In this document: in pieces, positions 1 to 64,000 of the stretch
How positions within the stretch are numbered: the stretch's first letter is position 1
Layout: each line of letters starts with the position of its first letter
IMG/VR virus record: IMGVR_UViG_3300032753_002463
Span: 32,933 to 96,932 of that record
Origin: a virus
Direction: 5' to 3' (one strand)
DNA: 64,000 bases
The notes under the pieces: generated by a model
Database searches by the model: none
What the model saw: only the letters and a program-made list of their open reading frames with translations
What the model was told of the DNA's origin: nothing
Position numbers and translations under genes: made by a program

Positions 1-887
1 TGGCTTGTTCCAGTAGCCCCTAATGCATTAGTAGTAATCACTCCAGGATCACCAAGAACGGATTCATCAAAAATGGATAACATGGGTAATCCATTTGGTC
101 CTATAGTTCCGCCTGAAATGTCTCTTCCCTCTAAATATTCAGTATTAATAGGATCTACTGGCATATTGGTCCATGTTTTCCCGGGATAGTAGTTATTATC
201 AGCAGTAGTTTGAAATAAAATTACTGGTGTATTACCATCTGATGTTGGTACATGTATGTAAACTTCAGTATAAGCGTTATTTTGGTTTTGCACAGAGTTT
301 ACAATATCACACTCACCAACATATTGAACTACCCTATTATACCTAGGTACAGAACTACCATTTCCAACTGTATTAGTATCCTCTTCTACCCATCTTTTCT
401 GGGATTGGGGGAATCCATTTACAACACTAGTTGTTGTCTGGTCTAATGCAGAATTAACTTCATTAGAGTTAGCGGGTCTAAATCTTATACCTCCCAATTC
501 TTTCAGCCATTTAAAAAATGCCCTCTCTGCTATACCTAATTTAAGAGTTGTATTATAATTAGGATCCGATAATATCGTAGCTTCTAGATTTAGACAATAG
601 TTTTGGAACGAAATTTCCAAATTAGGGCTAAGATTATTGGGATTTACTAGATTGAATGTATTGGTAGCAACATCTAAAAAAGTAGTATCTATCGTATCAA
701 ATTGAATGGAATTCTCATTGTATATAGGCTTTTGAAACGGAGGTATGTTCAGCAAAACAAATTTAGAGAACTTGAATTTATTTACCGAATTATTAAAAGT
801 AAAAGAAAGATCCTCCGACGCAGAAGAAAATGTATAAAAGGTTCCTCCTGTTACTTGTAAGGGTCTAATGAAAGGGGTTTTAGCCAT
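1..887 (-). CDS. Virion structural protein, C-terminus cut by window edge
   Basis: The reading frame is open from ATG at 887 to the left edge with no stop, so the 3' end lies outside the window. The product starts MAKTPFIRPLQVTGGTFYTF and is rich in Asn, Thr and Ser with many short beta-prone stretches, as in tail or baseplate proteins of large myoviruses. It has no signal peptide, membrane segment or enzyme motif that I recognise. It is the downstream member of a minus-strand pair with the Gly-rich structural gene at 907-1836, only 19 bases away, so the two are probably co-transcribed. A structural role is inferred from composition and the neighbouring baseplate genes; the specific protein is unknown. 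Confidence 0.6.
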   Translation of the reverse strand, partial: MAKTPFIRPLQVTGGTFYTFSSASEDLSFTFNNSVNKFKFSKFVLLNIPPFQKPIYNENSIQFDTIDTTFLDVATNTFNLVNPNNLSPNLEISFQNYCLNLEATILSDPNYNTTLKLGIAERAFFKWLKELGGIRFRPANSNEVNSALDQTTTSVVNGFPQSQKRWVEEDTNTVGNGSSVPRYNRVVQYVGECDIVNSVQNQNNAYTEVYIHVPTSDGNTPVILFQTTADNNYYPGKTWTNMPVDPINTEYLEGRDISGGTIGPNGLPMLSIFDESVLGDPGVITTNALGATGTS

Positions 888-906
888 TTTGTGTTATGTT
901 ATGTTA

Positions 907-1836
907 TTAGAAGCTTGTTATCAAGCTAGAAGATAATACTGCCCATGAACCTTTTTGGGTTGAAGCAGTTTGACTAATTCTTGGCTCCCATAATAAATTT
1001 AAGGAAGTTCTATAAGGATGACCACTTGGTACTGTTATTCCTGCAGTATTATATTGACCATTTACTGTATTAAAGCCAGTATAATAATATCCCGTAGCAG
1101 ATGGACCAGTAATACCAGTACCAATTTTTCCACCAGTTGGACTAGTATTAATAATTGTTATTTTATATCCATTTGGTAATACAGAAGCCGTACCCCCACT
1201 TGCTCCTGCTACCTGGAAGAAAAATCCAGTAGCATTTGCAGAATCAGCACCAGCAGCACTTACATAAGCACAATTAGCATAAATTACGCTTTCTTGTCCA
1301 GTTAATACATAAGGAGTGCTAAAAGTACCAGTAATTCCGCCACCTCCTGCAGTAATGGCTAAAAATGGAAGACCTGAGCCAGATGCAGATTTTGTATTTT
1401 TTTCAGTAAATATACCAGTAGCACCATTTTGCATTTCATCCATGGAAATTAAAGTACCACCAAAAATACCAGTAGCACCAAAACTAGCAGGTCCAGTAGC
1501 GCTAATTACATTGAATGTTCCTGTTCCAGAAACAGCTAAATTTAGTGTACTCAGGGTCCCAGACAAACTACCATTTCCAGCACTAGCACCCGTTCCATAA
1601 AAATTAATAGTTGGGGATCCTGCAGCAGGTAAAGTAAGGCTATTAAAAAATCCACCCTGTGCTTTTAATTGACCACTAATTGCTGTAGATATATCCAAGG
1701 ATCCGGTAACAGTGTTCAGATTAAAAGTATTCTCAATATCGTTAATTTCATTCTCTATTAGAAGAAAATTAGCATTTAGAGTAAGCCTATCTCCTGCAAT
1801 TGAATTACTACCAAGGAGTTCTGTGATTGTTATCAT
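907..1836 (-). CDS. Gly/Thr/Ser-rich virion structural protein (tail or decoration)
   Basis: This 309-residue protein opens with a polar region (ITELLGSNSIAGDRLTLNAN) that looks like the attachment segment of phage accessory structural proteins. Residues 60-230 follow, dominated by short Gly-Ala-Thr-Gly-Ile/Phe stretches such as ATGIFGGT and NGATGIFTE, the composition of fibrous or beta-solenoid tail proteins. The C-terminus is more aromatic and ends SSSLITSF. No enzyme motif is visible. An AT box AGTATATATATTC lies about 21 bases upstream of the start (1854-1866, minus strand), suggesting the gene heads its own transcription unit with the partial gene downstream. The structural role is an inference; fibre versus capsid decoration cannot be decided here. 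Confidence 0.55.
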   Translation of the reverse strand: MITITELLGSNSIAGDRLTLNANFLLIENEINDIENTFNLNTVTGSLDISTAISGQLKAQGGFFNSLTLPAAGSPTINFYGTGASAGNGSLSGTLSTLNLAVSGTGTFNVISATGPASFGATGIFGGTLISMDEMQNGATGIFTEKNTKSASGSGLPFLAITAGGGGITGTFSTPYVLTGQESVIYANCAYVSAAGADSANATGFFFQVAGASGGTASVLPNGYKITIINTSPTGGKIGTGITGPSATGYYYTGFNTVNGQYNTAGITVPSGHPYRTSLNLLWEPRISQTASTQKGSWAVLSSSLITSF

Positions 1837-1853
1837 TATTACTTTTTTTATTA

Positions 1854-1866
1854 GAATATATATACT
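1854..1866 (-). promoter_or_regulatory. Promoter-like AT box before 907-1836
   Basis: AGTATATATATTC on the minus strand, about 21 bases before the ATG at 1836. It is a variant of the AGATATATA box seen before many other units in this window. Promoter function is inferred. Confidence 0.35.
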
Positions 1867-1968
1867 AGATGCTAAGGATTACTAAATTTCATAGCCCTTC
1901 AATATCAATGTTATTACTATTACTACAAACCTTCATTATAGTTTCACTAATAAAATAAAATTCCAAAA

Positions 1969-2664
1969 ATGGAAAAAAAAGAGCCCGGATACACCGACAA
2001 GAAGAGTAATCAAGAGAAGAAGAAACCAAAAGGTGAGATTAAATTCCAAATCTCCCTAAATGAAGAGCAAAAATTAGCAAAACAAATTATTTTAGAAAAC
2101 ACGGTAACCGTCATAAAAGGGATGGCGGGTTCTGGTAAAACTTTAGTTGCTGCTCAAGTTGGTTTAGATCTTTTATTTAAAAGGGAAGTAGAAAGAATTG
2201 TTATTGCCAGACCCATGGTAGCAAGAACTGACATGGGAGCTCTTCCTGGATCAGCAGAGGATAAATTACATCCTTGGTTAATACCAATTTACGCTAATCT
2301 TTATATCCTTTATAATAAAATGAGCATTGATAAGTTAGTAGAAGAGGGAGTGATCGAAATATTACCATTCCAATTTATGAGGGGAAGAACCTTAACTGAT
2401 TCTTTTGTAATAATCGACGAAGCCCAAAATATTACTAATGAAGAAATGGAAATGGTTATAGGTAGATTAGGCAAGGAATCCAAAATGGTTTTTTGCGGTG
2501 ATAATTCTCAGATAGATCTTAAAAATAAGAAAGATAGTGGCTTAGATTTTTTAAAAACAATAGAAGGACGTGTTACTGGATTAAAAAATGTAGTTTTACT
2601 ACAAAATCACAGGCATCCTATAGTTAAAGAGATACTGGATGTCTATAAAGAGTATAGGGATTAA
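1969..2664 (+). CDS. phoH: PhoH-like P-loop ATPase
   Basis: This 231-residue protein has a Lys-rich N-terminus (residues 1-25) followed by a single PhoH ATPase domain. Walker A is GMAGSGKT at 51-58, the family RPMV segment lies at 81-84, Walker B is VIIDEAQN at 147-154, and the sensor-like CGDNSQID is at 176-183. PhoH proteins are common auxiliary genes of large marine and T4-like phages; they are RNA/DNA-associated ATPases, but their role in phage infection is unsettled. It is the only plus-strand gene in the first 12.7 kb, preceded by 132 bases of AT-rich leader without a Shine-Dalgarno sequence, and closed by a strong terminator shared with the convergent adhesin gene. The annotation is secure to family level. 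Confidence 0.95.
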   Translation: MEKKEPGYTDKKSNQEKKKPKGEIKFQISLNEEQKLAKQIILENTVTVIKGMAGSGKTLVAAQVGLDLLFKREVERIVIARPMVARTDMGALPGSAEDKLHPWLIPIYANLYILYNKMSIDKLVEEGVIEILPFQFMRGRTLTDSFVIIDEAQNITNEEMEMVIGRLGKESKMVFCGDNSQIDLKNKKDSGLDFLKTIEGRVTGLKNVVLLQNHRHPIVKEILDVYKEYRD

Positions 2665-2677
2665 AACACTAAATTAG

Positions 2678-2737
2678 AAAAGCCCGGCAGAAATAATGAT
2701 AGCGAAATTAGATCGTCATTATTTCTGCCGGGCTTTT
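2678..2737. terminator. Bidirectional terminator with 22-bp perfect inverted repeat
   Basis: Positions 2678-2699 and 2716-2737 are exact reverse complements over 22 bases, separated by a 16-base loop. The stem has a GC core (GCCCGGCAG) flanked by AAAA on one side and TTTT on the other, so it reads as a rho-independent terminator in both directions. It sits exactly between the convergent phoH (+) and giant adhesin (-) genes, and the adhesin's stop codon begins at its edge. Confidence 0.9.
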
Positions 2738-5700
2738 TTAATATGGATAAATAGCTTGATCTCTAAAATCATTGCTGTTTATAATATGTGGGACAGTTTC
2801 TCCGTTAAATATAGCACTATGATCAACAACCCTAATATAAGCATTTTTCGTAGTTGTGTATATATTTCCATTAGTATCCTCTATAGTAATTACAAGATCA
2901 AAATATCCAGGGACAGTAAAGGTCCAAATAAAATAAGGCACGTCCTTTACATCAACTATTACATTTCCTGTAGATTGCTCAATTAATTGCCATTCATGAT
3001 TTTTCTTGCCCGGTATATTAGAGTCCAATGGATTTATAAATACTGGCGTTCCTATAGGTATTTCAAATTCCCCTTTATAAATTCTCTTATCAGAATATCC
3101 CCAACTTTGTGTACCTAGCCAAGAAACTGGGCCGGCAAAAGATTTTCCTGGAATATAACTTTGATGTGGAATTTTTCCGACGAATAGATTATTGTTTCCT
3201 GTTGGATTAGGAGATATTAATAAATCCCCTGTTATAATTGATCCCGAAAGATATCCGGTTAAATAGATATTTTCTTCGGTATCTAATGATATTGATAATC
3301 CTTCGTCTGCTGATATACTCCCAATAGTAGTTATATCTATTATAGTACCATCTATTTCTAATTTTATCAAAAGAACATCACTTGCTCCTACTGAGTTTTC
3401 ATGGAATGGTTGGTAATTATTGTCAGGAGAGAAAGACCCAGTATAAGAACCTAACATATAGATCCTACCTTCACTATCGATATCTATATCATGTAAACAA
3501 TCACCTAAACTACTTCCTACATTTTTAGCGAATATAAAATTTCCTGTTGTTAAAAATTTAAATATTCCATATTCTAAAGAGTCTGGACAACTTATGCTAG
3601 TTTTATTAAGGGTCAAAGTCCCATTAAAGGAAACACCAAGAACTAATTCTCCATTAGTAGATAATTTTATTATTGGAGAAAGGGAGGTCCTAATAAAATC
3701 AGTGTTGCTAATTATGTTTGTCCAATTTGATGTAAATGTTAAAGAATTATATGAAGATAGTAAAATATTCTGCCCATTAATATCCTTATTATAATAAGCA
3801 ATATAAAGGTCATTATAATTACCCAATGCTAAACTCGGGCTATATTCCGGTTTTCCAGACTCAATCTTTCTTAAATATATAACATTACCATTACTATCTA
3901 CATTAGCTATATAGATCTCATTTAGTGATGGACCATAGCTAGAAGTAATAGACCAAACTCCACTCGTAAGTGTGCCATTGAATTCTCCTGCTATATAAAG
4001 ATTATTAGCATCATCAACAACAATATCGATATTTTCATTATATGTTGTACTTGCAGATGGAGTAAATAATTCAGTAAATCCTATGAAAGTACCATTCCAA
4101 TCCCATCTTATTAAAAAATTTGATGGCTGTTCGCTTGATAAATTATTCCCGTTTTTTTGTTTATATCCAACAACATATACATTTCCTAATCTATCTAATT
4201 TTATAGAGCTTGGTATAAAATCCTCACCGTATGGGGGATTCGGTTCCCCATACATTCTAACCCATTGTATAATACCTACACTATTATATTTTGCAACAAA
4301 TACTGAAATACAATTAGGAGAATTTATTGTTGTTGTTGACCCACTATTAATATTGTTTGGAGACCCAAAATAAATTGTTCCCTGAAAATATCCGGTTACA
4401 TAAATATATCCGTCATCTCCTACTACAATTTTTATTCCTCTATCCTGATAATTATCACCAATACTTATTAACCATTCGAAATCCGAAAACTGATCCCTAG
4501 CTTTTTTATCAGCAGACCTTTCTATCGGAGAATTTCTCCAATATTCTTCCTTAATAGCAGATCCATTTAATATATCTCTTAATGGGGCATCTAAAAATAA
4601 ATGATCAGGGTTTAGCTCCGGATGATTTTTTGTTATTTGGCTAAAATCAAAACCAGCCCAATCTGGTACCTTCCAGGAATATCCATCAACGAATGGAAAA
4701 TTAGGCCTAAAATTATCGGCTAGTATATAATTTCCATTAACAGGGCCTACTAAGAAATTGAAATTTATTAATCCATATGCAATTCCGCTAGGAGAAGATA
4801 ATTCTATAGAGGGTAAGGATCTACTACTATTATAGTATATAAAATCCCAGCCATCATTACCAGGAAAATTACTAGTAGCTTGTATATGTGGTATTACATA
4901 ATCAATTTGTTTTAATGCTTGAGTAGAGCTGAGATAAAATATATTTCCTGGATATTGTGTATAAGCCCCATCTATTGTTTTTACTTTATTTACTAAAATC
5001 CAAGTATTCTCTCTATGCAAGGAAGCTGGAGATCCTGGATTTAGATAAGGGGCAAAGGTAACGCTATTTCCGGGCTCGTTGGTATATCTAATGAAATCAT
5101 CCCCATTAAAATATCCTAAAAAATAATTAGTTCCATTACTAATAGTAAAGAATATATTTCCGTGGCCTACTGTTATGATATTACTATATACTTCCCCACT
5201 TAATAATCCTGCACTATTTCCTGGATTCCATACTGCCCATATATCACCATCATAATAAGTTATACCTGAATCAGTCCCAATCCATTTATTATTGATTTCA
5301 TCTATGCAAATAGAATATACATTATTAGATAATAAACCAGAATTATTAGTTTGGTAATTAAAAAATTTAATCCTATCATACAGGGATATTCCGTTTCCAG
5401 TAGCAATCCAAAGGATTTTATTACCATCTTTATAGTCAAATATCATTTGTCTAATATCAGTAGACAGTAGTCCATCACTAGTATTATGTATTTCAAACTC
5501 CTGACTATCACCATCATAGTATAATAACCAATTTGTTGCATGATCGAAAGTAATAGAAATAGCAAAATCCCTGTTTCTATCATCTATAGCTAATGCAGTA
5601 ATATTAGCGGTAGTAAAATGGTAAGGAATTATGATATTATTAGAATTTGTTGTTATTGATCCCGTTTCAGAAACGAATGCTGTTATATTATTTATATTAT

Positions 5701-8700
5701 TAGTATCAATAATTTGTAATGGAACTGCACCCTGTCCATAATACCATAAATTACCTTTCCTATCTATTTGTAAGTATGTCCCTGGATAGCTTAATGTAAT
5801 TAAATCTATATTAGTTGGAGATTTGAAGACATGAATATTATTACCGTCTGCCATATAAATTTCCCCGTAAAGACCTCTACAAATTGAGGTTGGGTTAAAT
5901 CCTAGGGATCCATAAGTAGTAGTAATTTCATCCATTGGTCCTAAACCAGTTGAGAATGGAATCATAGCATAGAATTCTGTTACTACTAAGTGAGCCCCAG
6001 GGGAGCTAATTTTGATATATCTTGCAGTTACATTAACTATAAATTCTTCTATACCTTGAGTAAAGGTACCAGTATTAAATAACAAGATCCAATTTATCCC
6101 GTCTAACGAGTAGCTTACAGATTTATTTTGTGTAAATGTAGGGCCCCAGCTCCCCGTCATAGAAGAAGAGAAATCACAGCCAATTACAACACTTGTAATT
6201 GGCATTGGCTGATTAAGATCTAATTGAATCCATTCATTTGAGCTATTTGAAGTAACTGTTTGATTTAATTCCCTATAGCTTCCATTAGTCATACTTGTAT
6301 AATCCGCAGCTACATAACCACTATAAACCGAACTTTGTGTATATGTTATATGGGGAGCTATAATATCCTCTATTAAATTATTCCCAAGACTATCGTAGGA
6401 ACCATAAACCCTGGAATATCCCCTTACTTGATAGTTAAATTTAGAAATTCCAGGATCTTGGGATTGATTTAATTGGTTAGCAACATCATAAAGAAACATA
6501 GGATATCCCGGAGAAGTACTTGTCCCTATTAAAACACCTGGATTATTTTTACCAACCTTAATTGTATCCCCATATCTTATATTATATAAATCAAATCCTC
6601 CATTCCAATCCCCATGAAAATCATACATCGACCATGTTTGTGAATATAATTGATCCCAGGAAATGTCAGTGAAGGAGTCCCAATTTATTTCTTTACTACC
6701 CCAATTTTTCATTTCTGAAATAGGTAGTGGGTCACCTGGACTATAATAAATATAATTCTCCGTCTGATTAGCTCCACCTGCTAATGCTGGTGTAATTGAA
6801 TTAGTCAAAACAGTATCTCCGATATTTAAAACTAATGAGCCGGTAGTAGTTATATTGATCACTTGTCCATTATATGCAGAGCCAGTATTATCAGGGGATT
6901 CCATTATAATATTATACAAAAATACATTACTTGATATACCAGCTACTGTAGTTGGTGTATAATTCATAATAGTGAATTGTGGGTCTAGTGTTCCCCCATT
7001 CATCAAGGAATATAAAGTTCCAGCAGTACTTCCAATAGATCCATCATAATCAACATTTATATAACTTCTCTCGGAGATAGAAATATTCAGTGATCCCCCA
7101 CCAGTAACATAATTTCCTACTGTTGTTATAGTATTATAAATTATTAGAGGTATTATAAATGTAGTAGCAGTAACACTCAATACCGAATATTCTCCTGTTA
7201 TAGAATTTGTGCTATTGTCTTTAATAAACACAGAATCACCAGGACTAATTCCATGGGCATCTGCGGTAGTTACTGTTGCTGGCCCAAAACCTACACCATA
7301 TAAACTGGAGATGGAAATTATTTGATGCGAGACGACTCCCAAATTAAAATTAAGATTAGCTTTAATTTCAGGTATAGGTGTTAAAACATTACATTCTTGA
7401 CCATCATAATAGTGATTTCCATATTCTGAATATGTTAAATTAATCTGAGATGTCTGAGGTTGAGGATTTTGTTGTTCAATTGGAAATTGCCATTGACAAT
7501 CGTAGTCATCCCAAGTTTCTATCATTTGATCCCAGGTGTATATTTCAGCTTGCCTGAACCTTGCTATCGAAGTTAATTCAATGTTTCTTGGTTCTACTGT
7601 TATATAATCTATGAAATATCCAGTAGAGGTATCATTAAAACTATTCCAAATTTTACATTTGACTGTATAATTACCAATATAGGGGAGAATTTGAGGGATC
7701 CTCCAATAATCTTTTAGATTTCCCCTAAATTGGTAATTGTACGGATTATCACCAACCTTACTAATTGTCCATTCTATTTCATAATAGCCAACAAATCTTA
7801 AGTTATCCCATGAATAAAGTCCATCAGATCCTTGAGTATAGTTATAATACGTCATTGCAATCCTTTGACTAAAAATATTAGTTATAGATACATTCCATTC
7901 CGTAAATTCTCCTGATCCAACATAATAAAGAAAAAGTAGATTTGTTATCCCAGTCACATTATTATAAGACTGTACTTCTCCAACAAAATAATCATTGGAA
8001 TCAGCCATAAATTGTAATTGTACTTTCCCTCCTAGAGGATTTAATAATCCTGTTAGTCCTACTGGTAAGGTGACAGTTAATGGAGTCAAAAAATCCGAAT
8101 CAACCTGTATAGGAAAAGAAAGATTAGATGTAATTAATGGTATCCCTGTATATGCAGGTAAATCAGCAGAAGAAGATAACGTAGTATCATAAGTGGATAT
8201 ATTAGTATCTAAATTATCCCAAGTAGTACTAACATCATCCATGGTTATATTAAAACAAGAGACCTCTAAAACAGTAGGAAATCCACCGGGTAAATAATAT
8301 GGTGTATTATCTTGATATCTAATATATCCTGGGCCATTATAATCCCCATCGCCAAGATCAAATTTACCATTATTATTTATTAGATCTGTATGATAAGCAA
8401 TAATGGCATCAGCAATCGAAGAAGCTTCCTCTGGAGTATAAGATTGGCTGTAAGGGTTTAAGTCAACAGTATTTCCAAAATCACTAGAATCTGTGTTACC
8501 CTCATATCCGGGAACAAATGGTAATTGAGGCAAAGAGGAATTTGATCTTGTTTGGAAAGCTCGTAGATCCTCAACATATCCACTTTGTGGAGAAGCACTG
8601 ATTGTTATATCTAAGCCTAAACTTATTTCATCTATCTTCAACGTATCAATCCATCCTCTAGGCTTATTAATGGAAAAATAAAATCCTTCTCCTGTAATAT

Positions 8701-10330
8701 CAATTATTTTTGCTGTTACTGGTAAATAAGTAGTTAATAGTTTTTGTTTTAATGCGAATAATTTAATCAAGACCTCTTGTGGAGAAAACAGAAAGGAATT
8801 CTGTGTAACCGGATATCCCCACTCATCTTCCTGATTTGGTATAATTTCATTAATGTCATAAAATAATCCAAATAAAGGAGTTTTTTTATAAGAGGTAGAT
8901 GGAAATATTTGTTCCAATGATGATTGAATACTAAAAGTTCCGTCATCATTTGGTCCATAAACTATAACCTGCTTATATTTTCCACTATTTTCGTCATCTA
9001 ATAAATTGTTTATTAGCGTAGATTGATTATAAGGGGTAGCTTGTAAATTATCCAGAAATTTGGAATTCTGTTGGAATGCAGTTAAATTACTCGAGGAGGA
9101 TTTTGTTATATTTAACCAATACTCCTTTATAGTTAAATCCTGGTATCCAAAGAAAGTTATTATATTTACTAATCCTTTATAAGAACCTAAGTATGGAAAT
9201 ATTTCAGATGCCTGCAAAAGTAATTCCTTTCTTTTTCTATTTAGTATAATGTAATCAGGATATGGCTCTTCTGGATCACTATCCCTCAATATCCCTGCAT
9301 CCTCCTTATTAAACTGCTGTCCTATATTTCCTAATAAAACATTCAATCTTTCATCTTCTTCAATTACTTCCCCTACTAATTCTACCCTTAGTATTGTTAC
9401 TGGCAATGCTTGTGTTATATCCTCTATTATTAAGGATCTACCAATCAATGCTCCCTGGTCAGAATTAAGTGCAATATTAATACCTATGCTACTAGAGTTA
9501 ATGGCCGAACTTTTTCTTACTCCATCTAATACTATATCACCAACAGCCCAAGAAGTCGGAAAATTTATTTCCGAGAGATTCAATATAACAGGGGCATCTA
9601 ATGTTGGATCATTAATAAGATTATATTGATACAATCTACTAGAAACATCATTTGCATCTTCTATTTGATAGACGTAGCAATTTTGATTTGCCGCAGTTAC
9701 CAAAAAAGATTTATTAACATTAATAGTAGTACCAACAATAGATATTATTTTAGTCTCTGCTGGAATTCCTTCCCCTGTAATATTATATCCCGGGGTAAGT
9801 AAAGATAAATCGCTAAAACTTGTCAAATAAGTATTTCCTGCTGTAAAGGACGCAATTATAGAAGGGACTTCATCAAAATCTACTATATTATAATTAGTTT
9901 CAAATCTTGTTCTCCAAGCAGCAAAAGAAATTGGACCTGTCCCGCTAGATGTGGCATTACCTGATAAAGTTGCTATGTTATCATTTATACCTAATATAGT
10001 TCCAGTAAAATAAGCTGAAAATATATAAGATCCTATTAGGTCACTACTTAAATCACCGGAAAGCGTAACAGTATTAGTAGAAATAACAAAAGTCCCAATT
10101 ATTCCCATTGGATTTCCATAAACACCCGGGGTATCCGAATGAGGCAATCCATAAGTATAATTAGAATTTATATCTCTTAACTTTTCAACAGCAAAAATAT
10201 GCTCAACCTCAAATAGGTCTACAGATACCTGTGGTAATAGTATTCTTCCTTCCCAGAATGTTCCATTCCAAGAAAAATTATGCTGATTTCCACTTTTGTT
10301 AAAGAATAATATATTTTGATAAGTACTCAT
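2738..10330 (-). CDS. Giant baseplate/tail adhesin, 2530 aa, multidomain
   Basis: The N-terminal 500 or so residues look like a baseplate-attached region: NWNGTFWEG-like opening at about 20 (FSWNGTFWEG), then ILNRKRKELLLQ and EIFPYLGSYKG near residues 380-400. The rest is a string of surface-binding domains. A discoidin (F5/8 type C)-like domain spans about 1330-1463 (EWIQLDLNQPMPITSV, then ARYIKISSPG). Two-component-regulator-type propeller repeats lie at about 1560-1790 (ILWIATGNGISLYD, NKWIGTDSGITYYDG). SBBP-type propeller repeats lie at about 1940-2380 (LDRLGNVYVVGY, LDTEENIYLTGY). A PKD-like fold lies at about 2450-2490. Its place directly after gp25-, gp6-like and a small gene suggests a gp7/gp10-type wedge protein extended into a receptor-binding or glycan-binding arm. 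The start overlaps the upstream stop by one base (TAATG). Confidence 0.8.
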   Translation of the reverse strand: MSTYQNILFFNKSGNQHNFSWNGTFWEGRILLPQVSVDLFEVEHIFAVEKLRDINSNYTYGLPHSDTPGVYGNPMGIIGTFVISTNTVTLSGDLSSDLIGSYIFSAYFTGTILGINDNIATLSGNATSSGTGPISFAAWRTRFETNYNIVDFDEVPSIIASFTAGNTYLTSFSDLSLLTPGYNITGEGIPAETKIISIVGTTINVNKSFLVTAANQNCYVYQIEDANDVSSRLYQYNLINDPTLDAPVILNLSEINFPTSWAVGDIVLDGVRKSSAINSSSIGINIALNSDQGALIGRSLIIEDITQALPVTILRVELVGEVIEEDERLNVLLGNIGQQFNKEDAGILRDSDPEEPYPDYIILNRKRKELLLQASEIFPYLGSYKGLVNIITFFGYQDLTIKEYWLNITKSSSSNLTAFQQNSKFLDNLQATPYNQSTLINNLLDDENSGKYKQVIVYGPNDDGTFSIQSSLEQIFPSTSYKKTPLFGLFYDINEIIPNQEDEWGYPVTQNSFLFSPQEVLIKLFALKQKLLTTYLPVTAKIIDITGEGFYFSINKPRGWIDTLKIDEISLGLDITISASPQSGYVEDLRAFQTRSNSSLPQLPFVPGYEGNTDSSDFGNTVDLNPYSQSYTPEEASSIADAIIAYHTDLINNNGKFDLGDGDYNGPGYIRYQDNTPYYLPGGFPTVLEVSCFNITMDDVSTTWDNLDTNISTYDTTLSSSADLPAYTGIPLITSNLSFPIQVDSDFLTPLTVTLPVGLTGLLNPLGGKVQLQFMADSNDYFVGEVQSYNNVTGITNLLFLYYVGSGEFTEWNVSITNIFSQRIAMTYYNYTQGSDGLYSWDNLRFVGYYEIEWTISKVGDNPYNYQFRGNLKDYWRIPQILPYIGNYTVKCKIWNSFNDTSTGYFIDYITVEPRNIELTSIARFRQAEIYTWDQMIETWDDYDCQWQFPIEQQNPQPQTSQINLTYSEYGNHYYDGQECNVLTPIPEIKANLNFNLGVVSHQIISISSLYGVGFGPATVTTADAHGISPGDSVFIKDNSTNSITGEYSVLSVTATTFIIPLIIYNTITTVGNYVTGGGSLNISISERSYINVDYDGSIGSTAGTLYSLMNGGTLDPQFTIMNYTPTTVAGISSNVFLYNIIMESPDNTGSAYNGQVINITTTGSLVLNIGDTVLTNSITPALAGGANQTENYIYYSPGDPLPISEMKNWGSKEINWDSFTDISWDQLYSQTWSMYDFHGDWNGGFDLYNIRYGDTIKVGKNNPGVLIGTSTSPGYPMFLYDVANQLNQSQDPGISKFNYQVRGYSRVYGSYDSLGNNLIEDIIAPHITYTQSSVYSGYVAADYTSMTNGSYRELNQTVTSNSSNEWIQLDLNQPMPITSVVIGCDFSSSMTGSWGPTFTQNKSVSYSLDGINWILLFNTGTFTQGIEEFIVNVTARYIKISSPGAHLVVTEFYAMIPFSTGLGPMDEITTTYGSLGFNPTSICRGLYGEIYMADGNNIHVFKSPTNIDLITLSYPGTYLQIDRKGNLWYYGQGAVPLQIIDTNNINNITAFVSETGSITTNSNNIIIPYHFTTANITALAIDDRNRDFAISITFDHATNWLLYYDGDSQEFEIHNTSDGLLSTDIRQMIFDYKDGNKILWIATGNGISLYDRIKFFNYQTNNSGLLSNNVYSICIDEINNKWIGTDSGITYYDGDIWAVWNPGNSAGLLSGEVYSNIITVGHGNIFFTISNGTNYFLGYFNGDDFIRYTNEPGNSVTFAPYLNPGSPASLHRENTWILVNKVKTIDGAYTQYPGNIFYLSSTQALKQIDYVIPHIQATSNFPGNDGWDFIYYNSSRSLPSIELSSPSGIAYGLINFNFLVGPVNGNYILADNFRPNFPFVDGYSWKVPDWAGFDFSQITKNHPELNPDHLFLDAPLRDILNGSAIKEEYWRNSPIERSADKKARDQFSDFEWLISIGDNYQDRGIKIVVGDDGYIYVTGYFQGTIYFGSPNNINSGSTTTINSPNCISVFVAKYNSVGIIQWVRMYGEPNPPYGEDFIPSSIKLDRLGNVYVVGYKQKNGNNLSSEQPSNFLIRWDWNGTFIGFTELFTPSASTTYNENIDIVVDDANNLYIAGEFNGTLTSGVWSITSSYGPSLNEIYIANVDSNGNVIYLRKIESGKPEYSPSLALGNYNDLYIAYYNKDINGQNILLSSYNSLTFTSNWTNIISNTDFIRTSLSPIIKLSTNGELVLGVSFNGTLTLNKTSISCPDSLEYGIFKFLTTGNFIFAKNVGSSLGDCLHDIDIDSEGRIYMLGSYTGSFSPDNNYQPFHENSVGASDVLLIKLEIDGTIIDITTIGSISADEGLSISLDTEENIYLTGYLSGSIITGDLLISPNPTGNNNLFVGKIPHQSYIPGKSFAGPVSWLGTQSWGYSDKRIYKGEFEIPIGTPVFINPLDSNIPGKKNHEWQLIEQSTGNVIVDVKDVPYFIWTFTVPGYFDLVITIEDTNGNIYTTTKNAYIRVVDHSAIFNGETVPHIINSNDFRDQAIYPY

Positions 10331-10602
10331 TATCTTACATGTTTGTTATTTTTAGAAACCATAAAATTCTTATAATTCCTAATCATCTTTGCTGATTCTA
10401 TTAATCTATAAACCACTTTTTCTAATGATACTAAAATAGCTGATCTATTAGCATCCCCGTTATAAGTAATATTAGATAAAGAATTAGCAAATATATTACC
10501 TTCATAATTATAACCTGCATTAGGTATATTATCTTTTTGGGTAGCCATAAATTCATAATAGCTTTTCCTACCAGTAACGAATATGTATTTCTTTTTTTTC
10601 AT
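10330..10602 (-). CDS. Small protein between baseplate genes, unknown
   Basis: This 90-residue basic protein starts MKKKKYIFVTGRKSYYEFMA and has no recognisable motif. Its last part (LVSLEKVVYRLIESAKMIRNY) is probably an amphipathic helix. It is squeezed between the gp6/J-like gene (no gap) and the giant adhesin (stop and start overlap by one base), so it is translated as part of the baseplate operon and may be a small wedge component or assembly factor. I do not recognise the family. Confidence 0.6.
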   Translation of the reverse strand: MKKKKYIFVTGRKSYYEFMATQKDNIPNAGYNYEGNIFANSLSNITYNGDANRSAILVSLEKVVYRLIESAKMIRNYKNFMVSKNNKHVR

Positions 10603-12318
10603 TTAAGAGGATTTTATAGATGCCTTATTAATAGCGTTTATTTGCGTGTTATAAGTCACGGGCGTTACGCTAGATATTTCAATGTTAACTGAAGAAAGCT
10701 TCGTTAAATCAGCTCCTACGTCATAATACACGCCGTTACTGTCACTCCAGCCTCCCGAGATTATTATAATTTCATTTTGATCTATAACTATATCACCAAA
10801 AGAATTTAATCCCTGTAAAACGCTCCTCCTTGGATCAGTTTCTGGTAAATTAGCTACGGAAAGTTGATAATTTTCATTCTTCTGCGAAACAAAGAAAATC
10901 ATTACCGAATCAACACCAGGAATAGATTCTACTAATGCAATCAAATCAGACCTTGGTATTATATCCCTTCTTCTAATAGAAAGGAAATATTGGCTATAAG
11001 TGTCTATGATAGTGTTCATTATTGTATCTGGATCATATCCTTCAAAAATAGTAATAATAGTATTTATTACATATAATGAGGTAATAGGATCTACTATCTG
11101 TACTTCGGTACCTACAATCTTTTGACCACTCATTTCTATTACATTTAATATCGAGCTTTTTTGATAATCAGTGAGTGTAAAATCACTCACCTGAAGATTA
11201 AAGTAATTCTCGTTAGTAGTTAGTAATTGAGTAACATCTGGTACGAGTAAAACATAAATAATACTTTGATCGTCAATATAAACACTATTAACATTATTAT
11301 ATGCTTCTATAATAGAGAATGTCCCATATTTTTCAAAAAAAATAATATAGCTATCTGGATTTGCTAAAACATAGGATCTTGATGTTTTAGGAGCTAGTAT
11401 TCTTGTTAAAGCAACATTTTCCTGATTTGATCCTAATTGCGGTGGGATAACACAAGAAACATTTAGATAATCTTTTAATGTAATAGAATTACCAAATATA
11501 TCTATTCCCGTGTCATTAAACTCGAAATTAATCTTTGTCGGATCTGCGTTAATATTACCAGCTAATCCCAGAGTTTCTAAATATTGCACGGTAATTGTAG
11601 CCCCGTTTATTGGCATAGTTCCATTATTTCCATTTCCAAAAATAATATCTATTCCTTGGTTAATAGAGGTCCTCACTAGGACCCCATTATAATTATATGG
11701 TATATCATATAACGAATCATAAGTTTGATAAAGAACATCATTAACATAAACATAAACTTCTGAATTTTCAATGGATCCTGTATATCTTTCTGCTACATTA
11801 TATGTTTGTAAAGGCAAGCCAGTACCAGTAAATCCTGCTGTCTTTACAATGCCCTGTATTATCTGGGCATTATAGCTAGAACTGCCGCTTAAATTAAATC
11901 TTATAGTATCCTGTGTTAACATTAGTACATATTGAGATCCACTATCTGTAAATTGTATAACTGCCTTATTTGGAATTAATATTGCATTTCCCCCAACATC
12001 AGTAGTATCTGCATTATTCCAGGTTATTTGCACTTCTCCCATTGCAGAACCAGCTCTTGTTGCAAAATGTCCTACACTAGCTGCTATTCCATAAATGGAG
12101 GATTCCCTTGTAGCAGTATTAATATTTAATTCAGTAATAGAGTCCTCTATAAAAAAAAGAATAAATTGAACCAAATTTTGTAACACAAAGATAATTTGTC
12201 CCCAAACAGAAGCAACAGTAAACATTTGGCTACTTTGAGAATATCGATCCTGTACTATTTGCATTGTCTGAGCAAGCAGAGATTCTATTTTAGCCTGACT
12301 TTTATTAAATAAATCCAT
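10603..12318 (-). CDS. Baseplate wedge protein, gp6 / baseplate-J-like
   Basis: This 571-residue protein has the features of the T4 gp6 / P2 gpJ group. A helical N-terminus lies around residues 1-60, followed by a region around 95-150 with ITWNNADTT and ILIPNKAVIQFTDSGSQYVL, which resembles the beta-rich 'pre-formed value' domain of baseplate-J proteins. A later part contains RRRDIIPRSDLIALVESIPG, the conserved C-terminal segment in which consecutive 'PGV' turns are common. It lies directly after the gp25-like gene, the classic 25-6 order of T4, separated by two bases. Gp6-like proteins form the ring that ties wedges together. Assignment rests on motif likeness and synteny. Confidence 0.75.
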   Translation of the reverse strand: MDLFNKSQAKIESLLAQTMQIVQDRYSQSSQMFTVASVWGQIIFVLQNLVQFILFFIEDSITELNINTATRESSIYGIAASVGHFATRAGSAMGEVQITWNNADTTDVGGNAILIPNKAVIQFTDSGSQYVLMLTQDTIRFNLSGSSSYNAQIIQGIVKTAGFTGTGLPLQTYNVAERYTGSIENSEVYVYVNDVLYQTYDSLYDIPYNYNGVLVRTSINQGIDIIFGNGNNGTMPINGATITVQYLETLGLAGNINADPTKINFEFNDTGIDIFGNSITLKDYLNVSCVIPPQLGSNQENVALTRILAPKTSRSYVLANPDSYIIFFEKYGTFSIIEAYNNVNSVYIDDQSIIYVLLVPDVTQLLTTNENYFNLQVSDFTLTDYQKSSILNVIEMSGQKIVGTEVQIVDPITSLYVINTIITIFEGYDPDTIMNTIIDTYSQYFLSIRRRDIIPRSDLIALVESIPGVDSVMIFFVSQKNENYQLSVANLPETDPRRSVLQGLNSFGDIVIDQNEIIIISGGWSDSNGVYYDVGADLTKLSSVNIEISSVTPVTYNTQINAINKASIKSS

Positions 12319-12320
12319 TT

Positions 12321-12698
12321 TTATAACACTTTTATTCCCAAAACAGGGTTATTTCCTATAGCAAATTCTATTACACATGTATCCCTAGCAACACCTTGGT
12401 AAAATCCTATTTTAAAGTTCACATCTAATAAATCTCGGGATGGAGGACAATATGTATATAATTGTAGAGCAATTGCTTGTTGTAATTCGGCCTGGGACAC
12501 ATCAAAATCAAATAACAAAGATTCTAGATTAACCCCAAAATTTGGATCCCCTAATACTTCTCCTGGACTAGTAAGCATTATCTGCTTTATCATACCAATC
12601 GTAATTTCTAATATATCACTGGTTTCCATTTTCCCTGTAATGTAATAGGGGTCATCAGGAGTTCTAGGATATATTTCTGCAAATCTAGACATATACAT
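12321..12698 (-). CDS. Baseplate wedge protein, gp25-like
   Basis: This 125-residue protein is the usual size of the GPW/gp25 family. It shows the family core ILEITIGMIKQIMLTSPGEV, then LGDPNFGVNLESLLFDF, matching the 'R...P..G..W...G..L..LLFEP' pattern of gp25-like proteins, and ends in a beta-rich segment. Gp25 initiates sheath polymerisation at the baseplate. It is the first gene of the baseplate wedge run (25-like, 6-like, small gene, adhesin). The listed start MYMSRFAEIYP could also be the second Met (MSRFAEIYP), two codons later. Confidence 0.85.
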   Translation of the reverse strand: MYMSRFAEIYPRTPDDPYYITGKMETSDILEITIGMIKQIMLTSPGEVLGDPNFGVNLESLLFDFDVSQAELQQAIALQLYTYCPPSRDLLDVNFKIGFYQGVARDTCVIEFAIGNNPVLGIKVL

Positions 12699-12756
12699 TA
12701 TATATTCAATCCTTTTAGAACCCTTAGTTTTGTGTTGCTATTGAGGTATATAGAAT

Positions 12757-12999
12757 ATGGAAAAATATGGTTATAAAAATATTGCTCATAGGAATGAGTT
12801 TGAAAAGAACACAGAAAAATTAGGAAAACATCAATTTTCTTATAATTCAGGTAAATATATAACTCACTATGATTTTGTTAATTGGGGCGACCAACAAAAA
12901 AGTGGTATTCCTGGACAATCTAACTATACTATTAAAACATTAGATGCTTTATTAAATGCTAGTGCAATAGTTTCCGGCACAGATATTAAGAAAAAATAA
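12757..12999 (+). CDS. Small plus-strand protein, unknown
   Basis: This 80-residue hydrophilic protein (starts MEKYGYKNIAHRNEFEKNTE) is rich in Lys, Asn and Tyr with no membrane segment or recognised domain. It lies alone on the plus strand between minus-strand structural genes. It has a GGTATATAGA box immediately before the ATG, like other units here. Downstream, 13000-13163 is non-coding AT-rich DNA with a short ATTACA/TGTAAT dyad at 13044-13057 but no convincing terminator. It is plausible as a real gene because no longer frame competes with it; its function is unknown. Confidence 0.5.
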   Translation: MEKYGYKNIAHRNEFEKNTEKLGKHQFSYNSGKYITHYDFVNWGDQQKSGIPGQSNYTIKTLDALLNASAIVSGTDIKKK

Positions 13000-13163
13000 A
13001 TATCTTCATAGTCGAATTCTTTTGACAAAACTATGCTAAAAATATTACAAGTGTAATAAGGCAGGCAATGATTCATTAGTAGAGCAAAACAAATCAATAA
13101 TCTTTACTTTTTATGAAGGTGTTATATGCAATGTAAGTTCCCCACATAGTTAAGATTCTTTAT

Positions 13164-13934
13164 TTAGTTCCACTGTACTATATAGTAAGGAGTATTTTCA
13201 TCATTAATCATTTTCATTACCTCGTCTAATTCTGCTTGGCCAACAGTTGTAATAGCCGCAGTGTTAATAGTAATTCCACCAGGTAATGTATAGCCAAAAG
13301 TTCCTAACAATCTACCGATGTTTATTTTTGCTTTTGCAAGTACATACCTCACGAATAATTCATCAGAATAAAGATTTTCATCAGGAATAGCAATACCCGC
13401 TTTAATAACGACATCACAATTATCCCCCGTTAAACCATTAATATTTGCAGACCCGGGGTCTCTACCTAATATTGTAAGTAATTTGGTATTTTTATTATAT
13501 CCATAGGCATATGTTTCTAATAAATATGCTTTCGCTAAATCAAAAAATGAGTATAAAACAGTTCTGTAAACCAAATTATCACCAACAAATGGGCTTAACA
13601 TTAATTCAGATCCTAATAATTTAGAATCTCCAAAGTCCTTATCAGGAGTACCAGTCAACCCAGATCCATCTACTTGTCTTACTTCATAAACACCAATAAC
13701 ACAATCTGGTAATTGTACAGAACGAGTTGCAAGGAATTGAGGATGTCCAAATAATTCATTTTTTAAAACTAAAAATCTATCTTCTACTGCGTATTGATAA
13801 TTATCCAAAAACCAAGCCCTTGCCCTTTTGATTATACGCTTGATCTCCTGGTCATTTAAGGAGTAAGGAAGCGCGCAACTGTGGCTGATATCGTCCTTAA
13901 CTTCCTGAATCAAATTATCGAGTGTTGTTATCAT
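13164..13934 (-). CDS. Virion structural protein, neck or tail-completion candidate
   Basis: This 256-residue protein begins with a helical segment (LDNLIQEVKDDISHSCALPYS) followed by IKRIIKRARAWFLDNYQY, reminiscent of head-tail connector or neck proteins that open with a long amphipathic helix. The middle part is beta-rich, with VQLPDCVIGVYEVRQVDG. The C-terminal third (LFVRYVLAKAKINIGRLLGTF, then TLPGGITINTAAITTVGQAELDEVMKMI) is helical again with a loop. The start overlaps the stop of the homing endonuclease gene by four bases (ATGA). A structural role is inferred from context and repeat-free beta/alpha layout; no exact T4 counterpart is claimed. Confidence 0.5.
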   Translation of the reverse strand: MITTLDNLIQEVKDDISHSCALPYSLNDQEIKRIIKRARAWFLDNYQYAVEDRFLVLKNELFGHPQFLATRSVQLPDCVIGVYEVRQVDGSGLTGTPDKDFGDSKLLGSELMLSPFVGDNLVYRTVLYSFFDLAKAYLLETYAYGYNKNTKLLTILGRDPGSANINGLTGDNCDVVIKAGIAIPDENLYSDELFVRYVLAKAKINIGRLLGTFGYTLPGGITINTAAITTVGQAELDEVMKMINDENTPYYIVQWN

Positions 13935-14593
13935 ATTATAGTATTTTTATTTTTCATTGATATGGAAATTTTTTCTTTAGTGGATTCACTTAATTTTTTA
14001 CCTTTCCCATTTCCTTTTTGTGCTAATGACATATTTTTACGTGCTTCTAAAGTTCTCTTTTTACCTAGATGTGATAAACCGATTTTATTTTTATGCTCTG
14101 CTGTTAATTTTAAACCGGTCCTATCTAAACATTTTTGCTTGCAAATCTCTTTATTTAAACTAGATATAGTATTTCCTTTATTACCTACGGAGATCTTGGT
14201 TTTATGCTCATCTGATAATCTTCTACCTAAATTTTTACCTTTTGATGCAATAGACATCCTTAATTTACTTTCTTCTGAATGCCGATGTGATCCATATGGA
14301 TTAGTAGGCCTAATATTATATCCATATGGATCTTTATGCGCATATAATAGATTAGCCCAATAATGTTCTTCACTATTTAGATATAATTCTTCACATTCTA
14401 TTAATAATTCATGAATGAAATTATCCTCTCCATACTTATTCCATGAATTTTGCAATTTTATGTTTCTATGCTTACCTTTTCTTAAACTTATTAGATGTGT
14501 TTTCCATCTATAATGGATATCAATAGCTTGGCCTAAATAAATTTTACCGTTTATTTTATTAGTTATTGTATAAATTCCACAAATCTTTTCCAT
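13931..14593 (-). CDS. Free-standing GIY-YIG homing endonuclease with NUMOD3 repeats
   Basis: The GIY-YIG nuclease domain occupies residues 1-95. GIY is at 6-8 and YLG at 19-21 (the YIG element), followed by the catalytic Arg of RWKTH and the Glu of SEEHYWANLL. Residues 110-215 carry several NUMOD3-type DNA-binding motifs (HSEESKLRMSIASKGK, LSDEHKTKISVGNKG, LTAEHKNKIGLSHLGKK, STKEKISISMKNK). The size, 220 residues, is normal for T4 Seg-like enzymes. It lies between a structural gene (4-bp overlap) and the kinase-like gene, and no intron boundaries are visible, so it behaves as an intergenic mobile gene. Both motif sets are clear. Confidence 0.93.
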   Translation of the reverse strand: MEKICGIYTITNKINGKIYLGQAIDIHYRWKTHLISLRKGKHRNIKLQNSWNKYGEDNFIHELLIECEELYLNSEEHYWANLLYAHKDPYGYNIRPTNPYGSHRHSEESKLRMSIASKGKNLGRRLSDEHKTKISVGNKGNTISSLNKEICKQKCLDRTGLKLTAEHKNKIGLSHLGKKRTLEARKNMSLAQKGNGKGKKLSESTKEKISISMKNKNTII

Positions 14594-14597
14594 ATAT

Positions 14598-15164
14598 TTA
14601 AAAATCTAATAATTTTATATTTCCTTCTCTATCTATGCCAAAATTACCATTATGAAGATCCAAATTATTTTGTAATGGATAATCCCCTAATTTTAATCTA
14701 ATAAGATCCAAGAAATTTGTCCATCTTTGACAAATTTCTTCAGGTATAGATCTTAATATTTTTTGTAAAACAGGAATATCATATATTTCAGAAATTATCC
14801 ATCTTGGTAAAAGCATGGGGGAAGGCAATAACTTTGCACCCACAGCAGCATATTTATCCTCAGCTAACTTTAAGTGAATCAACTTAGAAATTATTTCTAT
14901 ATCTTTTTTTGCAGCTTCCGTATCCAATTTTTCTATTGCTGCCCTTTTTTTACTTAATCTTTTTACAGCAGGGAAAATTTCTGGAAATTCCTTCATGGTG
15001 TTAATATGGTGATCAAAATCTAAAATTGAATATTCGCTTTCGCCCCTTTCTACGGGTTTAGGCATTTTTAGTATCCAATCATTATCTATATCATAGACGT
15101 TGTGATATGCTCCAACATCACCTAATTTATCCATATAATCTTCAAATAGTGAAAGGTGCTTCAT
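14598..15164 (-). CDS. Minimal protein-kinase-like protein
   Basis: This 188-residue protein shows compressed kinase features: a glycine-loop-like GDVGAYHNVYDI at about 16-27, the ATP-binding Lys in WILKMPKP, a catalytic-loop-like NLDLHNGNFGID near 168-179, and a DFG-like LLDF as the last four residues. The usual C-lobe after DFG is absent, so it is either a minimal or truncated kinase. The N-terminus MKHLSLFEDYMDKL matches the capsid-targeting-like sequences of other proteins in this window, with an (L/I)-x-E site at LFE (6-8), so it may be packaged. It follows the amidoligase-like gene with no gap, suggesting a functional pair. The target is unknown. Confidence 0.6.
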   Translation of the reverse strand: MKHLSLFEDYMDKLGDVGAYHNVYDIDNDWILKMPKPVERGESEYSILDFDHHINTMKEFPEIFPAVKRLSKKRAAIEKLDTEAAKKDIEIISKLIHLKLAEDKYAAVGAKLLPSPMLLPRWIISEIYDIPVLQKILRSIPEEICQRWTNFLDLIRLKLGDYPLQNNLDLHNGNFGIDREGNIKLLDF

Positions 15165-16631
15165 TTATCTAAATGTATTATTTGTGTTTGAATTTCTATT
15201 TGGATATAATTTATTAGCATTAAATTCTGCATCCTTGTCATTTAAGTTTATAAATTCATCATCAGATTTGGCATCAGAGTAATTTCTGTCCATGAATTCA
15301 TTTCTACCAGCCATTTTATCTTTTTTACCTTTAGCATCAAGGAGCTCTGGAATAATTTCTGTTGTATCGGATATTTCTGCTCCTTTTCCAATATATCCAG
15401 ATCTAATAATTCCCCCGATAATTTTGCAATTAACATCTTTATCTCGTGCATCTATATAACAATGGCTGAATTCACTTCCTTGATTTAGATCACAATTAGT
15501 AACTTTTGAGTTCATTACATCATTATTGGCAACAAAGGAAGAATCCTCTATTTGACAGCCATCTAATTTACATCCAAATAAACGACAATGAGAGATATTA
15601 CCACTAATTGTGCAATCAATGAGATCTAGCTCTCGTAGAAGATTAGCTTTATTAGTTTTTCCATCTTTTAATTGGTATTTAGATATTTGGGTGTCATAGT
15701 TTAAATAACCGGAAGAAATACCATTATCCACAATAATATGATATAGAATATCCCTTAATGAATTGAAATAACTTTTGATTATTTGGGGATCATTTCTTAA
15801 ATCTATAAAAACCTTCAAATCCGGATAATTTCTAATAAATGCTTCCGAATCCAAAAATGTTTCCGATGATTTGTATATTTCGTCAATAATTTCTTTTAGC
15901 TCATCAATCTCATCTTGGGAAAAGGAATCATTATTTTTTAGAACTTCAAAAGTAGTTCCAATAATATAATCCATGATTTCCTTAATTTCTACATATTTCT
16001 TTTGGTAATCCTCTCCCCCCATGTATCTTACTTCCATATACCCTTCTTCTAATTTAAGAAGATTGACCCCCATATTTTTTTCTGTATGTACAGCATACGA
16101 ATTTCTGTCCAGCATAATATCTTTTCCTCCTTTTACGAATTTATTTACTGGAGTAATTCTCTTAATGCTCTTTGCATATAAACAGCCCTTTCTTCTTGGA
16201 AACCTCTTCCAAATAAAATCTTCATCTATACTTAATACAAACTTGAGGGGGTTTAAATTTTTAAACTCGATCATAGGGGGATACTTATCCCTATCGAAGT
16301 CTAGACCAAATTGGAATGCACATTTTTCATCTGTATAACCATATTGATCGATCCATTTCAAAATTCTAATTAAAAGAGGGATAGCTTCAAAATAATTCAT
16401 TGGTCCTGTAACTAATTCCACCATTTTAACCCCGCCTGAAAAATCGCTTTCTAATTTAAAAACATTAGAATTTGGCTTGAATTTGGAATGATAGCGATCA
16501 AAAACCTTAATTGTTTTACCAATATACTTTCCTAATTTTTCAGCGATTTCCCCTTTCGTAAATTTAGAGTAGAATTCGAATTCGAATCCCACTCTTGCCG
16601 AATAGAAAAAACTTTTATCTAAAATAACCAT
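15165..16631 (-). CDS. Amidoligase-like enzyme with C-terminal beta-helix
   Basis: Residues 1-260 resemble the putative amidoligase family of the glutamine-synthetase/GCS fold. They contain ARVGFEFEFYS at 12-22 (the metal-binding acidic strand), LESDFSGG, MVELVTGPM at about 70-78 and FQFGLDFD near 107-114, with later basic residues and EVRYMGG. Residues about 330-420 form pentapeptide-like repeats (ISHCRLFGCKLDGCQIEDSSF, then NSKVTNCDLNQGSEFSHCYI) and would fold as a right-handed beta-helix. The final 50 residues are low-complexity and Asp/Asn-rich. Amidoligases join amino groups to carboxylates with ATP, often to modify proteins or build peptide tags. The AT box at 16668-16676 precedes it. 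Family call is by motif only. Confidence 0.65.
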   Translation of the reverse strand: MVILDKSFFYSARVGFEFEFYSKFTKGEIAEKLGKYIGKTIKVFDRYHSKFKPNSNVFKLESDFSGGVKMVELVTGPMNYFEAIPLLIRILKWIDQYGYTDEKCAFQFGLDFDRDKYPPMIEFKNLNPLKFVLSIDEDFIWKRFPRRKGCLYAKSIKRITPVNKFVKGGKDIMLDRNSYAVHTEKNMGVNLLKLEEGYMEVRYMGGEDYQKKYVEIKEIMDYIIGTTFEVLKNNDSFSQDEIDELKEIIDEIYKSSETFLDSEAFIRNYPDLKVFIDLRNDPQIIKSYFNSLRDILYHIIVDNGISSGYLNYDTQISKYQLKDGKTNKANLLRELDLIDCTISGNISHCRLFGCKLDGCQIEDSSFVANNDVMNSKVTNCDLNQGSEFSHCYIDARDKDVNCKIIGGIIRSGYIGKGAEISDTTEIIPELLDAKGKKDKMAGRNEFMDRNYSDAKSDDEFINLNDKDAEFNANKLYPNRNSNTNNTFR

Positions 16632-16667
16632 AGTTTATAAGAGGGCCATATACTATATAGCATTTCA

Positions 16668-16676
16668 TATATATCT
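16668..16676 (-). promoter_or_regulatory. AGATATATA box before 15165-16631
   Basis: Exact AGATATATA on the minus strand 37 bases before the ATG at 16631, between this gene and the terminator of the next unit. Same word as before the head genes; promoter role inferred. Confidence 0.4.
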
Positions 16677-16691
16677 TTATTTGTACACAGC

Positions 16692-16722
16692 AAAAGAGAC
16701 CTAAAAATAGGCCTCTCTTTAT
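16692..16722 (-). terminator. Rho-independent terminator after the protease-paralog gene
   Basis: On the minus strand AAGAGAGGCCTA and TAGGTCTCTTTT form a stem with one G-U pair and an A/T loop, ending in a T run. It lies just downstream of the stop of 16739-17152 and upstream of the amidoligase promoter. Confidence 0.7.
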
Positions 16723-16738
16723 ATACAAACCTTTAATC

Positions 16739-17152
16739 TCATATAAGTTCATCATGAGGAAAGGCATCTGCTTCCCTGCGGATTGCATCAAAGGTAAAAA
16801 ACTTAGTAATCTTAACTTCCTTAGTATTAGGATTTATATGTCCTGCAGATCTTGGTCTAAAAACATAATGTGGAAGACTTTTCAGTAGAATATCGCCAGA
16901 TTGGGTATCAAGGATTTTAATAGTCCCCATTATTTTATTATCTTGGATTCGAACATCCTCTATAATATGACTAACATTATTAAGTGTTATATCCATTGTT
17001 TCTGGAAATCCAAGTTCCCCAAAAACAATATTCTTCTTTGTTTTAAAAGTCTCGACGATCTTATGTGCAGCTTCATCAGTATAAATTCTTCCATTTGTAT
17101 TTAAAACATTTAGAGGAAGTAACACAACATTTTTTAGTATTTTATTTTCCAT
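16739..17152 (-). CDS. Catalytically dead paralog of the prohead protease
   Basis: The 137 residues align along the whole protease domain of the gp21-like gene at 55467-57587: NGRIY with NQRIY, FGELGFPET with CGELDHPKE, NNVSHIIEDV with KNLSHVIEKL, IKILDTQSGDIL with VKLLDTPAGQIA, and KITKFFTFDAI with EIKRIFTYDLV. The catalytic His of GELDHP is replaced by Phe and the SISSR serine motif reads FRPRS, so the active-site residues are lost. A pseudo-protease like this could inhibit or scaffold the active enzyme; T4 also encodes an inhibitor of gp21 (Inh), but I cannot show homology to it. It is followed by a terminator and preceded by the S1-like gene. Confidence 0.8.
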   Translation of the reverse strand: MENKILKNVVLLPLNVLNTNGRIYTDEAAHKIVETFKTKKNIVFGELGFPETMDITLNNVSHIIEDVRIQDNKIMGTIKILDTQSGDILLKSLPHYVFRPRSAGHINPNTKEVKITKFFTFDAIRREADAFPHDELI

Positions 17153-17153
17153 T

Positions 17154-18401
17154 CTAATTATGATATTTTTCGCGAAGATGCAGTTTAGAGGATTGAAGTT
17201 CTACATCCATAATATTACATTCTATAGTTTCCCCAATCATGTAATCTTTTACTAACTTTTCTAATTCTTCCTTTTCTATTAATCCAGTAAGTCCATTATC
17301 TAATTTAACAAAAACTCCAAAATTCTTAATCTTTGTTACTGTTCCAATATAAATTGGTTCTTCGAAATGTACACTTATACTTTCACTATTATCCCTCATT
17401 ATACATACATTCTTCATTCTTTGAAGTTCTATGCTTTTTACATCGGGTTCTTTAACGGTAAGGACAATTCTTTGTGGATTTTTTAAATCTATAACATAAA
17501 ATTCTGCTCTATCTCCTGACCTATAAGGTATATTGGTAGAAAAATCTACATACTCTTCAGCTGGTATAAGACCCGTATAATATTCATCCCATTCAACAAA
17601 TACTCCAGCAGAGGAAGTTCCCGTAACAGTACCAGTATATTTTTGTGTTAATGAAAGTTCTCCTACCTTTGTATGAATGATATTTTTTAGGTACTTTTTG
17701 AAGGATACGACAAAAATATCTCTTTTTTCATCATACGTTTCAACCATAACCATTATTGATTTACCAACAAAAGAATTGAAATCAATAATCCTATTAGCAG
17801 CTGCTAAAGATCCAGGAAGAAAACATTTAATGCCAGATAAATTTACCATAAATCCACCAGGACAAAGATCCTCTACCTTAACAAGGAATGCACTGCGTTC
17901 ATCTTTAATTGCTCTTAATAGCTCGCTCTTTAATGAATTCTCATATCCTTGAGATACAGAACCATTATAATTTCCGGACCTATCAGTAAAAACTACAACA
18001 TCTAATACTGAGCCTATTTCCATAGTAATAGGAGGAAATCCTAATCTTGCTATTGCTTTTTCTTCTTTAGCAACATCAATAATAACGGATTGCCCTATTC
18101 TTGTTTCAGCAATAGCAGTATTATTCTTAATACTCCTAATTACAACCCTTAGAACCTCCTTATCTTTAAGCTCTTTGCTTCTTAGGGGGTTCTCAGAATC
18201 AAAATTTTTCTCATAATAATCCTCGTATAGATTATTTAATGTGTCAAATTCGTCTGGTTTGTACTGAGTAGAAGTATAAGCTCTACTACTTTTTCCTCTA
18301 GGACCCTTGTCATAGAAATTTTCTTCAAAATAGTCCGTGTATTTTTCATTTAACAATTCACGTACTTCTGGTTCGTAACCAGTAACTTCTTTTGTGTTCA
18401 T
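17154..18401 (-). CDS. Ribosomal protein S1-like, four S1/OB modules
   Basis: This 415-residue protein starts with an 80-residue polar region (FEENFYDKGPRGKSSRAY) and then has four S1-type modules. A divergent one is at about 81-155. A second at about 170-250 carries GGFMVNLSGIKCFLPGSLA, the diagnostic segment of bacterial S1 domain 2. A third at about 260-325 has VTGTSSAGVFVEWDEYYTGL. A fourth at about 350-412 has GTVTKIKNFGVFVKLDNGLTGLI. Bacterial S1 delivers mRNA to the 30S subunit. A phage copy with the S1-specific signature, in a genome whose genes lack Shine-Dalgarno sequences, suggests it may help phage mRNAs reach ribosomes; that role is inferred. Confidence 0.85.
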   Translation of the reverse strand: MNTKEVTGYEPEVRELLNEKYTDYFEENFYDKGPRGKSSRAYTSTQYKPDEFDTLNNLYEDYYEKNFDSENPLRSKELKDKEVLRVVIRSIKNNTAIAETRIGQSVIIDVAKEEKAIARLGFPPITMEIGSVLDVVVFTDRSGNYNGSVSQGYENSLKSELLRAIKDERSAFLVKVEDLCPGGFMVNLSGIKCFLPGSLAAANRIIDFNSFVGKSIMVMVETYDEKRDIFVVSFKKYLKNIIHTKVGELSLTQKYTGTVTGTSSAGVFVEWDEYYTGLIPAEEYVDFSTNIPYRSGDRAEFYVIDLKNPQRIVLTVKEPDVKSIELQRMKNVCIMRDNSESISVHFEEPIYIGTVTKIKNFGVFVKLDNGLTGLIEKEELEKLVKDYMIGETIECNIMDVELQSSKLHLREKYHN

Positions 18402-18470
18402 GCTTTTTATTTTAGCCTATGTTTGTTATAGTGCATAAGCGGTGAGAAATTTCAAATAATTTATAAATAT

Positions 18471-18923
18471 CTAAATACCCAATACTTTACCCAGTGGAGA
18501 TAAGGGACCACTTAATACAGCTTTACCAGTTGAGATGATAGTTGTAGCTCCTGACATCGCTTTTAATACGGGTAATAAAGCTTCTGGCGGATCAATACCT
18601 AGTCCCTGTAAACCAGCTAGGGCTGCTGGTAAATGCGCTTCTATTTGTTGTAATGCTAATGCGGCAGTGATTGGAACTGCCAATAAAGGCAATTGATTAA
18701 TTACATGGTTTATAAGGGTTTTTGTCTGCTGTATTTCATTTGTTGTTGATAGCATCACTGGTGAATTTGGAGGAATAGTATTGATTGATGCATCATTATA
18801 TCCTTGAGATTTTAATCTAGTAGTTACTACCTCTTTTGCCGTAGGGAATGAAATTCCTGACGGATTAGGGGCATTACTAATAAAACTAGAAATAGCTGAT
18901 TGTAATTCTTGACTTGCTGCCAT
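18471..18923 (-). CDS. Hydrophobic helical protein of baseplate block, unknown
   Basis: This 150-residue protein is poor in charged residues. Its middle and C-terminal part has long hydrophobic helices rich in Ala, Leu and Pro (LPLLAVPITAALALQQIEAH, LPAALAGLQGLGIDPPEALL), then ISTGKAVLSGPLSPLGKVLGI. This could be a membrane-active or tail-lumen component; tail tip proteins that reach the inner membrane often look like this. It lies 10 bases downstream of the gp5-like spike gene in the hub operon. No family is recognised and the membrane role is only a suggestion. Confidence 0.55.
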   Translation of the reverse strand: MAASQELQSAISSFISNAPNPSGISFPTAKEVVTTRLKSQGYNDASINTIPPNSPVMLSTTNEIQQTKTLINHVINQLPLLAVPITAALALQQIEAHLPAALAGLQGLGIDPPEALLPVLKAMSGATTIISTGKAVLSGPLSPLGKVLGI

Positions 18924-18933
18924 CTTTAATTGT

Positions 18934-19626
18934 TTAAGGATTCAAAGTATCACCAACATGTATCATACCAGTATAAGGATCTGTAGGTAAACAATTCCAT
19001 CCACCTTGAGCATTTGGTGTAACACTGCTACCGGTTGCTTTTATTTGTCCGGCCTCATTTATTGTAATAGAAGCTTGTGGATTAACTATATCAATTTCCC
19101 CAGTGGATTTCATGTTAATAGAAGATTTAGGGTTAACTAAATTAATTTCTCCCTTTGACGTAATATTTATTTTATCGTCATTAGTTATATTAATTGTAGA
19201 GCCTTTTGTTTCCAGCATTAGCCCTTTTTTTTGTGAATAAAAAATTTTAACAATTTCTATTCCATCATAAATTAGACTATGAAATCCTTCATATGAATCA
19301 TTAAGTTCCGCTTTTAAGCTTTGTCCGATTTCTTGTAGTCCCTTATATTCGGGGGAATAATAGTCTCCATTATTAAATACTACTCCTACAACTGAACCCA
19401 ATTGAGGTGTACTAAATCTACCACCCCCGCCATTATCCCCAAAAGAGGTATCTAGTGTTTGATATGCCCACGGGAGATCATCAACGGATAGATCGTCAAA
19501 TAAGCCAAAAACATTAATCTTACAACGGCCTTTCCTTTTTGGATCATCAATATCCATCACAACACCCAAAAAATGTTGGACATCCTCAATATCAATACCA
19601 ATCTCTTTACTTTTACTAGTTACCAT
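18934..19626 (-). CDS. Tail spike, gp5/gpV-like OB and beta-helix, no lysozyme
   Basis: Residues 15-110 look like the gp5/VgrG OB domain: HFLGVVMDIDDPKRKGRCKI, then FSTPQLGSVVGVVFNNGDYY. Residues 130-200 form a run of short repeated strands (STINITNDDKINITSKGEIN, SSINMKSTGEIDIVNP, ASITINEAGQIKATG), typical of the triple-stranded beta-helix spike. T4 gp5 has a lysozyme domain between the two parts; here there is no room for one at 230 residues. The C-terminus has MIHVGDTLNP. The protein would sit at the tip of the tail and pierce the outer membrane. It lies next to the 926-residue repeat gene and the gp27-like hub gene, as expected. Confidence 0.88.
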   Translation of the reverse strand: MVTSKSKEIGIDIEDVQHFLGVVMDIDDPKRKGRCKINVFGLFDDLSVDDLPWAYQTLDTSFGDNGGGGRFSTPQLGSVVGVVFNNGDYYSPEYKGLQEIGQSLKAELNDSYEGFHSLIYDGIEIVKIFYSQKKGLMLETKGSTINITNDDKINITSKGEINLVNPKSSINMKSTGEIDIVNPQASITINEAGQIKATGSSVTPNAQGGWNCLPTDPYTGMIHVGDTLNP

Positions 19627-19631
19627 ATTAA

Positions 19632-22412
19632 TTACTGATCTTTATTTATTATCGGATAATCCCTATTAGGCAAGCCAAGATCTTTTCCTGGGACTGTAGG
19701 ATAAGCATCCTTATTTGCTCCAAAATTAGGCTCTATTTGATTAGGAGTAGAAGATATCGGATACACTCGAGAATTTATACTAGGATATGTAGAAATATTT
19801 TTTGGATAAATTTTTTCAGATGGTATATTAGTAGTAGTGGAAATATTATTATAATCATTTTCAGTGATATTAGAATAAACCCTAGATGGTAATCCAAAAT
19901 CAGTACTATTATTAGAATAAACGTCCTCCTTAGGTACTATAGAATTAGTAATTCCCTGATCCTCGTATTCATTATCTGAGATATTAGGATAAACCCTTCC
20001 TGGTAATCCTAAATCAATTCCTGGATCTGTTTTATATAAATCTTCTATAGGGGGATAAACTTTTCCTATCGTATTGGTGTAATCATTCTCTTCAATATGA
20101 GGATATACTCTATCAGGAAGACCTAAATCAACCCCAGGATCTGTTTTATACAAATCTTCATTGGGTATATTATATACTCTTCCTGGTAAACCTAAATCAC
20201 TTCCTGGATCATTTGGATATTCGTCAGCAACAATGCTTGGATAAACCCTATCAGGAAGACCTAAATCTGTACCCTCTACTGTAGGATAAACATCTTCTGA
20301 AGGTGTAGGATAAACCCTACTAGGCACGCCAAGATCACTTCCTGGATCATTTGGATATTCATCATCAACTATATTAGGATAAACTCTCGAAGGTAAGCCA
20401 AGATCAACACCTTCAACAGTAGGATAGGTATCTTCTGAAGGTGCAGGATAAACCCTATCCGGCACACCTAAATCGGCTCCTGGAACTGTAATATAATCAT
20501 CTTCTGTAATATTTGGATAAACTCTAGAAGGTAGCCCTAGATCTGTACCCTCGACTGTAGGATAAACATCCTCTGAAGGCGCAGGATAAACCCTATCCGG
20601 CACACCAAGATCACTACCAGGGTCATTTGTATACTCGTCATCAACTATATTTGGATAAACCCTATCAGGAAGACCTAGATCAACTCCCTCGACAGTAGGA
20701 TAAACATCCTCTGAAGGTGCAGGATAAACCCTATCAGGTACACCAAGAGCTGTAGCCTCATTAGAATAGTCTATATCATTAATTGTTGGATAAACTCTAG
20801 ATGGTAATCCAAGGTCTGTTCCCGGGTTATTAGAATAAACATCCTCGCTAGGAGTACTATAAATCCTATTTGGTACACCAAGAGCTGCACCTTCATTAGA
20901 ATAATCAACATCACTAATACTAGGATAGACCCTAGATGGTAACCCTAATGATCCGGTAGAGGAAGGATTATTTGTTATGGATTGTATTGCACCTGATACA
21001 TTTCCTTGCCCAAGATTACTAATTCCTTGTGTTAGTGAGGATAAAAGACTACCCTGGTAAACATTACCTAATACTGCTTGTGATACGATAGGAGAATATT
21101 TTTGTATTACAGAAGATACTGAATTATTGATAAAATTATTTGCTAATTTAGCAAACAAATTACCATCATTATTTACGCTATAATCAGTAGCTAATGTAGA
21201 TCCAGCTAAATTCCAGCTGTCTGCTATTAGTATTGGAGAAAATTGGGATTGATTTTGTAATAAATCCGATAATATGTTATATTGTAACTTCTTTTCTATT
21301 ATTTTACCGACGTGAATTTTGAATCTATTATCGACAGGCTTTCTATTATCTGCATTACTTAATGTACTTGGTATATGAGCATACTCATCAAAATCAAATT
21401 CGCACTGATCTAATTGATACATGAATATGTATGGCTCCAATTTAGAAAGACTTCCATAAACACTATCCCTAGATTGCAACGGATCGCTAGCATTAGGTGG
21501 ACCTGCTGGTGTGTTTAATATGCCGGATGATTGAGCAATATTCCCAACAGTTGTAGTTAGATTACTAATAGCAGAATTACCAAATGGATTTAATACATCT
21601 GTTAAATTGCTAGTTAGATGCATATTTCTTAGCTCTGTAACAATTATCCACATTCGAAATTTTCTAAGGTTTTGTGGTATTACAGATTTAAGATTTATAG
21701 TGTCATAAGTAGCCTTTCTATATAAATCTGCCATAGCAGTTACTCTTAAATCAATTGAATCCAAACAATTGAATGTTAAAATTCCACTCCTGGATATTTT
21801 TTCTTTCACAGAATCACCCGCATATGATCTGGACTGTGGTATTTTTAATAAAGAATCTAATCCTTCTACTGATTGAATAAACCAGGGGCTTTTAGCATTA
21901 ATACCCTGCAATATGTTTCTAAAACCAATTAAAGCATCTGCTCTATTGGAGCTAGACTGAGCAGAAGATCCGCCGCCTGGTGCACTACCATTTTCTGCAC
22001 TGGACCTCCTTTGTGTTAGATATCCTTTAGCGCTATAGAAATAAAAATTCTGGGTAACATTAGGGACTAAATTATTTTGTTTATCAGTTCCACTAATACT
22101 TACCCTGATTTGCTTAGATAATGAAAAATAATCTACACCAGCACCAATATGTGGCATGTTTATCTGATCTGCAACACAAAGTAATGGACTTATAGGTAAA
22201 AATGTTTCTTGGTCTACAGAATTACCTGGATTTAAATCAAATAATAATCTGAATCCAAGATATGTAGGATCCTCTTTCTGACCAGATGTAGTAGTTTGAA
22301 GTCCTGTGAGAAAATTATTCCTATCTTTATCCACACCAGTATTCAATAGACTATTACCTGGATTACCAGAAGCGGGAAAATTTTGTTGTAGTCCGTTTAG
22401 AAAGTCTGCCAT
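19632..22412 (-). CDS. Hub-region structural protein with C-terminal 23-residue repeats
   Basis: Residues 1-485 form a globular tail protein. The conserved-looking core includes ILTFNCLDSIDLRVTAMADL, PQNLRKFRMWIIVTELRN and YIFMYQLDQCEFDFDEYAHI, which resembles tail-tube or tube-initiator proteins (inference). Residues about 486-926 consist of about 16 copies of a 23-residue unit based on D-L-G-(L/V)-P-x-R-V-Y-P followed by acidic, Pro-rich spacers, the L and V versions alternating so that pairs form a 46-residue higher unit. The repeat part is extended, Pro-rich and highly acidic. It lies between the gp5-like spike and the gp27-like hub. Its repeat has no match that I recognise. Confidence 0.75.
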   Translation of the reverse strand: MADFLNGLQQNFPASGNPGNSLLNTGVDKDRNNFLTGLQTTTSGQKEDPTYLGFRLLFDLNPGNSVDQETFLPISPLLCVADQINMPHIGAGVDYFSLSKQIRVSISGTDKQNNLVPNVTQNFYFYSAKGYLTQRRSSAENGSAPGGGSSAQSSSNRADALIGFRNILQGINAKSPWFIQSVEGLDSLLKIPQSRSYAGDSVKEKISRSGILTFNCLDSIDLRVTAMADLYRKATYDTINLKSVIPQNLRKFRMWIIVTELRNMHLTSNLTDVLNPFGNSAISNLTTTVGNIAQSSGILNTPAGPPNASDPLQSRDSVYGSLSKLEPYIFMYQLDQCEFDFDEYAHIPSTLSNADNRKPVDNRFKIHVGKIIEKKLQYNILSDLLQNQSQFSPILIADSWNLAGSTLATDYSVNNDGNLFAKLANNFINNSVSSVIQKYSPIVSQAVLGNVYQGSLLSSLTQGISNLGQGNVSGAIQSITNNPSSTGSLGLPSRVYPSISDVDYSNEGAALGVPNRIYSTPSEDVYSNNPGTDLGLPSRVYPTINDIDYSNEATALGVPDRVYPAPSEDVYPTVEGVDLGLPDRVYPNIVDDEYTNDPGSDLGVPDRVYPAPSEDVYPTVEGTDLGLPSRVYPNITEDDYITVPGADLGVPDRVYPAPSEDTYPTVEGVDLGLPSRVYPNIVDDEYPNDPGSDLGVPSRVYPTPSEDVYPTVEGTDLGLPDRVYPSIVADEYPNDPGSDLGLPGRVYNIPNEDLYKTDPGVDLGLPDRVYPHIEENDYTNTIGKVYPPIEDLYKTDPGIDLGLPGRVYPNISDNEYEDQGITNSIVPKEDVYSNNSTDFGLPSRVYSNITENDYNNISTTTNIPSEKIYPKNISTYPSINSRVYPISSTPNQIEPNFGANKDAYPTVPGKDLGLPNRDYPIINKDQ
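19645..20955 (-). repeat. Coding tandem repeat, about 16 copies of ~69 bp
   Basis: The DNA encoding residues 486-926 repeats with a period near 69 bases. Conserved words on the plus strand are variants of GGATAAACCCTA and GGTAAGCC. Copies in the centre (about 20200-20750) are most alike, and the outer copies diverge, as expected from growth by unequal exchange. It is wholly inside one reading frame. Confidence 0.85.
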
Positions 22413-22413
22413 T

Positions 22414-23925
22414 TTAGCTTGTTACTGGTTCAGGTACAGAAGCAACGCCGTCGTTAATGGTCCATTGTCTTTTCCCTAGCCTTAATATTGTTTTTAGTTC
22501 TCCTCCCCTAAATTCGATTGAAGTTCCTAGTATTATATATTTACCACTTAAGAATACATTTAAAACTGTTTCACCTGCATAGGATTTTTTGTCCTGCTCT
22601 ACCGGACCAATTTGCCCGGCTACATCCTTAGGTGAGGTATGTACTATTCTCACTGGAACATATTGGCCCCTATAAATCCATGGTACATAGGATCCTAATT
22701 CAATATCTATGAAAATTTTATAATTCTCCAGCTTATTTATTAGATTTTGTACTGGTGCCTGATGTATGTTTTTATGTGTATTGTCAAAATATCTAACACC
22801 CGCCCATTCCTTCTTGTATTCATCCAGATAAACACTTTCGTTTGGTCTTCCTCTTAATATGATGTCATTATTTCCTAGTGTTTTAGGTGTTACTGATTCA
22901 ATTGGATATTTAACATATTTTTCTCCTGGTGTTGGAACATCTAAATTTGCACTATAGAACTCAAGAAAAGTTTTATATCCATATTTATTAACAACATAGC
23001 CTGCACTATTAGAAACAGTATAGGATTTTATAAAAAATGGATATGTACCCCATTGTGGATCATTGGTTAAAAGTAACGGAAATTGTGCGTCACTAGTTTT
23101 TTGATTTGAATCTAATCCTCCTACTAAACCGTAGCTTGGTCCAATATTTGCTAAAATTGTATCACCTTCTGGGTCTGTTGAATCTTCCCCGAATAATTGT
23201 TTGTTAATATTAACAAATGTCAGATTATAATATGGATCAATCCACCAATCAAATGCATCCTCCTCTGATTTCCAAGATTTGGAAACTACAGAGTCTATAA
23301 ATTCTAAATTCGGTAAATTCGGATTAATCCATGTCATCTTGTCAGCTGTATTAGACTCATTGGAAGAAAATCCCAAATTAAGGTCCTTAGCAACTTTTCT
23401 TAATGTTTCCCACGATGTCATTCCACTATAGGCTTGGCAATTATGTTGGAATATTCTTGGTATCCTTAATTGAGCTTTAACGATAAAAGTATAATAGACA
23501 GAGGATCCTTTGTAATTTTCTGGCATACCATCAATTGCCTCTGGTCCTGGACCTGTTACCTCTACTATAGTATAGTCATGTCTTATTGGTTTATATGCTT
23601 CTGAATGGGATTTTAAATAAAGACATAAGAGATCTCCATCTTTTGGATATCCAGTAAATAAAAATTGGGTTTCATAAATTTTAAATACCACTAACAATTC
23701 GGGTAAAACAGAATTCATATCTATTTTAAGATATTCAATTGCTCTAACGGTAAATGAATTAATATTGATGAATGGCATCAATGCTCCAATAGTCATTTCT
23801 TGCCTATCACTAGAAGCAGCTACCTTTTGCTTATCGTCTGCTTTATAAACATCAATAATACTCAATTCATCCAAAACTATAGTAGGTGGATCATATTGTA
23901 GTATTGCTTTTTTTTCGTTAATCAT
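22414..23925 (-). CDS. Baseplate hub protein, gp27/gpD-like
   Basis: This 503-residue protein has the layout of tail hub proteins: an N-terminal beta-barrel (IGALMPFININSFTVRAIEY, PELLVVFKIYETQFLFTGYP), a central segment with SWETLRKVAKDLNLGFSSN, which is the common 'sub-domain that loads on a late-control-D barrel', then SWKSEEDAFDWWIDPYYNLTF, and a C-terminal barrel ending FRGGELKTILRLGKRQW. Gp27-like proteins form the trimeric ring that adapts the spike to the tube. It lies directly upstream of the 926-residue gene (2-base gap) and overlaps the stop of the gp53-like gene. Fold assignment is by pattern and position. Confidence 0.75.
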   Translation of the reverse strand: MINEKKAILQYDPPTIVLDELSIIDVYKADDKQKVAASSDRQEMTIGALMPFININSFTVRAIEYLKIDMNSVLPELLVVFKIYETQFLFTGYPKDGDLLCLYLKSHSEAYKPIRHDYTIVEVTGPGPEAIDGMPENYKGSSVYYTFIVKAQLRIPRIFQHNCQAYSGMTSWETLRKVAKDLNLGFSSNESNTADKMTWINPNLPNLEFIDSVVSKSWKSEEDAFDWWIDPYYNLTFVNINKQLFGEDSTDPEGDTILANIGPSYGLVGGLDSNQKTSDAQFPLLLTNDPQWGTYPFFIKSYTVSNSAGYVVNKYGYKTFLEFYSANLDVPTPGEKYVKYPIESVTPKTLGNNDIILRGRPNESVYLDEYKKEWAGVRYFDNTHKNIHQAPVQNLINKLENYKIFIDIELGSYVPWIYRGQYVPVRIVHTSPKDVAGQIGPVEQDKKSYAGETVLNVFLSGKYIILGTSIEFRGGELKTILRLGKRQWTINDGVASVPEPVTS

Positions 23926-24536
23926 TATGAACTAAATAAATTTTTCTTAGCAATTATTGCTTTAGTATTTGCAAGTGCAGTATTATTACTATTAGCTGTT
24001 CTAGAGATACCAATACTAGCACCAAAAATTAATTTTCCATTAACAACTTGGAATTGCTGATCACTAGGACCAGCAATATTTGGTGGTAAAGGTGTTGGAT
24101 TAGCAGAGGAAACATTAGTTGCATTCAAGTATGTTTGTCTTTCTGTTGATACCTGTGATATTCTACTAACTAATTGTTGTCTAAAACTAATTCTATCTTG
24201 TGTAGCTGCTGTTGTACCTCCAGCCGCTGGTGCTGCGGCAAGTAATGAGGTCATACTATTAGTAGAAGGAATTAGTAAAATATCTCCTGCATTTAATGAA
24301 AATGGATTAGATATAGAATTTAATTTCAGCAGAAGTCCCATATTATCCTGATTACCAGTATATAATTTACTAAATAAATCCGGCCTCATCTGAAATTCTG
24401 TTGGGCATACAGCTATATTAGAAAAAGAAACAGTACCTTGTGTTGGAGAACTAATAGAAGATGATGTAAGATCCACTATTTGTTGTCCATTTACTGTATT
24501 AATTGGTTTAACTGATAATACATCTATTGATAGCAT
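23925..24536 (-). CDS. LysM-containing baseplate protein, gp53-like
   Basis: This 203-residue protein has a Ser/Thr-rich N-terminus, then a LysM-like segment at about 50-90 (FQMRPDLFSKLYTGNQDNMG, then FSLNAGDILLIPS), the pattern of LysM modules found in T4 gp53 and other tail assembly proteins. Behind this is a Gly/Ala linker and a polar helical region (DRISFRQQLVSRISQVSTER). In T4, gp53 joins wedges to the hub. The stop and start with the hub gene share one base. Confidence in the LysM part is good, in the gp53 role moderate. Confidence 0.7.
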   Translation of the reverse strand: MLSIDVLSVKPINTVNGQQIVDLTSSSISSPTQGTVSFSNIAVCPTEFQMRPDLFSKLYTGNQDNMGLLLKLNSISNPFSLNAGDILLIPSTNSMTSLLAAAPAAGGTTAATQDRISFRQQLVSRISQVSTERQTYLNATNVSSANPTPLPPNIAGPSDQQFQVVNGKLIFGASIGISRTANSNNTALANTKAIIAKKNLFSS

Positions 24537-24549
24537 TCTTTATATTTTA

Positions 24550-26385
24550 TTATTCTCCAGTAGAAGCAAAATTGGAAACAACATTTTTTGTGTTATTAAG
24601 ATTTTGAGCGTCCGGATTTTTACCTGTTGGTGTAATATAACCTTGTGTAGAGCTTGTTTCTGGGAATTGACCAAGATACATTCTACCATTACCCCTATTA
24701 AACATACTTTCATATTCTCCCCTATGCCTTGTTCTAGCATGTCTTAATTCATAAACAGCGGTCATTCCTGTTGGAAAATCATCTGGTCCTAATTGACTAT
24801 CAAAGGTTATTTTAACTTGGTGACAAATTAAATTACCGATCATTGCTATTGGATTAAGGGGATTACCAACTACTAAATGCCAGTCACCTGTTGGATATCC
24901 ACTTAACATTAAAGGCTCATAAAAAATATTATTTAACATATTCTCTGTTAAAAGAAGTGTTAATGATTTATATAATCTGCCTTTTTCGTCTATTTTACCA
25001 GTTTGCTTAAATTGATCAAATTCCTGCCTTAAATCCAATAATTGTTTTTGATAATCCTTTGTTTTAGCCGCTACTGCTTCAGAGTGGCTTTTTTGGATTA
25101 AATCTGCAATCCATCTAACGGGATCCGTAATATATTGCTTATATCCTTTAGGCCCACCAGGAAATGAAAACCCCATTGTATTCGGATTTTCAAGGATCTG
25201 TGGAGTTAAAAATTTGCCATAATCTGTACCTAATGCTAATAGATTTGTTAATAGATCCATAAATAGCATTCTACTATTAATATCAGATACTGAAGTAAGA
25301 TCATATTTGAAGGTAACATTAAAAGAACTAGCTTTACCTGTTACACCTACCCCTCTAACATACATTTCATTAACAGTATTAATATCAACAAAGATTCTTT
25401 GACTTAGTGGATTAGACCCTTCCCTTAGATTATTATATAGATTCCTAGCATAAACCTTTTCGATATTATTAGGATCTAAAATTGCTCCACCAACAGTATT
25501 TGTTCCCTGTATGGCAGAATTTATATCAGAATTGAAGAGAGCTTTAAAAACACTACCAAATCCATTATAAAAACCAGGATCATTTTTAGTATAATTAGCA
25601 AAATCCTTTTGTCTTTTTGGTGTCCAGGTTAATCCACTTTCTATACCTATTATATCATTTAAATTATTACCAGTACCTTCACCAAAATAGCTAATAGCTT
25701 GACATATCGGAACATTAATCTGATTTTTTGCTAAATCACTTTTCGTAAAGCCGCTGAAATCTTGAGATATAACCTGACCATTTTGTGACGAAGGGTATTG
25801 TGCAGAAAGAGGAACCTTTAGATTATCGAACACAGGGGTAGGAAATCTTCTAAGTGTAATCATCCTATTATTAGGAATATTACCATATTCTTTACAGAAG
25901 ATGAAGTCCTTTGGATTATAAGGTTGACCAATAAAGGGACTGTTTGGATCTAAGTAGGATCCATTAATAGTAGTAGCATTAATAATATTAAAAGCTGTAG
26001 GATTCCTACTATTATCAGGGCTTACAATCTGACTATTAGAATACTTCTCTGAACCTTTGTACGAAAATTGTGTAGATGGTCCACTAGTAGTCAGATCTGG
26101 ATTATTAGTGGGATATGATGTCCCTAAAAGATAATAATTAAACAATCCACTAGGAGCACCTAGTTCACCTTCTGTAAATTCATAGAATAAACTTTTTGGT
26201 AAATTAAGATTTCCCCCCTCTGCAGGAAATCCACCATTAGGGCTATCGCCAGGAAATTGTGTAATGTATTTTCCTGCCTGTGTAGAAAGATCAAGATTAG
26301 GAGCACCTCCCCAAAGAGCTACTTGTGTTGGTTGACTATTACTGGATGATGTAGGAACATCTGCACTAATTGCGCTAAGATACAT
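24550..26385 (-). CDS. Tail/hub structural protein
   Basis: The first 200 residues of this 611-residue protein are Asn-, Pro- and Ser-rich. A conserved-looking C-terminal domain follows at about 490-590: GYPTGDWHLVVGNPLNPIAM, then IGNLICHQVKITFDSQLGPD and MTAVYELRHARTRHRGEYES. A basic coiled segment (KTKDYQKQLLDLRQEFDQFK) lies before it. It heads the hub operon, preceded by an AT box at 26401-26410 and a small dyad. The C-terminal domain resembles the beta-barrel of tube-like proteins, which would make it a hub or tube partner; I do not know a T4 equivalent. Confidence 0.6.
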   Translation of the reverse strand: MYLSAISADVPTSSSNSQPTQVALWGGAPNLDLSTQAGKYITQFPGDSPNGGFPAEGGNLNLPKSLFYEFTEGELGAPSGLFNYYLLGTSYPTNNPDLTTSGPSTQFSYKGSEKYSNSQIVSPDNSRNPTAFNIINATTINGSYLDPNSPFIGQPYNPKDFIFCKEYGNIPNNRMITLRRFPTPVFDNLKVPLSAQYPSSQNGQVISQDFSGFTKSDLAKNQINVPICQAISYFGEGTGNNLNDIIGIESGLTWTPKRQKDFANYTKNDPGFYNGFGSVFKALFNSDINSAIQGTNTVGGAILDPNNIEKVYARNLYNNLREGSNPLSQRIFVDINTVNEMYVRGVGVTGKASSFNVTFKYDLTSVSDINSRMLFMDLLTNLLALGTDYGKFLTPQILENPNTMGFSFPGGPKGYKQYITDPVRWIADLIQKSHSEAVAAKTKDYQKQLLDLRQEFDQFKQTGKIDEKGRLYKSLTLLLTENMLNNIFYEPLMLSGYPTGDWHLVVGNPLNPIAMIGNLICHQVKITFDSQLGPDDFPTGMTAVYELRHARTRHRGEYESMFNRGNGRMYLGQFPETSSTQGYITPTGKNPDAQNLNNTKNVVSNFASTGE

Positions 26386-26400
26386 TTTGTTTGATATTTC

Positions 26401-26410
26401 TTATATATAT
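26401..26410 (-). promoter_or_regulatory. Promoter-like AT box before hub operon
   Basis: ATATATATAA on the minus strand, 16 bases before the ATG at 26385, next to a TTTAGTC/GACTAAA dyad (26411-26433). Variant of the recurrent box; inferred promoter. Confidence 0.35.
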
Positions 26411-26433
26411 TTTAGTCTCTAAAAAGGACTAAA

Positions 26434-26790
26434 TTATATCTTAAAAGCTTCTACCACAACATTTTTAATCTTGTTTTCCGAGATTAGCTCCTTTAATGCT
26501 TTAATTTTATCTTTTGAAGGATTAGTAAAATGCAAATATACTACATCATACCTAGAGGTTAGAAAGGATTCAATTTTTTTTACCATCATTTGATTTAATA
26601 TCCAATATTGGGTATTATTCAGTTCAGATGTGTTTTCAAAATTTTCCTGCACTAATTTATTCATATCAAGAAAGTAAGATTTTTCTTCTTCTATTTTGAC
26701 TTTCTTAATTTCCTTATACGTTAGGTTAGTAAGGTGTATTTTCAACTCTACAGTAGTTTTATTCACTATCATTATTATCAGGTTTAACAA
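26434..26790 (-). CDS. Small acidic/basic helical protein, unknown
   Basis: The listed 118-residue product begins MLNLIIMIVNKTTVELK. The start at Met7 (26772) avoids most of the overlap with the upstream gene and removes an odd hydrophobic leader; which is used cannot be decided because neither has a ribosome binding site. The C-terminal part (PSKDKIKALKELISENKIKN) has a compact alpha/beta pattern like a small Rossmann-type or ferredoxin-like fold. The gene ends just before the hub operon's promoter. Its function is unknown. Confidence 0.55.
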   Translation of the reverse strand: MLNLIIMIVNKTTVELKIHLTNLTYKEIKKVKIEEEKSYFLDMNKLVQENFENTSELNNTQYWILNQMMVKKIESFLTSRYDVVYLHFTNPSKDKIKALKELISENKIKNVVVEAFKI

Positions 26791-27007
26791 TATCAGACCA
26801 TTCTAGATCAGTAGATTGCGGTTTGTTTTCCTTCTTGTCTGCTTTTAATTGCTTGTTATGGTTTTCTTGGAGATGTGCTTGATGAATAGCTTGTCCTGCT
26901 CTAATAGTCCTTTCTAATTGTTCAGACCATTGCTTAAAAGTAGGATCCTTTTTAACTAATCCAAATTTCCGGGCCATTTCTCTCCTTTGTCTTCTTGATG
27001 GTAACAT
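26759..27007 (-). CDS. Small basic protein, unknown
   Basis: This 82-residue protein starts MLPSRRQRREMARKFGLVKK and is strongly basic in its first third, then Gln/Asn/Lys-rich and finally acidic (WSDIVKPDNNDSE). The basic N-terminus resembles tails that contact nucleic acid. It overlaps the next gene and lies two bases after the Nudix-like gene, so it belongs to the same transcript. No family is recognised. Confidence 0.55.
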   Translation of the reverse strand: MLPSRRQRREMARKFGLVKKDPTFKQWSEQLERTIRAGQAIHQAHLQENHNKQLKADKKENKPQSTDLEWSDIVKPDNNDSE

Positions 27008-27009
27008 AA

Positions 27010-27513
27010 TTATTTAGTTGAATTATTGTTTAAAAGTTTAAATTGAAAAGTCTTCAGAAAGAGACTGTGTATAATTGCATTATCACAGTCTAAGGCTTGC
27101 GATACTTTGACCAAACTGAAGTCCTCAATATTATCATTGTTTTCATTTTCTTCAGCAATTAAGCCGGTGATATTAACACTAAACGAAGGCATGCCAGAGG
27201 AGTCATAATTTGAGGATTCAATTAATCCAAGAAATTCCCATTTATCAGTTTCTTCCATACGAAATCCTGTTATCTCATTCAATCCTCTTTTAGCTGTTGA
27301 AAATATATCAGAGTCCTCGTCTGCAATATTAATCATTATTGGAATAAATGGTTCATTATCACCAATAACACCAAGTTTATCAGGATATCCATTCTCAGAA
27401 ACAGTATATGGTAAAATAAGAACATATTGCATAATATGTTCTAAATTATAAGTTACTCCATCAGAAGTAAGCTTAATCTGCTTGTCCTGGTATAGTGTTT
27501 TGAGTTCTAACAT
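27010..27513 (-). CDS. Possible degenerate Nudix-fold protein
   Basis: This 167-residue protein has a segment STAKRGLNEITGFRMEETDK at about 95-114 that resembles the second half of a Nudix box (A..REL.EETG), followed by a WEFLGLIES strand as in Nudix enzymes. The metal-binding Glu pair is not intact (RGLNEITG instead of REL.EE.G), so it is probably not a normal hydrolase. The start lies 41 bases inside the upstream gene. If it is a Nudix fold, the role may be binding. It could equally be an unrelated small alpha/beta protein. Confidence 0.4.
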   Translation of the reverse strand: MLELKTLYQDKQIKLTSDGVTYNLEHIMQYVLILPYTVSENGYPDKLGVIGDNEPFIPIMINIADEDSDIFSTAKRGLNEITGFRMEETDKWEFLGLIESSNYDSSGMPSFSVNITGLIAEENENNDNIEDFSLVKVSQALDCDNAIIHSLFLKTFQFKLLNNNSTK

Positions 27514-28090
27514 TTTTTACTGGAGTTATTTTTGCTAAATATATATCCTTTATAGCTTTTTTTAAAGCATCCCTAACTACCTCGATATCAAGATCCTTTG
27601 TTACATAATCAATTATCTCGTCTTCTGCATTTTCAAAGCTAGATATTATTACATCCCATAAAGCTTTCTTAGGAAGATTTATTGTTAAATTAAGGTCAAC
27701 ATCTACCCAATTTTCTTTTTGTTTCTTTAAAAGAGATGCAATAGCAGATTCTTCTTTTACTATCGTGTGCAATTCACTCCTCCCAGCACGTTTTGATGTA
27801 TTAGGTGCTTGTTTTGCAGGTTCAACTTTATCGAATGCGGTTTCATAAAAACCTTTTTCTACTTTTACCATATATTCATCCAATAGTGCTAATGATATAC
27901 GGCTTCCATCAGTAAAAACAAGATACTGTTGTCCATTAACTTCTATAACCTCTTTATAATGGTGTACATATCCAACACTATCGCCCTTGATCCATTGGTA
28001 TGAATAATTATCTAAATCGCTATGTGGATCCATATTACTATCTTTATTTGTGTTTCCCATGCCTAACATTTTTTTTATCAGATTTATCAT
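27473..28090 (-). CDS. Unknown protein with SH3-like strand pattern
   Basis: This 205-residue protein has a short Met- and Asn-rich leader, then a beta-rich segment (YQWIKGDSVGYVHHYKEVIE, then YLVFTDGSRISLALLDEYMV) that looks like a small barrel. After a polar linker comes a helical C-terminus (ALWDVIISSFENAEDEIIDY, VRDALKKAIKDIYLAKI). It overlaps the Nudix-like gene by 41 bases and follows an 85-residue gene by two bases. I do not recognise it. Confidence 0.55.
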   Translation of the reverse strand: MINLIKKMLGMGNTNKDSNMDPHSDLDNYSYQWIKGDSVGYVHHYKEVIEVNGQQYLVFTDGSRISLALLDEYMVKVEKGFYETAFDKVEPAKQAPNTSKRAGRSELHTIVKEESAIASLLKKQKENWVDVDLNLTINLPKKALWDVIISSFENAEDEIIDYVTKDLDIEVVRDALKKAIKDIYLAKITPVKNVRTQNTIPGQAD

Positions 28091-28092
28091 GG

Positions 28093-28350
28093 CTAATCCT
28101 CCTCTATTTTACAGATATAACCCTGCCCAATTAAATTTTTAACCCAATCTAAATAATCTTTACCTACTATCCATCTTTTATCGGGCTTCTTCTTATTGAC
28201 AATTTTCTCTGCTATTGCCAAATTGTCAAGAACTTTATCCGGATGCCTATAAATTTTCCATATTGTTCTTTTACCAGGACATGCTAAGTACAGATGTTTA
28301 CCATATTCAGGAAGTTCAGGAAATTCTAATTCTATAGTCACATCTGGCAT
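28093..28350 (-). CDS. Small conserved-looking protein, unknown
   Basis: This 85-residue protein has an acidic strand at the start (VTIELEFPELPEYGKHLYLA) and a basic middle (ACPGKRTIWKIYRH) with a final helix (DYLDWVKNLIGQGYICKIEE). It is preceded by GATATAAGTAAATATA (28351-28366, minus strand), close to the promoter-like word before 44551, so it may be first in the transcript covering 26434-28350. No recognised domain. Confidence 0.55.
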   Translation of the reverse strand: MPDVTIELEFPELPEYGKHLYLACPGKRTIWKIYRHPDKVLDNLAIAEKIVNKKKPDKRWIVGKDYLDWVKNLIGQGYICKIEED

Positions 28351-28385
28351 TATATTTACTTATATCATGATTGATCAATAAGATT

Positions 28386-29090
28386 TCAAGATCCCCACTT
28401 TTTAGAAAAAATATCTTGAGCTTCGTATGTAAGAGAATATAATTCCTTTTCGTTAGTAACTATTTCTTTTGTTGTTTTACCTATAATATTATTATGATGC
28501 TCTACAATAGAAGTAGTTACTATCATATGATCTATATGAAATTTTTGAAGTGTCATTGCATAATCATTATCTGAATACCAATGAATAAAATTTTCGTCCA
28601 GGTCTCCTATTATATTATATATACTCCTTTTTTGAACAATACACCAACCAGAAATATGCTGTCTAATAACATAACCTTTAATTAGTCCACTATTAATTTG
28701 TATACCATATTGAGGTTGGGTTTTTGGACAGATCGGACTGAATGAGAGGTAATTAGGATTATATTCAGAAGCCTGAAATATTTTCGATGCCCAATTCTTT
28801 TTAAAAATTAGATCATTGTTGCAAAGTGCAACAAATTCAGAAATACCTTTCTTCCTACCTAAATTTAGGTATTTATGATATCCATAAGATGTATCAGGTC
28901 TTATTGTTTCTATTGTCATATTTGGCTTATGATATCCTTCCCAATAAATGTCTGGCTGTGATTCGACTACTACAACATTAAAGTTAACATCTTCCTCTGA
29001 TTCACCTAAACTTATTAAACTATTAACAGTTAATTTATGGCAATTATTATTTTTTGCATAGCTTACTATGACTACATCCATGTCTCTCAT
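28386..29090 (-). CDS. Glycosyltransferase family 2-type (GT-A fold)
   Basis: This 234-residue protein opens with MDVVIVSYAKNNNCHKLTVN, the nucleotide-binding beta1 of GT2 enzymes, then FNVVVVESQPDIYWEG, and the GT-A acidic motif region GISEFVALCNNDLIFKKNW at about 88-106, in which NND takes the place of DXD. A later acidic segment HWYSDNDYAMTLQKFH is likely the catalytic/acceptor ED motif. It is the last gene of the 13.7-kb glycan block; its start overlaps the KdsA stop. The sugar is unknown, but its location next to KDO synthesis genes suggests a glycan with an acidic sugar. Confidence 0.8.
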   Translation of the reverse strand: MRDMDVVIVSYAKNNNCHKLTVNSLISLGESEEDVNFNVVVVESQPDIYWEGYHKPNMTIETIRPDTSYGYHKYLNLGRKKGISEFVALCNNDLIFKKNWASKIFQASEYNPNYLSFSPICPKTQPQYGIQINSGLIKGYVIRQHISGWCIVQKRSIYNIIGDLDENFIHWYSDNDYAMTLQKFHIDHMIVTTSIVEHHNNIIGKTTKEIVTNEKELYSLTYEAQDIFSKKWGS

Positions 29091-29869
29091 TAGTCAAATT
29101 GTTTTTTTATAATTTCAGAAATAAGATAGGCTTCATTTGCCCATTTAATTCCATCATCGATGTGTAATATGGTCTCTTTATCCGAAAGAGACTTCTCGGG
29201 GGTAGTGTGTACCTCCATAAATATACCATCACCTCCAGATACAACTGCCTGCCTCATTAAAATTCTAGAGAGGGATTTATCTGATCCATGGGTTATTCCA
29301 GTAGATTGATTTGGTTTTTGTAAACTGTGTGTAGTATCTAAAATAACAGCGCATTGGCATGAATTCTTTAATCTTGGGATGGAAGTAGAATCTACTACTA
29401 AATCATTGTAACCAAAAGTAGTACCCCTTTCTGTAACCCAAACTGCAGAAGCCCCGGAAGATAATGCCTTTTCGACACTAAAAGCCATAGCTTCTGGACT
29501 CATAAATTGCCCTTTTTTAATATTAACTATCTTCCCTGTTTTACCAGCTGCAACAATTAGATCCGTTTGTCTACATAAAAAAGCTGGTATCTGAATAACA
29601 TCAACAAAATCTAATTCTAATAGATCTTCAACCGTATGTATATCAGTACAAATTTGTAGATTATATGCTATTTTAATTTTTCTAAGAATATCTATACTTT
29701 CTTTATAAGGTAATCCGGAAAAACTTTTTATACTTGTTCTATTTGCTTTTTTAAAGCTCGCTTTAAAATAGAAATTTATACCTAGGCTTAGATTATTTTT
29801 TAATCTTTTAGCGATAGACATTGTTATTTCTTCACTTTCTATTATACAGGGGCCTGCTATTAATTTCAT
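29090..29869 (-). CDS. kdsA: 3-deoxy-D-manno-octulosonate 8-phosphate synthase
   Basis: The 259 residues match the KdsA family throughout: LIAGPCIIES at 3-12, FKASFKKANR, IPAFLCRQTDL, KKGQFMSPEAM, ERGTTFGYNDLVVD, LDTTHSLQKPN and FMEVHTTPEKSLSDKE. It condenses arabinose-5-phosphate with phosphoenolpyruvate to make KDO-8-phosphate. Cys8 in AGPC, together with the His, Glu and Asp of the listed segments, is the metal-site set of the metal-dependent class; E. coli KdsA has Asn at the Cys position. It overlaps kdsD by four bases, giving two consecutive KDO steps. KdsB and KdsC are not in this window, so the pathway must be finished by the host or other phage genes. Confidence 0.95.
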   Translation of the reverse strand: MKLIAGPCIIESEEITMSIAKRLKNNLSLGINFYFKASFKKANRTSIKSFSGLPYKESIDILRKIKIAYNLQICTDIHTVEDLLELDFVDVIQIPAFLCRQTDLIVAAGKTGKIVNIKKGQFMSPEAMAFSVEKALSSGASAVWVTERGTTFGYNDLVVDSTSIPRLKNSCQCAVILDTTHSLQKPNQSTGITHGSDKSLSRILMRQAVVSGGDGIFMEVHTTPEKSLSDKETILHIDDGIKWANEAYLISEIIKKQFD

Positions 29870-30447
29870 ATTTGCGTTGATTTTTTATACAAATAACCTC
29901 CATGGTGACGTTTAGAATAATCTTCTTTAGTAAATTCTATTTTTTCCATTAATCCAACTACAATTAAATCACATATAATTGACATACATGTTGTCGATGT
30001 TGTAGGTGTTAACCCTAAAGGGCATATTTCATCTACTGGTCCATAAATAATAGAATAGTCACAAAGGGACTGAATTTCTGAATCTGGGGATCCCACTAAA
30101 GCGTATATTTCTATAATTGGTTGTAGTTCTTTACAGAGATGTATGAATTCAATAACCTCTCGAGTTTTTCCAGAATTTGATATTACAATAACAATATCAT
30201 TTTTATCAATCATTCCTAAATCTCCGTGCTGAGCTTCTGCAGGATGAATAAAAAAAGAAGGGGTCCCAGTAGAGCTTAATGTGGTTGCAAGAGTATGAGC
30301 AATCTGTCCAGCTTTGCCCATGCCGCAAGTAACTACCTTACCGCATCTACCAGGTATGGATAAAAGCTCGACTAATTTTTCTACTTGCTCTGTTGGGATT
30401 TTCTTAATAGCTTCTATTTCCTGATATATTAATTCCTTGAAGTTCAT
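29866..30447 (-). CDS. kdsD: Arabinose-5-phosphate isomerase, SIS-only KdsD
   Basis: The 193 residues hold one SIS domain with the family segments VTCGMGKAGQIAHTLATTLS, TPSFFIHPAEAQHGDLGMID, IVISNSGKTREV, PLGLTPTTSTT and a C-terminal FTKEDYSKRHHGG. Full-length KdsD/GutQ enzymes have two CBS domains after the SIS domain; these are missing here, as in the short API-like proteins. It makes arabinose-5-phosphate from ribulose-5-phosphate, the substrate of the neighbouring KdsA. The final His-His-Gly-Gly resembles the family's HPGG-type motif. The two genes together show dedicated KDO supply. Confidence 0.9.
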   Translation of the reverse strand: MNFKELIYQEIEAIKKIPTEQVEKLVELLSIPGRCGKVVTCGMGKAGQIAHTLATTLSSTGTPSFFIHPAEAQHGDLGMIDKNDIVIVISNSGKTREVIEFIHLCKELQPIIEIYALVGSPDSEIQSLCDYSIIYGPVDEICPLGLTPTTSTTCMSIICDLIVVGLMEKIEFTKEDYSKRHHGGYLYKKSTQI

Positions 30448-30493
30448 CTTTCATTATACAAATAATCGGATAAAAAGTTACAATTAAAAAAAA

Positions 30494-31492
30494 TTAGCGG
30501 ACAGATTTAATGCCTTGTAATACATCCATCCAATGATCACACATTTCGTGCATCATTTCTTCAAATGTATATACAGGTTCCCAATTTAATTGGCTTCTAA
30601 TTTTAGTAGAATCTCCCCTTAGATATGGTAATTCTTCAGGACGAAGAAATTTAGAATTTTGAACGATATAATTTTTATAATCTAATCCTAAATAAGAAAA
30701 AACAACATCACACATTTCCCTTACACTATGGGTTTCCATAGTAGAAACTACAAAATCATCAGCAACATCATTGTTTATTATCATGTGCATTGCCCTAACG
30801 TAATCTTTGGAATGTCCCCAATCCCGATAAGAATCCATATTGCCTAATTCTAAACTAGTGGATAACCCCAATTTAATTTCACAAGCACCCTTCACAACTT
30901 TATTGGTAACAAAATTTGAACCTCTTCGCGGAGACTCATGATTAAATAAGATACCATTACATGCGTGTAAACCATATGCTCTTCTATAATGCCTAACTAT
31001 ATTATAGCCAAAAACCTTACTACATCCATAGGGGGATACAGGGTTCATTGGTGTTGATTCCCTTTGAAAGAGATCCGGATCAACAGATAATCCAAACATC
31101 TCAGAGGAGCTTGCTTGGTAAAATTTTGCTTTTGGTACAATTCGTTTATAAGCTTCCAAAAGATTTATTACCCCAATTGAATTAGTCTGTACAGTATATT
31201 GGGGTATATCAAAGCTAATCCGAACATGGCTTTGAGCACCTATATTATAGATTTCATCAGGCTTAACTTCCGTTAAAATTTTTTCTATTGATGTTTGATC
31301 TGTTAGATCCCCGTAATGATTAAATAGGAGGGGGCTCGATAAAATCGGCATTAAACGGGCAGATTGATTCTCTGCTGTGGAATTTCTACGAATCATTCCA
31401 TGCACTTCATACCCAAGAGATAAAAGATATTGGGCAAGATAAGATCCATCCTGTCCATTTACACCAGTAATAAAAGCTTTTTTCCTCATCAA
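30494..31492 (-). CDS. gmd: GDP-mannose 4,6-dehydratase
   Basis: This 332-residue SDR-type enzyme shows the Gmd signature: FITGVNGQDGSYLAQYLLS at 6-24 (NADP-binding GxxGxxG), MIRRNST, HYGDLTD, YNIGAQSHVRISFD, the catalytic Ser-Ser-Glu and YGCSKVFGYNIVRHYRRAYG (Y-x3-K), and FNHESPRRGSNFVT, found in all Gmd proteins. It converts GDP-mannose to GDP-4-keto-6-deoxymannose, a precursor of GDP-fucose, GDP-rhamnose and GDP-perosamine. No GDP-fucose synthase is in the window; the classical SDR at 36526 lacks its motifs. Two fucosyltransferase-like genes downstream make a fucose route the best guess. Confidence 0.96.
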   Translation of the reverse strand: MMRKKAFITGVNGQDGSYLAQYLLSLGYEVHGMIRRNSTAENQSARLMPILSSPLLFNHYGDLTDQTSIEKILTEVKPDEIYNIGAQSHVRISFDIPQYTVQTNSIGVINLLEAYKRIVPKAKFYQASSSEMFGLSVDPDLFQRESTPMNPVSPYGCSKVFGYNIVRHYRRAYGLHACNGILFNHESPRRGSNFVTNKVVKGACEIKLGLSTSLELGNMDSYRDWGHSKDYVRAMHMIINNDVADDFVVSTMETHSVREMCDVVFSYLGLDYKNYIVQNSKFLRPEELPYLRGDSTKIRSQLNWEPVYTFEEMMHEMCDHWMDVLQGIKSVR

Positions 31493-32104
31493 TTAAACTT
31501 TTAATTTTATTCCTTTTTCTTTAAAAAATTTCATCTGTGTTAGATCAGGCCAATCATTGACAGTCCATTTAACTGGGACTGTATCTATTGCATTTTTTAA
31601 TTTTTCTAATCCTATTTTTGCAGTTTCTGGTGTCATATAATAATGATATCCCATCATATCAATATCTTGATCTCTCCATAAAATATCAGGGACCCTACCA
31701 TCATATGACATCTTTTTCAGAGTCTCTGCTGCTTCTGGATTATTAGTAAGAATAATTCCTCCCCTACCTAAATTCAGATGTTTTTTAAACTGAAAACTAA
31801 CATTCATAAAAGTTCCTGGAATATAGCTATCTTTTTTCCACAAAACTGCTGCATCTATAACATCATCCGTTAAATAATAATAATCCTCCCAATTTTCATC
31901 CTTCCAAAAAAGATCGAGCCCTAATTTATATGCTAACATAGGAATAGATAAATAGGTTCTTTTAGGTACATAAATAGAGCTAGCGTTAGTATACCTTAAA
32001 CAAAGTTCTACTCCGTGGGTACAACAATCTACAGCAATGGCATATTTAGATCCAAAAAAATTAGCTATAGATTCTTCGAAATTTTTAATGCTGTCAAATC
32101 CCAT
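31493..32104 (-). CDS. Shortened DegT/DnrJ-type PLP protein
   Basis: The 203 residues cover only the PLP-binding half of a DegT/DnrJ/EryC1 aminotransferase, which is normally about 370 residues. Seen are IAVDCCTHGVELCL (cofactor phosphate loop), the Asp of VIDAAVLW at about 84, and SFQFKKHLNLGRGG at 103-116, in which Lys108 should be the Schiff-base Lys. The large part usually between and the C-terminal domain are absent, but the frame is clean from start to stop. It overlaps none of its neighbours and follows gmd closely, as with perosamine or colitose enzymes. It is either a mini-aminotransferase or an inactivated remnant. Confidence 0.7.
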   Translation of the reverse strand: MGFDSIKNFEESIANFFGSKYAIAVDCCTHGVELCLRYTNASSIYVPKRTYLSIPMLAYKLGLDLFWKDENWEDYYYLTDDVIDAAVLWKKDSYIPGTFMNVSFQFKKHLNLGRGGIILTNNPEAAETLKKMSYDGRVPDILWRDQDIDMMGYHYYMTPETAKIGLEKLKNAIDTVPVKWTVNDWPDLTQMKFFKEKGIKLKV

Positions 32105-32105
32105 T

Positions 32106-32951
32106 TTATTTTATTTTTAATATTTTTTTCGTTTGCTCGATCATTGAAATTTGTAATGACTTATACTTCATCGATCTAATATAATTATCCTCTATTGCAC
32201 TTGTCATTGAAAAATAAGTTTCTGGTGTTATACTGTTACAAATTTCAATAATTTCTTCCAGACTTTTTGCATATAAAATTCCATCTATATTAAAAAAATC
32301 CCCTATGTTTTCCGGACCGTAATAAATAGGAATGGTCTTAGTTTGAAAACAGTCTATAATTTTTTCCGAGAAAGCGTTTCTAATTAAATTAGTATTTTCG
32401 ATTGCAAGGTGAAATTGACTATCGAAAAGAGGATTTTTACTTACGCCAAGAACTAATTTATCTTTATATTCAATATCATCTATAGGTGAATGTGTACTTA
32501 GATAGAACTTCTTTTCTGGTAAAATCTTATGCTTGGAATTAAATATATTCCATCTAACAATATATCCATCTAATAGAGGTAAATATTGGCTATTGTGCTT
32601 ATTACCAAAAATTCCAGAGATACTAAATTCTTTATCCTTGAATTCATAAGGTTGACTAATCCATGTTGTAGGAGTAATAGATAGTAGAGAATTAGGGTAT
32701 TGTTTTAATATATCCTCATGATAAGTGAAGATATAATCATAGCAATGCTGATATTCCTCTAGATATTGGAGCATTCTCTCCTTAAGATAATCAAATGGCT
32801 CCATTAAAGCTATGATCCTAAATTTACCATCCGGAGTAGGATCATAAGGTCCATGGTCAATGTATATTTCAACATCGGATTCATAATCAATATCGCATAG
32901 AAATGTAGACCCATTAGGAATCCAACTAGCGTTTATAGAGATTTTACTCAT
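32106..32951 (-). CDS. Fucosyltransferase-like, GT10 family
   Basis: The 281 residues end with the GT10 donor-binding signature: FHLAIENTNLIRNAFSEKII at about 181-200 followed by FQTKTIPIYYGPENIGDFF. These correspond to the 'F.L.FENS...Y.TEK' and 'PV.yG' segments of alpha-1,3-fucosyltransferases. The N-terminal half is the acceptor domain with no clear motif, and no membrane anchor is present, as in bacterial members. A GDP-fucose donor would fit the Gmd gene two genes downstream. It overlaps the dioxygenase gene by eight bases. Confidence 0.85.
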   Translation of the reverse strand: MSKISINASWIPNGSTFLCDIDYESDVEIYIDHGPYDPTPDGKFRIIALMEPFDYLKERMLQYLEEYQHCYDYIFTYHEDILKQYPNSLLSITPTTWISQPYEFKDKEFSISGIFGNKHNSQYLPLLDGYIVRWNIFNSKHKILPEKKFYLSTHSPIDDIEYKDKLVLGVSKNPLFDSQFHLAIENTNLIRNAFSEKIIDCFQTKTIPIYYGPENIGDFFNIDGILYAKSLEEIIEICNSITPETYFSMTSAIEDNYIRSMKYKSLQISMIEQTKKILKIK

Positions 32952-33846
32952 TCTCTAAATAGGTCTTTATATTATTGCTATCGTTACACCATTTAGAAGC
33001 ATACTTTCCTTCTAAAGGTCTGGAAAACATTGGATGATAGTGCTTATCACAGCCGCTAAAGAAATAGTGATTTGCTTGAGTTAAACGGGTTTTATTTAAA
33101 TCAGTAACACCCGGAACATTACATCCACCATGTAGCATATTTGATGCCCAGATTAAAGCTTGTCCTTTTTTTAATTTTACTATATATGGATTTGCTTTCT
33201 TAGCTTCCACTAGATCTATAATAAATTTTTCATATTTCTCATAATTTATTGCTTCTCCATTAGGTATATCATCAGGATGTGGTAATTTAAGATTGTGATA
33301 TTCATACGTGTTCCATTTATGACTACCAGGGACTATTCTTAATGAACCATTAGTTTCATCAACATCCTCAAAAGCAACCCAAACTCCAGCCATCCATAAA
33401 AAAGGAATTGTATGAAAATGTATAATATCACTATGTAGTGGCTGATTACTTCCTTTAATAAAATTGATAGTGGAAAAAGGAAATGGTTCTTTATCATATA
33501 AAAAGGTAAGGGTCTCTAATATTTTTTTATTCATTGTTAGATTAGCAATATTTTTACTTTTCCTCCAATGCTCAAAAATCCTCTTACTTTCACTATATGT
33601 AAAATGGTCTGCATGATATTTTGTTGCTTCGTCGATTAGTGCGGATTGCATATCACTAACAATATGCAATATTTCAGAATCCTTTAATTCTAGATCTATA
33701 ATTAAATATCCATCTTCGTGATATTTAATACACATCTCTTTTTGTTCTGGTGTTAGTACTGTATCATTTTCTAACAATTGGTAGAAAAAAGGAGATTCTA
33801 TCCATGGTATATCCAATAAATGCTTATCCGTGAAATAATTACTCAT
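32944..33846 (-). CDS. Phytanoyl-CoA dioxygenase (PhyH)-like 2-oxoglutarate enzyme
   Basis: The 300 residues show the Fe(II)/2-oxoglutarate dioxygenase facial triad of the PhyH family: HSD in QPLHSDIIHFHTIPFLWMAG (about residue 135), a distal His in MLHGGCNVPG and the 2-oxoglutarate Arg in NKTRLTQANHYFF. The central strand VWVAFEDVDETNGSLRIVPG matches the 'W.al.d.t..nG.l..iPGSH' pattern with SHKW following. Such enzymes hydroxylate small molecules or sugars and are common in phage and bacterial glycan clusters. The likely substrate here is a sugar or lipid part of the glycan. Confidence 0.88.
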   Translation of the reverse strand: MSNYFTDKHLLDIPWIESPFFYQLLENDTVLTPEQKEMCIKYHEDGYLIIDLELKDSEILHIVSDMQSALIDEATKYHADHFTYSESKRIFEHWRKSKNIANLTMNKKILETLTFLYDKEPFPFSTINFIKGSNQPLHSDIIHFHTIPFLWMAGVWVAFEDVDETNGSLRIVPGSHKWNTYEYHNLKLPHPDDIPNGEAINYEKYEKFIIDLVEAKKANPYIVKLKKGQALIWASNMLHGGCNVPGVTDLNKTRLTQANHYFFSGCDKHYHPMFSRPLEGKYASKWCNDSNNIKTYLENE

Positions 33847-34363
33847 AATTCATTAATTTTTTTCCTGATGCTAATATTCTTTCTTTTTCCCTTGCCTTAA
33901 TTGGTTTAGCTGGGCTACCTCCATAAACCATCCAAGGCTCTGTATCTTTAGTAACTAAAGAATTTGCACCAATGATACATCCTTCTCCAAGGGTTACTCC
34001 AGGCAAAACACTACAATTAACTCCTAATGTAGCATACCGCTTAAATATAACAGGTTTATTAATAACAGTCCTATATTCTATAGGAACAACAGGAGAGATC
34101 AGACCTTGTATAAAATCATCGGACGCGCAAACTATCCTACTACCAGATCCAATATTTGTAAAATCCTCCATTACTAATAATGCAGGTGCTCCTCCTATAA
34201 TAGAGACACTTGGCGCAATGTGAATATAATTACCCAGCTGTGCTTGTGTTGAAATATAAGTCCACGCATCGATAGCTATATGACTTCCAAGCTCAATTAA
34301 TTCAGGTCTTGAGATAATTGCAAGCTCACTAATTCTTACGTCTGTTCCAATTTTTTTATACAT
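33839..34363 (-). CDS. Hexapeptide-repeat acyltransferase (left-handed beta-helix)
   Basis: The 174 residues form several hexapeptide turns (LGSHIAIDAWTYISTQAQLG, IGSGSRIV, LGVNCSVLPGVTLGEGCIIG) and the C-terminal GGSPAKPIKAREKER that is typical of WbbJ/NodL-type O-acetyltransferases. The catalytic-type His is not obvious in this set. It would acetylate or acylate a sugar in the glycan made by this block. It sits between the FabH-like and dioxygenase genes with short overlaps, suggesting the acyl group and its sugar are handled together. Confidence 0.88.
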   Translation of the reverse strand: MYKKIGTDVRISELAIISRPELIELGSHIAIDAWTYISTQAQLGNYIHIAPSVSIIGGAPALLVMEDFTNIGSGSRIVCASDDFIQGLISPVVPIEYRTVINKPVIFKRYATLGVNCSVLPGVTLGEGCIIGANSLVTKDTEPWMVYGGSPAKPIKAREKERILASGKKLMNYE

Positions 34364-34377
34364 AACTAAATAATTTA

Positions 34378-35319
34378 TTAATAATCAATAACAATTGATC
34401 CCCAAGTCCACCCAGAGCCAATAGCGGTTAGTAATATTTTATCTCCTCTATCTATCTCCCCATTTATAATTGCTTCATGTAATGCAATTGGTATAGAAGC
34501 ACCAGCTAAATTAGCATATCTGTCCATCACAGTTTTTATTTGTTCGAATGGCATTTCTAATTGCTCTGCAATTATTTTTAAGATATTGATGCTTGGTTGA
34601 TGAGGTATTATCTTCTTTATATCTTTTACTGAAAGATTAGTTTCAAAAAGGACTGCACGGATTGAATTTGGTAGGGTTGAAATAGCTTGTTCCCAAACTT
34701 CTTTCCCCTTCATGATAAAGGGTCCTTCTAATGGCATGGTAAACCCTGTCATTCCTGTTCCCCCACCATTAGATTCAATTTTACTATAAATCCAACCACC
34801 ATTACTTTCTCCTAAAATAACTGCTCCTGCACCATCACCAAAAAATACACAATGCTGATCATTCCAATTAGTATGAGATGAATATGATTCTGTTGCTATT
34901 ATTAGTATATTATTAAAAGACTTAGAATTTATTAAGGAACTAGCTATTGACATAGCATAAACAAATCCAGAACAGACTGCATTAATATCAAAAGAGGGAA
35001 TATTTCTTTCCAATTTCAATTTATTGTGTATAGTACATGCAGTCGAGGGTGAAATTTTTTCGGGACTGGAGGTTGCAACTATTATCATGTCTATATCTTC
35101 TTTATCCATTTTTGCATTTTCCAAAGCTAGTAATGCGGATCTATACCCCATTTCAGAAACTGTTTCCTCTATTGAAGAAATCCTTCTTTCCTTTATTCCT
35201 AATTTATTAAATATCCATTCATCAGTAGTATTTACTTTCTGCGCAATGTCCTCATTTGTTAGGATCTTTGATGGCAAATATGACGATGTTCCTTTTATAC
35301 TAATGTTGGTGTATTTCAT
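34378..35319 (-). CDS. fabH: 3-oxoacyl-ACP synthase III-like (FabH)
   Basis: The 313 residues match KAS III over the full length: TTDEWIFNKLGIKERRI at 31-47, Cys116 in NAVCSGFVYAM, the GDGAGAVILG nucleotide/CoA segment, IIPHQPSINI (His) and RYANLAGASIP (Asn), i.e. the Cys-His-Asn triad is intact. KAS III enzymes start fatty-acid chains by condensing an acyl-CoA with malonyl-ACP. In this setting it more likely makes an acyl group for the acyltransferase next door, as in sugar-acylation clusters. A phage-encoded FabH is unusual. No ACP gene is visible nearby. Confidence 0.93.
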   Translation of the reverse strand: MKYTNISIKGTSSYLPSKILTNEDIAQKVNTTDEWIFNKLGIKERRISSIEETVSEMGYRSALLALENAKMDKEDIDMIIVATSSPEKISPSTACTIHNKLKLERNIPSFDINAVCSGFVYAMSIASSLINSKSFNNILIIATESYSSHTNWNDQHCVFFGDGAGAVILGESNGGWIYSKIESNGGGTGMTGFTMPLEGPFIMKGKEVWEQAISTLPNSIRAVLFETNLSVKDIKKIIPHQPSINILKIIAEQLEMPFEQIKTVMDRYANLAGASIPIALHEAIINGEIDRGDKILLTAIGSGWTWGSIVIDY

Positions 35320-35322
35320 AAT

Positions 35323-36117
35323 CTATAGTTTTATCCAGGATTCTGGTATAATATCAGTGTCTATATAACCAGGATCATTAGTTCCAAACCATTTTCCAGG
35401 GGTAACTACTTTTTTAACCGGATTTTTATTTAACCAAGCTCCCCACCAAGAAAAACTCGAGCTTGATATAATATTATGATCGCACATAGACATTAAAAAA
35501 AGTTCAATATAATCCTTATCCGAGATAAATACGAAATTATCCCCTTTGAAGTTAGCCCTAGCATAATCAGGGTCATCGCTAAAAACCAAATAAGTTTTTG
35601 CCTGGATAATATCCATAGCAGATTTGTACCATTCTATCGTCTTAGTATGATGTTTACTACTTTGGTCTAAAGAATAGTCCCCGCGTCGAACATGAATTGC
35701 ACAAGTACCATCACCTAAAAATTGTTTATATTTTTCTATCTTCTCTAGTACAAATTCAGATGGCTCGAAAAGGTTTAATATATAATTTCTGTTAGTAAAA
35801 TATTTCTCTGTCTGGAAGTAGCCATGATAAATTGTTCCATCAACAAATTTAATAGGAACAAAATGAAATGGGCAAATAATCTTATTAGTAAAGATACCCT
35901 GTGTTTCCCAATGAAAATTTTTAAAAATCTTCAAATAGTCTTGTGTTGATACATCGGATGTTGGATATACACGGGCCCTATCATTTTGAACCTTAGCTAA
36001 ATGAGATTCCACATTAGGAAATACTGCCTTAGTATTATTTGCTAATGCAGTATTTTCTATTGCAGCAATAACAAACATCATATTGCCTAATCCTCCGAGT
36101 ATATTACCTCCTATCAT
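35323..36117 (-). CDS. Fucosyltransferase, GT11 family
   Basis: The 264 residues have the GT11 (alpha-1,2-fucosyltransferase) signature set: GGLGNMMFVIAA at 8-19, the donor-binding AIHVRRGDYS, LVFSDDPDYARANF and SSFSWWGAWLNKNPVKKVVT. The double Trp-Gly motif and HxRRGD are definitive for this family. With the GT10-like gene at 32106 it makes two fucosyltransferase-like enzymes in the block, implying a glycan with two fucose-type residues. It overlaps the cupin gene by four bases. Confidence 0.92.
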   Translation of the reverse strand: MIGGNILGGLGNMMFVIAAIENTALANNTKAVFPNVESHLAKVQNDRARVYPTSDVSTQDYLKIFKNFHWETQGIFTNKIICPFHFVPIKFVDGTIYHGYFQTEKYFTNRNYILNLFEPSEFVLEKIEKYKQFLGDGTCAIHVRRGDYSLDQSSKHHTKTIEWYKSAMDIIQAKTYLVFSDDPDYARANFKGDNFVFISDKDYIELFLMSMCDHNIISSSSFSWWGAWLNKNPVKKVVTPGKWFGTNDPGYIDTDIIPESWIKL

Positions 36118-36524
36118 AAAAAAACCTTATCTAACTTTTGGCCCTCATATGGTCCAGTTTTATATTCATAAACAACAGTATTATCTTCTAAGATTTCATA
36201 CGTATGTCCTCCATAGAGAGTAAAACTTGCATCCCCTGGATATAATATTGGTTCTGCTATAAGACTACCGTCGAGATCATAAAATTTACATTTCACGCTT
36301 CCCCTAATTACTACCCAAGATTCCTGTGCTATTTGTGCTTCATAAGACCTTTTTTTTGTTATATGCTTATGTGCAGGAAATGTTTTTCCATTTTCCATTA
36401 ATAAAGTAGCACATTGTATGAAATTATCAGGAGGCACTATTTCAGTTCTTCCTGTTATTTCTGATAATCTATTAATGATATGCAGTAGTTTATTTTCTTC
36501 TACTCTTGAATATATATTTTCCAT
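36114..36524 (-). CDS. Cupin-fold protein
   Basis: The 136 residues fold as a small cupin. The first metal-site-like segment is TFPAHKHITKKRSYEAQIAQ with two His and a Glu, then ESWVVIRGSVKCKFYD, and the second part is YPGDASFTLYGGHTYEILED with a His. It resembles WxcM/FdtA- or WbuC-type sugar cupins, which isomerise or bind nucleotide sugars, but the FdtA-specific motif was not identified. Its spot between the GT11 and SDR genes with tiny overlaps fits a sugar-modifying role. Confidence 0.75.
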   Translation of the reverse strand: MENIYSRVEENKLLHIINRLSEITGRTEIVPPDNFIQCATLLMENGKTFPAHKHITKKRSYEAQIAQESWVVIRGSVKCKFYDLDGSLIAEPILYPGDASFTLYGGHTYEILEDNTVVYEYKTGPYEGQKLDKVFL

Positions 36525-36525
36525 A

Positions 36526-37242
36526 TTAATTAGTATTATTGCTTGGATAAAAAGGTCTTATAATTATTTCAGATATATTGGCATTATTTGGCAATTCTAT
36601 TGCATTAATGATTTGAGTAGCTACTAATTCAGGGGTCATTCCTATATCAAATGTAGGCTTAAATTGTTTTAATAAAGATTCATTTTTTGTTTTGTCTATA
36701 AAAGGAGTATTAACTGTTCCTGGCGAGATTGTTGTTACTCTCACTTTTTTGCTAAGGTCCGCTCTAATTCCTTCGCTAATTGCTAATACTGCATGTTTTG
36801 TTGCACAATATACACCAGAATTAGGGAAAATATGATGAGATGCAACAGATCCTAAATTTATTATGTGACCATTTTCTTTAATTAAATTAGGTAAGAAAGT
36901 ATGTAGTACATTTAATAGCCCTTTAATATTAACGTCTATCATGGTATTCCAATCCTCTAATTTACCATCCTGTAAATTATCAAAAATCCCAATTCCTGCA
37001 TTATTTATAAGTACATCTATGCCAGTTATTTTATTTTTTACTTCCCTTTCCATTAATATAACATCCTCTATTTTAGTTATATCGGTTTTAAAATAAAAAG
37101 CATTAGGCCGATCTTTTACCAAATTAATCAAAGCCTCTTCGTTTCTCCCTGTTAAAAATACAGTGTGTCCATTAGCAGTAGCCAATTCAAAAGTTGCTTT
37201 ACCAATACCACTAGTAGCACCAGTAATTAAAATTCTTTTCAT
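36526..37242 (-). CDS. Classical short-chain dehydrogenase/reductase
   Basis: The 238 residues carry LITGATSGIGKATFELA at 5-20 (Gly motif TGxxxGIG), NNAGIG, the catalytic Ser in LGSVASHH and YCATKHAVLA (YxxxK), followed by a substrate-loop segment SPGTVNTPFIDKTKNE. This is the Ser-Tyr-Lys set of classical SDRs. It is not of the extended GDP-fucose-synthase type. A role in reducing a keto-sugar or fatty-acyl group is possible. It overlaps the GT25 gene by four bases. Confidence 0.92.
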   Translation of the reverse strand: MKRILITGATSGIGKATFELATANGHTVFLTGRNEEALINLVKDRPNAFYFKTDITKIEDVILMEREVKNKITGIDVLINNAGIGIFDNLQDGKLEDWNTMIDVNIKGLLNVLHTFLPNLIKENGHIINLGSVASHHIFPNSGVYCATKHAVLAISEGIRADLSKKVRVTTISPGTVNTPFIDKTKNESLLKQFKPTFDIGMTPELVATQIINAIELPNNANISEIIIRPFYPSNNTN

Positions 37243-37907
37243 CTGATATTATTTGTATGCTCGTTAAATTTTCTTTCCATCCAACTATAATCAGCAAAAG
37301 CATTATGAATATCACTATGATTACTAATTTGGACTGCTGTTATTGGATATGTGCAATAGCAAGGAAAATTTTCCTGTCCATATTCTGCTAACCAAACATC
37401 TATAATAGATATCAAGCCTTTATTAAAGTGTTCCAAATAATAATCATAAAAACTTTCGTGATATGCAATTGCATGGGTAGCAAAACCCCTTTTAAGTCTT
37501 AGGAGATTATCGTCTGCTCTTTCTAGCGGAATATGTAAATTAGTTCCTAGATAAAACAAGGACCAATCTTTCGTTTTTAATTGATTTATAGATTTTTCAA
37601 TAGAATCAACATTGATAAGATCAACATCATCCTCAAATATTAATACAGATTTCCATTTATTTTCTTTTGCCTTTTTAATAATATTAATATGAGAAAGTAA
37701 ACAACCATATAAGGGGATTTTAATTTTTTCCGTATCTGGCGTAAATGGTATATTACCATCATCAACTGGAATTACACCCGAAAATCTTTCAACTAAATCC
37801 AATATATTATGTTTGCCGAATAAAATATTACATCTTTCTAATCTATCTAATCTTTTATCTAGATTAATTAGGAATATTTTGTCAAAGTATTGGAATGCTT
37901 CTCTCAT
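37239..37907 (-). CDS. Glycosyltransferase family 25 (LPS-type)
   Basis: The 222 residues have GT25 markers: the N-terminal FLINLDKRLDRLERC at 12-26, the GCLLSHINIIKKAKENKW segment near 70-87 and SVLIFEDDVDLINVDS with the acidic EDDVDL cluster at about 92-97. Such enzymes add galactose or glucose to LPS or glycan cores. The start and stop overlap those of flanking genes by four bases, confirming the polycistronic layout. Confidence 0.9.
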   Translation of the reverse strand: MREAFQYFDKIFLINLDKRLDRLERCNILFGKHNILDLVERFSGVIPVDDGNIPFTPDTEKIKIPLYGCLLSHINIIKKAKENKWKSVLIFEDDVDLINVDSIEKSINQLKTKDWSLFYLGTNLHIPLERADDNLLRLKRGFATHAIAYHESFYDYYLEHFNKGLISIIDVWLAEYGQENFPCYCTYPITAVQISNHSDIHNAFADYSWMERKFNEHTNNIR

Positions 37908-38992
37908 TGGATATTTTTTATAAAAAAACCTGATATTAGTTCTATGAATTTTAATTTGTCACCTTGACAAAAATGTGTAAATCCATCATGAAGTCTTCGT
38001 TGTTCTCCTAAATCTGGATTAGTCGATCCATTATTTCGGGGATGATTCATATGAAACATATCAATTAAGGGTTCATTACACCCATCTACACCTATTGTAC
38101 ATAATAATTTATCATAAAAGAAAGCATCCTCACAAGAGTAGCTATGGAAAAATTCAGCATCAAATCCTCCAACATTAAAAAAATCCTTCTTACTAATGAA
38201 TATTGATCCACCAGGTGCACCAGCAGCACAATATGTAGAACCATCCTCGCCAATAATTAATTTGCCTATTGTAGTATCCTTATTAATAATAGAGGTAGTT
38301 CTTCTATCGTCCATAACAACTATTCTTCTACCTCCAAATGCTTGTATAGGTTTAGTATATGATGTCCTTTCTAAATTTTTAAATAGATTTTCAAAAAAAT
38401 CCTCTTTCATCAATAGGTCAAGATCATGAAATAAATAGAATTCAGCATTGTTTGCAAACAATGCCCCAACATTCATTGCTAAACATTTATTAAAATGATC
38501 CCTCTCATTTTTTTTAATCCATATATGATTAGCTTTTCCATAACAATAATTACGATGTGCACCAATAGACCCATGCTCAACGAAAGTAATGGAATATTTT
38601 TTATCTGGATAATATTCCATTGCTTTTTGAAAATGCGATATCAAGGGTGCAGTAAAATTTTCACGCCCAAGAACTGGTATAATAATAGAAAGGTCTACTG
38701 GTTCATTATTATGAAAATAAAATTCACATCCATCCTTTATAGAATTATAATCTATTCGGTTGCTCATGTACACATGGATCAAATCCGAGAGAGTCTTTTT
38801 ATGTGGATGCATTGTGATTAGATCTTTATTATTTTGGTCAGGAGGAATATTTTTTGGTGGCGGTGGTGGCGGTGGCAATGCAGCTTCCTTAATTTGGTCT
38901 ACCTGCTGTTGAAGTATTTGTTTAATCCTACTAGATGCATTAATAGATTTACTGACTATCATTCTTCTATTTTTGTTAATGTATCTACTCAT
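37904..38992 (-). CDS. Glycosyltransferase, GT2/GT7-C type, with poly-Pro linker
   Basis: This 362-residue protein begins with a basic/helical leader, followed by a poly-Pro tract (PPPPPPP at about 42-48) that probably tethers the enzyme. The GT-A domain starts at DLSIIIPVLGRENFTA and has the DXD-like HDLDLLMKEDFFEN near 190, then the GT7-C type element GGSIFISKKDFFNVGGFDAE with SCEDAFFY (ED motif). It is preceded by GGATATATAATT at 39011-39022. It opens the transcript for most of the glycan block. Confidence 0.82.
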   Translation of the reverse strand: MSRYINKNRRMIVSKSINASSRIKQILQQQVDQIKEAALPPPPPPPKNIPPDQNNKDLITMHPHKKTLSDLIHVYMSNRIDYNSIKDGCEFYFHNNEPVDLSIIIPVLGRENFTAPLISHFQKAMEYYPDKKYSITFVEHGSIGAHRNYCYGKANHIWIKKNERDHFNKCLAMNVGALFANNAEFYLFHDLDLLMKEDFFENLFKNLERTSYTKPIQAFGGRRIVVMDDRRTTSIINKDTTIGKLIIGEDGSTYCAAGAPGGSIFISKKDFFNVGGFDAEFFHSYSCEDAFFYDKLLCTIGVDGCNEPLIDMFHMNHPRNNGSTNPDLGEQRRLHDGFTHFCQGDKLKFIELISGFFIKNIQ

Positions 38993-39012
38993 AATTACTA
39001 CATATGTTTTAA

Positions 39013-39022
39013 TTATATATCC
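39013..39022 (-). promoter_or_regulatory. AT box before glycan genes (37904-38992)
   Basis: GGATATATAA on the minus strand, 21 bases before the ATG at 38992 and followed by TTAAAAC, very like the box at 45108. Likely drives the downstream glycan genes; inferred. Confidence 0.4.
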
Positions 39023-39042
39023 CTCGTTAATTTCCCTTTTTA

Positions 39043-39864
39043 CTAAAGATCTAATACATTTTGTGGCCTATTAGGATCCCCTAATCCTAAAGATAATGAT
39101 CTTTTTACTAATTCTTTTTTATCTGTATTTCTAGCTCTTTCAAATAACCTTTCATTAACCCCCATATTAATACCATCCTTATTAAAATGGCTTAAATGTA
39201 TTATAGGATAATTAATTTTAGGTAAATCTGTATCTTTATCTATTCCTAATATAGATTTAATAATTTCAACTGCAGCTTTATCTTCCCAGCCATACCTAAA
39301 AAAATCTTCAGGATATCCCCCAAATTCCTCCCAGTACCATTTTCTCTCAAAAACAAGAACTGCACCATATCCACACCCCCTTGTAAACGTTTCAAATCTA
39401 AAAACGGGATCTTTGGGTCCTCCGTTGCCATAATTATAAATAGCTGGAAAATTTCTCCCTGCCAGAAATATTTGTGTTATTGGTTCTTGATATATCCAAT
39501 GATATAGATTTGCCCCGCCTGCGAAGAGAAAATTTGTATTCGATATTTCAGTAAAGTAGTTTTCTTGAAATACCATATCTGCATCCATTAATACTATTTT
39601 TTCTCCAGATGCAATTTTAGCACCAACATTACGACACCAGCTAAGATTAAATCCACGATTATATGGGTCTTTAATACCAATCCATTGGTATCCCTCTGAT
39701 TTTATAGACTCCTTATAGAAAGATCCATCTAAAGATTGCTCAACTATAATAACCTCATAGTCCTTATAATTTTGATTTTCTATAGACTTTATACAATGGA
39801 TAAAATTTCTTTGCCTTAATGAATCATTTCCAGCAACTGGAATGATTACTGATATTTTGCTCAT
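39043..39864 (-). CDS. Glycosyltransferase family 2
   Basis: The 273 residues show a GT2 layout: MSKISVIIPVAGNDSLRQRN at the start, EVIIVEQSLDGSFYK, the conserved GFNLSWCRNVGAKIASGEKI at about 70-89, and VLMDADMVFQENYF with the DAD acidic motif. The C-terminal part (FGGYPEDFFRYGWEDKAAVE) matches the GGxDE...GWEDx acceptor element. It overlaps the next gene by four bases. Confidence 0.92.
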   Translation of the reverse strand: MSKISVIIPVAGNDSLRQRNFIHCIKSIENQNYKDYEVIIVEQSLDGSFYKESIKSEGYQWIGIKDPYNRGFNLSWCRNVGAKIASGEKIVLMDADMVFQENYFTEISNTNFLFAGGANLYHWIYQEPITQIFLAGRNFPAIYNYGNGGPKDPVFRFETFTRGCGYGAVLVFERKWYWEEFGGYPEDFFRYGWEDKAAVEIIKSILGIDKDTDLPKINYPIIHLSHFNKDGINMGVNERLFERARNTDKKELVKRSLSLGLGDPNRPQNVLDL

Positions 39865-40622
39865 ATTAGATTTAATTTTTTAAATAAGGTTTGGCATTTT
39901 TGAAAATTATCTTTCATTGGTAAAGGAAGGTGACAATCAAACATTTCTTCTGTTGTATAGTTATCATTTTCTGGCCATCTAACTTTATCTAATCTGTTTC
40001 GAGCTATTTTACCATCAATCCAACCCCTCCGAAGTCCAACATACCTACTGGTTTTGTAGTGCCATTTAAGAAATTGAGCATAAAAATATTGTTGGTCTGT
40101 TCCGTGCCCATAATTAGCTTGCTTCATCTTCAGCATAAAATATTCCCAAGATGTATTTTCATTAATATCTAAGATATCATTAAATGTACTTCCCTTTCCT
40201 GCTAAATAACACATAGGAAGCATAGGTCTTCTTCGATAAAATCCATGTTCCAATACATCACTAGTATAGCTAACAAAAAAATCGTCTGGTATTTCAGGAA
40301 GATGCTCCATATAATATTTTTTACTAATTGGTAGCATGTCCAAATCTGACATTATTATAGTATCATCTGGAAATTTCGTTCCTGCCCATAATCTTATTGA
40401 TTGTGCTTGATTGACAATATCCCATAAAGGATCCTCTGGGACCTGAATAACTTGTCCATATTGGGATAATTCCAAAACTCTAGAAGCTTCTCCTATAAAA
40501 AAAAGAACAGGTTCTACTCCTATTAAATCCCTCCATGCCTTGGAAACATAGGGCCAAAAATCTAAATATTTTGGATTATCATTTGCTGAAAGTATAGCTC
40601 TATTTAGTTTCATTTGGATCAT
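39861..40622 (-). CDS. GT-A type glycosyltransferase, unassigned family
   Basis: This 253-residue protein contains a DXD-like metal motif IIMSDLDMLPISKKY at about 88-102 within a typical GT-A arrangement: an N-terminal nucleotide fold region around LFFIGEASRVLELS, and a C-terminal acceptor region with NYGHGTDQQYFYAQFLKWHY. The family number is not clear. Its 3' end overlaps the GT2 gene and its 5' end overlaps the GIY-YIG gene by 23 bases. Confidence 0.75.
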   Translation of the reverse strand: MIQMKLNRAILSANDNPKYLDFWPYVSKAWRDLIGVEPVLFFIGEASRVLELSQYGQVIQVPEDPLWDIVNQAQSIRLWAGTKFPDDTIIMSDLDMLPISKKYYMEHLPEIPDDFFVSYTSDVLEHGFYRRRPMLPMCYLAGKGSTFNDILDINENTSWEYFMLKMKQANYGHGTDQQYFYAQFLKWHYKTSRYVGLRRGWIDGKIARNRLDKVRWPENDNYTTEEMFDCHLPLPMKDNFQKCQTLFKKLNLI

Positions 40623-41400
40623 TAAATTTTATTAAAAATCCATTATAAATTCTATTTTTATAGGATCTTAATGTGGATCTACTTATATCTAAAAAATTAG
40701 CTGCTTCTTTCACAGAGGAAAAATCCATAATTATATTGTCCTTTATTAATTGAACATTTATAGAATTAAGAGCTTTTTTCCCATAATTTGGATGATTCAC
40801 TCCTCTTAATTGTTTTCCGTATGCCGGATGATCTTTTCCGCGCAGTCCATATAATGGACTATTCATTCCCGAATTTTTTAATCTAATTTTTTCTTTTGTA
40901 TCTTCATTTCTTTGTTTTCCTTTCCATTCGGGTATTTTTGTTTTATATAATTCTTTCATGGAAAGGGATTGTTTTTCTTTAGAGTGTTGGCTTCTTTCAA
41001 TTCCTTTTGTTGGATTTATATACCCGTTTTGATATTTCTTCTTCCATAATAAAGATAAATTATCTTTTTGACTCTTTGAAAATTTATAACCTAACGGACT
41101 ATTAGCAGTTTTATAAATATTATATCCTATATTTCTAATATAAGGTTTTTCTAAATCTAAATAATATTGTTCCCTTTCGATTAGGATTTTTTTATTTCTA
41201 TCAGTATTTTCTATCACTAAAAAAATAAAATCTTCTCTCCCGTATTTATTCCAAGCATTTTGTAAATAGCTATTGCTGTGTATATTTTTATCTAATTCAT
41301 TAATATGTATATTCCATCTTTTATCTATATTAACAGCAGATCCAATATAAATTTTATTCGTGGTTTTATTAGCTATTTTATAAATTCCAGATTTAATCAT
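40600..41400 (-). CDS. Free-standing GIY-YIG endonuclease with NUMOD motifs
   Basis: The 266 residues start with a GIY-YIG domain (GIY at 5-7, YIG at 18-20, RWNIH, and the catalytic-type Glu of LIEREQYYLDLEKP), followed by NUMOD3-like repeats (HSKEKQSLSMKELYKT, RNEDTKEKIRLKNSG, and the HP-rich YGKQLRGVNHPNYGKK) and a NUMOD1-type helix-turn-helix at the C-terminus (FSSVKEAANFLDISRSTLRS). It has the same layout as the enzyme at 13931 with an added HTH. It lies inside the glycan block and overlaps the downstream glycosyltransferase by 23 bases. AGATATATA precedes the start by five bases. Confidence 0.93.
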   Translation of the reverse strand: MIKSGIYKIANKTTNKIYIGSAVNIDKRWNIHINELDKNIHSNSYLQNAWNKYGREDFIFLVIENTDRNKKILIEREQYYLDLEKPYIRNIGYNIYKTANSPLGYKFSKSQKDNLSLLWKKKYQNGYINPTKGIERSQHSKEKQSLSMKELYKTKIPEWKGKQRNEDTKEKIRLKNSGMNSPLYGLRGKDHPAYGKQLRGVNHPNYGKKALNSINVQLIKDNIIMDFSSVKEAANFLDISRSTLRSYKNRIYNGFLIKFNDPNETK

Positions 41401-41404
41401 AATC

Positions 41405-41413
41405 TATATATCT
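41405..41413 (-). promoter_or_regulatory. AGATATATA box before GIY-YIG gene
   Basis: Exact AGATATATA on the minus strand, 5 bases before the start of 40600-41400. The spacing is shorter than for the other copies, so a leaderless or very short leader would result if it is the promoter. Confidence 0.35.
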
Positions 41414-41452
41414 AAATAATGTTGGCAATACATATATATTCAGGAGGTAATT

Positions 41453-42040
41453 TTATCTACATGTTATCCTGCTTGCTTGATGGTGATAAATTATAGGAGT
41501 TACATTTGGATATAACTTTTGTGAATGTGTATCTACAAAAACATATTCGGGAGGTAAATCTTGAAATTTTAGATTCGGGTGGAGATCCAGAGCTTTCTTT
41601 AGATTATATTGTTCCCATGTTAAAGGGTTTCGTCTTTCCGCCGGAGTTTCACTATTTATCCTAATCCATTCATCTATAAGAAAAAGTATTTCGGAAGACT
41701 TTTTGAAATATATTGTTCCACTAAGAGGCTCATTCTTTCTCCATGGAAAATTTTCTAGTCTAAAGGAGATATCACAATCTATTGTGTCAAATAATACGGG
41801 ATTAGATTTAAAAACAGCATCAACGTCCACATAAACGAAAGATGGAGAATCAAGATTTGTTATGGAATCTTTTATAAATTGGGCCTTGTAGTGGGTATTC
41901 TTTTCCCAAGAGCCTAACGAATCTATAAGTTCTAAATGTAGTGGTATATTAAAATCTTTGCAGGACTGTTGAAGATTTCTTGATAAGGTTTCGTAATAAT
42001 CATTCTTTGTTGCGTATGCAATTACCAAATAAGGGCTCAT
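41453..42040 (-). CDS. Small GT-A glycosyltransferase-like protein
   Basis: The 195 residues show a nucleotide-sugar fold: MSPYLVIAYATKNDYYETLS, then FVYVDVDAVFKSNPVLFD with the DVD motif near residue 73, and later EPLSGTIYFKKSSEILFLID. It ends LYPNVTPIIYHHQASRITCR, as in GT-A enzymes with a final His ligand. It is the most upstream gene of the glycan block. The family is not assigned. Confidence 0.72.
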   Translation of the reverse strand: MSPYLVIAYATKNDYYETLSRNLQQSCKDFNIPLHLELIDSLGSWEKNTHYKAQFIKDSITNLDSPSFVYVDVDAVFKSNPVLFDTIDCDISFRLENFPWRKNEPLSGTIYFKKSSEILFLIDEWIRINSETPAERRNPLTWEQYNLKKALDLHPNLKFQDLPPEYVFVDTHSQKLYPNVTPIIYHHQASRITCR

Positions 42041-42152
42041 AGATATAACAATATTTACTGGTGGGCTATTAACTTCGTTATACTTTTATCATTGTTTTTT
42101 AACAAAGTTTCAGATATTATTATATATTTCCTACGAAATCATATCTCTGGTT

Positions 42153-42167
42153 TTATATATAAGTAAA
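42153..42167 (+). promoter_or_regulatory. AT box before 42182 plus-strand gene
   Basis: TTATATATAAGTAAA about 15 bases before the ATG; the word ATATATAAGTAAA recurs before 44551. It lies in the 141-base divergent gap between the glycan block and 42182. Confidence 0.4.
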
Positions 42168-42181
42168 GATAAAAGTGACGA

Positions 42182-42910
42182 ATGAAAGTACTTAAGAATT
42201 ACTGGTTTTTACAAGACCCGATTGATGTTGAACATAAGTTCTATGTGCTGATGGATTTTTTACAGTCGGTGGAGAAGGACCTTAATGACAAAAAATACAA
42301 TGAGCAGATCCAAAAGATTAGAAGGATCCACGACGACTTAAAAACCTTCAAGGATAAGAAAAATTTATCAGATCGAACCTTAGTCACAATGACACAAACT
42401 GATTTGGAGCAACTTAAAACTTTCCAAGAATTGGTTATTGACAAAGAGGATGAATTGAAAGTACTTATTGATAATTCGATAGGTATATTAGATGGATTTT
42501 TAAGTAAAATAAACCCCCTATTACAGGAGATAAATGATTCTATAAAGGTTCATTCTTACGACGAAGCCAAAACATTCAAGGATCAAGGATTTTTGGTACT
42601 GCGTATACCAAATAAAAGGAAATTTAAGATATATTCTTGGATGTTCTCTTTTGTAAAAGTCAAACAGAAAGATCAGATTGGTATATTAATAACAGAATTA
42701 TTAGATCCATTGCCAAAATATAGTATTTCGGATAAAAAAATAATGAAATTTTTCCAATCTGAAATTAAAATATACAATCCTTCTTTAGATTCTTTTATAT
42801 TTGCGGATTTGGATAAATCTAAAAAGGAGACCGAAGTTGGTTTTGATCTAATGAAAGAGAGGGGTATACAATTTATAGTGGAGTCCTATCAGAAATTCCT
42901 TTCCTCATAA
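42182..42910 (+). CDS. Coiled-coil protein, unknown
   Basis: Residues 20-120 of this 242-residue protein are charged and helical with heptad-like spacing (EKDLNDKKYNEQIQKIRRIH, KTFQELVIDKEDELKVLIDN). A second half with alpha/beta character follows (FLVLRIPNKRKFKIYSWMFS, QIGILITELLDPL). No known domain is seen. It heads a plus-strand unit after a divergent gap containing an AT box. It converges with the next gene and their 3' ends overlap by 38 bases. Confidence 0.6.
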   Translation: MKVLKNYWFLQDPIDVEHKFYVLMDFLQSVEKDLNDKKYNEQIQKIRRIHDDLKTFKDKKNLSDRTLVTMTQTDLEQLKTFQELVIDKEDELKVLIDNSIGILDGFLSKINPLLQEINDSIKVHSYDEAKTFKDQGFLVLRIPNKRKFKIYSWMFSFVKVKQKDQIGILITELLDPLPKYSISDKKIMKFFQSEIKIYNPSLDSFIFADLDKSKKETEVGFDLMKERGIQFIVESYQKFLSS

Positions 42911-43457
42911 AAATATTTTTTGCCTGTTCTAGGGTCTTCAAAAAATCCTCTTTCTCAATCCCGTATTTTTCAGGGTCAAATTCTTCAATTGATTGAACAT
43001 ATTCAGGTTCTATTGCAGAACCTGTTTGTGGTACAATTTTCAAATTATTTTTTGCTGGACTAAAATAAATATCATATTTTCTTTTACCAGCTTTGATATT
43101 TTCAAAACAAAGAACATATCCATCTGGATATATTGATAATTGAAAATCTGCTTTTGAGTCCAAAAAATCTTCTATTGCTTTCATTAATAGATTAAGTTCC
43201 TTAGAACGAAGATTCATGATAGAATCAATTGATCCAGCTCCTGTTAAGGATTTTATTATAATTTTAATATCATCCTTATCACTAACACTCATCTTTTTGA
43301 ACAAAATTTCAAGGTCCGAGATAAAGTCGGATTTATTATAACCAATACGAGGATCATATACACAAGCATATTTGAAGGGTAGTATTTCATTAGTTTCTTG
43401 TGACCCAGCAGAAGAGGATTCGGTTAATTCAGTAAAGGTCTTTAGATGCTTCATCAA
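42873..43457 (-). CDS. Putative packaged head protein with capsid-targeting-like N-terminus
   Basis: The 194-residue protein starts MMKHLKTFTELTESSSAGSQ. This resembles the T4 capsid-targeting sequence (MKTYQEFI-type) followed by LTE (11-13), a fit to the gp21 cleavage rule (L/I)-x-E with a small residue after it. The rest is a compact alpha/beta protein with DDIKIIIKSLTGAGSIDSIM and DFQLSIYPDGYVLCFENIKA. A role as an internal head protein delivered into the host is inferred from the N-terminus only. It is preceded by the AT box at 43461-43468. Confidence 0.55.
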   Translation of the reverse strand: MMKHLKTFTELTESSSAGSQETNEILPFKYACVYDPRIGYNKSDFISDLEILFKKMSVSDKDDIKIIIKSLTGAGSIDSIMNLRSKELNLLMKAIEDFLDSKADFQLSIYPDGYVLCFENIKAGKRKYDIYFSPAKNNLKIVPQTGSAIEPEYVQSIEEFDPEKYGIEKEDFLKTLEQAKNIFMRKGISDRTPL

Positions 43458-43460
43458 TCC

Positions 43461-43468
43461 TATATATC
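43461..43468 (-). promoter_or_regulatory. GATATATA box before 42873-43457
   Basis: GATATATA on the minus strand, 4 bases before the ATG at 43457. The spacing is short compared with other copies; inferred. Confidence 0.3.
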
Positions 43469-43491
43469 AATAAAAAACTAAGTCAAAAGTA

Positions 43492-43500
43492 CGATATATA
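43492..43500 (+). promoter_or_regulatory. CGATATATA box before 43519 gene
   Basis: CGATATATA followed by GTTAAAAG, 18 bases before the ATG at 43519. Lies back to back with the minus-strand box at 43461 in a 61-base divergent gap. Confidence 0.4.
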
Positions 43501-43518
43501 GTTAAAAGATCAAGCCCC

Positions 43519-44244
43519 ATGATAACTAGGTATAGTGAATTTAGTAAACCAAAAAAAACCGTGTCATTGATGGAGAAAGAAGAGTATTTCCAACATATAG
43601 ATGGAATACAGGCTCATATTGATGTAATGGTATTAGAAGGAAAATCGAAGGAAGAAATAAATGAGGGCTTAGGTGAAATCTTTTCTTTTCTTGGTGGTGG
43701 TTTTAAGCAAACTTTATATCAATATGCAGCACAGTGGATGCTAAAAAAATTGGGATTACCAGCTGATGGCTGGATAATGGAATTAGCTATACAAATAGTT
43801 ACAAAAATTAAATTTACTGAAATAGGCAATTATTTTGGCGACGGGTCCTGTAAATATTGGGCTCAAGCAATTCAAGAGGGTTTAGTATATTTTATGACTC
43901 AAAAAGCAGGTGATTTAATATTAGGTAGTTTAAAGATAGCACCTGGTAATGCGGATCAAAGAGGAGGTATAGCAAATACGTTGATTAAAACCATAACAAA
44001 TGGAGCAGGTCAAGCATTAAATAATACTGAATTTATAACAAATCTTGAACAAACAATAGAGGGTAAAATTTGCGGTAAAGGTGCTCCTGGATTTTCTGAT
44101 ATTTTTAAAGGTAAAACAGCAGATCCAGGAACCCAGGAGGAATTAAAGAATCAATTACATCAAGCTTCTAAAGAAGATCCAAATATAATGGGACAGGCCA
44201 AAGGAATAGGATTATTAAGTTTTCTTGGGTTTGGAGGATCATAA
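43519..44244 (+). CDS. Putative head-associated protein, unknown
   Basis: The 241-residue protein starts MITRYSEFSKPKKTVSLMEK, a capsid-targeting-like leader with an (L/I)-x-E site LME (17-19). The rest has helical and Gly-rich parts (LGEIFSFLGGGFKQTLYQYA, then GLPADGWIMELAIQIVTK) and a C-terminus rich in Gly, Lys and Gln ending in IGLLSFLGFGGS. It is the first of a plus-strand run of four (43519-46605). Packaged-protein status is inferred from the N-terminus. Confidence 0.5.
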   Translation: MITRYSEFSKPKKTVSLMEKEEYFQHIDGIQAHIDVMVLEGKSKEEINEGLGEIFSFLGGGFKQTLYQYAAQWMLKKLGLPADGWIMELAIQIVTKIKFTEIGNYFGDGSCKYWAQAIQEGLVYFMTQKAGDLILGSLKIAPGNADQRGGIANTLIKTITNGAGQALNNTEFITNLEQTIEGKICGKGAPGFSDIFKGKTADPGTQEELKNQLHQASKEDPNIMGQAKGIGLLSFLGFGGS

Positions 44245-44259
44245 TAACATATATACAAC

Positions 44260-44517
44260 ATGAACCAAAAGGACGTAAAGAAAAGAGAGGTGCTAGAATT
44301 TAAAGATTTTTTAAAGGTTATAAAGGACCCATGGAATCCAAAAAATCTTAGCAAAGAGGACCGTACTGGGTTTCATACTATAAAAATACAAAGGCCTTGG
44401 GAATACATGGATTGGGTAGATCCAATCTTTAATCATACCTCTAAAATTATGTATGCAGCACCTGCAGTAACAACAGAATCAGGAACTCCTCCTGAATTAG
44501 GGGGAAACACTGAATAA
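44260..44517 (+). CDS. Small protein, unknown
   Basis: The 85-residue protein starts MNQKDVKKREVLEFKDFLKV and has a basic-to-aromatic middle (RPWEYMDWVDPIFNHTSKIM) and a polar Pro-rich C-terminus. It follows the previous gene by 15 bases with ACATATATACAAC before the ATG. The EFKDFL segment resembles the F-x-x-F element of the capsid-targeting leaders. No domain is recognised. Confidence 0.5.
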   Translation: MNQKDVKKREVLEFKDFLKVIKDPWNPKNLSKEDRTGFHTIKIQRPWEYMDWVDPIFNHTSKIMYAAPAVTTESGTPPELGGNTE

Positions 44518-44520
44518 AAA

Positions 44521-44537
44521 AGATATATAAGTAAATA
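44521..44537 (+). promoter_or_regulatory. AGATATATA box before the acidic repeat gene
   Basis: AGATATATAAGTAAATA, starting 30 bases before the ATG at 44551 and containing the same 13-base word (ATATATAAGTAAA) as before 42182. Best single example of the recurrent box; inferred late promoter. Confidence 0.5.
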
Positions 44538-44550
44538 AAATAACTACAAA

Positions 44551-45018
44551 ATGGCTAAAATATTCTCATTCGACGAATTCTGCGAGGAAGTTCTACATAT
44601 GGACGGAGCAGGAGAAGAAGGCGGTGAAAAAACCGATGACTACTACGGTGGCGGTGACGATACTGATACCGAAGATACAGCAGATACCGAAGATACTGAT
44701 ACTGAAGATACAGCAGATACCGAAGATACTGATACTGAAGATACAGCAGATACCGAAGATACTGATACTGAAGATACAGCAGATACAGAGGATAAGGGAT
44801 CTAAGAAAAAGAAAAGTAAAAAAGACGATAAAGGCGGCGGCGATTTTGATTGGACTAAAGAAGAAACTGAAGAAGAGGAAGAAACTGAAGAAATTGAAGG
44901 TGATGAAGATTTCTATAGAGATGGGACAACAGCAGGTGACGAAGAAGAAGATATGATGGATGAACCTGAAGATGAAACAACCCCTGGAATAGAAAGTTTC
45001 GACGACTATTTCGCATAA
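44551..45018 (+). CDS. Highly acidic repeat protein
   Basis: The 155-residue protein begins with MAKIFSFDEFCEEVLHMDGA, resembling the capsid-targeting leaders. Then come four tandem copies of an 11-residue unit D-T-D-T-E-D-T-A-D-T-E (residues 37-80), a short basic patch (GSKKKKSKKDDKGG), and an Asp/Glu-rich C-terminus. It is almost devoid of hydrophobic residues after residue 20, so it is probably unfolded. T4 gp67, a prohead core protein, is also small and very acidic. Alternatively it may be a carrier or substrate for the Glu-ligase-like enzyme 114 bases downstream; both ideas are inferences. Confidence 0.7.
   Translation: MAKIFSFDEFCEEVLHMDGAGEEGGEKTDDYYGGGDDTDTEDTADTEDTDTEDTADTEDTDTEDTADTEDTDTEDTADTEDKGSKKKKSKKDDKGGGDFDWTKEETEEEEETEEIEGDEDFYRDGTTAGDEEEDMMDEPEDETTPGIESFDDYFA
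44659..44790 (+). repeat. Four tandem 33-bp repeats coding for an acidic unit
   Basis: Four head-to-tail copies of a 33-base unit start at 44659, 44692, 44725 and 44758. The middle copies are identical; the first and last differ by a few bases. Each encodes DTDTEDTADTE in the same frame. Confidence 0.95.
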
Positions 45019-45046
45019 CAAATTAAATTTAATTGTTAAAATAACT

Positions 45047-45070
45047 ACCCACACAATTGTGTGGGTTTTA
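45047..45070 (+). terminator. Terminator after the acidic repeat gene
   Basis: ACCCACACAATTGTGTGGGT at 45047-45066 is a perfect 20-base palindrome that folds as an 8-bp stem with an AATT loop, followed by TTTT. It separates the acidic gene from the ligase-fusion gene. Confidence 0.85.
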
Positions 45071-45106
45071 AATTGTATGGAAAATTGAAATGGTCTTTTA
45101 ATTTTC

Positions 45107-45120
45107 GAGATATATAATTA
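45107..45120 (+). promoter_or_regulatory. AGATATATA box before the ligase-fusion gene
   Basis: GAGATATATAATTA, ending about 13 bases before the ATG at 45133 and right after the terminator, so the ligase has its own promoter candidate. Confidence 0.45.
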
Positions 45121-45132
45121 TAATTAGTTCTA

Positions 45133-46605
45133 ATGGAAAAATCAATTAAAGATTTCGTATTTAAAGGAAAGCCCAAGGTTAAAAAGGAAAAACCAAGCTC
45201 ATTGATAGTCCTTACTACTAGATTAGGCAAAAGTGGTTCTATTGCTCCTACTGTAAAAAAACTCGTGGAGAAATGCAAAAAAAGGGGAATAAGATGTGTA
45301 GTTATTGATACACCCTATGGAGTAATAGAAAAAACGGAAAAAGGAACATATTTAATAGGTAATAAGGGAGAAGAAAAAACAGAGGTTGATGTATCTAATA
45401 CTATGATACTCCCTAGGAGATCCTCTATTGAAAATACTGCGGCAGTTAAATTTTTTCAGAAATTAGAAACTATAGGATTTACTGCAATCAATTCATTAAA
45501 ATCAGTTTTAATGTGTGAGGATAAATTGGAAACCTGTGAAAAATTATCAGAAAGAGGCATACCAGTACCAAAAACATCATTAATATCTAACATAAAAAGT
45601 GTAGATAGCGCAGTTGAAGAAATAGGTGGAAGATTTCCAATTATCGTTAAACTACTTAATGGTACAAAAGGCATAGGTGTTTTTCAAATAGATTCTCATC
45701 CATCCCTTATATCTTCGCTTCAAACAATTTGGAAACTTTCCCCTAATACAGAATTACTTTTACAGGAGAAGATTGAAGCTGAATACGATTTGCGTATTCA
45801 CGTTTTAGGCAACCGTGACGGCAGCGACGAAGGATACAATTATGAAGTTATTGGGGCAATGAAAAGGATTAAAATTGAGGGGGATTTTAGGACCAATTTC
45901 TCTCTGGGTGGAGAAACTGAAAAAGTGGAATTAACACCAGAAGTAGAGAAGATAGCTATTAAATGTGCAAAGGCAACAGGCTGTGGTTGGTGTGGAGTAG
46001 ATATCATAGTAGAGTCGGAAACTAAGAAACCCTATGTATTGGAAGTTAATGCTTCCCCTGGAACAGACGGTATAGAAAAAACCACGGATCTTCCAATAAC
46101 AGATATAGTCTTGGACTTTTTATCAAATAAAAAGAACTGGAGCCATCCAACAAAAATTATAGGATTTAGAGAAATTTTTACCGTAAAGGGTGTTGGAGAT
46201 TTTGTAGGAAAATCTGATACTGGTAATGGTGCTATATCTTGTTCCTTACATGCAGATTCATTTGAACAAATAGGCAAAGAAATTATATGGAGTATTGGGG
46301 ATAAGGAATATAAGAATAAAATAGTTGAATACTCTCACCCGGAAATTGGGGCAGAAACAGAAAAGAGGCCAGTTATTTTACTTGATGTAGAATTCGAGGG
46401 AACTACATATACTGATGTTAAATTTTCCGTAGTTGACAGAAAAACAAAGAGTACACCCCTATTAATTAATAGGTCCTTCATGGATAGAGCAGGATTAGTG
46501 ATCGATCCAAGTAGAACCTTTATAGTTACAGATAAACCTGAAGAATATGACCCAGCATCAGCTAAGGAAGGTTCAAGAGGTGGTATAATACTTTCTACCG
46601 AGTAA
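45133..46605 (+). CDS. RimK-like ATP-grasp ligase fused to RimB-like DTG domain
   Basis: Residues about 20-345 are an ATP-grasp ligase: FPIIVKLLNGTKGIGVFQID at 169-188 (ATP-binding Lys and Gly-loop), LLQEKIEAEYDLRIHVLG, and KPYVLEVNASPGTDGIEKTT at about 298-317 (Mg-binding Glu-x-Asn). This matches RimK-type enzymes that add Glu to protein C-termini. Residues about 350-490 are a retropepsin-like domain of the COG4067/RimB type: GKSDTGNGAISCSLHADSF with the DTG motif, RPVILLDVEFEGTTYTDVKF and FMDRAGLVIDPSRTFIV. Normally RimK and RimB are separate proteins. Its C-terminus overlaps the convergent asparagine-synthase-like gene by 11 bases. It follows an acidic repeat gene. Confidence 0.88.
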   Translation: MEKSIKDFVFKGKPKVKKEKPSSLIVLTTRLGKSGSIAPTVKKLVEKCKKRGIRCVVIDTPYGVIEKTEKGTYLIGNKGEEKTEVDVSNTMILPRRSSIENTAAVKFFQKLETIGFTAINSLKSVLMCEDKLETCEKLSERGIPVPKTSLISNIKSVDSAVEEIGGRFPIIVKLLNGTKGIGVFQIDSHPSLISSLQTIWKLSPNTELLLQEKIEAEYDLRIHVLGNRDGSDEGYNYEVIGAMKRIKIEGDFRTNFSLGGETEKVELTPEVEKIAIKCAKATGCGWCGVDIIVESETKKPYVLEVNASPGTDGIEKTTDLPITDIVLDFLSNKKNWSHPTKIIGFREIFTVKGVGDFVGKSDTGNGAISCSLHADSFEQIGKEIIWSIGDKEYKNKIVEYSHPEIGAETEKRPVILLDVEFEGTTYTDVKFSVVDRKTKSTPLLINRSFMDRAGLVIDPSRTFIVTDKPEEYDPASAKEGSRGGIILSTE

Positions 46606-48007
46606 TAGAGAGGAAATGATCAATTGCTTCCTGTCTATAATTTTCAGGATTAATTACAATTTTCTCATTTTTTAATGGATATTTTTTACGAGTTAAAATT
46701 TCATCTGGTATAAGTCCCCTAAAGGTTTCTTTGAGTACTTTTTTGTCAGTCCTCATTTCTAATGGTAAGCTAAGTGCAAAAGAAATAATTTCTAAATTAA
46801 GGAAAGGATTTCTTAATTCTAGCGTATGCGCCATTGACATTTTATCTAATCTTGGAAGATGATAATATGTTAATTCGTGAAATATATCACTTCTTTGAGA
46901 ATCGTATTCATGAATTCTTCTATATCCCCCGAATAATTCATCTGCACCATCACCAGATAAAACTATTCTAGTATTAGTTCCTTTCTTAATAGCATCGAAT
47001 AGCATATATTGTGGAACTACACTTCCTAAATCAACCGGGGATTCATTCCAATGTGAATAAATCTCGTCTAATTTCCTACCAAAATTTGGATCATTAGAAT
47101 CCATTTTATAGTCTAAAAAATTGACTTTGATCCCCCAATAATTTTCACACATTTTCACATAATCATTATCGGGTCCATTGTTAATGGAATACCAACTCAC
47201 ATCAGCCCCAAGTTTTAAAAGTAATCCCCCAATAATACTGGAATCTAAACCACCACTTAATAAAATCGAGATTGGATAATCTAAACTCAGAAGTCTATTA
47301 CGCGTTGAATTTTCAAGTTTTTCCCAAAGCCAATCATATACATCATCATCTGATTTAAAGATGCTAAAATCGAAACTAAACTGATAATACGGACCGAATG
47401 TTTGCTTTATCTCTGGAGTTTTTAAATCCCAAAAATGTATATAATTATTTTTAAGTTTAGTTATATTTGTAAATGGGGTACTTTCGTTTGACATATATCC
47501 CCACTTTTTAACACCCCCGATAAATTCCTGACTTATTTTGGTATTTTCATTTATAAGTCCCTTTGCTTCTGAACAAATTTCACCCAATTCATTTGTATAT
47601 AGACACTTCTTTCCTAAGGGATCGGTAAAAGAAATTATAGTACCTTTTTTAGTATCTACTATACAAATTGCCCAAAATCCATCCCATGATTGGATATGCG
47701 GAGTATAGAGTGCATAAAACATTTGGGGCTCTCCTGTATAACTAGAGAAGAGGGATTTTAAATATTCTGTATCGGAATCATATTGTTTTGGATAATTAAA
47801 TATTTCTCCATTGAACAAAAGATATTTCCCGTCTCCCAAGTCTATTGGTTGAATCCATTGATCCCCAACCTTGGTTTGTATTGGTAATCTATGATGTACC
47901 ATGTTTAATCCATTAGGACCATCTACCTTACTATATTCAATACCTCTATGTGAAATTGAGTCAATTCTTTGCTGGGATAAATTATATCCTACTAATATTC
48001 CGCACAT
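46595..48007 (-). CDS. asnB: Asparagine synthase (glutamine-hydrolysing)-like
   Basis: The 470-residue protein has Cys2 after the start Met (MCGILVGYN), the nucleophile of class II glutamine amidotransferases, with HHRLPIQ and FNGEIFNY in the glutaminase half. The synthetase half has the PP-loop SILLSGGLDSSIIGG near residue 250, VVPQYMLFDA and LSGDGADELFGGYRRIHE. It is shorter than typical AsnB (about 550). Phage copies may supply Asn, or amidate a glycan or peptide acid. It neighbours the Glu ligase fusion on the opposite strand and a P-loop kinase two bases upstream. Confidence 0.9.
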   Translation of the reverse strand: MCGILVGYNLSQQRIDSISHRGIEYSKVDGPNGLNMVHHRLPIQTKVGDQWIQPIDLGDGKYLLFNGEIFNYPKQYDSDTEYLKSLFSSYTGEPQMFYALYTPHIQSWDGFWAICIVDTKKGTIISFTDPLGKKCLYTNELGEICSEAKGLINENTKISQEFIGGVKKWGYMSNESTPFTNITKLKNNYIHFWDLKTPEIKQTFGPYYQFSFDFSIFKSDDDVYDWLWEKLENSTRNRLLSLDYPISILLSGGLDSSIIGGLLLKLGADVSWYSINNGPDNDYVKMCENYWGIKVNFLDYKMDSNDPNFGRKLDEIYSHWNESPVDLGSVVPQYMLFDAIKKGTNTRIVLSGDGADELFGGYRRIHEYDSQRSDIFHELTYYHLPRLDKMSMAHTLELRNPFLNLEIISFALSLPLEMRTDKKVLKETFRGLIPDEILTRKKYPLKNEKIVINPENYRQEAIDHFLSITR

Positions 48008-48008
48008 G

Positions 48009-48590
48009 TTATTCTAGTTCCAATTCTTTTAAAAAGTTAGTAAAATTATTTTCTGATATCTTATCGAAATTATTTTTGAACCTATTTACCTTATATCCCA
48101 TTCCATCCATTAAATCATAAAAATGATTAAATAGATCTATTTCCTCCTGAATCCGCGAATCATCTCCATCCCATATATCCTTCTTTCTATCTTGTGGGAA
48201 AGTTCCTTCTATAGCTATAAAATAACTATCTGATAATAATCCACTTTTTATTACCCATCTTATTTGTTCCTCCGCTTCATGGAGAGAAATCCTTTTTTGG
48301 AATACTCCCCATACAGTATTGGATACTATTCCCCTATCAACAACAAAAGAAGTAGTTGATTTCATCCAACTAATAGGAAATTGATTTTTTAAAAATCCAT
48401 CTCTGTTTAGTTGATGTAGCATCAATTCTTTTCCAAGTCCTAAATAATGGGTATCTGGTGATTCTCTTTGTAAATTTAATCCACTAAAAGCTTCGTTAAA
48501 TTCAAACTTGAATATAGGAAAAACTTTTTGTGAATTTATTAGGAAACTTTTTCCGCTTTTACGGGCTCCCTCAATTACGATTAATGACAT
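48009..48590 (-). CDS. P-loop kinase, (deoxy)nucleoside-kinase-like
   Basis: The 193 residues open with the Walker A VIEGARKSGKSFLIN at 4-18, as in thymidylate and deoxynucleoside kinases, and have a DRG motif in TTSFVVDRGIVSNTVWGVFQ that fits the DR-Y/H loop of dNKs. A lid-like region FPQDRKKDIWDGDDSRIQEE follows. The C-terminus is helical. The substrate is unknown. It precedes the asparagine synthase-like gene by two bases and they are presumably co-transcribed. Confidence 0.75.
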   Translation of the reverse strand: MSLIVIEGARKSGKSFLINSQKVFPIFKFEFNEAFSGLNLQRESPDTHYLGLGKELMLHQLNRDGFLKNQFPISWMKSTTSFVVDRGIVSNTVWGVFQKRISLHEAEEQIRWVIKSGLLSDSYFIAIEGTFPQDRKKDIWDGDDSRIQEEIDLFNHFYDLMDGMGYKVNRFKNNFDKISENNFTNFLKELELE

Positions 48591-48710
48591 TTTTATTCTT
48601 TATCATTCTAGAATAATCCTGTATGTAAAGTTTCTACTAATATAACTACTTTAACAAAATTAAAACGCCTTTAATTATCTTATTCAGAACTTTTTTATTA
48701 TATTTGTAAT

Positions 48711-49157
48711 ATGAAAAGAAATTCTCGATTAGTTTTCATAGTATTTTTATTCATTGTGATTGGATGGAAATTAATGTTTATGGAAAGGGTAGAACTTATA
48801 ATGGGAATACCCAGAATATACTTAAAAGACCCATCATGGGTAAAATCCACAATTTATTACCCTTTCAGGAAGAAGAAAAATATAACTGCTAGTGGATATA
48901 AATTCAAAAGTAAAATTTCAGATACGACTAGAATAATAGCAATTAGTAGGAATTTACAAAAAAAATTCCCATTCCATACTAAGGTTCTGTTAGTTGGAAC
49001 GGGAGCTGATGATGGTATTTATAAGGTTGAGGATTTAATGAATTCCCGCTTTAAGGATCGTATAGATATACTTGTAAATGGAACACATAAATTAATAATG
49101 TATGATTCTATAAAAATATACGAAATTAAAGAAGAGTATTTTAAATTACAACACTGA
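48711..49157 (+). CDS. Membrane-anchored 3D-domain protein
   Basis: Residues 7-25 form a single membrane segment after a short basic N-terminus (MKRNSR), so the protein is probably anchored in the inner membrane with its C-terminus outside. The 3D (double-psi barrel) fold follows: ITASGYKF at 58-65, LLVGTGADDGIYKVEDLM at 93-110, and RIDILV at 117-122, with the Asp residues of the motif at 108, 117 and 119. In bacteria, the 3D domain occurs in lytic transglycosylases such as MltA and in RlpA-like proteins. It might act on the cell wall at lysis or during infection. It overlaps the convergent head gene by 12 bases at its 3' end. Confidence 0.65.
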   Translation: MKRNSRLVFIVFLFIVIGWKLMFMERVELIMGIPRIYLKDPSWVKSTIYYPFRKKKNITASGYKFKSKISDTTRIIAISRNLQKKFPFHTKVLLVGTGADDGIYKVEDLMNSRFKDRIDILVNGTHKLIMYDSIKIYEIKEEYFKLQH

Positions 49158-51524
49158 TGCAAACTTCTTCTGGAATTCCCTAATCTCATCAGTATTTGTC
49201 ATTTCATCGCCCAAATCTTTATCTAGATTATGTTTTTTACCTTTAGTCCAATATGGGCTATCTGCAGTTGAATATGCCATAGAAAGTAACTTAACCTGGT
49301 CTGGGGTCCATTTCATTAGGTCCCTATATAGCTGTTTGTCTCTACTTCCATCACCATAAATATCATTAACCAATTTATTCAGATAAGTAGCATATTTAGA
49401 TGGTAATTTATCACTCTTAACTAAATCCACTATTTTATCTTGTGTACCATCATTCCACTTACAAACTCCTGCTTTTAGATCAAATACACCAAGCTCTTTA
49501 TCAAAGGTTCTCATTACCGCTCCATTCGCATAAAATCTTGCCCCATTACCAGTAGCAATGCAAGTTGCACCTTCTTTACCATAATTTTCGTTCTTTTGAG
49601 CGCCCATTCTAACCAGCTCGTCTATTAATTCTTGTGTTTTATACCCTTCTATTGCATTATTTTTTATCTTATCTACTTCTTCTTGTGGTACTTTTTTAAG
49701 ATTTGCCTGTTTTGAAATATTAGAAGCTTGCTCTGTATTAATTTCAGTTCCTTTAGAATGTTTTTTAACATCCTGTACTTCTCCCCCTCCTCCATTATCA
49801 GTACCTAAAATACTCCTAGCTGCTTTCATGTCAAACTGCTCAGATACCTTATTAAACATATCGAAAGAAAATGTTCGGGATTCCTGTATTTTTCCATCAA
49901 ATGAATTAATTTTATCTACTAATTCCTGTGTTATATCAGATGAACTATCAGTCATTTTAAAACCGGCCTTTAATGCTTTAACTATCTTTTCTGTAGTTTG
50001 CCCAAATTTACCATCACCTTTAAAGCTAACGAATTTTTGGAATGTTGGATCATTTTTAAATCCATCAAAATTCCCAAATTTATCAATTACTAAATTTTGA
50101 AAATTAGCAACGTTATTATCGCTTACTCCTTTTTTTACTCCGGGTTTTATAGGGGCATCAATTTTTATTGTATTACTATTATCACTAGTTCCTTTATCTA
50201 TATTCCCAGTGTTTGTTTTTATAGCCAACGCTTTTCTGTTTTGTACTGAATAATTTTCTACTTTTTGTCTAGCTGCATTTCCTTGTAGTATTAAATTAAA
50301 AGCATCTGGGCTTTTTCCTTTTATACTATTTTTACTTTCTAATTCATCTAAATCACTATTATATTGTTTCCTAAACTTATCTTCTAAAGAAACATATTCC
50401 TTCAATTTTGTTTCGTATCTTGTAATTAATCTATTAACACTTTCTATACTTTCAGGATCTGATGTTTTTAATTGATCCCTCATAGTTTTAATATCCGTTG
50501 CTAATTCTACAAAAGGTTCTTCCATCTTGTATGATGCAAAATTACTTTGGTTTGGATTAGCTACTCCAATAGCAATTTTATTACGAACTGCATCTACACG
50601 GCCCATAACATCCTCACATCCATCAATTAATTCATCAAATATTCTTTTTTTAATCCTATCAGTTGCCCTTCCCTTCCCTTCTTTTTGTTTATCCTCTGCT
50701 CTTTGTAAATCTGATTTTAATTTATCCAATGATTGGTTATCATCTTCATCCAGATCCTCTTGCTCTAATAACATAGCTTCGTATGTCTGAAAATTAGTAA
50801 AATCTCCAAAGCCAGTATTTTTAACTTCTGCAGGCTTGTCGGTCTGCTTTGGAGTCGCAGCAGCCATGTTATTTAGGTTTGATTTAAGGACATCAACTTG
50901 TGGTTTAATATATGGACCTAGATCCGGAATTTCCATTGTTAATGAGTTGGGAAATTTAGATAAAGCATCCTGATATAATTTTAGCGCCTGATCCTTCGAA
51001 GAAATAAAGTCAGCATAAAATTTGGCATCTGGGTCTGAATTAATTATAGTAGTAATAGAATCCAATCCAGTGGTAATAGCTTTTATAAATTCTTCCATCG
51101 TTTTTGCTCCTTGTAAGTCATCTAAACCAGATATTTGATTATTAGAAACAGCAGGTGAGTTAACATGATATGCAGATAAAAGAATTAATAGATTAGATGC
51201 AATTGTTTTGCAAACATAAATAGCATCCTTATTATCAATTTTAGCAGGTGGATTTTTTGGCTGATTATTTTGCTCCACTTTTTTTGTTTCATCCTTTCCT
51301 TGTACAGAAGCTTGACCTGATGTTGATGTATTAGACTGATTAGCGGGCTGTGGTTGTTGAGTAGAAGGTTTTAATGGTATTGCTGGCTTTGTTCCCTGCG
51401 CAGGGGCAGGCCCACTAGTATTTTCATCTTCATTTAGAGGCAATAGATGTGTATAATTCTTTGCTCTTTCCAGAAGCTTATCAAATGTTGGATTTGGTAT
51501 AAAATCTCTACGTGACCTTATCAT
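49146..51524 (-). CDS. Large low-complexity head-associated protein
   Basis: The 792-residue protein has a capsid-targeting-like leader (MIRSRRDFIPNPTFDKLLER) and an LNE site (30-32), the same tripeptide as in the major capsid protein. A Pro/Gln/Ser/Thr-rich linker occupies about 35-95. The rest alternates between helical and polar regions (RAEDKQKEGKGRATDRIKKR). A peptidoglycan-binding-like segment, FKGDGKFGQTTEKIVKALKA, lies near residue 500. The C-terminal domain contains KWTPDQVKLLSMAYSTADSP. It is the first head-side gene after a convergent gap; an internal virion protein ejected with the DNA is a plausible but unproven role. Confidence 0.6.
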   Translation of the reverse strand: MIRSRRDFIPNPTFDKLLERAKNYTHLLPLNEDENTSGPAPAQGTKPAIPLKPSTQQPQPANQSNTSTSGQASVQGKDETKKVEQNNQPKNPPAKIDNKDAIYVCKTIASNLLILLSAYHVNSPAVSNNQISGLDDLQGAKTMEEFIKAITTGLDSITTIINSDPDAKFYADFISSKDQALKLYQDALSKFPNSLTMEIPDLGPYIKPQVDVLKSNLNNMAAATPKQTDKPAEVKNTGFGDFTNFQTYEAMLLEQEDLDEDDNQSLDKLKSDLQRAEDKQKEGKGRATDRIKKRIFDELIDGCEDVMGRVDAVRNKIAIGVANPNQSNFASYKMEEPFVELATDIKTMRDQLKTSDPESIESVNRLITRYETKLKEYVSLEDKFRKQYNSDLDELESKNSIKGKSPDAFNLILQGNAARQKVENYSVQNRKALAIKTNTGNIDKGTSDNSNTIKIDAPIKPGVKKGVSDNNVANFQNLVIDKFGNFDGFKNDPTFQKFVSFKGDGKFGQTTEKIVKALKAGFKMTDSSSDITQELVDKINSFDGKIQESRTFSFDMFNKVSEQFDMKAARSILGTDNGGGGEVQDVKKHSKGTEINTEQASNISKQANLKKVPQEEVDKIKNNAIEGYKTQELIDELVRMGAQKNENYGKEGATCIATGNGARFYANGAVMRTFDKELGVFDLKAGVCKWNDGTQDKIVDLVKSDKLPSKYATYLNKLVNDIYGDGSRDKQLYRDLMKWTPDQVKLLSMAYSTADSPYWTKGKKHNLDKDLGDEMTNTDEIREFQKKFASVL

Positions 51525-51538
51525 TGATTTATAATATT

Positions 51539-52465
51539 TTATTTTGTCGTTGGTGTTCTAACTAAACGGCCGATATAATCTACCTTTAGTCTCATATAGT
51601 TTTTAAAAGCCTCTAATCTATTCTCTGCAGCTTTTTTGTTCCTTTCAATTTCTTCTATTTCTACATCATATATTGGAGCATTAGCTGCATATCGGGTTTT
51701 TTCTGATGTTAGGAATTTCTTTCTAGCATTGAGTTCATTTATTAATTCTTTATACTCGTCAAGATACCTTAATCTAATAGCAAATCCATCATGCTTCCAT
51801 TTAATAAGTTCCTGATCATTTCTTCCTTGTAGATATTGAAGAAAATATTCCCATTTCAAGCAATAAGGCTTATCAATTTTATAATTACCAATTTCTGAAA
51901 TTTCCTCTAATTCTCCATCAGGATCATTAGTAGAACCAGAAACAATTGTAGTGTCCCCAAGAGATTTTCTTAAATTTTCTATATCAGAAAATTGTGCTTG
52001 ATATGTATCTGCATATGGACCATTTTTATGTTTTTTAGCAACTTCATAAGCATAGGAAGCAATAATCTTATCTGCTTTAGCTGCCTCTCTATTATAATAT
52101 TCCGATAGCTTCTTATCTTTTTTTACTATCCTCATAATATCATCCTGAAAATTACCAATTTGGCTATTTCTGGATTTCTCAAAAGCATCCAATGCCTTCT
52201 TATTTATAAGGGCTTTTTGTTTTAATAAGGGACTAACCCCAGGAGACTTTACCTTTCTTCTTGAATCTAATGACTGCGACATATAAATATTATAGCTCAA
52301 TTCATTAGTCTTATCAATAAAATCCTTCTCAACCTTAATCATTTTATTGATAATAGTTTTTATCTTTGTGGAATTACTCGTCATCATAGACTTAACTCCA
52401 TCCGATATTGTATCAAGTAAATTCTCGTTGATGAATTTTTTATATTTCAGTAATTTTTTATTCAT
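51539..52465 (-). CDS. Coiled-coil head protein, paralog of 52458-53561
   Basis: The 308-residue protein begins with MNKKLLKYKKFINENLLDTI, a leader with an I-N-E (12-14) processing-type site. The part DGVKSMMTSNSTKIKTIINK matches the second half of the neighbouring 367-residue protein's leader (SKILNSLSKHLGGDISKLDS). Both share VEKDFIDKTNELSYNIYMSQ-like and KKLSEYYNREAAKADK-like helical stretches. Both are strongly helical and basic. The two genes overlap by 8 bases. Tandem duplication is the simple explanation; their role in the head is inferred from location. Confidence 0.6.
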   Translation of the reverse strand: MNKKLLKYKKFINENLLDTISDGVKSMMTSNSTKIKTIINKMIKVEKDFIDKTNELSYNIYMSQSLDSRRKVKSPGVSPLLKQKALINKKALDAFEKSRNSQIGNFQDDIMRIVKKDKKLSEYYNREAAKADKIIASYAYEVAKKHKNGPYADTYQAQFSDIENLRKSLGDTTIVSGSTNDPDGELEEISEIGNYKIDKPYCLKWEYFLQYLQGRNDQELIKWKHDGFAIRLRYLDEYKELINELNARKKFLTSEKTRYAANAPIYDVEIEEIERNKKAAENRLEAFKNYMRLKVDYIGRLVRTPTTK

Positions 52466-53561
52466 TGCTTACGGTCGCTACTTTTTTTGGTACTGGTTTC
52501 TTTTTCTTTTTCTTCTTTATAATCCCTTGGTAAACTGGAAATTTATAATCAATAAGTTCTTTTTTTATACCCTCTAACTGTTCAGCGTAATATTTAACAG
52601 CATCTTTTAGTTGATCTGTACTTCCATCGGGAGCTAAAGAATTTACTCCATTAATTTTTAATTCTATTCTTCTTATAGCAGTACCCTTTTTAGCAATAAA
52701 TGACGATTCTTTTCTAGAATATTCAGATTTGGAATTTGATGGATTCATTTCCTCGTGATTTATCATCTCATAGATATTATTTTTATATTTAGTAGAGAGA
52801 ACATAAGCATCCTTCATTTTAGTTTCAGCATCTCTAAATATGGCAGATTTCCATTCTGGGCCTGGATCATATTTAGATATTTTGTTTTGTATTTGTTGGA
52901 CCTGATTTTGGACTTCTTCAGCTTCTTTCTTCGCTTCTTCTGGGGTACCAAAAATATCAGCAACCTTTTGTTGTATATTAGTATCTGTTTGGTATTTGGT
53001 TAATTGATATTTATTATCCGCCCTTTTCTTTTTAGCTTCTGCTGAATCCCTTGACCTCTTAAGATTATAATAATCAGCCTTTCTACTATTATCCTTTGTT
53101 ATAATATCTACCTCTTTTTCTAAATCATCCATAATAGTATTATAGGATTTAATTAAACCTCTCATTTGTGATTCTAATTCCTGAAGTCTAAGTTGAACTG
53201 GCCCCATTCTACTCTTATCTTGAGCTCTAAATTTTAGGTGAACGAGCTCTCTAAATAGTTGGATATATTCAGTTTCGATTTTATTCTCTCTATCAACAAA
53301 CTTATTTTCAGTATCATCCATTTTTTGAAGAATAGAATCTAATTTAGAAATATCTCCACCTAAATGCTTTGAAAGAGAATTTAATATTTTAGAGCCAAGA
53401 CCTTCTTTAACTGCTTGTACTGATTCTAATAAATTATATGTTGTTGAGCTTGTGTATTTTGTATTTCTGAGATATTCTGCAGCTAATTCTACATCTCCAT
53501 AACACTCTATAAGAGCTATTTTACAATCCTCGTAAGATTTCAGATTATTTATGAATTTCAT
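52458..53561 (-). CDS. Coiled-coil head protein with TS-N/UBA-like N-terminus
   Basis: The first 45 residues of this 367-residue protein look like a UBA or EF-Ts N-terminal module: SYEDCKIALIECYGDVELAA at 9-28 followed by EYLRN, close to the 'DCKKAL.E.nGD.EKA..WLR' motif. An L-L-E site is at 44-46 (NLLE followed by SV), fitting (L/I)-x-E processing. Beyond that are long coiled coils (LVHLKFRAQDKSRMGPVQLR, DLEKEVDIITKDNSRKADYY) and a basic tail IIKKKKKKKPVPKKVATVSN. It is preceded by an exact AGATATATA box. Confidence 0.65.
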   Translation of the reverse strand: MKFINNLKSYEDCKIALIECYGDVELAAEYLRNTKYTSSTTYNLLESVQAVKEGLGSKILNSLSKHLGGDISKLDSILQKMDDTENKFVDRENKIETEYIQLFRELVHLKFRAQDKSRMGPVQLRLQELESQMRGLIKSYNTIMDDLEKEVDIITKDNSRKADYYNLKRSRDSAEAKKKRADNKYQLTKYQTDTNIQQKVADIFGTPEEAKKEAEEVQNQVQQIQNKISKYDPGPEWKSAIFRDAETKMKDAYVLSTKYKNNIYEMINHEEMNPSNSKSEYSRKESSFIAKKGTAIRRIELKINGVNSLAPDGSTDQLKDAVKYYAEQLEGIKKELIDYKFPVYQGIIKKKKKKKPVPKKVATVSNE

Positions 53562-53577
53562 TCGAACTATGTTTTTA

Positions 53578-53586
53578 TATATATCT
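53578..53586 (-). promoter_or_regulatory. AGATATATA box before 52458-53561
   Basis: Exact AGATATATA on the minus strand, followed by TAAAAAC, 17 bases before the ATG at 53561. One of the clearest cases; it directly follows the terminator of the major capsid gene. Confidence 0.5.
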
Positions 53587-53617
53587 CTTTTTTAATAGAG
53601 GATACTCTTTACAAAAG

Positions 53618-53645
53618 AAAAGTCCTAGATTGCTCTAGGACTTTT
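53618..53645 (-). terminator. Terminator after the major capsid gene
   Basis: Arms 53618-53629 and 53634-53645 (AAAAGTCCTAGA / TCTAGGACTTTT) pair perfectly over 12 bases with loop TTGC, followed by a T-rich run on the minus strand. Lies 27 bases after the capsid stop. Confidence 0.9.
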
Positions 53646-53671
53646 TAATTATGAACTAATCGAGATTACGA

Positions 53672-55441
53672 TTAAACAATACCAGCTGCTGGCATAGTAA
53701 CGTAGAATGTAAAGTACATAGTCTGAGGATGGTGACCAGCTTCAACTAATGCGTACCTAGATTTTACCGCGATTTTTGGTGACATTGTACCTTCAGAGAT
53801 TGTCTGAATTGATTCTGCCATCATATAAGGCATAAACTTCATACCTGGTTCGTCATCGCCGCCTTTTCTTCCTACTAATACCCTAGTGTCTGAGTATTTC
53901 ATATTCTGATCAACATATACTGTCATACCAGCGATAGCACCTACAGGGTAAAGTGTACCATTGTTTTGAGTAAGTGTGTTAGAGAACGGTGCAAATGTAA
54001 ACTGACTGATGTCCTGTAGTGCAGAAGCAATCTGTGAGTTACAAACTACAAAGTTAGCTGGTCCTCTCCTACCTCTGTTAGCAACTACGTTAGCAGCAGC
54101 TAATAGCCTAGAGAATAATCTCCTCTGAACGGTAGATTGGTTTTCGTAACCACCTGTTGCGATTTGTCCAGGGGTTGAAAGGGTAATAAGACCTTCAGCT
54201 TTACCAACAAAGCTAGCAGTAGAACCGCTACCTGCACCAATACCAAGGTTGATGTTCATATTCTGTCCTTCTACAGTGTAGAATTCGTAGTGATTAGACC
54301 AACCAAGAGCAAATGCCCTAGAAAGGATGTGCTTATTAATAGCCTGAGATACTTCGTTAACAAGAGAGTTTTCGATCATAGAAACTACGTCGATACCGAA
54401 CTGCTTGTTAAGATCTTGTATCTGTTCAGTGGTAACACCTGCAGCTATCTGGAATGTTCCAGCTTCAACGAATTTAGTGAAGGTGTTAAGCGCCATCTGT
54501 TTGAAGTATGTGCTTTCTCCAACTCCCCTAGCCATTGGATCGTATACCTGAGTTCCGTCAACATAAGGTCCTACCCAGTTATTAGTATTACTAGAACCAG
54601 CTCCTGTGAAACCTTGTATGTGATCTTCAAGTGCTTTAACTAATACAGCTGAACCAGCAGTTGAATCAACAGGAGTAGCAGAAGTAACAGTTAATGTAGT
54701 ACCAGAGAAGGTAGCAGAATAAACGTCTGCAGTACCAGTAGATGGAACACATGCATTAATAGATTGGTTTGCAGTAATACCCTGTACTCTAAAGATAGGG
54801 AAACCATCAATACGAGAATTACCAACAAACTGTGCATAAATTACAGGGGTACCAGTAGAAGTAAGGTTATAAGTAGTAGCAGAAAGGTTAACACCAATTG
54901 CATATACATTACCTACAACTAAGTTAGTAGCAGGAGATGCAGTACTCGTAGGAACCTTAACCAAATCTGGAGAGTTATCAGTGTTGTTAGTAGCAACATC
55001 GGTAGATACACCACCTAATTTACCACCAGCATATACATAATCTAAATAGCTAAGTACGCCTGTAGGTCCTTGCATAGGTATAACTGGTACGATATCAAAA
55101 CCGACAGTCTTTGCAGCTACCTGAATAGCAAGGGGAAGTAAGGATGGGAATTTATCACCAGATCCAAGACCAGAACCTGAATAAGAACCGCCAGCATAGA
55201 ATGCAGCAGGACCACCAACACCACCAGCAGCAGTACCACCATAAAGGTTACCAGCAGGAGCAATATTACCCATACCGTTCATTACACCTAGGGAGTTATA
55301 CGCACCGGCAGACTCATTTAATGAGTGGTAGTGGCAATATGTAGACAACCAGTCGATTTTAGACCTATCTGTTATACCAGTTTTACTCTCGATAATGGGT
55401 GCCCATGTATCGTAGATTTCGTGATGATTAATAAGATTCAT
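53672..55441 (-). CDS. Major capsid protein, T4 gp23-like
   Basis: The 589-residue protein starts MNLINHHEIYDTWAPIIESK, the leader of gp23-like proteins, then WLSTYCHYHSLNESAGAYNS. LNE at 41-43 followed by Ser is a perfect gp21-type (L/I)-x-E site, so maturation should remove residues 1-43. A low-complexity Gly/Thr region (GNLYGGTAAGGVGGPAAFYA) follows, with an HK97-fold core that includes EISQAINKHIL-like (LVNEVSQAINKHIL) and GRRGPANFVVCNSQIASALQ, and ends EAGHHPQTMYFTFYVTMPAA. The codon choice is more GC-rich than that of neighbours, as expected for the most abundant protein. It has its own terminator. Confidence 0.93.
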   Translation of the reverse strand: MNLINHHEIYDTWAPIIESKTGITDRSKIDWLSTYCHYHSLNESAGAYNSLGVMNGMGNIAPAGNLYGGTAAGGVGGPAAFYAGGSYSGSGLGSGDKFPSLLPLAIQVAAKTVGFDIVPVIPMQGPTGVLSYLDYVYAGGKLGGVSTDVATNNTDNSPDLVKVPTSTASPATNLVVGNVYAIGVNLSATTYNLTSTGTPVIYAQFVGNSRIDGFPIFRVQGITANQSINACVPSTGTADVYSATFSGTTLTVTSATPVDSTAGSAVLVKALEDHIQGFTGAGSSNTNNWVGPYVDGTQVYDPMARGVGESTYFKQMALNTFTKFVEAGTFQIAAGVTTEQIQDLNKQFGIDVVSMIENSLVNEVSQAINKHILSRAFALGWSNHYEFYTVEGQNMNINLGIGAGSGSTASFVGKAEGLITLSTPGQIATGGYENQSTVQRRLFSRLLAAANVVANRGRRGPANFVVCNSQIASALQDISQFTFAPFSNTLTQNNGTLYPVGAIAGMTVYVDQNMKYSDTRVLVGRKGGDDEPGMKFMPYMMAESIQTISEGTMSPKIAVKSRYALVEAGHHPQTMYFTFYVTMPAAGIV

Positions 55442-55466
55442 TTTATATGAATTATTTTATTTATTT

Positions 55467-57587
55467 TTACTTTCTAAACCTAAGATCAAGTTGTGCAGCT
55501 ATATTGCTGATATAATCAGAATTATAACCTTTACCATTTTGACCAGAGATTAATTTTTTACTTTCGTCTAACTGCTGAACATTCTTAGCTGATACTTTAA
55601 TTCCTCTTGATTTCCAGAAGTGATTTATTTGGTATGGTGTATCAAGCCTATAAGACTTACTTTGTGCAATAATTGAAGCTCTTTGACCTTCATTCATTGT
55701 TTCCCATGCTCCCTTAAATTCTTCTGGCATCATATCAAGGAATTTTTCACCTGATCTTGCCTGCTCTGTTAGAGCGTTGCCCATGATATCAATTACTTCT
55801 TTTTCGGATGAATAATTGTTCTCATTAAGCGCTTTTGTCACCTTTTGTTTTTCGGCTTCGTTTAGAGATAAAAATCCAGTCTTAACGTCGTTATTCACTA
55901 ACTTTAAGAAACTATATTTTTTCTCGTTTATTATCTCATCTGTCTTTTGTTTATTAACAGATTCTATTAGAGTATCTATCTTAGAAGAAATTCCTTCGTA
56001 GTTTCCAGAAAATCCTGAGATTCTCTTATTTTCGGAAATAGCTTGAGTTATCTCTTTTGTTAAATTTTTGTTTCCTTTTATATTGTTCATTGATTCTGCT
56101 AATGCCTCAGCATAACCAATATTATTTCCTAATTTTTCTGATAAGTAATCGGAAAATTGAATGCTCTTATGTAGATTCTCTGCAAGATAGTCAGAAAATG
56201 CTAAGCCTTGATTAACTTTTTCACCAATACTTTCAGAATATCTAATACCTCTATCTAAATTTAATGCTAAATACTCGCCATAAGAAATACTCCTATCCAA
56301 ATTCTCTGCAAGATAGTTTTGATAAGAAATAACTTTGTTCATACTTTCGGTAAGGTAGTCACCATAAGTTATATTTTTATCCAAATTCTCTGCAAGATAT
56401 TCACTATATCTAATATTCTTATCTACATTTTCCGCAATATATTCAGTATAAGCTACTGCTTGCCTGATTTTTTCTTCCAATGTAACAAATTTAGCTACAC
56501 TATTATCTACGTTTTCCGCAATATACTCTGCGTAAGAAATGTTGTTATCAAGGTGTTCAGCCAAGTACTTAGCATATGCTATTACTCTTTGTAGACTTTC
56601 ATCCATTTGCCTATTTTCAGTAACTGTACCTTCTAGGTGTTCTGAAAGATATTCGCTATATTTAATAGATGCTTCTAAATTTTCTGCAAGATAGTCACAA
56701 TATTTTTCCAACTTAGAAATTCTTTCTTCTGAAGTCATACTAGATTTTTCGGTCTTATCTGCCTTAGCTTTTTCGTTAATCTTAACTGGTACCTTAGTAG
56801 TCTTTAAAGAAGAAAGGGAAGCTTTAAGAGCTGACATTTCCTTTTGAAGTAATTTGGTATATTCATTAAGTTCTTCCGCAGTAACAAAATTTTCCATGCT
56901 CGATTGCTTATTTGTAATATTTTCTTTCTTGGATAGCAATTTTGCTATTTTCTCCTGATCCTTGATTCTATATATCCTAATATTAGAATCATTCTTCAGC
57001 CCAAAATTCTCATTTATTACAGAAAGTCCATTAATAATGGAATCTTTCTTATTTTTTTCATTTAAACCCGATCCAAAACTTTCATAAACCCTACCCAATT
57101 GAGCAGTTTCAAATCCTGGATCTGCTACTAGATCATAGGTAAAAATTCTTTTAATCTCTACCCTCTTATTAGCGCCTACTACACCTGCAGCTCTAGAAGA
57201 AATGGAAATTGGTATTCCTGCTTCTACTAGAGACCTAGCAATTTGGCCTGCTGGAGTATCTAAAAGTTTAACCTTAATTCTAACAGTCCTATCCTCCTTA
57301 TTATAAACAAGTTTTTCAATAACATGAGATAGATTCTTTAAAGAAACATCAAATTCCTTAGGATGATCTAATTCACCACAAAGCCTTCTTTGGTTAATCT
57401 TTTCGTTTAAATATTCTAGGTGAGGAAGATATTCACTTTCCTCATAGATCCTTTGATTCGAATTTTCCTTACCAAAAACTGCAGCAACACCTTCTAAGTA
57501 GATGTCATTGGAGTTTTGGCTTCTCTCTGTTTTTAAATTAGAAAGGGATCTTTCCAATATTAAAACGTAATCCTGGTTTTGGGCCAT
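55467..57587 (-). CDS. Prohead protease fused to scaffold with self-cleavable repeats
   Basis: Residues 1-165 of this 706-residue protein are a gp21-like prohead protease: NQRIY at 45-49, CGELDHPKE with His75, VKLLDTPAGQI, and ISISSRAAG with the active Ser at 130/131. LNE at 175-177 could be the self-release site. Residues 295-502 contain 13 copies of a 14-residue unit of the type Y-x-E-Y-L-A-E-N-L-D-x-x-I; 12 of 13 include (L/I)-x-E. The helical C-terminus ends PYQINHFWKSRGIKVSAKNV. T4 has separate gp21 and gp22. An internal Met at 231 (56897) would make a free scaffold, as in lambda C/Nu3; unproven. AGATATATA precedes the start. Confidence 0.9.
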   Translation of the reverse strand: MAQNQDYVLILERSLSNLKTERSQNSNDIYLEGVAAVFGKENSNQRIYEESEYLPHLEYLNEKINQRRLCGELDHPKEFDVSLKNLSHVIEKLVYNKEDRTVRIKVKLLDTPAGQIARSLVEAGIPISISSRAAGVVGANKRVEIKRIFTYDLVADPGFETAQLGRVYESFGSGLNEKNKKDSIINGLSVINENFGLKNDSNIRIYRIKDQEKIAKLLSKKENITNKQSSMENFVTAEELNEYTKLLQKEMSALKASLSSLKTTKVPVKINEKAKADKTEKSSMTSEERISKLEKYCDYLAENLEASIKYSEYLSEHLEGTVTENRQMDESLQRVIAYAKYLAEHLDNNISYAEYIAENVDNSVAKFVTLEEKIRQAVAYTEYIAENVDKNIRYSEYLAENLDKNITYGDYLTESMNKVISYQNYLAENLDRSISYGEYLALNLDRGIRYSESIGEKVNQGLAFSDYLAENLHKSIQFSDYLSEKLGNNIGYAEALAESMNNIKGNKNLTKEITQAISENKRISGFSGNYEGISSKIDTLIESVNKQKTDEIINEKKYSFLKLVNNDVKTGFLSLNEAEKQKVTKALNENNYSSEKEVIDIMGNALTEQARSGEKFLDMMPEEFKGAWETMNEGQRASIIAQSKSYRLDTPYQINHFWKSRGIKVSAKNVQQLDESKKLISGQNGKGYNSDYISNIAAQLDLRFRK
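56082..56705 (-). repeat. Thirteen 14-residue scaffold repeats (coding)
   Basis: Encodes residues 295-502 of the protease-scaffold fusion. Units share the pattern Y-(A/S)-E-Y-(L/I)-A-E-N-(L/V)-(D/N). Two longer spacers interrupt the array (about 318-336 and 364-378). Units 1-8 and 10-13 keep (L/I)-x-E; unit 9 has LAL instead. Confidence 0.9.
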
Positions 57588-57609
57588 TAGTTTTTGATAT
57601 TATTAAATG

Positions 57610-57618
57610 TATATATCT
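57610..57618 (-). promoter_or_regulatory. AGATATATA box before the protease-scaffold gene
   Basis: Exact AGATATATA on the minus strand (AGAGATATATACATTTAAT), 23 bases before the ATG at 57587. Confidence 0.5.
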
Positions 57619-57647
57619 CTTTTCCTGTGTCTATTTTACGAGAGTGC

Positions 57648-59912
<2,265 letters not shown>

Positions 59913-59951
59913 CTTGATATATTTTATTTGAGCTCAATGAGTTCATTTTTA

Positions 59952-59960
59952 TATATATCT
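59952..59960 (-). promoter_or_regulatory. AGATATATA box before 57648-59912
   Basis: Exact AGATATATA on the minus strand followed by TAAAAATG, 40 bases before the ATG at 59912; longer leader than for other copies. Confidence 0.4.
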
Positions 59961-59994
59961 AAGATAAAATGGATTAATCCTTTACAATATTGCA

Positions 59995-60025
59995 CAAAAA
60001 AGGCCTTCTGTTCACAGAAGGCCTT
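59995..60025 (-). terminator. Terminator after the secreted-protein gene
   Basis: AAGGCCTTCTG (60000-60010) and CAGAAGGCCTT (60015-60025) form an 11-bp perfect stem with a four-base loop. Read on the minus strand it ends in TTTTTT and lies 20 bases after the stop of 60046-60447. Confidence 0.9.
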
Positions 60026-60045
60026 AACATAACAAATAGTAGCTT

Positions 60046-60447
60046 TTAATAATTTAATCTTGTTGCACTTTCGGATTTAAACCGCCTTAGTTCAGCAGTT
60101 AGCCATAAAAAATTAGGAGATATATCTATATCTGGAGATTTAGTAGTAACAGTGAATAATATATGGGCCTCCTGAATATAGATCTTATAATAATTTGGTT
60201 TTAAAATAAAAAACAGGTTATCACTAGTCCTATCATATGATTCTCCATTAAATATTTCTTTTAATGGAGTACCATTGTTAAATAACTCGGAAAAAAGAAT
60301 AAAGTCCGGGGCCTTACCTGTCATCAAAATAGAATCTTCGTTAACGATCTTCCTTTGCATGAAATCCTGATAATCCGCCAATTTTATTTGAGCATGTCCG
60401 AATAAAAAATTCGAGGCAAGGAAAATAGTGAGTATAATTTTTTTCAT
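60046..60447 (-). CDS. Secreted or periplasmic protein, unknown
   Basis: Residues 1-19 form a signal peptide (MKKIILTIFLASNFLFGHAQ, with cleavage expected after GHA or near). The mature part of about 113 residues is mostly beta (DNLFFILKPNYYKIYIQEAH, ILFTVTTKSPDIDISPNFLW) and ends RRFKSESATRLNY. The gene is probably transcribed with the exonuclease gene nine bases upstream and ends in a strong terminator. A phage secreted protein of this kind could act in lysis, superinfection exclusion or envelope modification; none is evident from sequence. Confidence 0.7.
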   Translation of the reverse strand: MKKIILTIFLASNFLFGHAQIKLADYQDFMQRKIVNEDSILMTGKAPDFILFSELFNNGTPLKEIFNGESYDRTSDNLFFILKPNYYKIYIQEAHILFTVTTKSPDIDISPNFLWLTAELRRFKSESATRLNY

Positions 60448-60456
60448 AGTGTAGTT

Positions 60457-61149
60457 TTAGAAGCTAAGTTTATGAAAACATTCAACAACAGCTTTCACAT
60501 CCTTTTCACAATATATTTTAATTTTTTCTATGGATCCTTTATAAAAAGCTTCGTGAACTTGGGACCCCTCCATATCTCCTTTAGGAGATTCTACTCCTAG
60601 AACAGTACACATTAAATCGAGAGAAGTATGAGCTTGGCCATATGCTCCAAAACTAAAAGTATCTGTTATATCAAGTGTTGTCATTTCCCAAGGCTTCTTA
60701 TTGTAGAAGTTAATTAATTCAGGAGGCTGTATATGATTAATAACCATTCTTTTACCTAGAAATGGGATATCAAAGTTTTTAATTGTATGTCCTGCTAGCC
60801 TCAAATTTTGAGAAGCGGCATTACCAAAAATAATTCTGGTTTTTTTCAGGATATCCGTTTCATCTCCGATTAAACTGGTTATGTTTAAATTTTCCTTATT
60901 GTATGCTCCAATAGAAACACAAACAATCTTAGCAAATTCTGGATGAAGCGAAGATTTTTCTAACCAGAGCTGGGAATCAGTTGGTTCAAATAATTGTGCG
61001 GGTGAATTTTGTCTTAGCCACTTACATCTTTTTGACCAAAGTTCTGCTAACTTCGGATTTTTTGACACTAATTCCTCGAATGTTGCATATAGCCCCACAG
61101 ATTCAACATCGAAGAATAGGCTCTTCAATAAAACTTCTTTTGGTATCAT
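60457..61149 (-). CDS. 3'-5' exonuclease, DEDDy, PolB-exo2-like
   Basis: This 230-residue protein has the exonuclease-I Asp/Glu in SLFFDVESVGLYATFEELVS (D14, E16), exonuclease-II Asp in LAGHTIKNFDIPFLGKRMV near residue 126, and the exonuclease-III Y-x3-D in IKIYCEKDVKAVVECFHKL. It matches the predicted DNA polymerase-B-type exonuclease (PF10108) common in Bacteroidota. In the phage it might proofread or process nucleic acid. It is followed by the secreted-protein gene after nine bases. Confidence 0.88.
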   Translation of the reverse strand: MIPKEVLLKSLFFDVESVGLYATFEELVSKNPKLAELWSKRCKWLRQNSPAQLFEPTDSQLWLEKSSLHPEFAKIVCVSIGAYNKENLNITSLIGDETDILKKTRIIFGNAASQNLRLAGHTIKNFDIPFLGKRMVINHIQPPELINFYNKKPWEMTTLDITDTFSFGAYGQAHTSLDLMCTVLGVESPKGDMEGSQVHEAFYKGSIEKIKIYCEKDVKAVVECFHKLSF

Positions 61150-61167
61150 AAATTAATTTTTACTTGA

Positions 61168-61539
61168 TTAGAATCCTTTACCTTTGTACATTGCATTAGA
61201 GAATCGAGCAGCTACTGCCCAATCATATTCATCCAATACATATTCATTAAATTCACCCTGAGAAAGCTCAACCTCGTCTTTTATCTCCCATTCAAAGGTT
61301 TGGATAATTTTATCGTATTCTGTTTCACGATTAACAGGAGTGGTAAGTTGTATTCGAATATCCAATTCACCCTTATCCAGCCTTTTCTTTTGCTCTGCTA
61401 ATTGTTTTTTAGCCTCCGCACGATAGGCAGCTTCTGCTTCAAGATAATCTGCTTTATGTTTTTCTTTGTTTTCCCTAATTTTAGCAATTAGTTCTGATTT
61501 CTTTACATTAATAATGCGGGAATTAGTGTTACCTCTCAT
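61168..61539 (-). CDS. Coiled-coil protein, unknown
   Basis: The first 75 residues of this 123-residue protein are a long charged helix (LIAKIRENKEKHKADYLEAE, AAYRAEAKKQLAEQKKRLDK), followed by a compact C-terminal segment (TPVNRETEYDKIIQTFEWEI, EYDWAVAARFSNAMYKGKGF). Such proteins are frequent in large phages but unassigned. An inverted repeat overlaps its start codon (61537-61581). It is followed by the exonuclease gene after 18 bases. Confidence 0.65.
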   Translation of the reverse strand: MRGNTNSRIINVKKSELIAKIRENKEKHKADYLEAEAAYRAEAKKQLAEQKKRLDKGELDIRIQLTTPVNRETEYDKIIQTFEWEIKDEVELSQGEFNEYVLDEYDWAVAARFSNAMYKGKGF

Positions 61540-61581
61540 TTGTAAATATTTAGTTGTTATAACTTCTTATATTTACAAATG
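61537..61581. other. 13-bp inverted repeat spanning a start codon
   Basis: Positions 61537-61549 and 61569-61581 (CATTTGTAAATAT / ATATTTACAAATG) are perfect reverse complements, 19 bases apart. The left arm contains the ATG of 61168-61539 (as CAT). It could be an operator for a dimeric regulator or a leader hairpin that hides the start. Confidence 0.5.
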
Positions 61582-61631
61582 TAATGAAAAGTTTTTGAAT
61601 AAAAAAATAAAGTTTAAACTATTTTTAATGA

Positions 61632-62411
61632 TTATTTAGGATCTGGTAATTTATTATCAAAAACAATATCTAATTGTAATCCAAAGGGAGAAGTTTCTCC
61701 AGAAATATCAGGAGCTTCTGTTCCATCTGGTAAATAAATAAATACTGGATTTACTTTCCTATTCCATGTAGAAGCAGCAAGAAATAACGATTCATTAAGT
61801 GTTAGATTGCCTTGGTTTGTTGGGTATGAGATTGATCTAAAAACTATTGGTATCCTTAATTTGTAAAAAATACCAGGAAGTAGATCCTTTACTGAAAAAA
61901 GGCTTGGCTTATCATCATTAATAACTGCTATCCTAGAAATTTCATCTGCTGTAAAATTACTTTCCAGTACTGAGCAAAAAACCTCCATTGTAGTTTTCCT
62001 ATCACCCTTTGCTCCCCCAATATGAACTATTACTGGAGATTCTTGATCTATATCAGTAATACGTTGAGAAAAAGAGATACATTTTTTTAATTCGTCAATA
62101 GCTATAACTACATCTTCAGGGGTATCTGAGGTCAATGATTTTTTAGATTTAATATAAAAACCAACACGAGTGTCTTTATCTGAGATTAGTTTTTTAAGAG
62201 AACCAATATCAGGATAATTAGAGAAATCCAAAATAGAGAAATCCTCCTCCATTAATTCAAATATAAAACATCTATACCCTAAAGATTTTCCTTCCTTTAT
62301 TTTTTGGTAACAAAAATCAGAAAAATTAATCATAAAGCTTCCGCTCTTTTTCCCTTTTGGAGAAAAGGGAAATCTTAATGTTATTCCATTTCTAATATTT
62401 TCTTTAATCAT
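61632..62411 (-). CDS. UvdE-like TIM-barrel protein, possibly degenerate
   Basis: The 259 residues resemble UV-damage endonuclease UvdE in the core: SPVIVHIGGAKGDRKTTMEV at 122-141 (the 'IH.GG..GDK' motif), then ISRIAVINDDKPSLFSVKDL (the 'R..LENDD' motif) and IPIVFRSISYPTNQGNLTLN, where UvdE has HHxxN and here has SYPTN. The first metal-binding segments are also weaker than usual. It may therefore be a relative with other function or an inactive copy. It is three bases downstream of the Rossmann-like gene. Confidence 0.7.
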   Translation of the reverse strand: MIKENIRNGITLRFPFSPKGKKSGSFMINFSDFCYQKIKEGKSLGYRCFIFELMEEDFSILDFSNYPDIGSLKKLISDKDTRVGFYIKSKKSLTSDTPEDVVIAIDELKKCISFSQRITDIDQESPVIVHIGGAKGDRKTTMEVFCSVLESNFTADEISRIAVINDDKPSLFSVKDLLPGIFYKLRIPIVFRSISYPTNQGNLTLNESLFLAASTWNRKVNPVFIYLPDGTEAPDISGETSPFGLQLDIVFDNKLPDPK

Positions 62412-62413
62412 AT

Positions 62414-63127
62414 CTAAAAATTATTAAAATCCTCGTGACTCATATAAGGCCAGCTAGTTACTCTACTAATATTAGAAAGATTTGCTACCTTTACTCCCTT
62501 AGATAATAGGGCGGCAGCTAATTTTCTATATTCTTCATTAACAGCGTCATATCTGGAAGTTAAAAGATGATCCCCAGTCTTATCAAAAAAATGGTCTGGC
62601 GTTAAATCAATTCCTATTAATCCGATCTTTGTTGCCCCCAATTGATATGCTATTATCACTGCCATATAAGGCGAATTTGTTGTGTAATCAATTTCCCCAA
62701 TGTTATCTATTCCAGCTCCGTCGCGTGTGCCTAGATCAAAGTAAACAGTTGCTTCGTGCTTCACCGGTGAAAGATTTCTAAGATGTGTAAAAAAATATTC
62801 GGATGTATGGTTTTGTACCCATTCAAACCTACCCCTTTTAAATGTATGAGGTTCATTTACACAAATTAGATATTTTGTCTGTAGTTTACGATTTATATCA
62901 TTTACTCCAAAGAGAATGCTTTTGCCGTCGGGTGTAAAGTTATTTATGGAGGTACCACATCCACAAATAATAAAGGTCTTATCTTTTTCAGAGCCAACTA
63001 AACTTTTATACCTGCCTAGATCATTATGTTCCATTTTACTTTTAAATAATGCGTTAGATTTAATAGGTACCTGCTTTTGTGGGAGCTTTCCTGAAACCCC
63101 TAATGTTCTTCGTAAACGATTTATCAT
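62414..63127 (-). CDS. MptE/Maf-like Rossmann protein
   Basis: The 237-residue protein has a nucleotide-binding start TFIICGCGTSINNFTPDGKS near residues 50-68 and, later, AVIIAYQLGATKIGLIGIDL, a pair found in the DUF115/MptE-like domain of Maf flagellin glycosyltransferases and 6-hydroxymethylpterin kinases. A sugar- or pterin-phosphate transfer role is possible. A sialyltransferase-type relative is an alternative. Stop and start overlap with the flanking HExxH gene by four bases. Confidence 0.55.
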   Translation of the reverse strand: MINRLRRTLGVSGKLPQKQVPIKSNALFKSKMEHNDLGRYKSLVGSEKDKTFIICGCGTSINNFTPDGKSILFGVNDINRKLQTKYLICVNEPHTFKRGRFEWVQNHTSEYFFTHLRNLSPVKHEATVYFDLGTRDGAGIDNIGEIDYTTNSPYMAVIIAYQLGATKIGLIGIDLTPDHFFDKTGDHLLTSRYDAVNEEYRKLAAALLSKGVKVANLSNISRVTSWPYMSHEDFNNF

Positions 63128-64000
63128 TTTAAAATACCATCAATGGTTTTTTGGTTTGTATCTAAGCTCTCCCCATATGAGCATTTATGCCTACCTAGAA
63201 AATTTGATACTATTATTTTATAGGGTGAAATGTAGCCTTTGTTTCTTAATAATCTTGCAGCAACAAGATCACAGATAACTTCTATGTTGTCTGTGATCTT
63301 GTCCTTTATCATATTGTGTGCAGACTCATGAGCTTCTATAGTAATTAAATGATCGTCGGTTAAGCTTTGGAAATCTGGATTTGTTGAATCAATATAGATG
63401 GTTCTTGTTTTAGTATCCATATAAGCAATTCCCAACTTTTTGAAATTTTCCTGATGTATCTGTGCATGTGGGTCATCATGGGAAACTACGGAAATTGTTA
63501 ATGAATTATCTAATATCCCCTTTCTTGTCGAAGTTTTACCATTATTTGTTAGTAATATGTCATTTTTATGAATTTTTGATTCTAATTTACCCCACACTAA
63601 TCCTCCATGATTATATTTCATATTCAATGCCATTTTCTCCTTATTAGTATCAACTGTTGTTCCCCTAGAAGCATTCCAAAATCCTGCTCTTTGTACTAGC
63701 TCCATAGAAGATGGTATTATGGGGAATACCTTGTTAGTTTTATCACTCTTTAGTTTAAAGTGATATTCAGTAGCATCCTCATTTCTGATCATCGAAATAA
63801 CCCTACCCTGAACAGAAATTTCAGATCCCTTAATTTTAGCTTTAACTAAATCCCCGATGGTAAATTCCTGCCCTTTTATATACTGGGATGGAATTACATC
63901 ACGTCCTTTAGAAATAGAAAGATCGTCATAAGGCTTATATTGGACCTTAAAAATACCATTAGATGAATTATATCCATCCCCCGAAAATGATTGAGCAAAA
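63124..64000 (-). CDS. HExxH metallopeptidase-like protein, N-terminus cut by window edge
   Basis: The frame is open from the stop at 63124 to the right edge; an internal ATG at 63792 is not the natural start because the frame continues upstream for 69 codons (with YKPYDDLSISKGRDVIPSQY). The zinc motif HESAH is at 63316-63330, followed by EVICD, an ExxxD arrangement as in gluzincins. The upstream part (GQEFTIGDLVKAKIKGSEI) looks like a small OB/SH3-like barrel. Residues around the 63792 Met (DATEYHFKLKSDKTNKVFPI) are polar. It may cleave a host or virion protein; no specific family is assigned. Confidence 0.6.
   Translation of the reverse strand, partial: FAQSFSGDGYNSSNGIFKVQYKPYDDLSISKGRDVIPSQYIKGQEFTIGDLVKAKIKGSEISVQGRVISMIRNEDATEYHFKLKSDKTNKVFPIIPSSMELVQRAGFWNASRGTTVDTNKEKMALNMKYNHGGLVWGKLESKIHKNDILLTNNGKTSTRKGILDNSLTISVVSHDDPHAQIHQENFKKLGIAYMDTKTRTIYIDSTNPDFQSLTDDHLITIEAHESAHNMIKDKITDNIEVICDLVAARLLRNKGYISPYKIIVSNFLGRHKCSYGESLDTNQKTIDGILK

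What the first reader, a model, noticed from the sequence alone, without database searches (positions are those of the whole stretch)
45133..46605. Glutamate-ligase-type ATP-grasp fused to its putative antagonist protease domain
The N-terminal ~325 residues are RimK-like and the C-terminal ~140 residues are of the RimB/COG4067 retropepsin-like type with a DTG motif. In bacteria, RimK (Glu ligase) and RimB (proteolytic trimming partner) are usually separate proteins. A phage gene that carries both activities in one chain could set the length of Glu tails on a target by adding and trimming. The upstream gene codes for a four-repeat acidic protein, and the window also has an S1-like protein and an AsnB-like amidotransferase, all conceivable targets or partners.
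Basis: partly seen in the sequence, partly recalled or inferred. Interest (0 to 1): 0.85.

Follow-up and report, generated by a model that had tools for sequence, protein, structure and literature searches.

The report
Phage Glu-ligase/protease fusion, capsid-packaging tag
A T4-like phage gene makes one protein that joins a glutamate-adding enzyme to its glutamate-trimming protease, and hundreds of related viral genes exist whose proteins mostly begin with a T4-style head-packaging peptide, so the virus may carry this enzyme inside its particle and inject it to modify a host protein such as ribosomal protein S6.

Summary
The 490-residue ORF at 45133-46605 is a RimK-type glutamate ligase (Pfam 2.8e-38; top 22 fold hits are RimK) joined to a RimB/RloA-type retropepsin (fold hits 2pma, 9g59, 9g58, then HIV protease). 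Both sets of catalytic residues are conserved in 45 divergent relatives.

The fusion is not unique. An IMG/VR scan gave 529 matching stretches, and nearly all of the 80 fetched carry both domains. It is not the bacterial RimBK hybrid published in 2025, which has RimB at the N-terminus; the phage order is reversed and the phage proteins form their own clade.

The main new result: family N-termini (consensus MxxxxFxxFIxEA) match the capsid-targeting sequence of T4 internal proteins (MKTYQEFIAE|A), including the prohead-protease site. That is 20 of 29 clusters, against 1.6 after shuffling and none of 11 RimK controls. In the window clade the gene lies in a T4-like head cluster with a motif shared with head genes. 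The YerA41 homologue was detected in purified phage particles.

Best reading: a virion-packaged, injected polyglutamylation enzyme, analogous in delivery to T4 Alt. The window protein keeps the targeting residues but lacks the cleavage Glu. Packaging, injection and target are inferred; the acidic neighbour is a poor ligase substrate.

The parts
45133..46605 (+). RimK-RimB fusion gene, 490 aa
45133..45192 (+). N-terminal extension MEKSIKDFVFKGKPKVKKEK (residues 1-20): divergent T4-like capsid-targeting sequence; targeting residues (I5xxF8-V9) present, prohead-protease cleavage Glu absent
   Evidence: residues 1-18 disordered in the model; family consensus MxxxxFxxFIxEA; T4 IPII/IPIII MKTYQEFIAEA read from AF158101; motif statistics
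45199..46125 (+). RimK-type pre-ATP-grasp and ATP-grasp domains (residues 23-331)
   Evidence: K131, K173, D219, R221, R245, D251-FR-N255, D290, E304, N306 invariant in the 45-sequence alignment
46138..46536 (+). RimB/RloA-type retropepsin domain (residues 336-468)
46216..46227 (+). DTGN catalytic motif (residues 362-365)
   Evidence: DTG kept in 44 of 45 relatives
45109..45116 (+). GATATATA motif 17 nt before the start codon, shared with head genes (candidate late promoter; not validated)
   Evidence: 18 of 35 sites lie 5-70 nt upstream of an ORF start, 1.0 expected for random positions
45047..45066 (+). Terminator-like hairpin separating the acidic gene from the fusion gene
44551..45018 (+). 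Acidic repeat protein (43% D/E), N-terminus IFSFDEFCEE, C-terminus FDDYFA; present upstream in all window-clade loci
43519..44244 (+). Head-region gene; relatives start with a full targeting-like sequence (MKIQRYSQFISE|S in L002)
42873..43457 (-). Gene with targeting-like N-terminus MKHLKTFTELTE|S
53672..55441 (-). Major capsid protein, T4 gp23 type
   Evidence: PF07068, 2.7e-39
55467..57587 (-). Prohead core protease (T4 gp21 type), with the same GATATATA motif upstream

Best explanation
The gene encodes a bifunctional polyglutamylation enzyme: an N-terminal RimK-type ligase that adds alpha-linked glutamates to a protein C-terminus, and a C-terminal RimB-type retropepsin that trims polyglutamate, working as a homodimer through the retropepsin half. 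Across its family the protein starts with a T4-internal-protein-like capsid-targeting peptide. It is therefore most likely loaded into the prohead core, usually clipped by the prohead protease, packaged with the DNA and injected at infection, where it sets the Glu-tail length on a host protein; ribosomal protein S6 is the first candidate. Shown here by computation: domains, folds, conserved active sites, family distribution, N-terminal motif, genomic context. Inferred: enzymatic activity, packaging and injection (experimental support only for the distant YerA41 homologue), and the target. The window's own protein lacks the cleavage Glu and is predicted to be packaged without clipping.
For: Domains and folds. 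Active sites: RimK ligands invariant and DTGN kept in 44 of 45. The residues reported to contact polyglutamate in RloA (K46, R114, R137; PMC12239564) correspond to window K360, R412, R436, each at least 90% conserved. Targeting peptide: the family consensus MxxxxFxxFIxEA matches T4 IPII/IPIII MKTYQEFIAE|A. Within the first 17 residues the motif is in 20 of 29 non-redundant clusters, against a shuffled mean of 1.56 (max 7 of 5000 shuffles), 2.1% of internal 17-mers, 0 of 4 cyanophage RimKs and 0 of 7 bacterial RimKs. Other proteins in the same genomes carry the same style of N-terminus (L020 MKHIKLYEQFLNE; L032 MKFTEYIDE; L024 MKNLPSFEQFVNE). In T4, residues 4 and 7 target and residues 8 and 10 are needed for clipping; Asp at 10 blocks clipping but not packaging (PMC9026906). 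Melnitz has lost RimB and L081 has lost DTG, yet both keep the peptide. Context: head-gene cluster in the window clade, next to gp23 in a second clade; motif shared with head genes; prohead protease present. YerA41 g112 was found in purified particles by LC-MS/MS (PMC7354516) and its homologue is annotated as structural protein.
Against: The window protein and L010 lack the cleavage Glu, and the window fails the motif regex; packaging of this particular protein rests on its relatives and its context. The YerA41 particle list holds 63 proteins, including polymerases and ribonucleotide reductase, so carry-over of cytosolic proteins is possible; YerA41's own N-terminus does not match the motif. 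In the pelagiphage-type clade the gene lies in the replication cluster between regA and gp43, not among head genes, and YerA41 g112 appears in the middle-expressed part of the paper's table. Nothing identifies the target, and no activity was measured.
Confidence: 0.55

Rival explanations
1. Cytosolic host-takeover enzyme: the fusion is made after infection and modifies host S6 (or makes free poly-alpha-glutamate) in the infected cell; the N-terminal peptide is incidental or serves another purpose.
For: Pelagiphage-type homologues lie in the regA-gp43 replication cluster; cyanophage RimKs have no targeting peptide and must act in the cell if they act at all; YerA41 g112 is listed as middle-expressed.
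Against: The N-terminal extension is absent from cellular and cyanophage RimK but present across this clade with a prohead-protease-like site, and it is kept when RimB is lost (Melnitz). The window clade has head-gene context and a motif shared with head genes.
Confidence: 0.25
2. Head-assembly enzyme: packaged or recruited into the prohead, where it polyglutamylates or trims phage core proteins (such as the acidic neighbour) during maturation and is not an injected effector.
For: An acidic protein lies directly upstream in all window-clade loci; RimB can cleave internal poly-Glu stretches (PMC11957791); the acidic proteins carry Glu runs of 4-11; T4 cores also contain an acidic protein, gp67.
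Against: No acidic neighbour of this kind in the other clades; the acidic proteins do not end in Glu; a study of the related RloA judged encoded acidic stretches unlikely to be physiological substrates (PMC12239564).
Confidence: 0.15
3. Degenerate or moonlighting fusion: one or both domains inactive, kept as a structural protein.
For: Annotated as structural protein in YerA41 and GN1; L081 has lost DTG.
Against: Catalytic residues of both domains are invariant or nearly so over sequences down to 33% identity.
Confidence: 0.05

Closest known systems
Bacterial RimBK hybrid (Desulfotalea psychrophila DP2392 and relatives; PMC11957791)
   Same: RimK ligase and RimB retropepsin in one chain
   Different: RimB is N-terminal there, including six hybrid genes read here; the phage order is reversed, the phage RimK domains form a separate clade (100/100), and the phage proteins carry a targeting-like N-terminus
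RimK, S6 alpha-L-glutamate ligase (7qyr, 7qys, 5zk6)
   Same: Fold, ATP/Mg ligands, MKRxxxxxDFRxNxxxGG and EVN(S/A)SPGxxGIE motifs
   Different: N-terminal extension and C-terminal protease; about 28-30% identity
RimB and RloA retropepsins (9g58, 9g59, 2pma)
   Same: Retropepsin fold, DTG, basic residues that contact polyglutamate
   Different: Fused C-terminal to RimK; the long loop before the conserved Arg is shorter; no signal peptide
T4 internal proteins IPII/IPIII and Alt
   Same: N-terminal MxxxxFxxFIxE|A peptide (IPII, IPIII); Alt is also an injected enzyme that modifies a host protein
   Different: Cargo is a ligase-protease; packaging not demonstrated for this family except particle association in YerA41
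Cyanophage RimK (PHROG 2599, S-RIM8, S-RIM12, S-CAM8)
   Same: Phage-encoded RimK
   Different: No RimB, no N-terminal peptide, separate clade

Membership tests
RimK alpha-L-glutamate ligase | RimK ATP-grasp fold | tested here: met
   Pfam 2.8e-38; top 22 Foldseek hits all RimK
RimK alpha-L-glutamate ligase | Conserved ATP/Mg and substrate-site residues | tested here: met
   Invariant in the 45-sequence alignment
RimK alpha-L-glutamate ligase | Adds Glu to the S6 C-terminus | not testable with these tools
   No assay possible
RimB/RloA retropepsin (PF05618) | Retropepsin fold | tested here: met
   Foldseek 2pma 2.8e-8, 9g59 1.4e-7, then HIV protease
RimB/RloA retropepsin (PF05618) | Pfam PF05618 at the curated cutoff | tested here: inconclusive
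   Window 23.0 bits as full protein, 25.3 as domain, cutoff 27; Mosig and YerA41 pass
RimB/RloA retropepsin (PF05618) | DTG catalytic motif and polyglutamate-contact residues | tested here: met
   DTGN in 44 of 45; K360, R412, R436 at least 90% conserved
RimB/RloA retropepsin (PF05618) | Cleaves polyglutamate | not testable with these tools
   No assay possible
Bacterial RimBK hybrid | RimB domain N-terminal to RimK | tested here: not met
   RimB is C-terminal here; in 399 bacterial genomes the family profile covered only the RimK part, apart from one phage-like contig, among the matches listed
T4-type capsid-targeted internal protein | N-terminal targeting residues (hydrophobic-x-x-F followed by a hydrophobic) | tested here: met
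   Window IKDFV at residues 5-9; but this core motif alone also occurs in 23 of 87 ORFs of the contig, so it is weak for a single protein
T4-type capsid-targeted internal protein | Prohead-protease site [LIV]xE within the first ~20 residues | tested here: not met
   Absent in the window protein; with the targeting motif it is present in 20 of 29 family clusters
T4-type capsid-targeted internal protein | Present in virions | not testable with these tools
   Published LC-MS/MS only for the YerA41 homologue (PMC7354516)

The most novel reading that the evidence does not exclude
A widespread group of T4-like viruses packs a self-contained writer/eraser of protein polyglutamylation into the phage head and injects it with the DNA, so that host ribosomes (or another host target) are retuned before any phage gene is expressed.
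Probability: 0.5. Interest if true: 0.87.

Novelty: new variant of a known kind. Interest (0 to 1): 0.72.

Why it matters
If right, it would add polyglutamylation to the short list of protein modifications that phages deliver directly from the virion (the known model being T4 Alt ADP-ribosylation of RNA polymerase), and do so in an abundant marine virus group. It would also give a natural, compact ligase-protease enzyme and a handle on the open question of what RimK/S6 tail length does, and it makes the many proteins with the same N-terminal peptide in these genomes candidate injected effectors.

Tried and rejected
Acidic repeat protein as the obvious substrate: down-weighted (no C-terminal Glu, adjacent only in one clade, separated by a terminator). 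AsnB-like and S1-like proteins as partners: no linkage beyond lying in the same genome. A loose N-terminal regex (first 26 residues) was rejected because it also matched all 4 cyanophage and 5 of 7 bacterial RimK N-termini; the statistic used is the tighter one. Counting targeting-like peptides genome-wide in Mosig gave a 6% background (10 of 166) and no clear second internal protein. A bacterial origin for the C-terminal arrangement: none found in 399 genomes of one phylum; other phyla, including Bacteroidota where RimBK is reported common, were not searched. Literature searches for a phage RimK-RimB fusion or virion polyglutamylase found none, but the library holds only open-licence papers; Iyer et al. 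2009 on amidoligases was not available.

Full report
What is there. The ORF at 45133-46605 (+) encodes 490 residues. Pfam gives RimK at 2.8e-38 over residues 129-325 and the RimB-type family PF05618 at 23 bits over 406-466, just below its cutoff. The homologues in Pelagibacter phage Mosig and Yersinia phage YerA41 pass that cutoff, and 42 of 45 family C-termini match it. A profile of the C-terminal domain finds only the RimB/RloA-type structures 9g59, 9g58 and 2pma in the PDB. AlphaFold2 models of the full chain (pLDDT 85.1, residues 1-18 disordered) and of the C-domain (pLDDT 90.4) match RimK and bacterial retropepsins, then HIV protease.

Are both halves likely active? In 45 relatives down to 33% identity the RimK ATP/Mg and substrate-site residues are invariant and DTGN is intact in all but one. 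The RloA paper names K46, R114 and R137 as conserved polyglutamate contacts shared with RimB (PMC12239564). The profile alignment to 9g58, read with a constant numbering offset of 20 (my counting), puts these at window K360, R412 and R436, all at least 90% conserved. This supports a polyglutamate-trimming specificity but is not an assay.

How common and how related. Isolated phages with it include Mosig, YerA41 and GN1. Bacterial one-chain RimBK enzymes are known, with RimB N-terminal and demonstrated protease activity (PMC11957791). In a sample of 399 genomes of one phylum the phage profile matched only the RimK part in the listed matches, except for one contig with phage-type neighbours, and six hybrids read directly had DTG near residues 28-99 and the RimK EVNSSP motif near residues 422-492, that is, RimB first. 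In a tree of RimK domains the phage fusion family is one clade (100/100), with the RimB-less Melnitz protein inside it and cyanophage RimKs outside (long branches noted by the program).

The N-terminal peptide. Cellular and cyanophage RimKs begin directly at the first strand; the phage fusions have a 15-25-residue extension. Its alignment consensus, MxxxxFxxFIxEA, resembles the capsid-targeting sequence of T4 IPII and IPIII, MKTYQEFIAE|A, read from the T4 record. In T4, residues 4 and 7 of this peptide target the protein to the head core and residues 8 and 10 allow clipping by gp21; Asp at position 10 blocks clipping but not packaging (PMC9026906). With a tight motif in the first 17 residues, 20 of 29 non-redundant family members match, against a shuffled mean of 1.56 (maximum 7 in 5000 shuffles), 2.1% of internal stretches, none of 4 cyanophage and none of 7 bacterial RimKs, and about 6% of Mosig ORFs. 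Neighbouring genes in several of these genomes carry the same style of N-terminus. The window protein (MEKSIKDFVFKGK) keeps a hydrophobic-x-x-F-V core but has no Glu at the clipping position and fails the motif; in L032 (MNKFNDFIFDG) the position is Asp. For the window protein alone the core motif is weak evidence, because 23 of 87 contig ORFs have it.

Context. The phage is T4-like: gp23-type capsid protein and gp21-type prohead protease are in the window, and the capsid protein's nearest isolates are mostly phages of Bacteroidota. In the window clade the fusion follows two conserved genes and an acidic protein; in a second clade it lies downstream of the gp23 gene; in the pelagiphage-type clade it sits between regA and gp43. 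A terminator-like hairpin lies between the acidic gene and the fusion, and a GATATATA motif 17 nt before the start codon is shared with the prohead protease and other head-region genes (18 of 35 contig sites within 70 nt upstream of ORFs, 1.0 expected). Calling it a late promoter is inference.

Independent data. YerA41 particles analysed by LC-MS/MS contained g112, a ribosomal protein modification protein (PMC7354516); its position next to the ribonucleotide reductase genes identifies it as the homologue YerA41_066 (my matching of numbers). The particle list is broad, so this is suggestive, not conclusive.

Mechanism proposed. The enzyme is loaded into the prohead through its N-terminal peptide, usually clipped there, injected with the DNA, and sets Glu-tail length on a host target by opposed ligase and protease activities. 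S6 is the best candidate because it is the known RimK/RimB substrate. Steps shown here are limited to sequence, fold, conservation and context; the rest is inference. Main rivals are a purely cytosolic enzyme and a head-assembly role.

Novelty. The parts are known; the combination (reversed fusion order, targeting-like peptide, separate viral clade, wide distribution) was not found in the open literature searched. I rate it a new variant of a known kind.

Noticed in passing
window 28386-41400 (-): Cluster of sugar/lipid biosynthesis genes in a phage: DAHP-synthase-family enzyme, SIS isomerase, GDP-mannose dehydratase, DegT aminotransferase, PhyH dioxygenase, hexapeptide transferase, KAS III (FabH-like), short-chain dehydrogenase, between tail and head genes.
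   Followed up: partly
window 17154-18401 (-): 415-aa ORF with two S1 RNA-binding domains above the Pfam cutoff.
   Followed up: no
contig-wide, e.g. window 43493, 44522, 45109, 53585, 57617: [GA]ATATATA motif strongly enriched 5-70 nt upstream of ORFs; candidate late promoter of this phage group.
   Followed up: partly
L020, L024, L031, L032, L035 and others: Many unrelated proteins share short N-termini such as MKHIKLYEQFLNE|G or MKFTEYIDE|S; possibly a large set of capsid-targeted internal proteins.
   Followed up: partly
window 44551-45018 and window-clade loci: Extremely acidic repeat protein (43-78% D/E) with conserved ends but variable middle; role unknown, perhaps comparable to the acidic T4 core protein gp67.
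   Followed up: partly
L026 5452-6426: A second, RimB-less RimK-like gene directly downstream of the fusion gene.
   Followed up: no
L090 (Alphaproteobacteria MAG TMED93 contig): Fusion homologue, frame-broken, with regA and gp43 neighbours; looks like a phage contig binned with a bacterium.
   Followed up: partly
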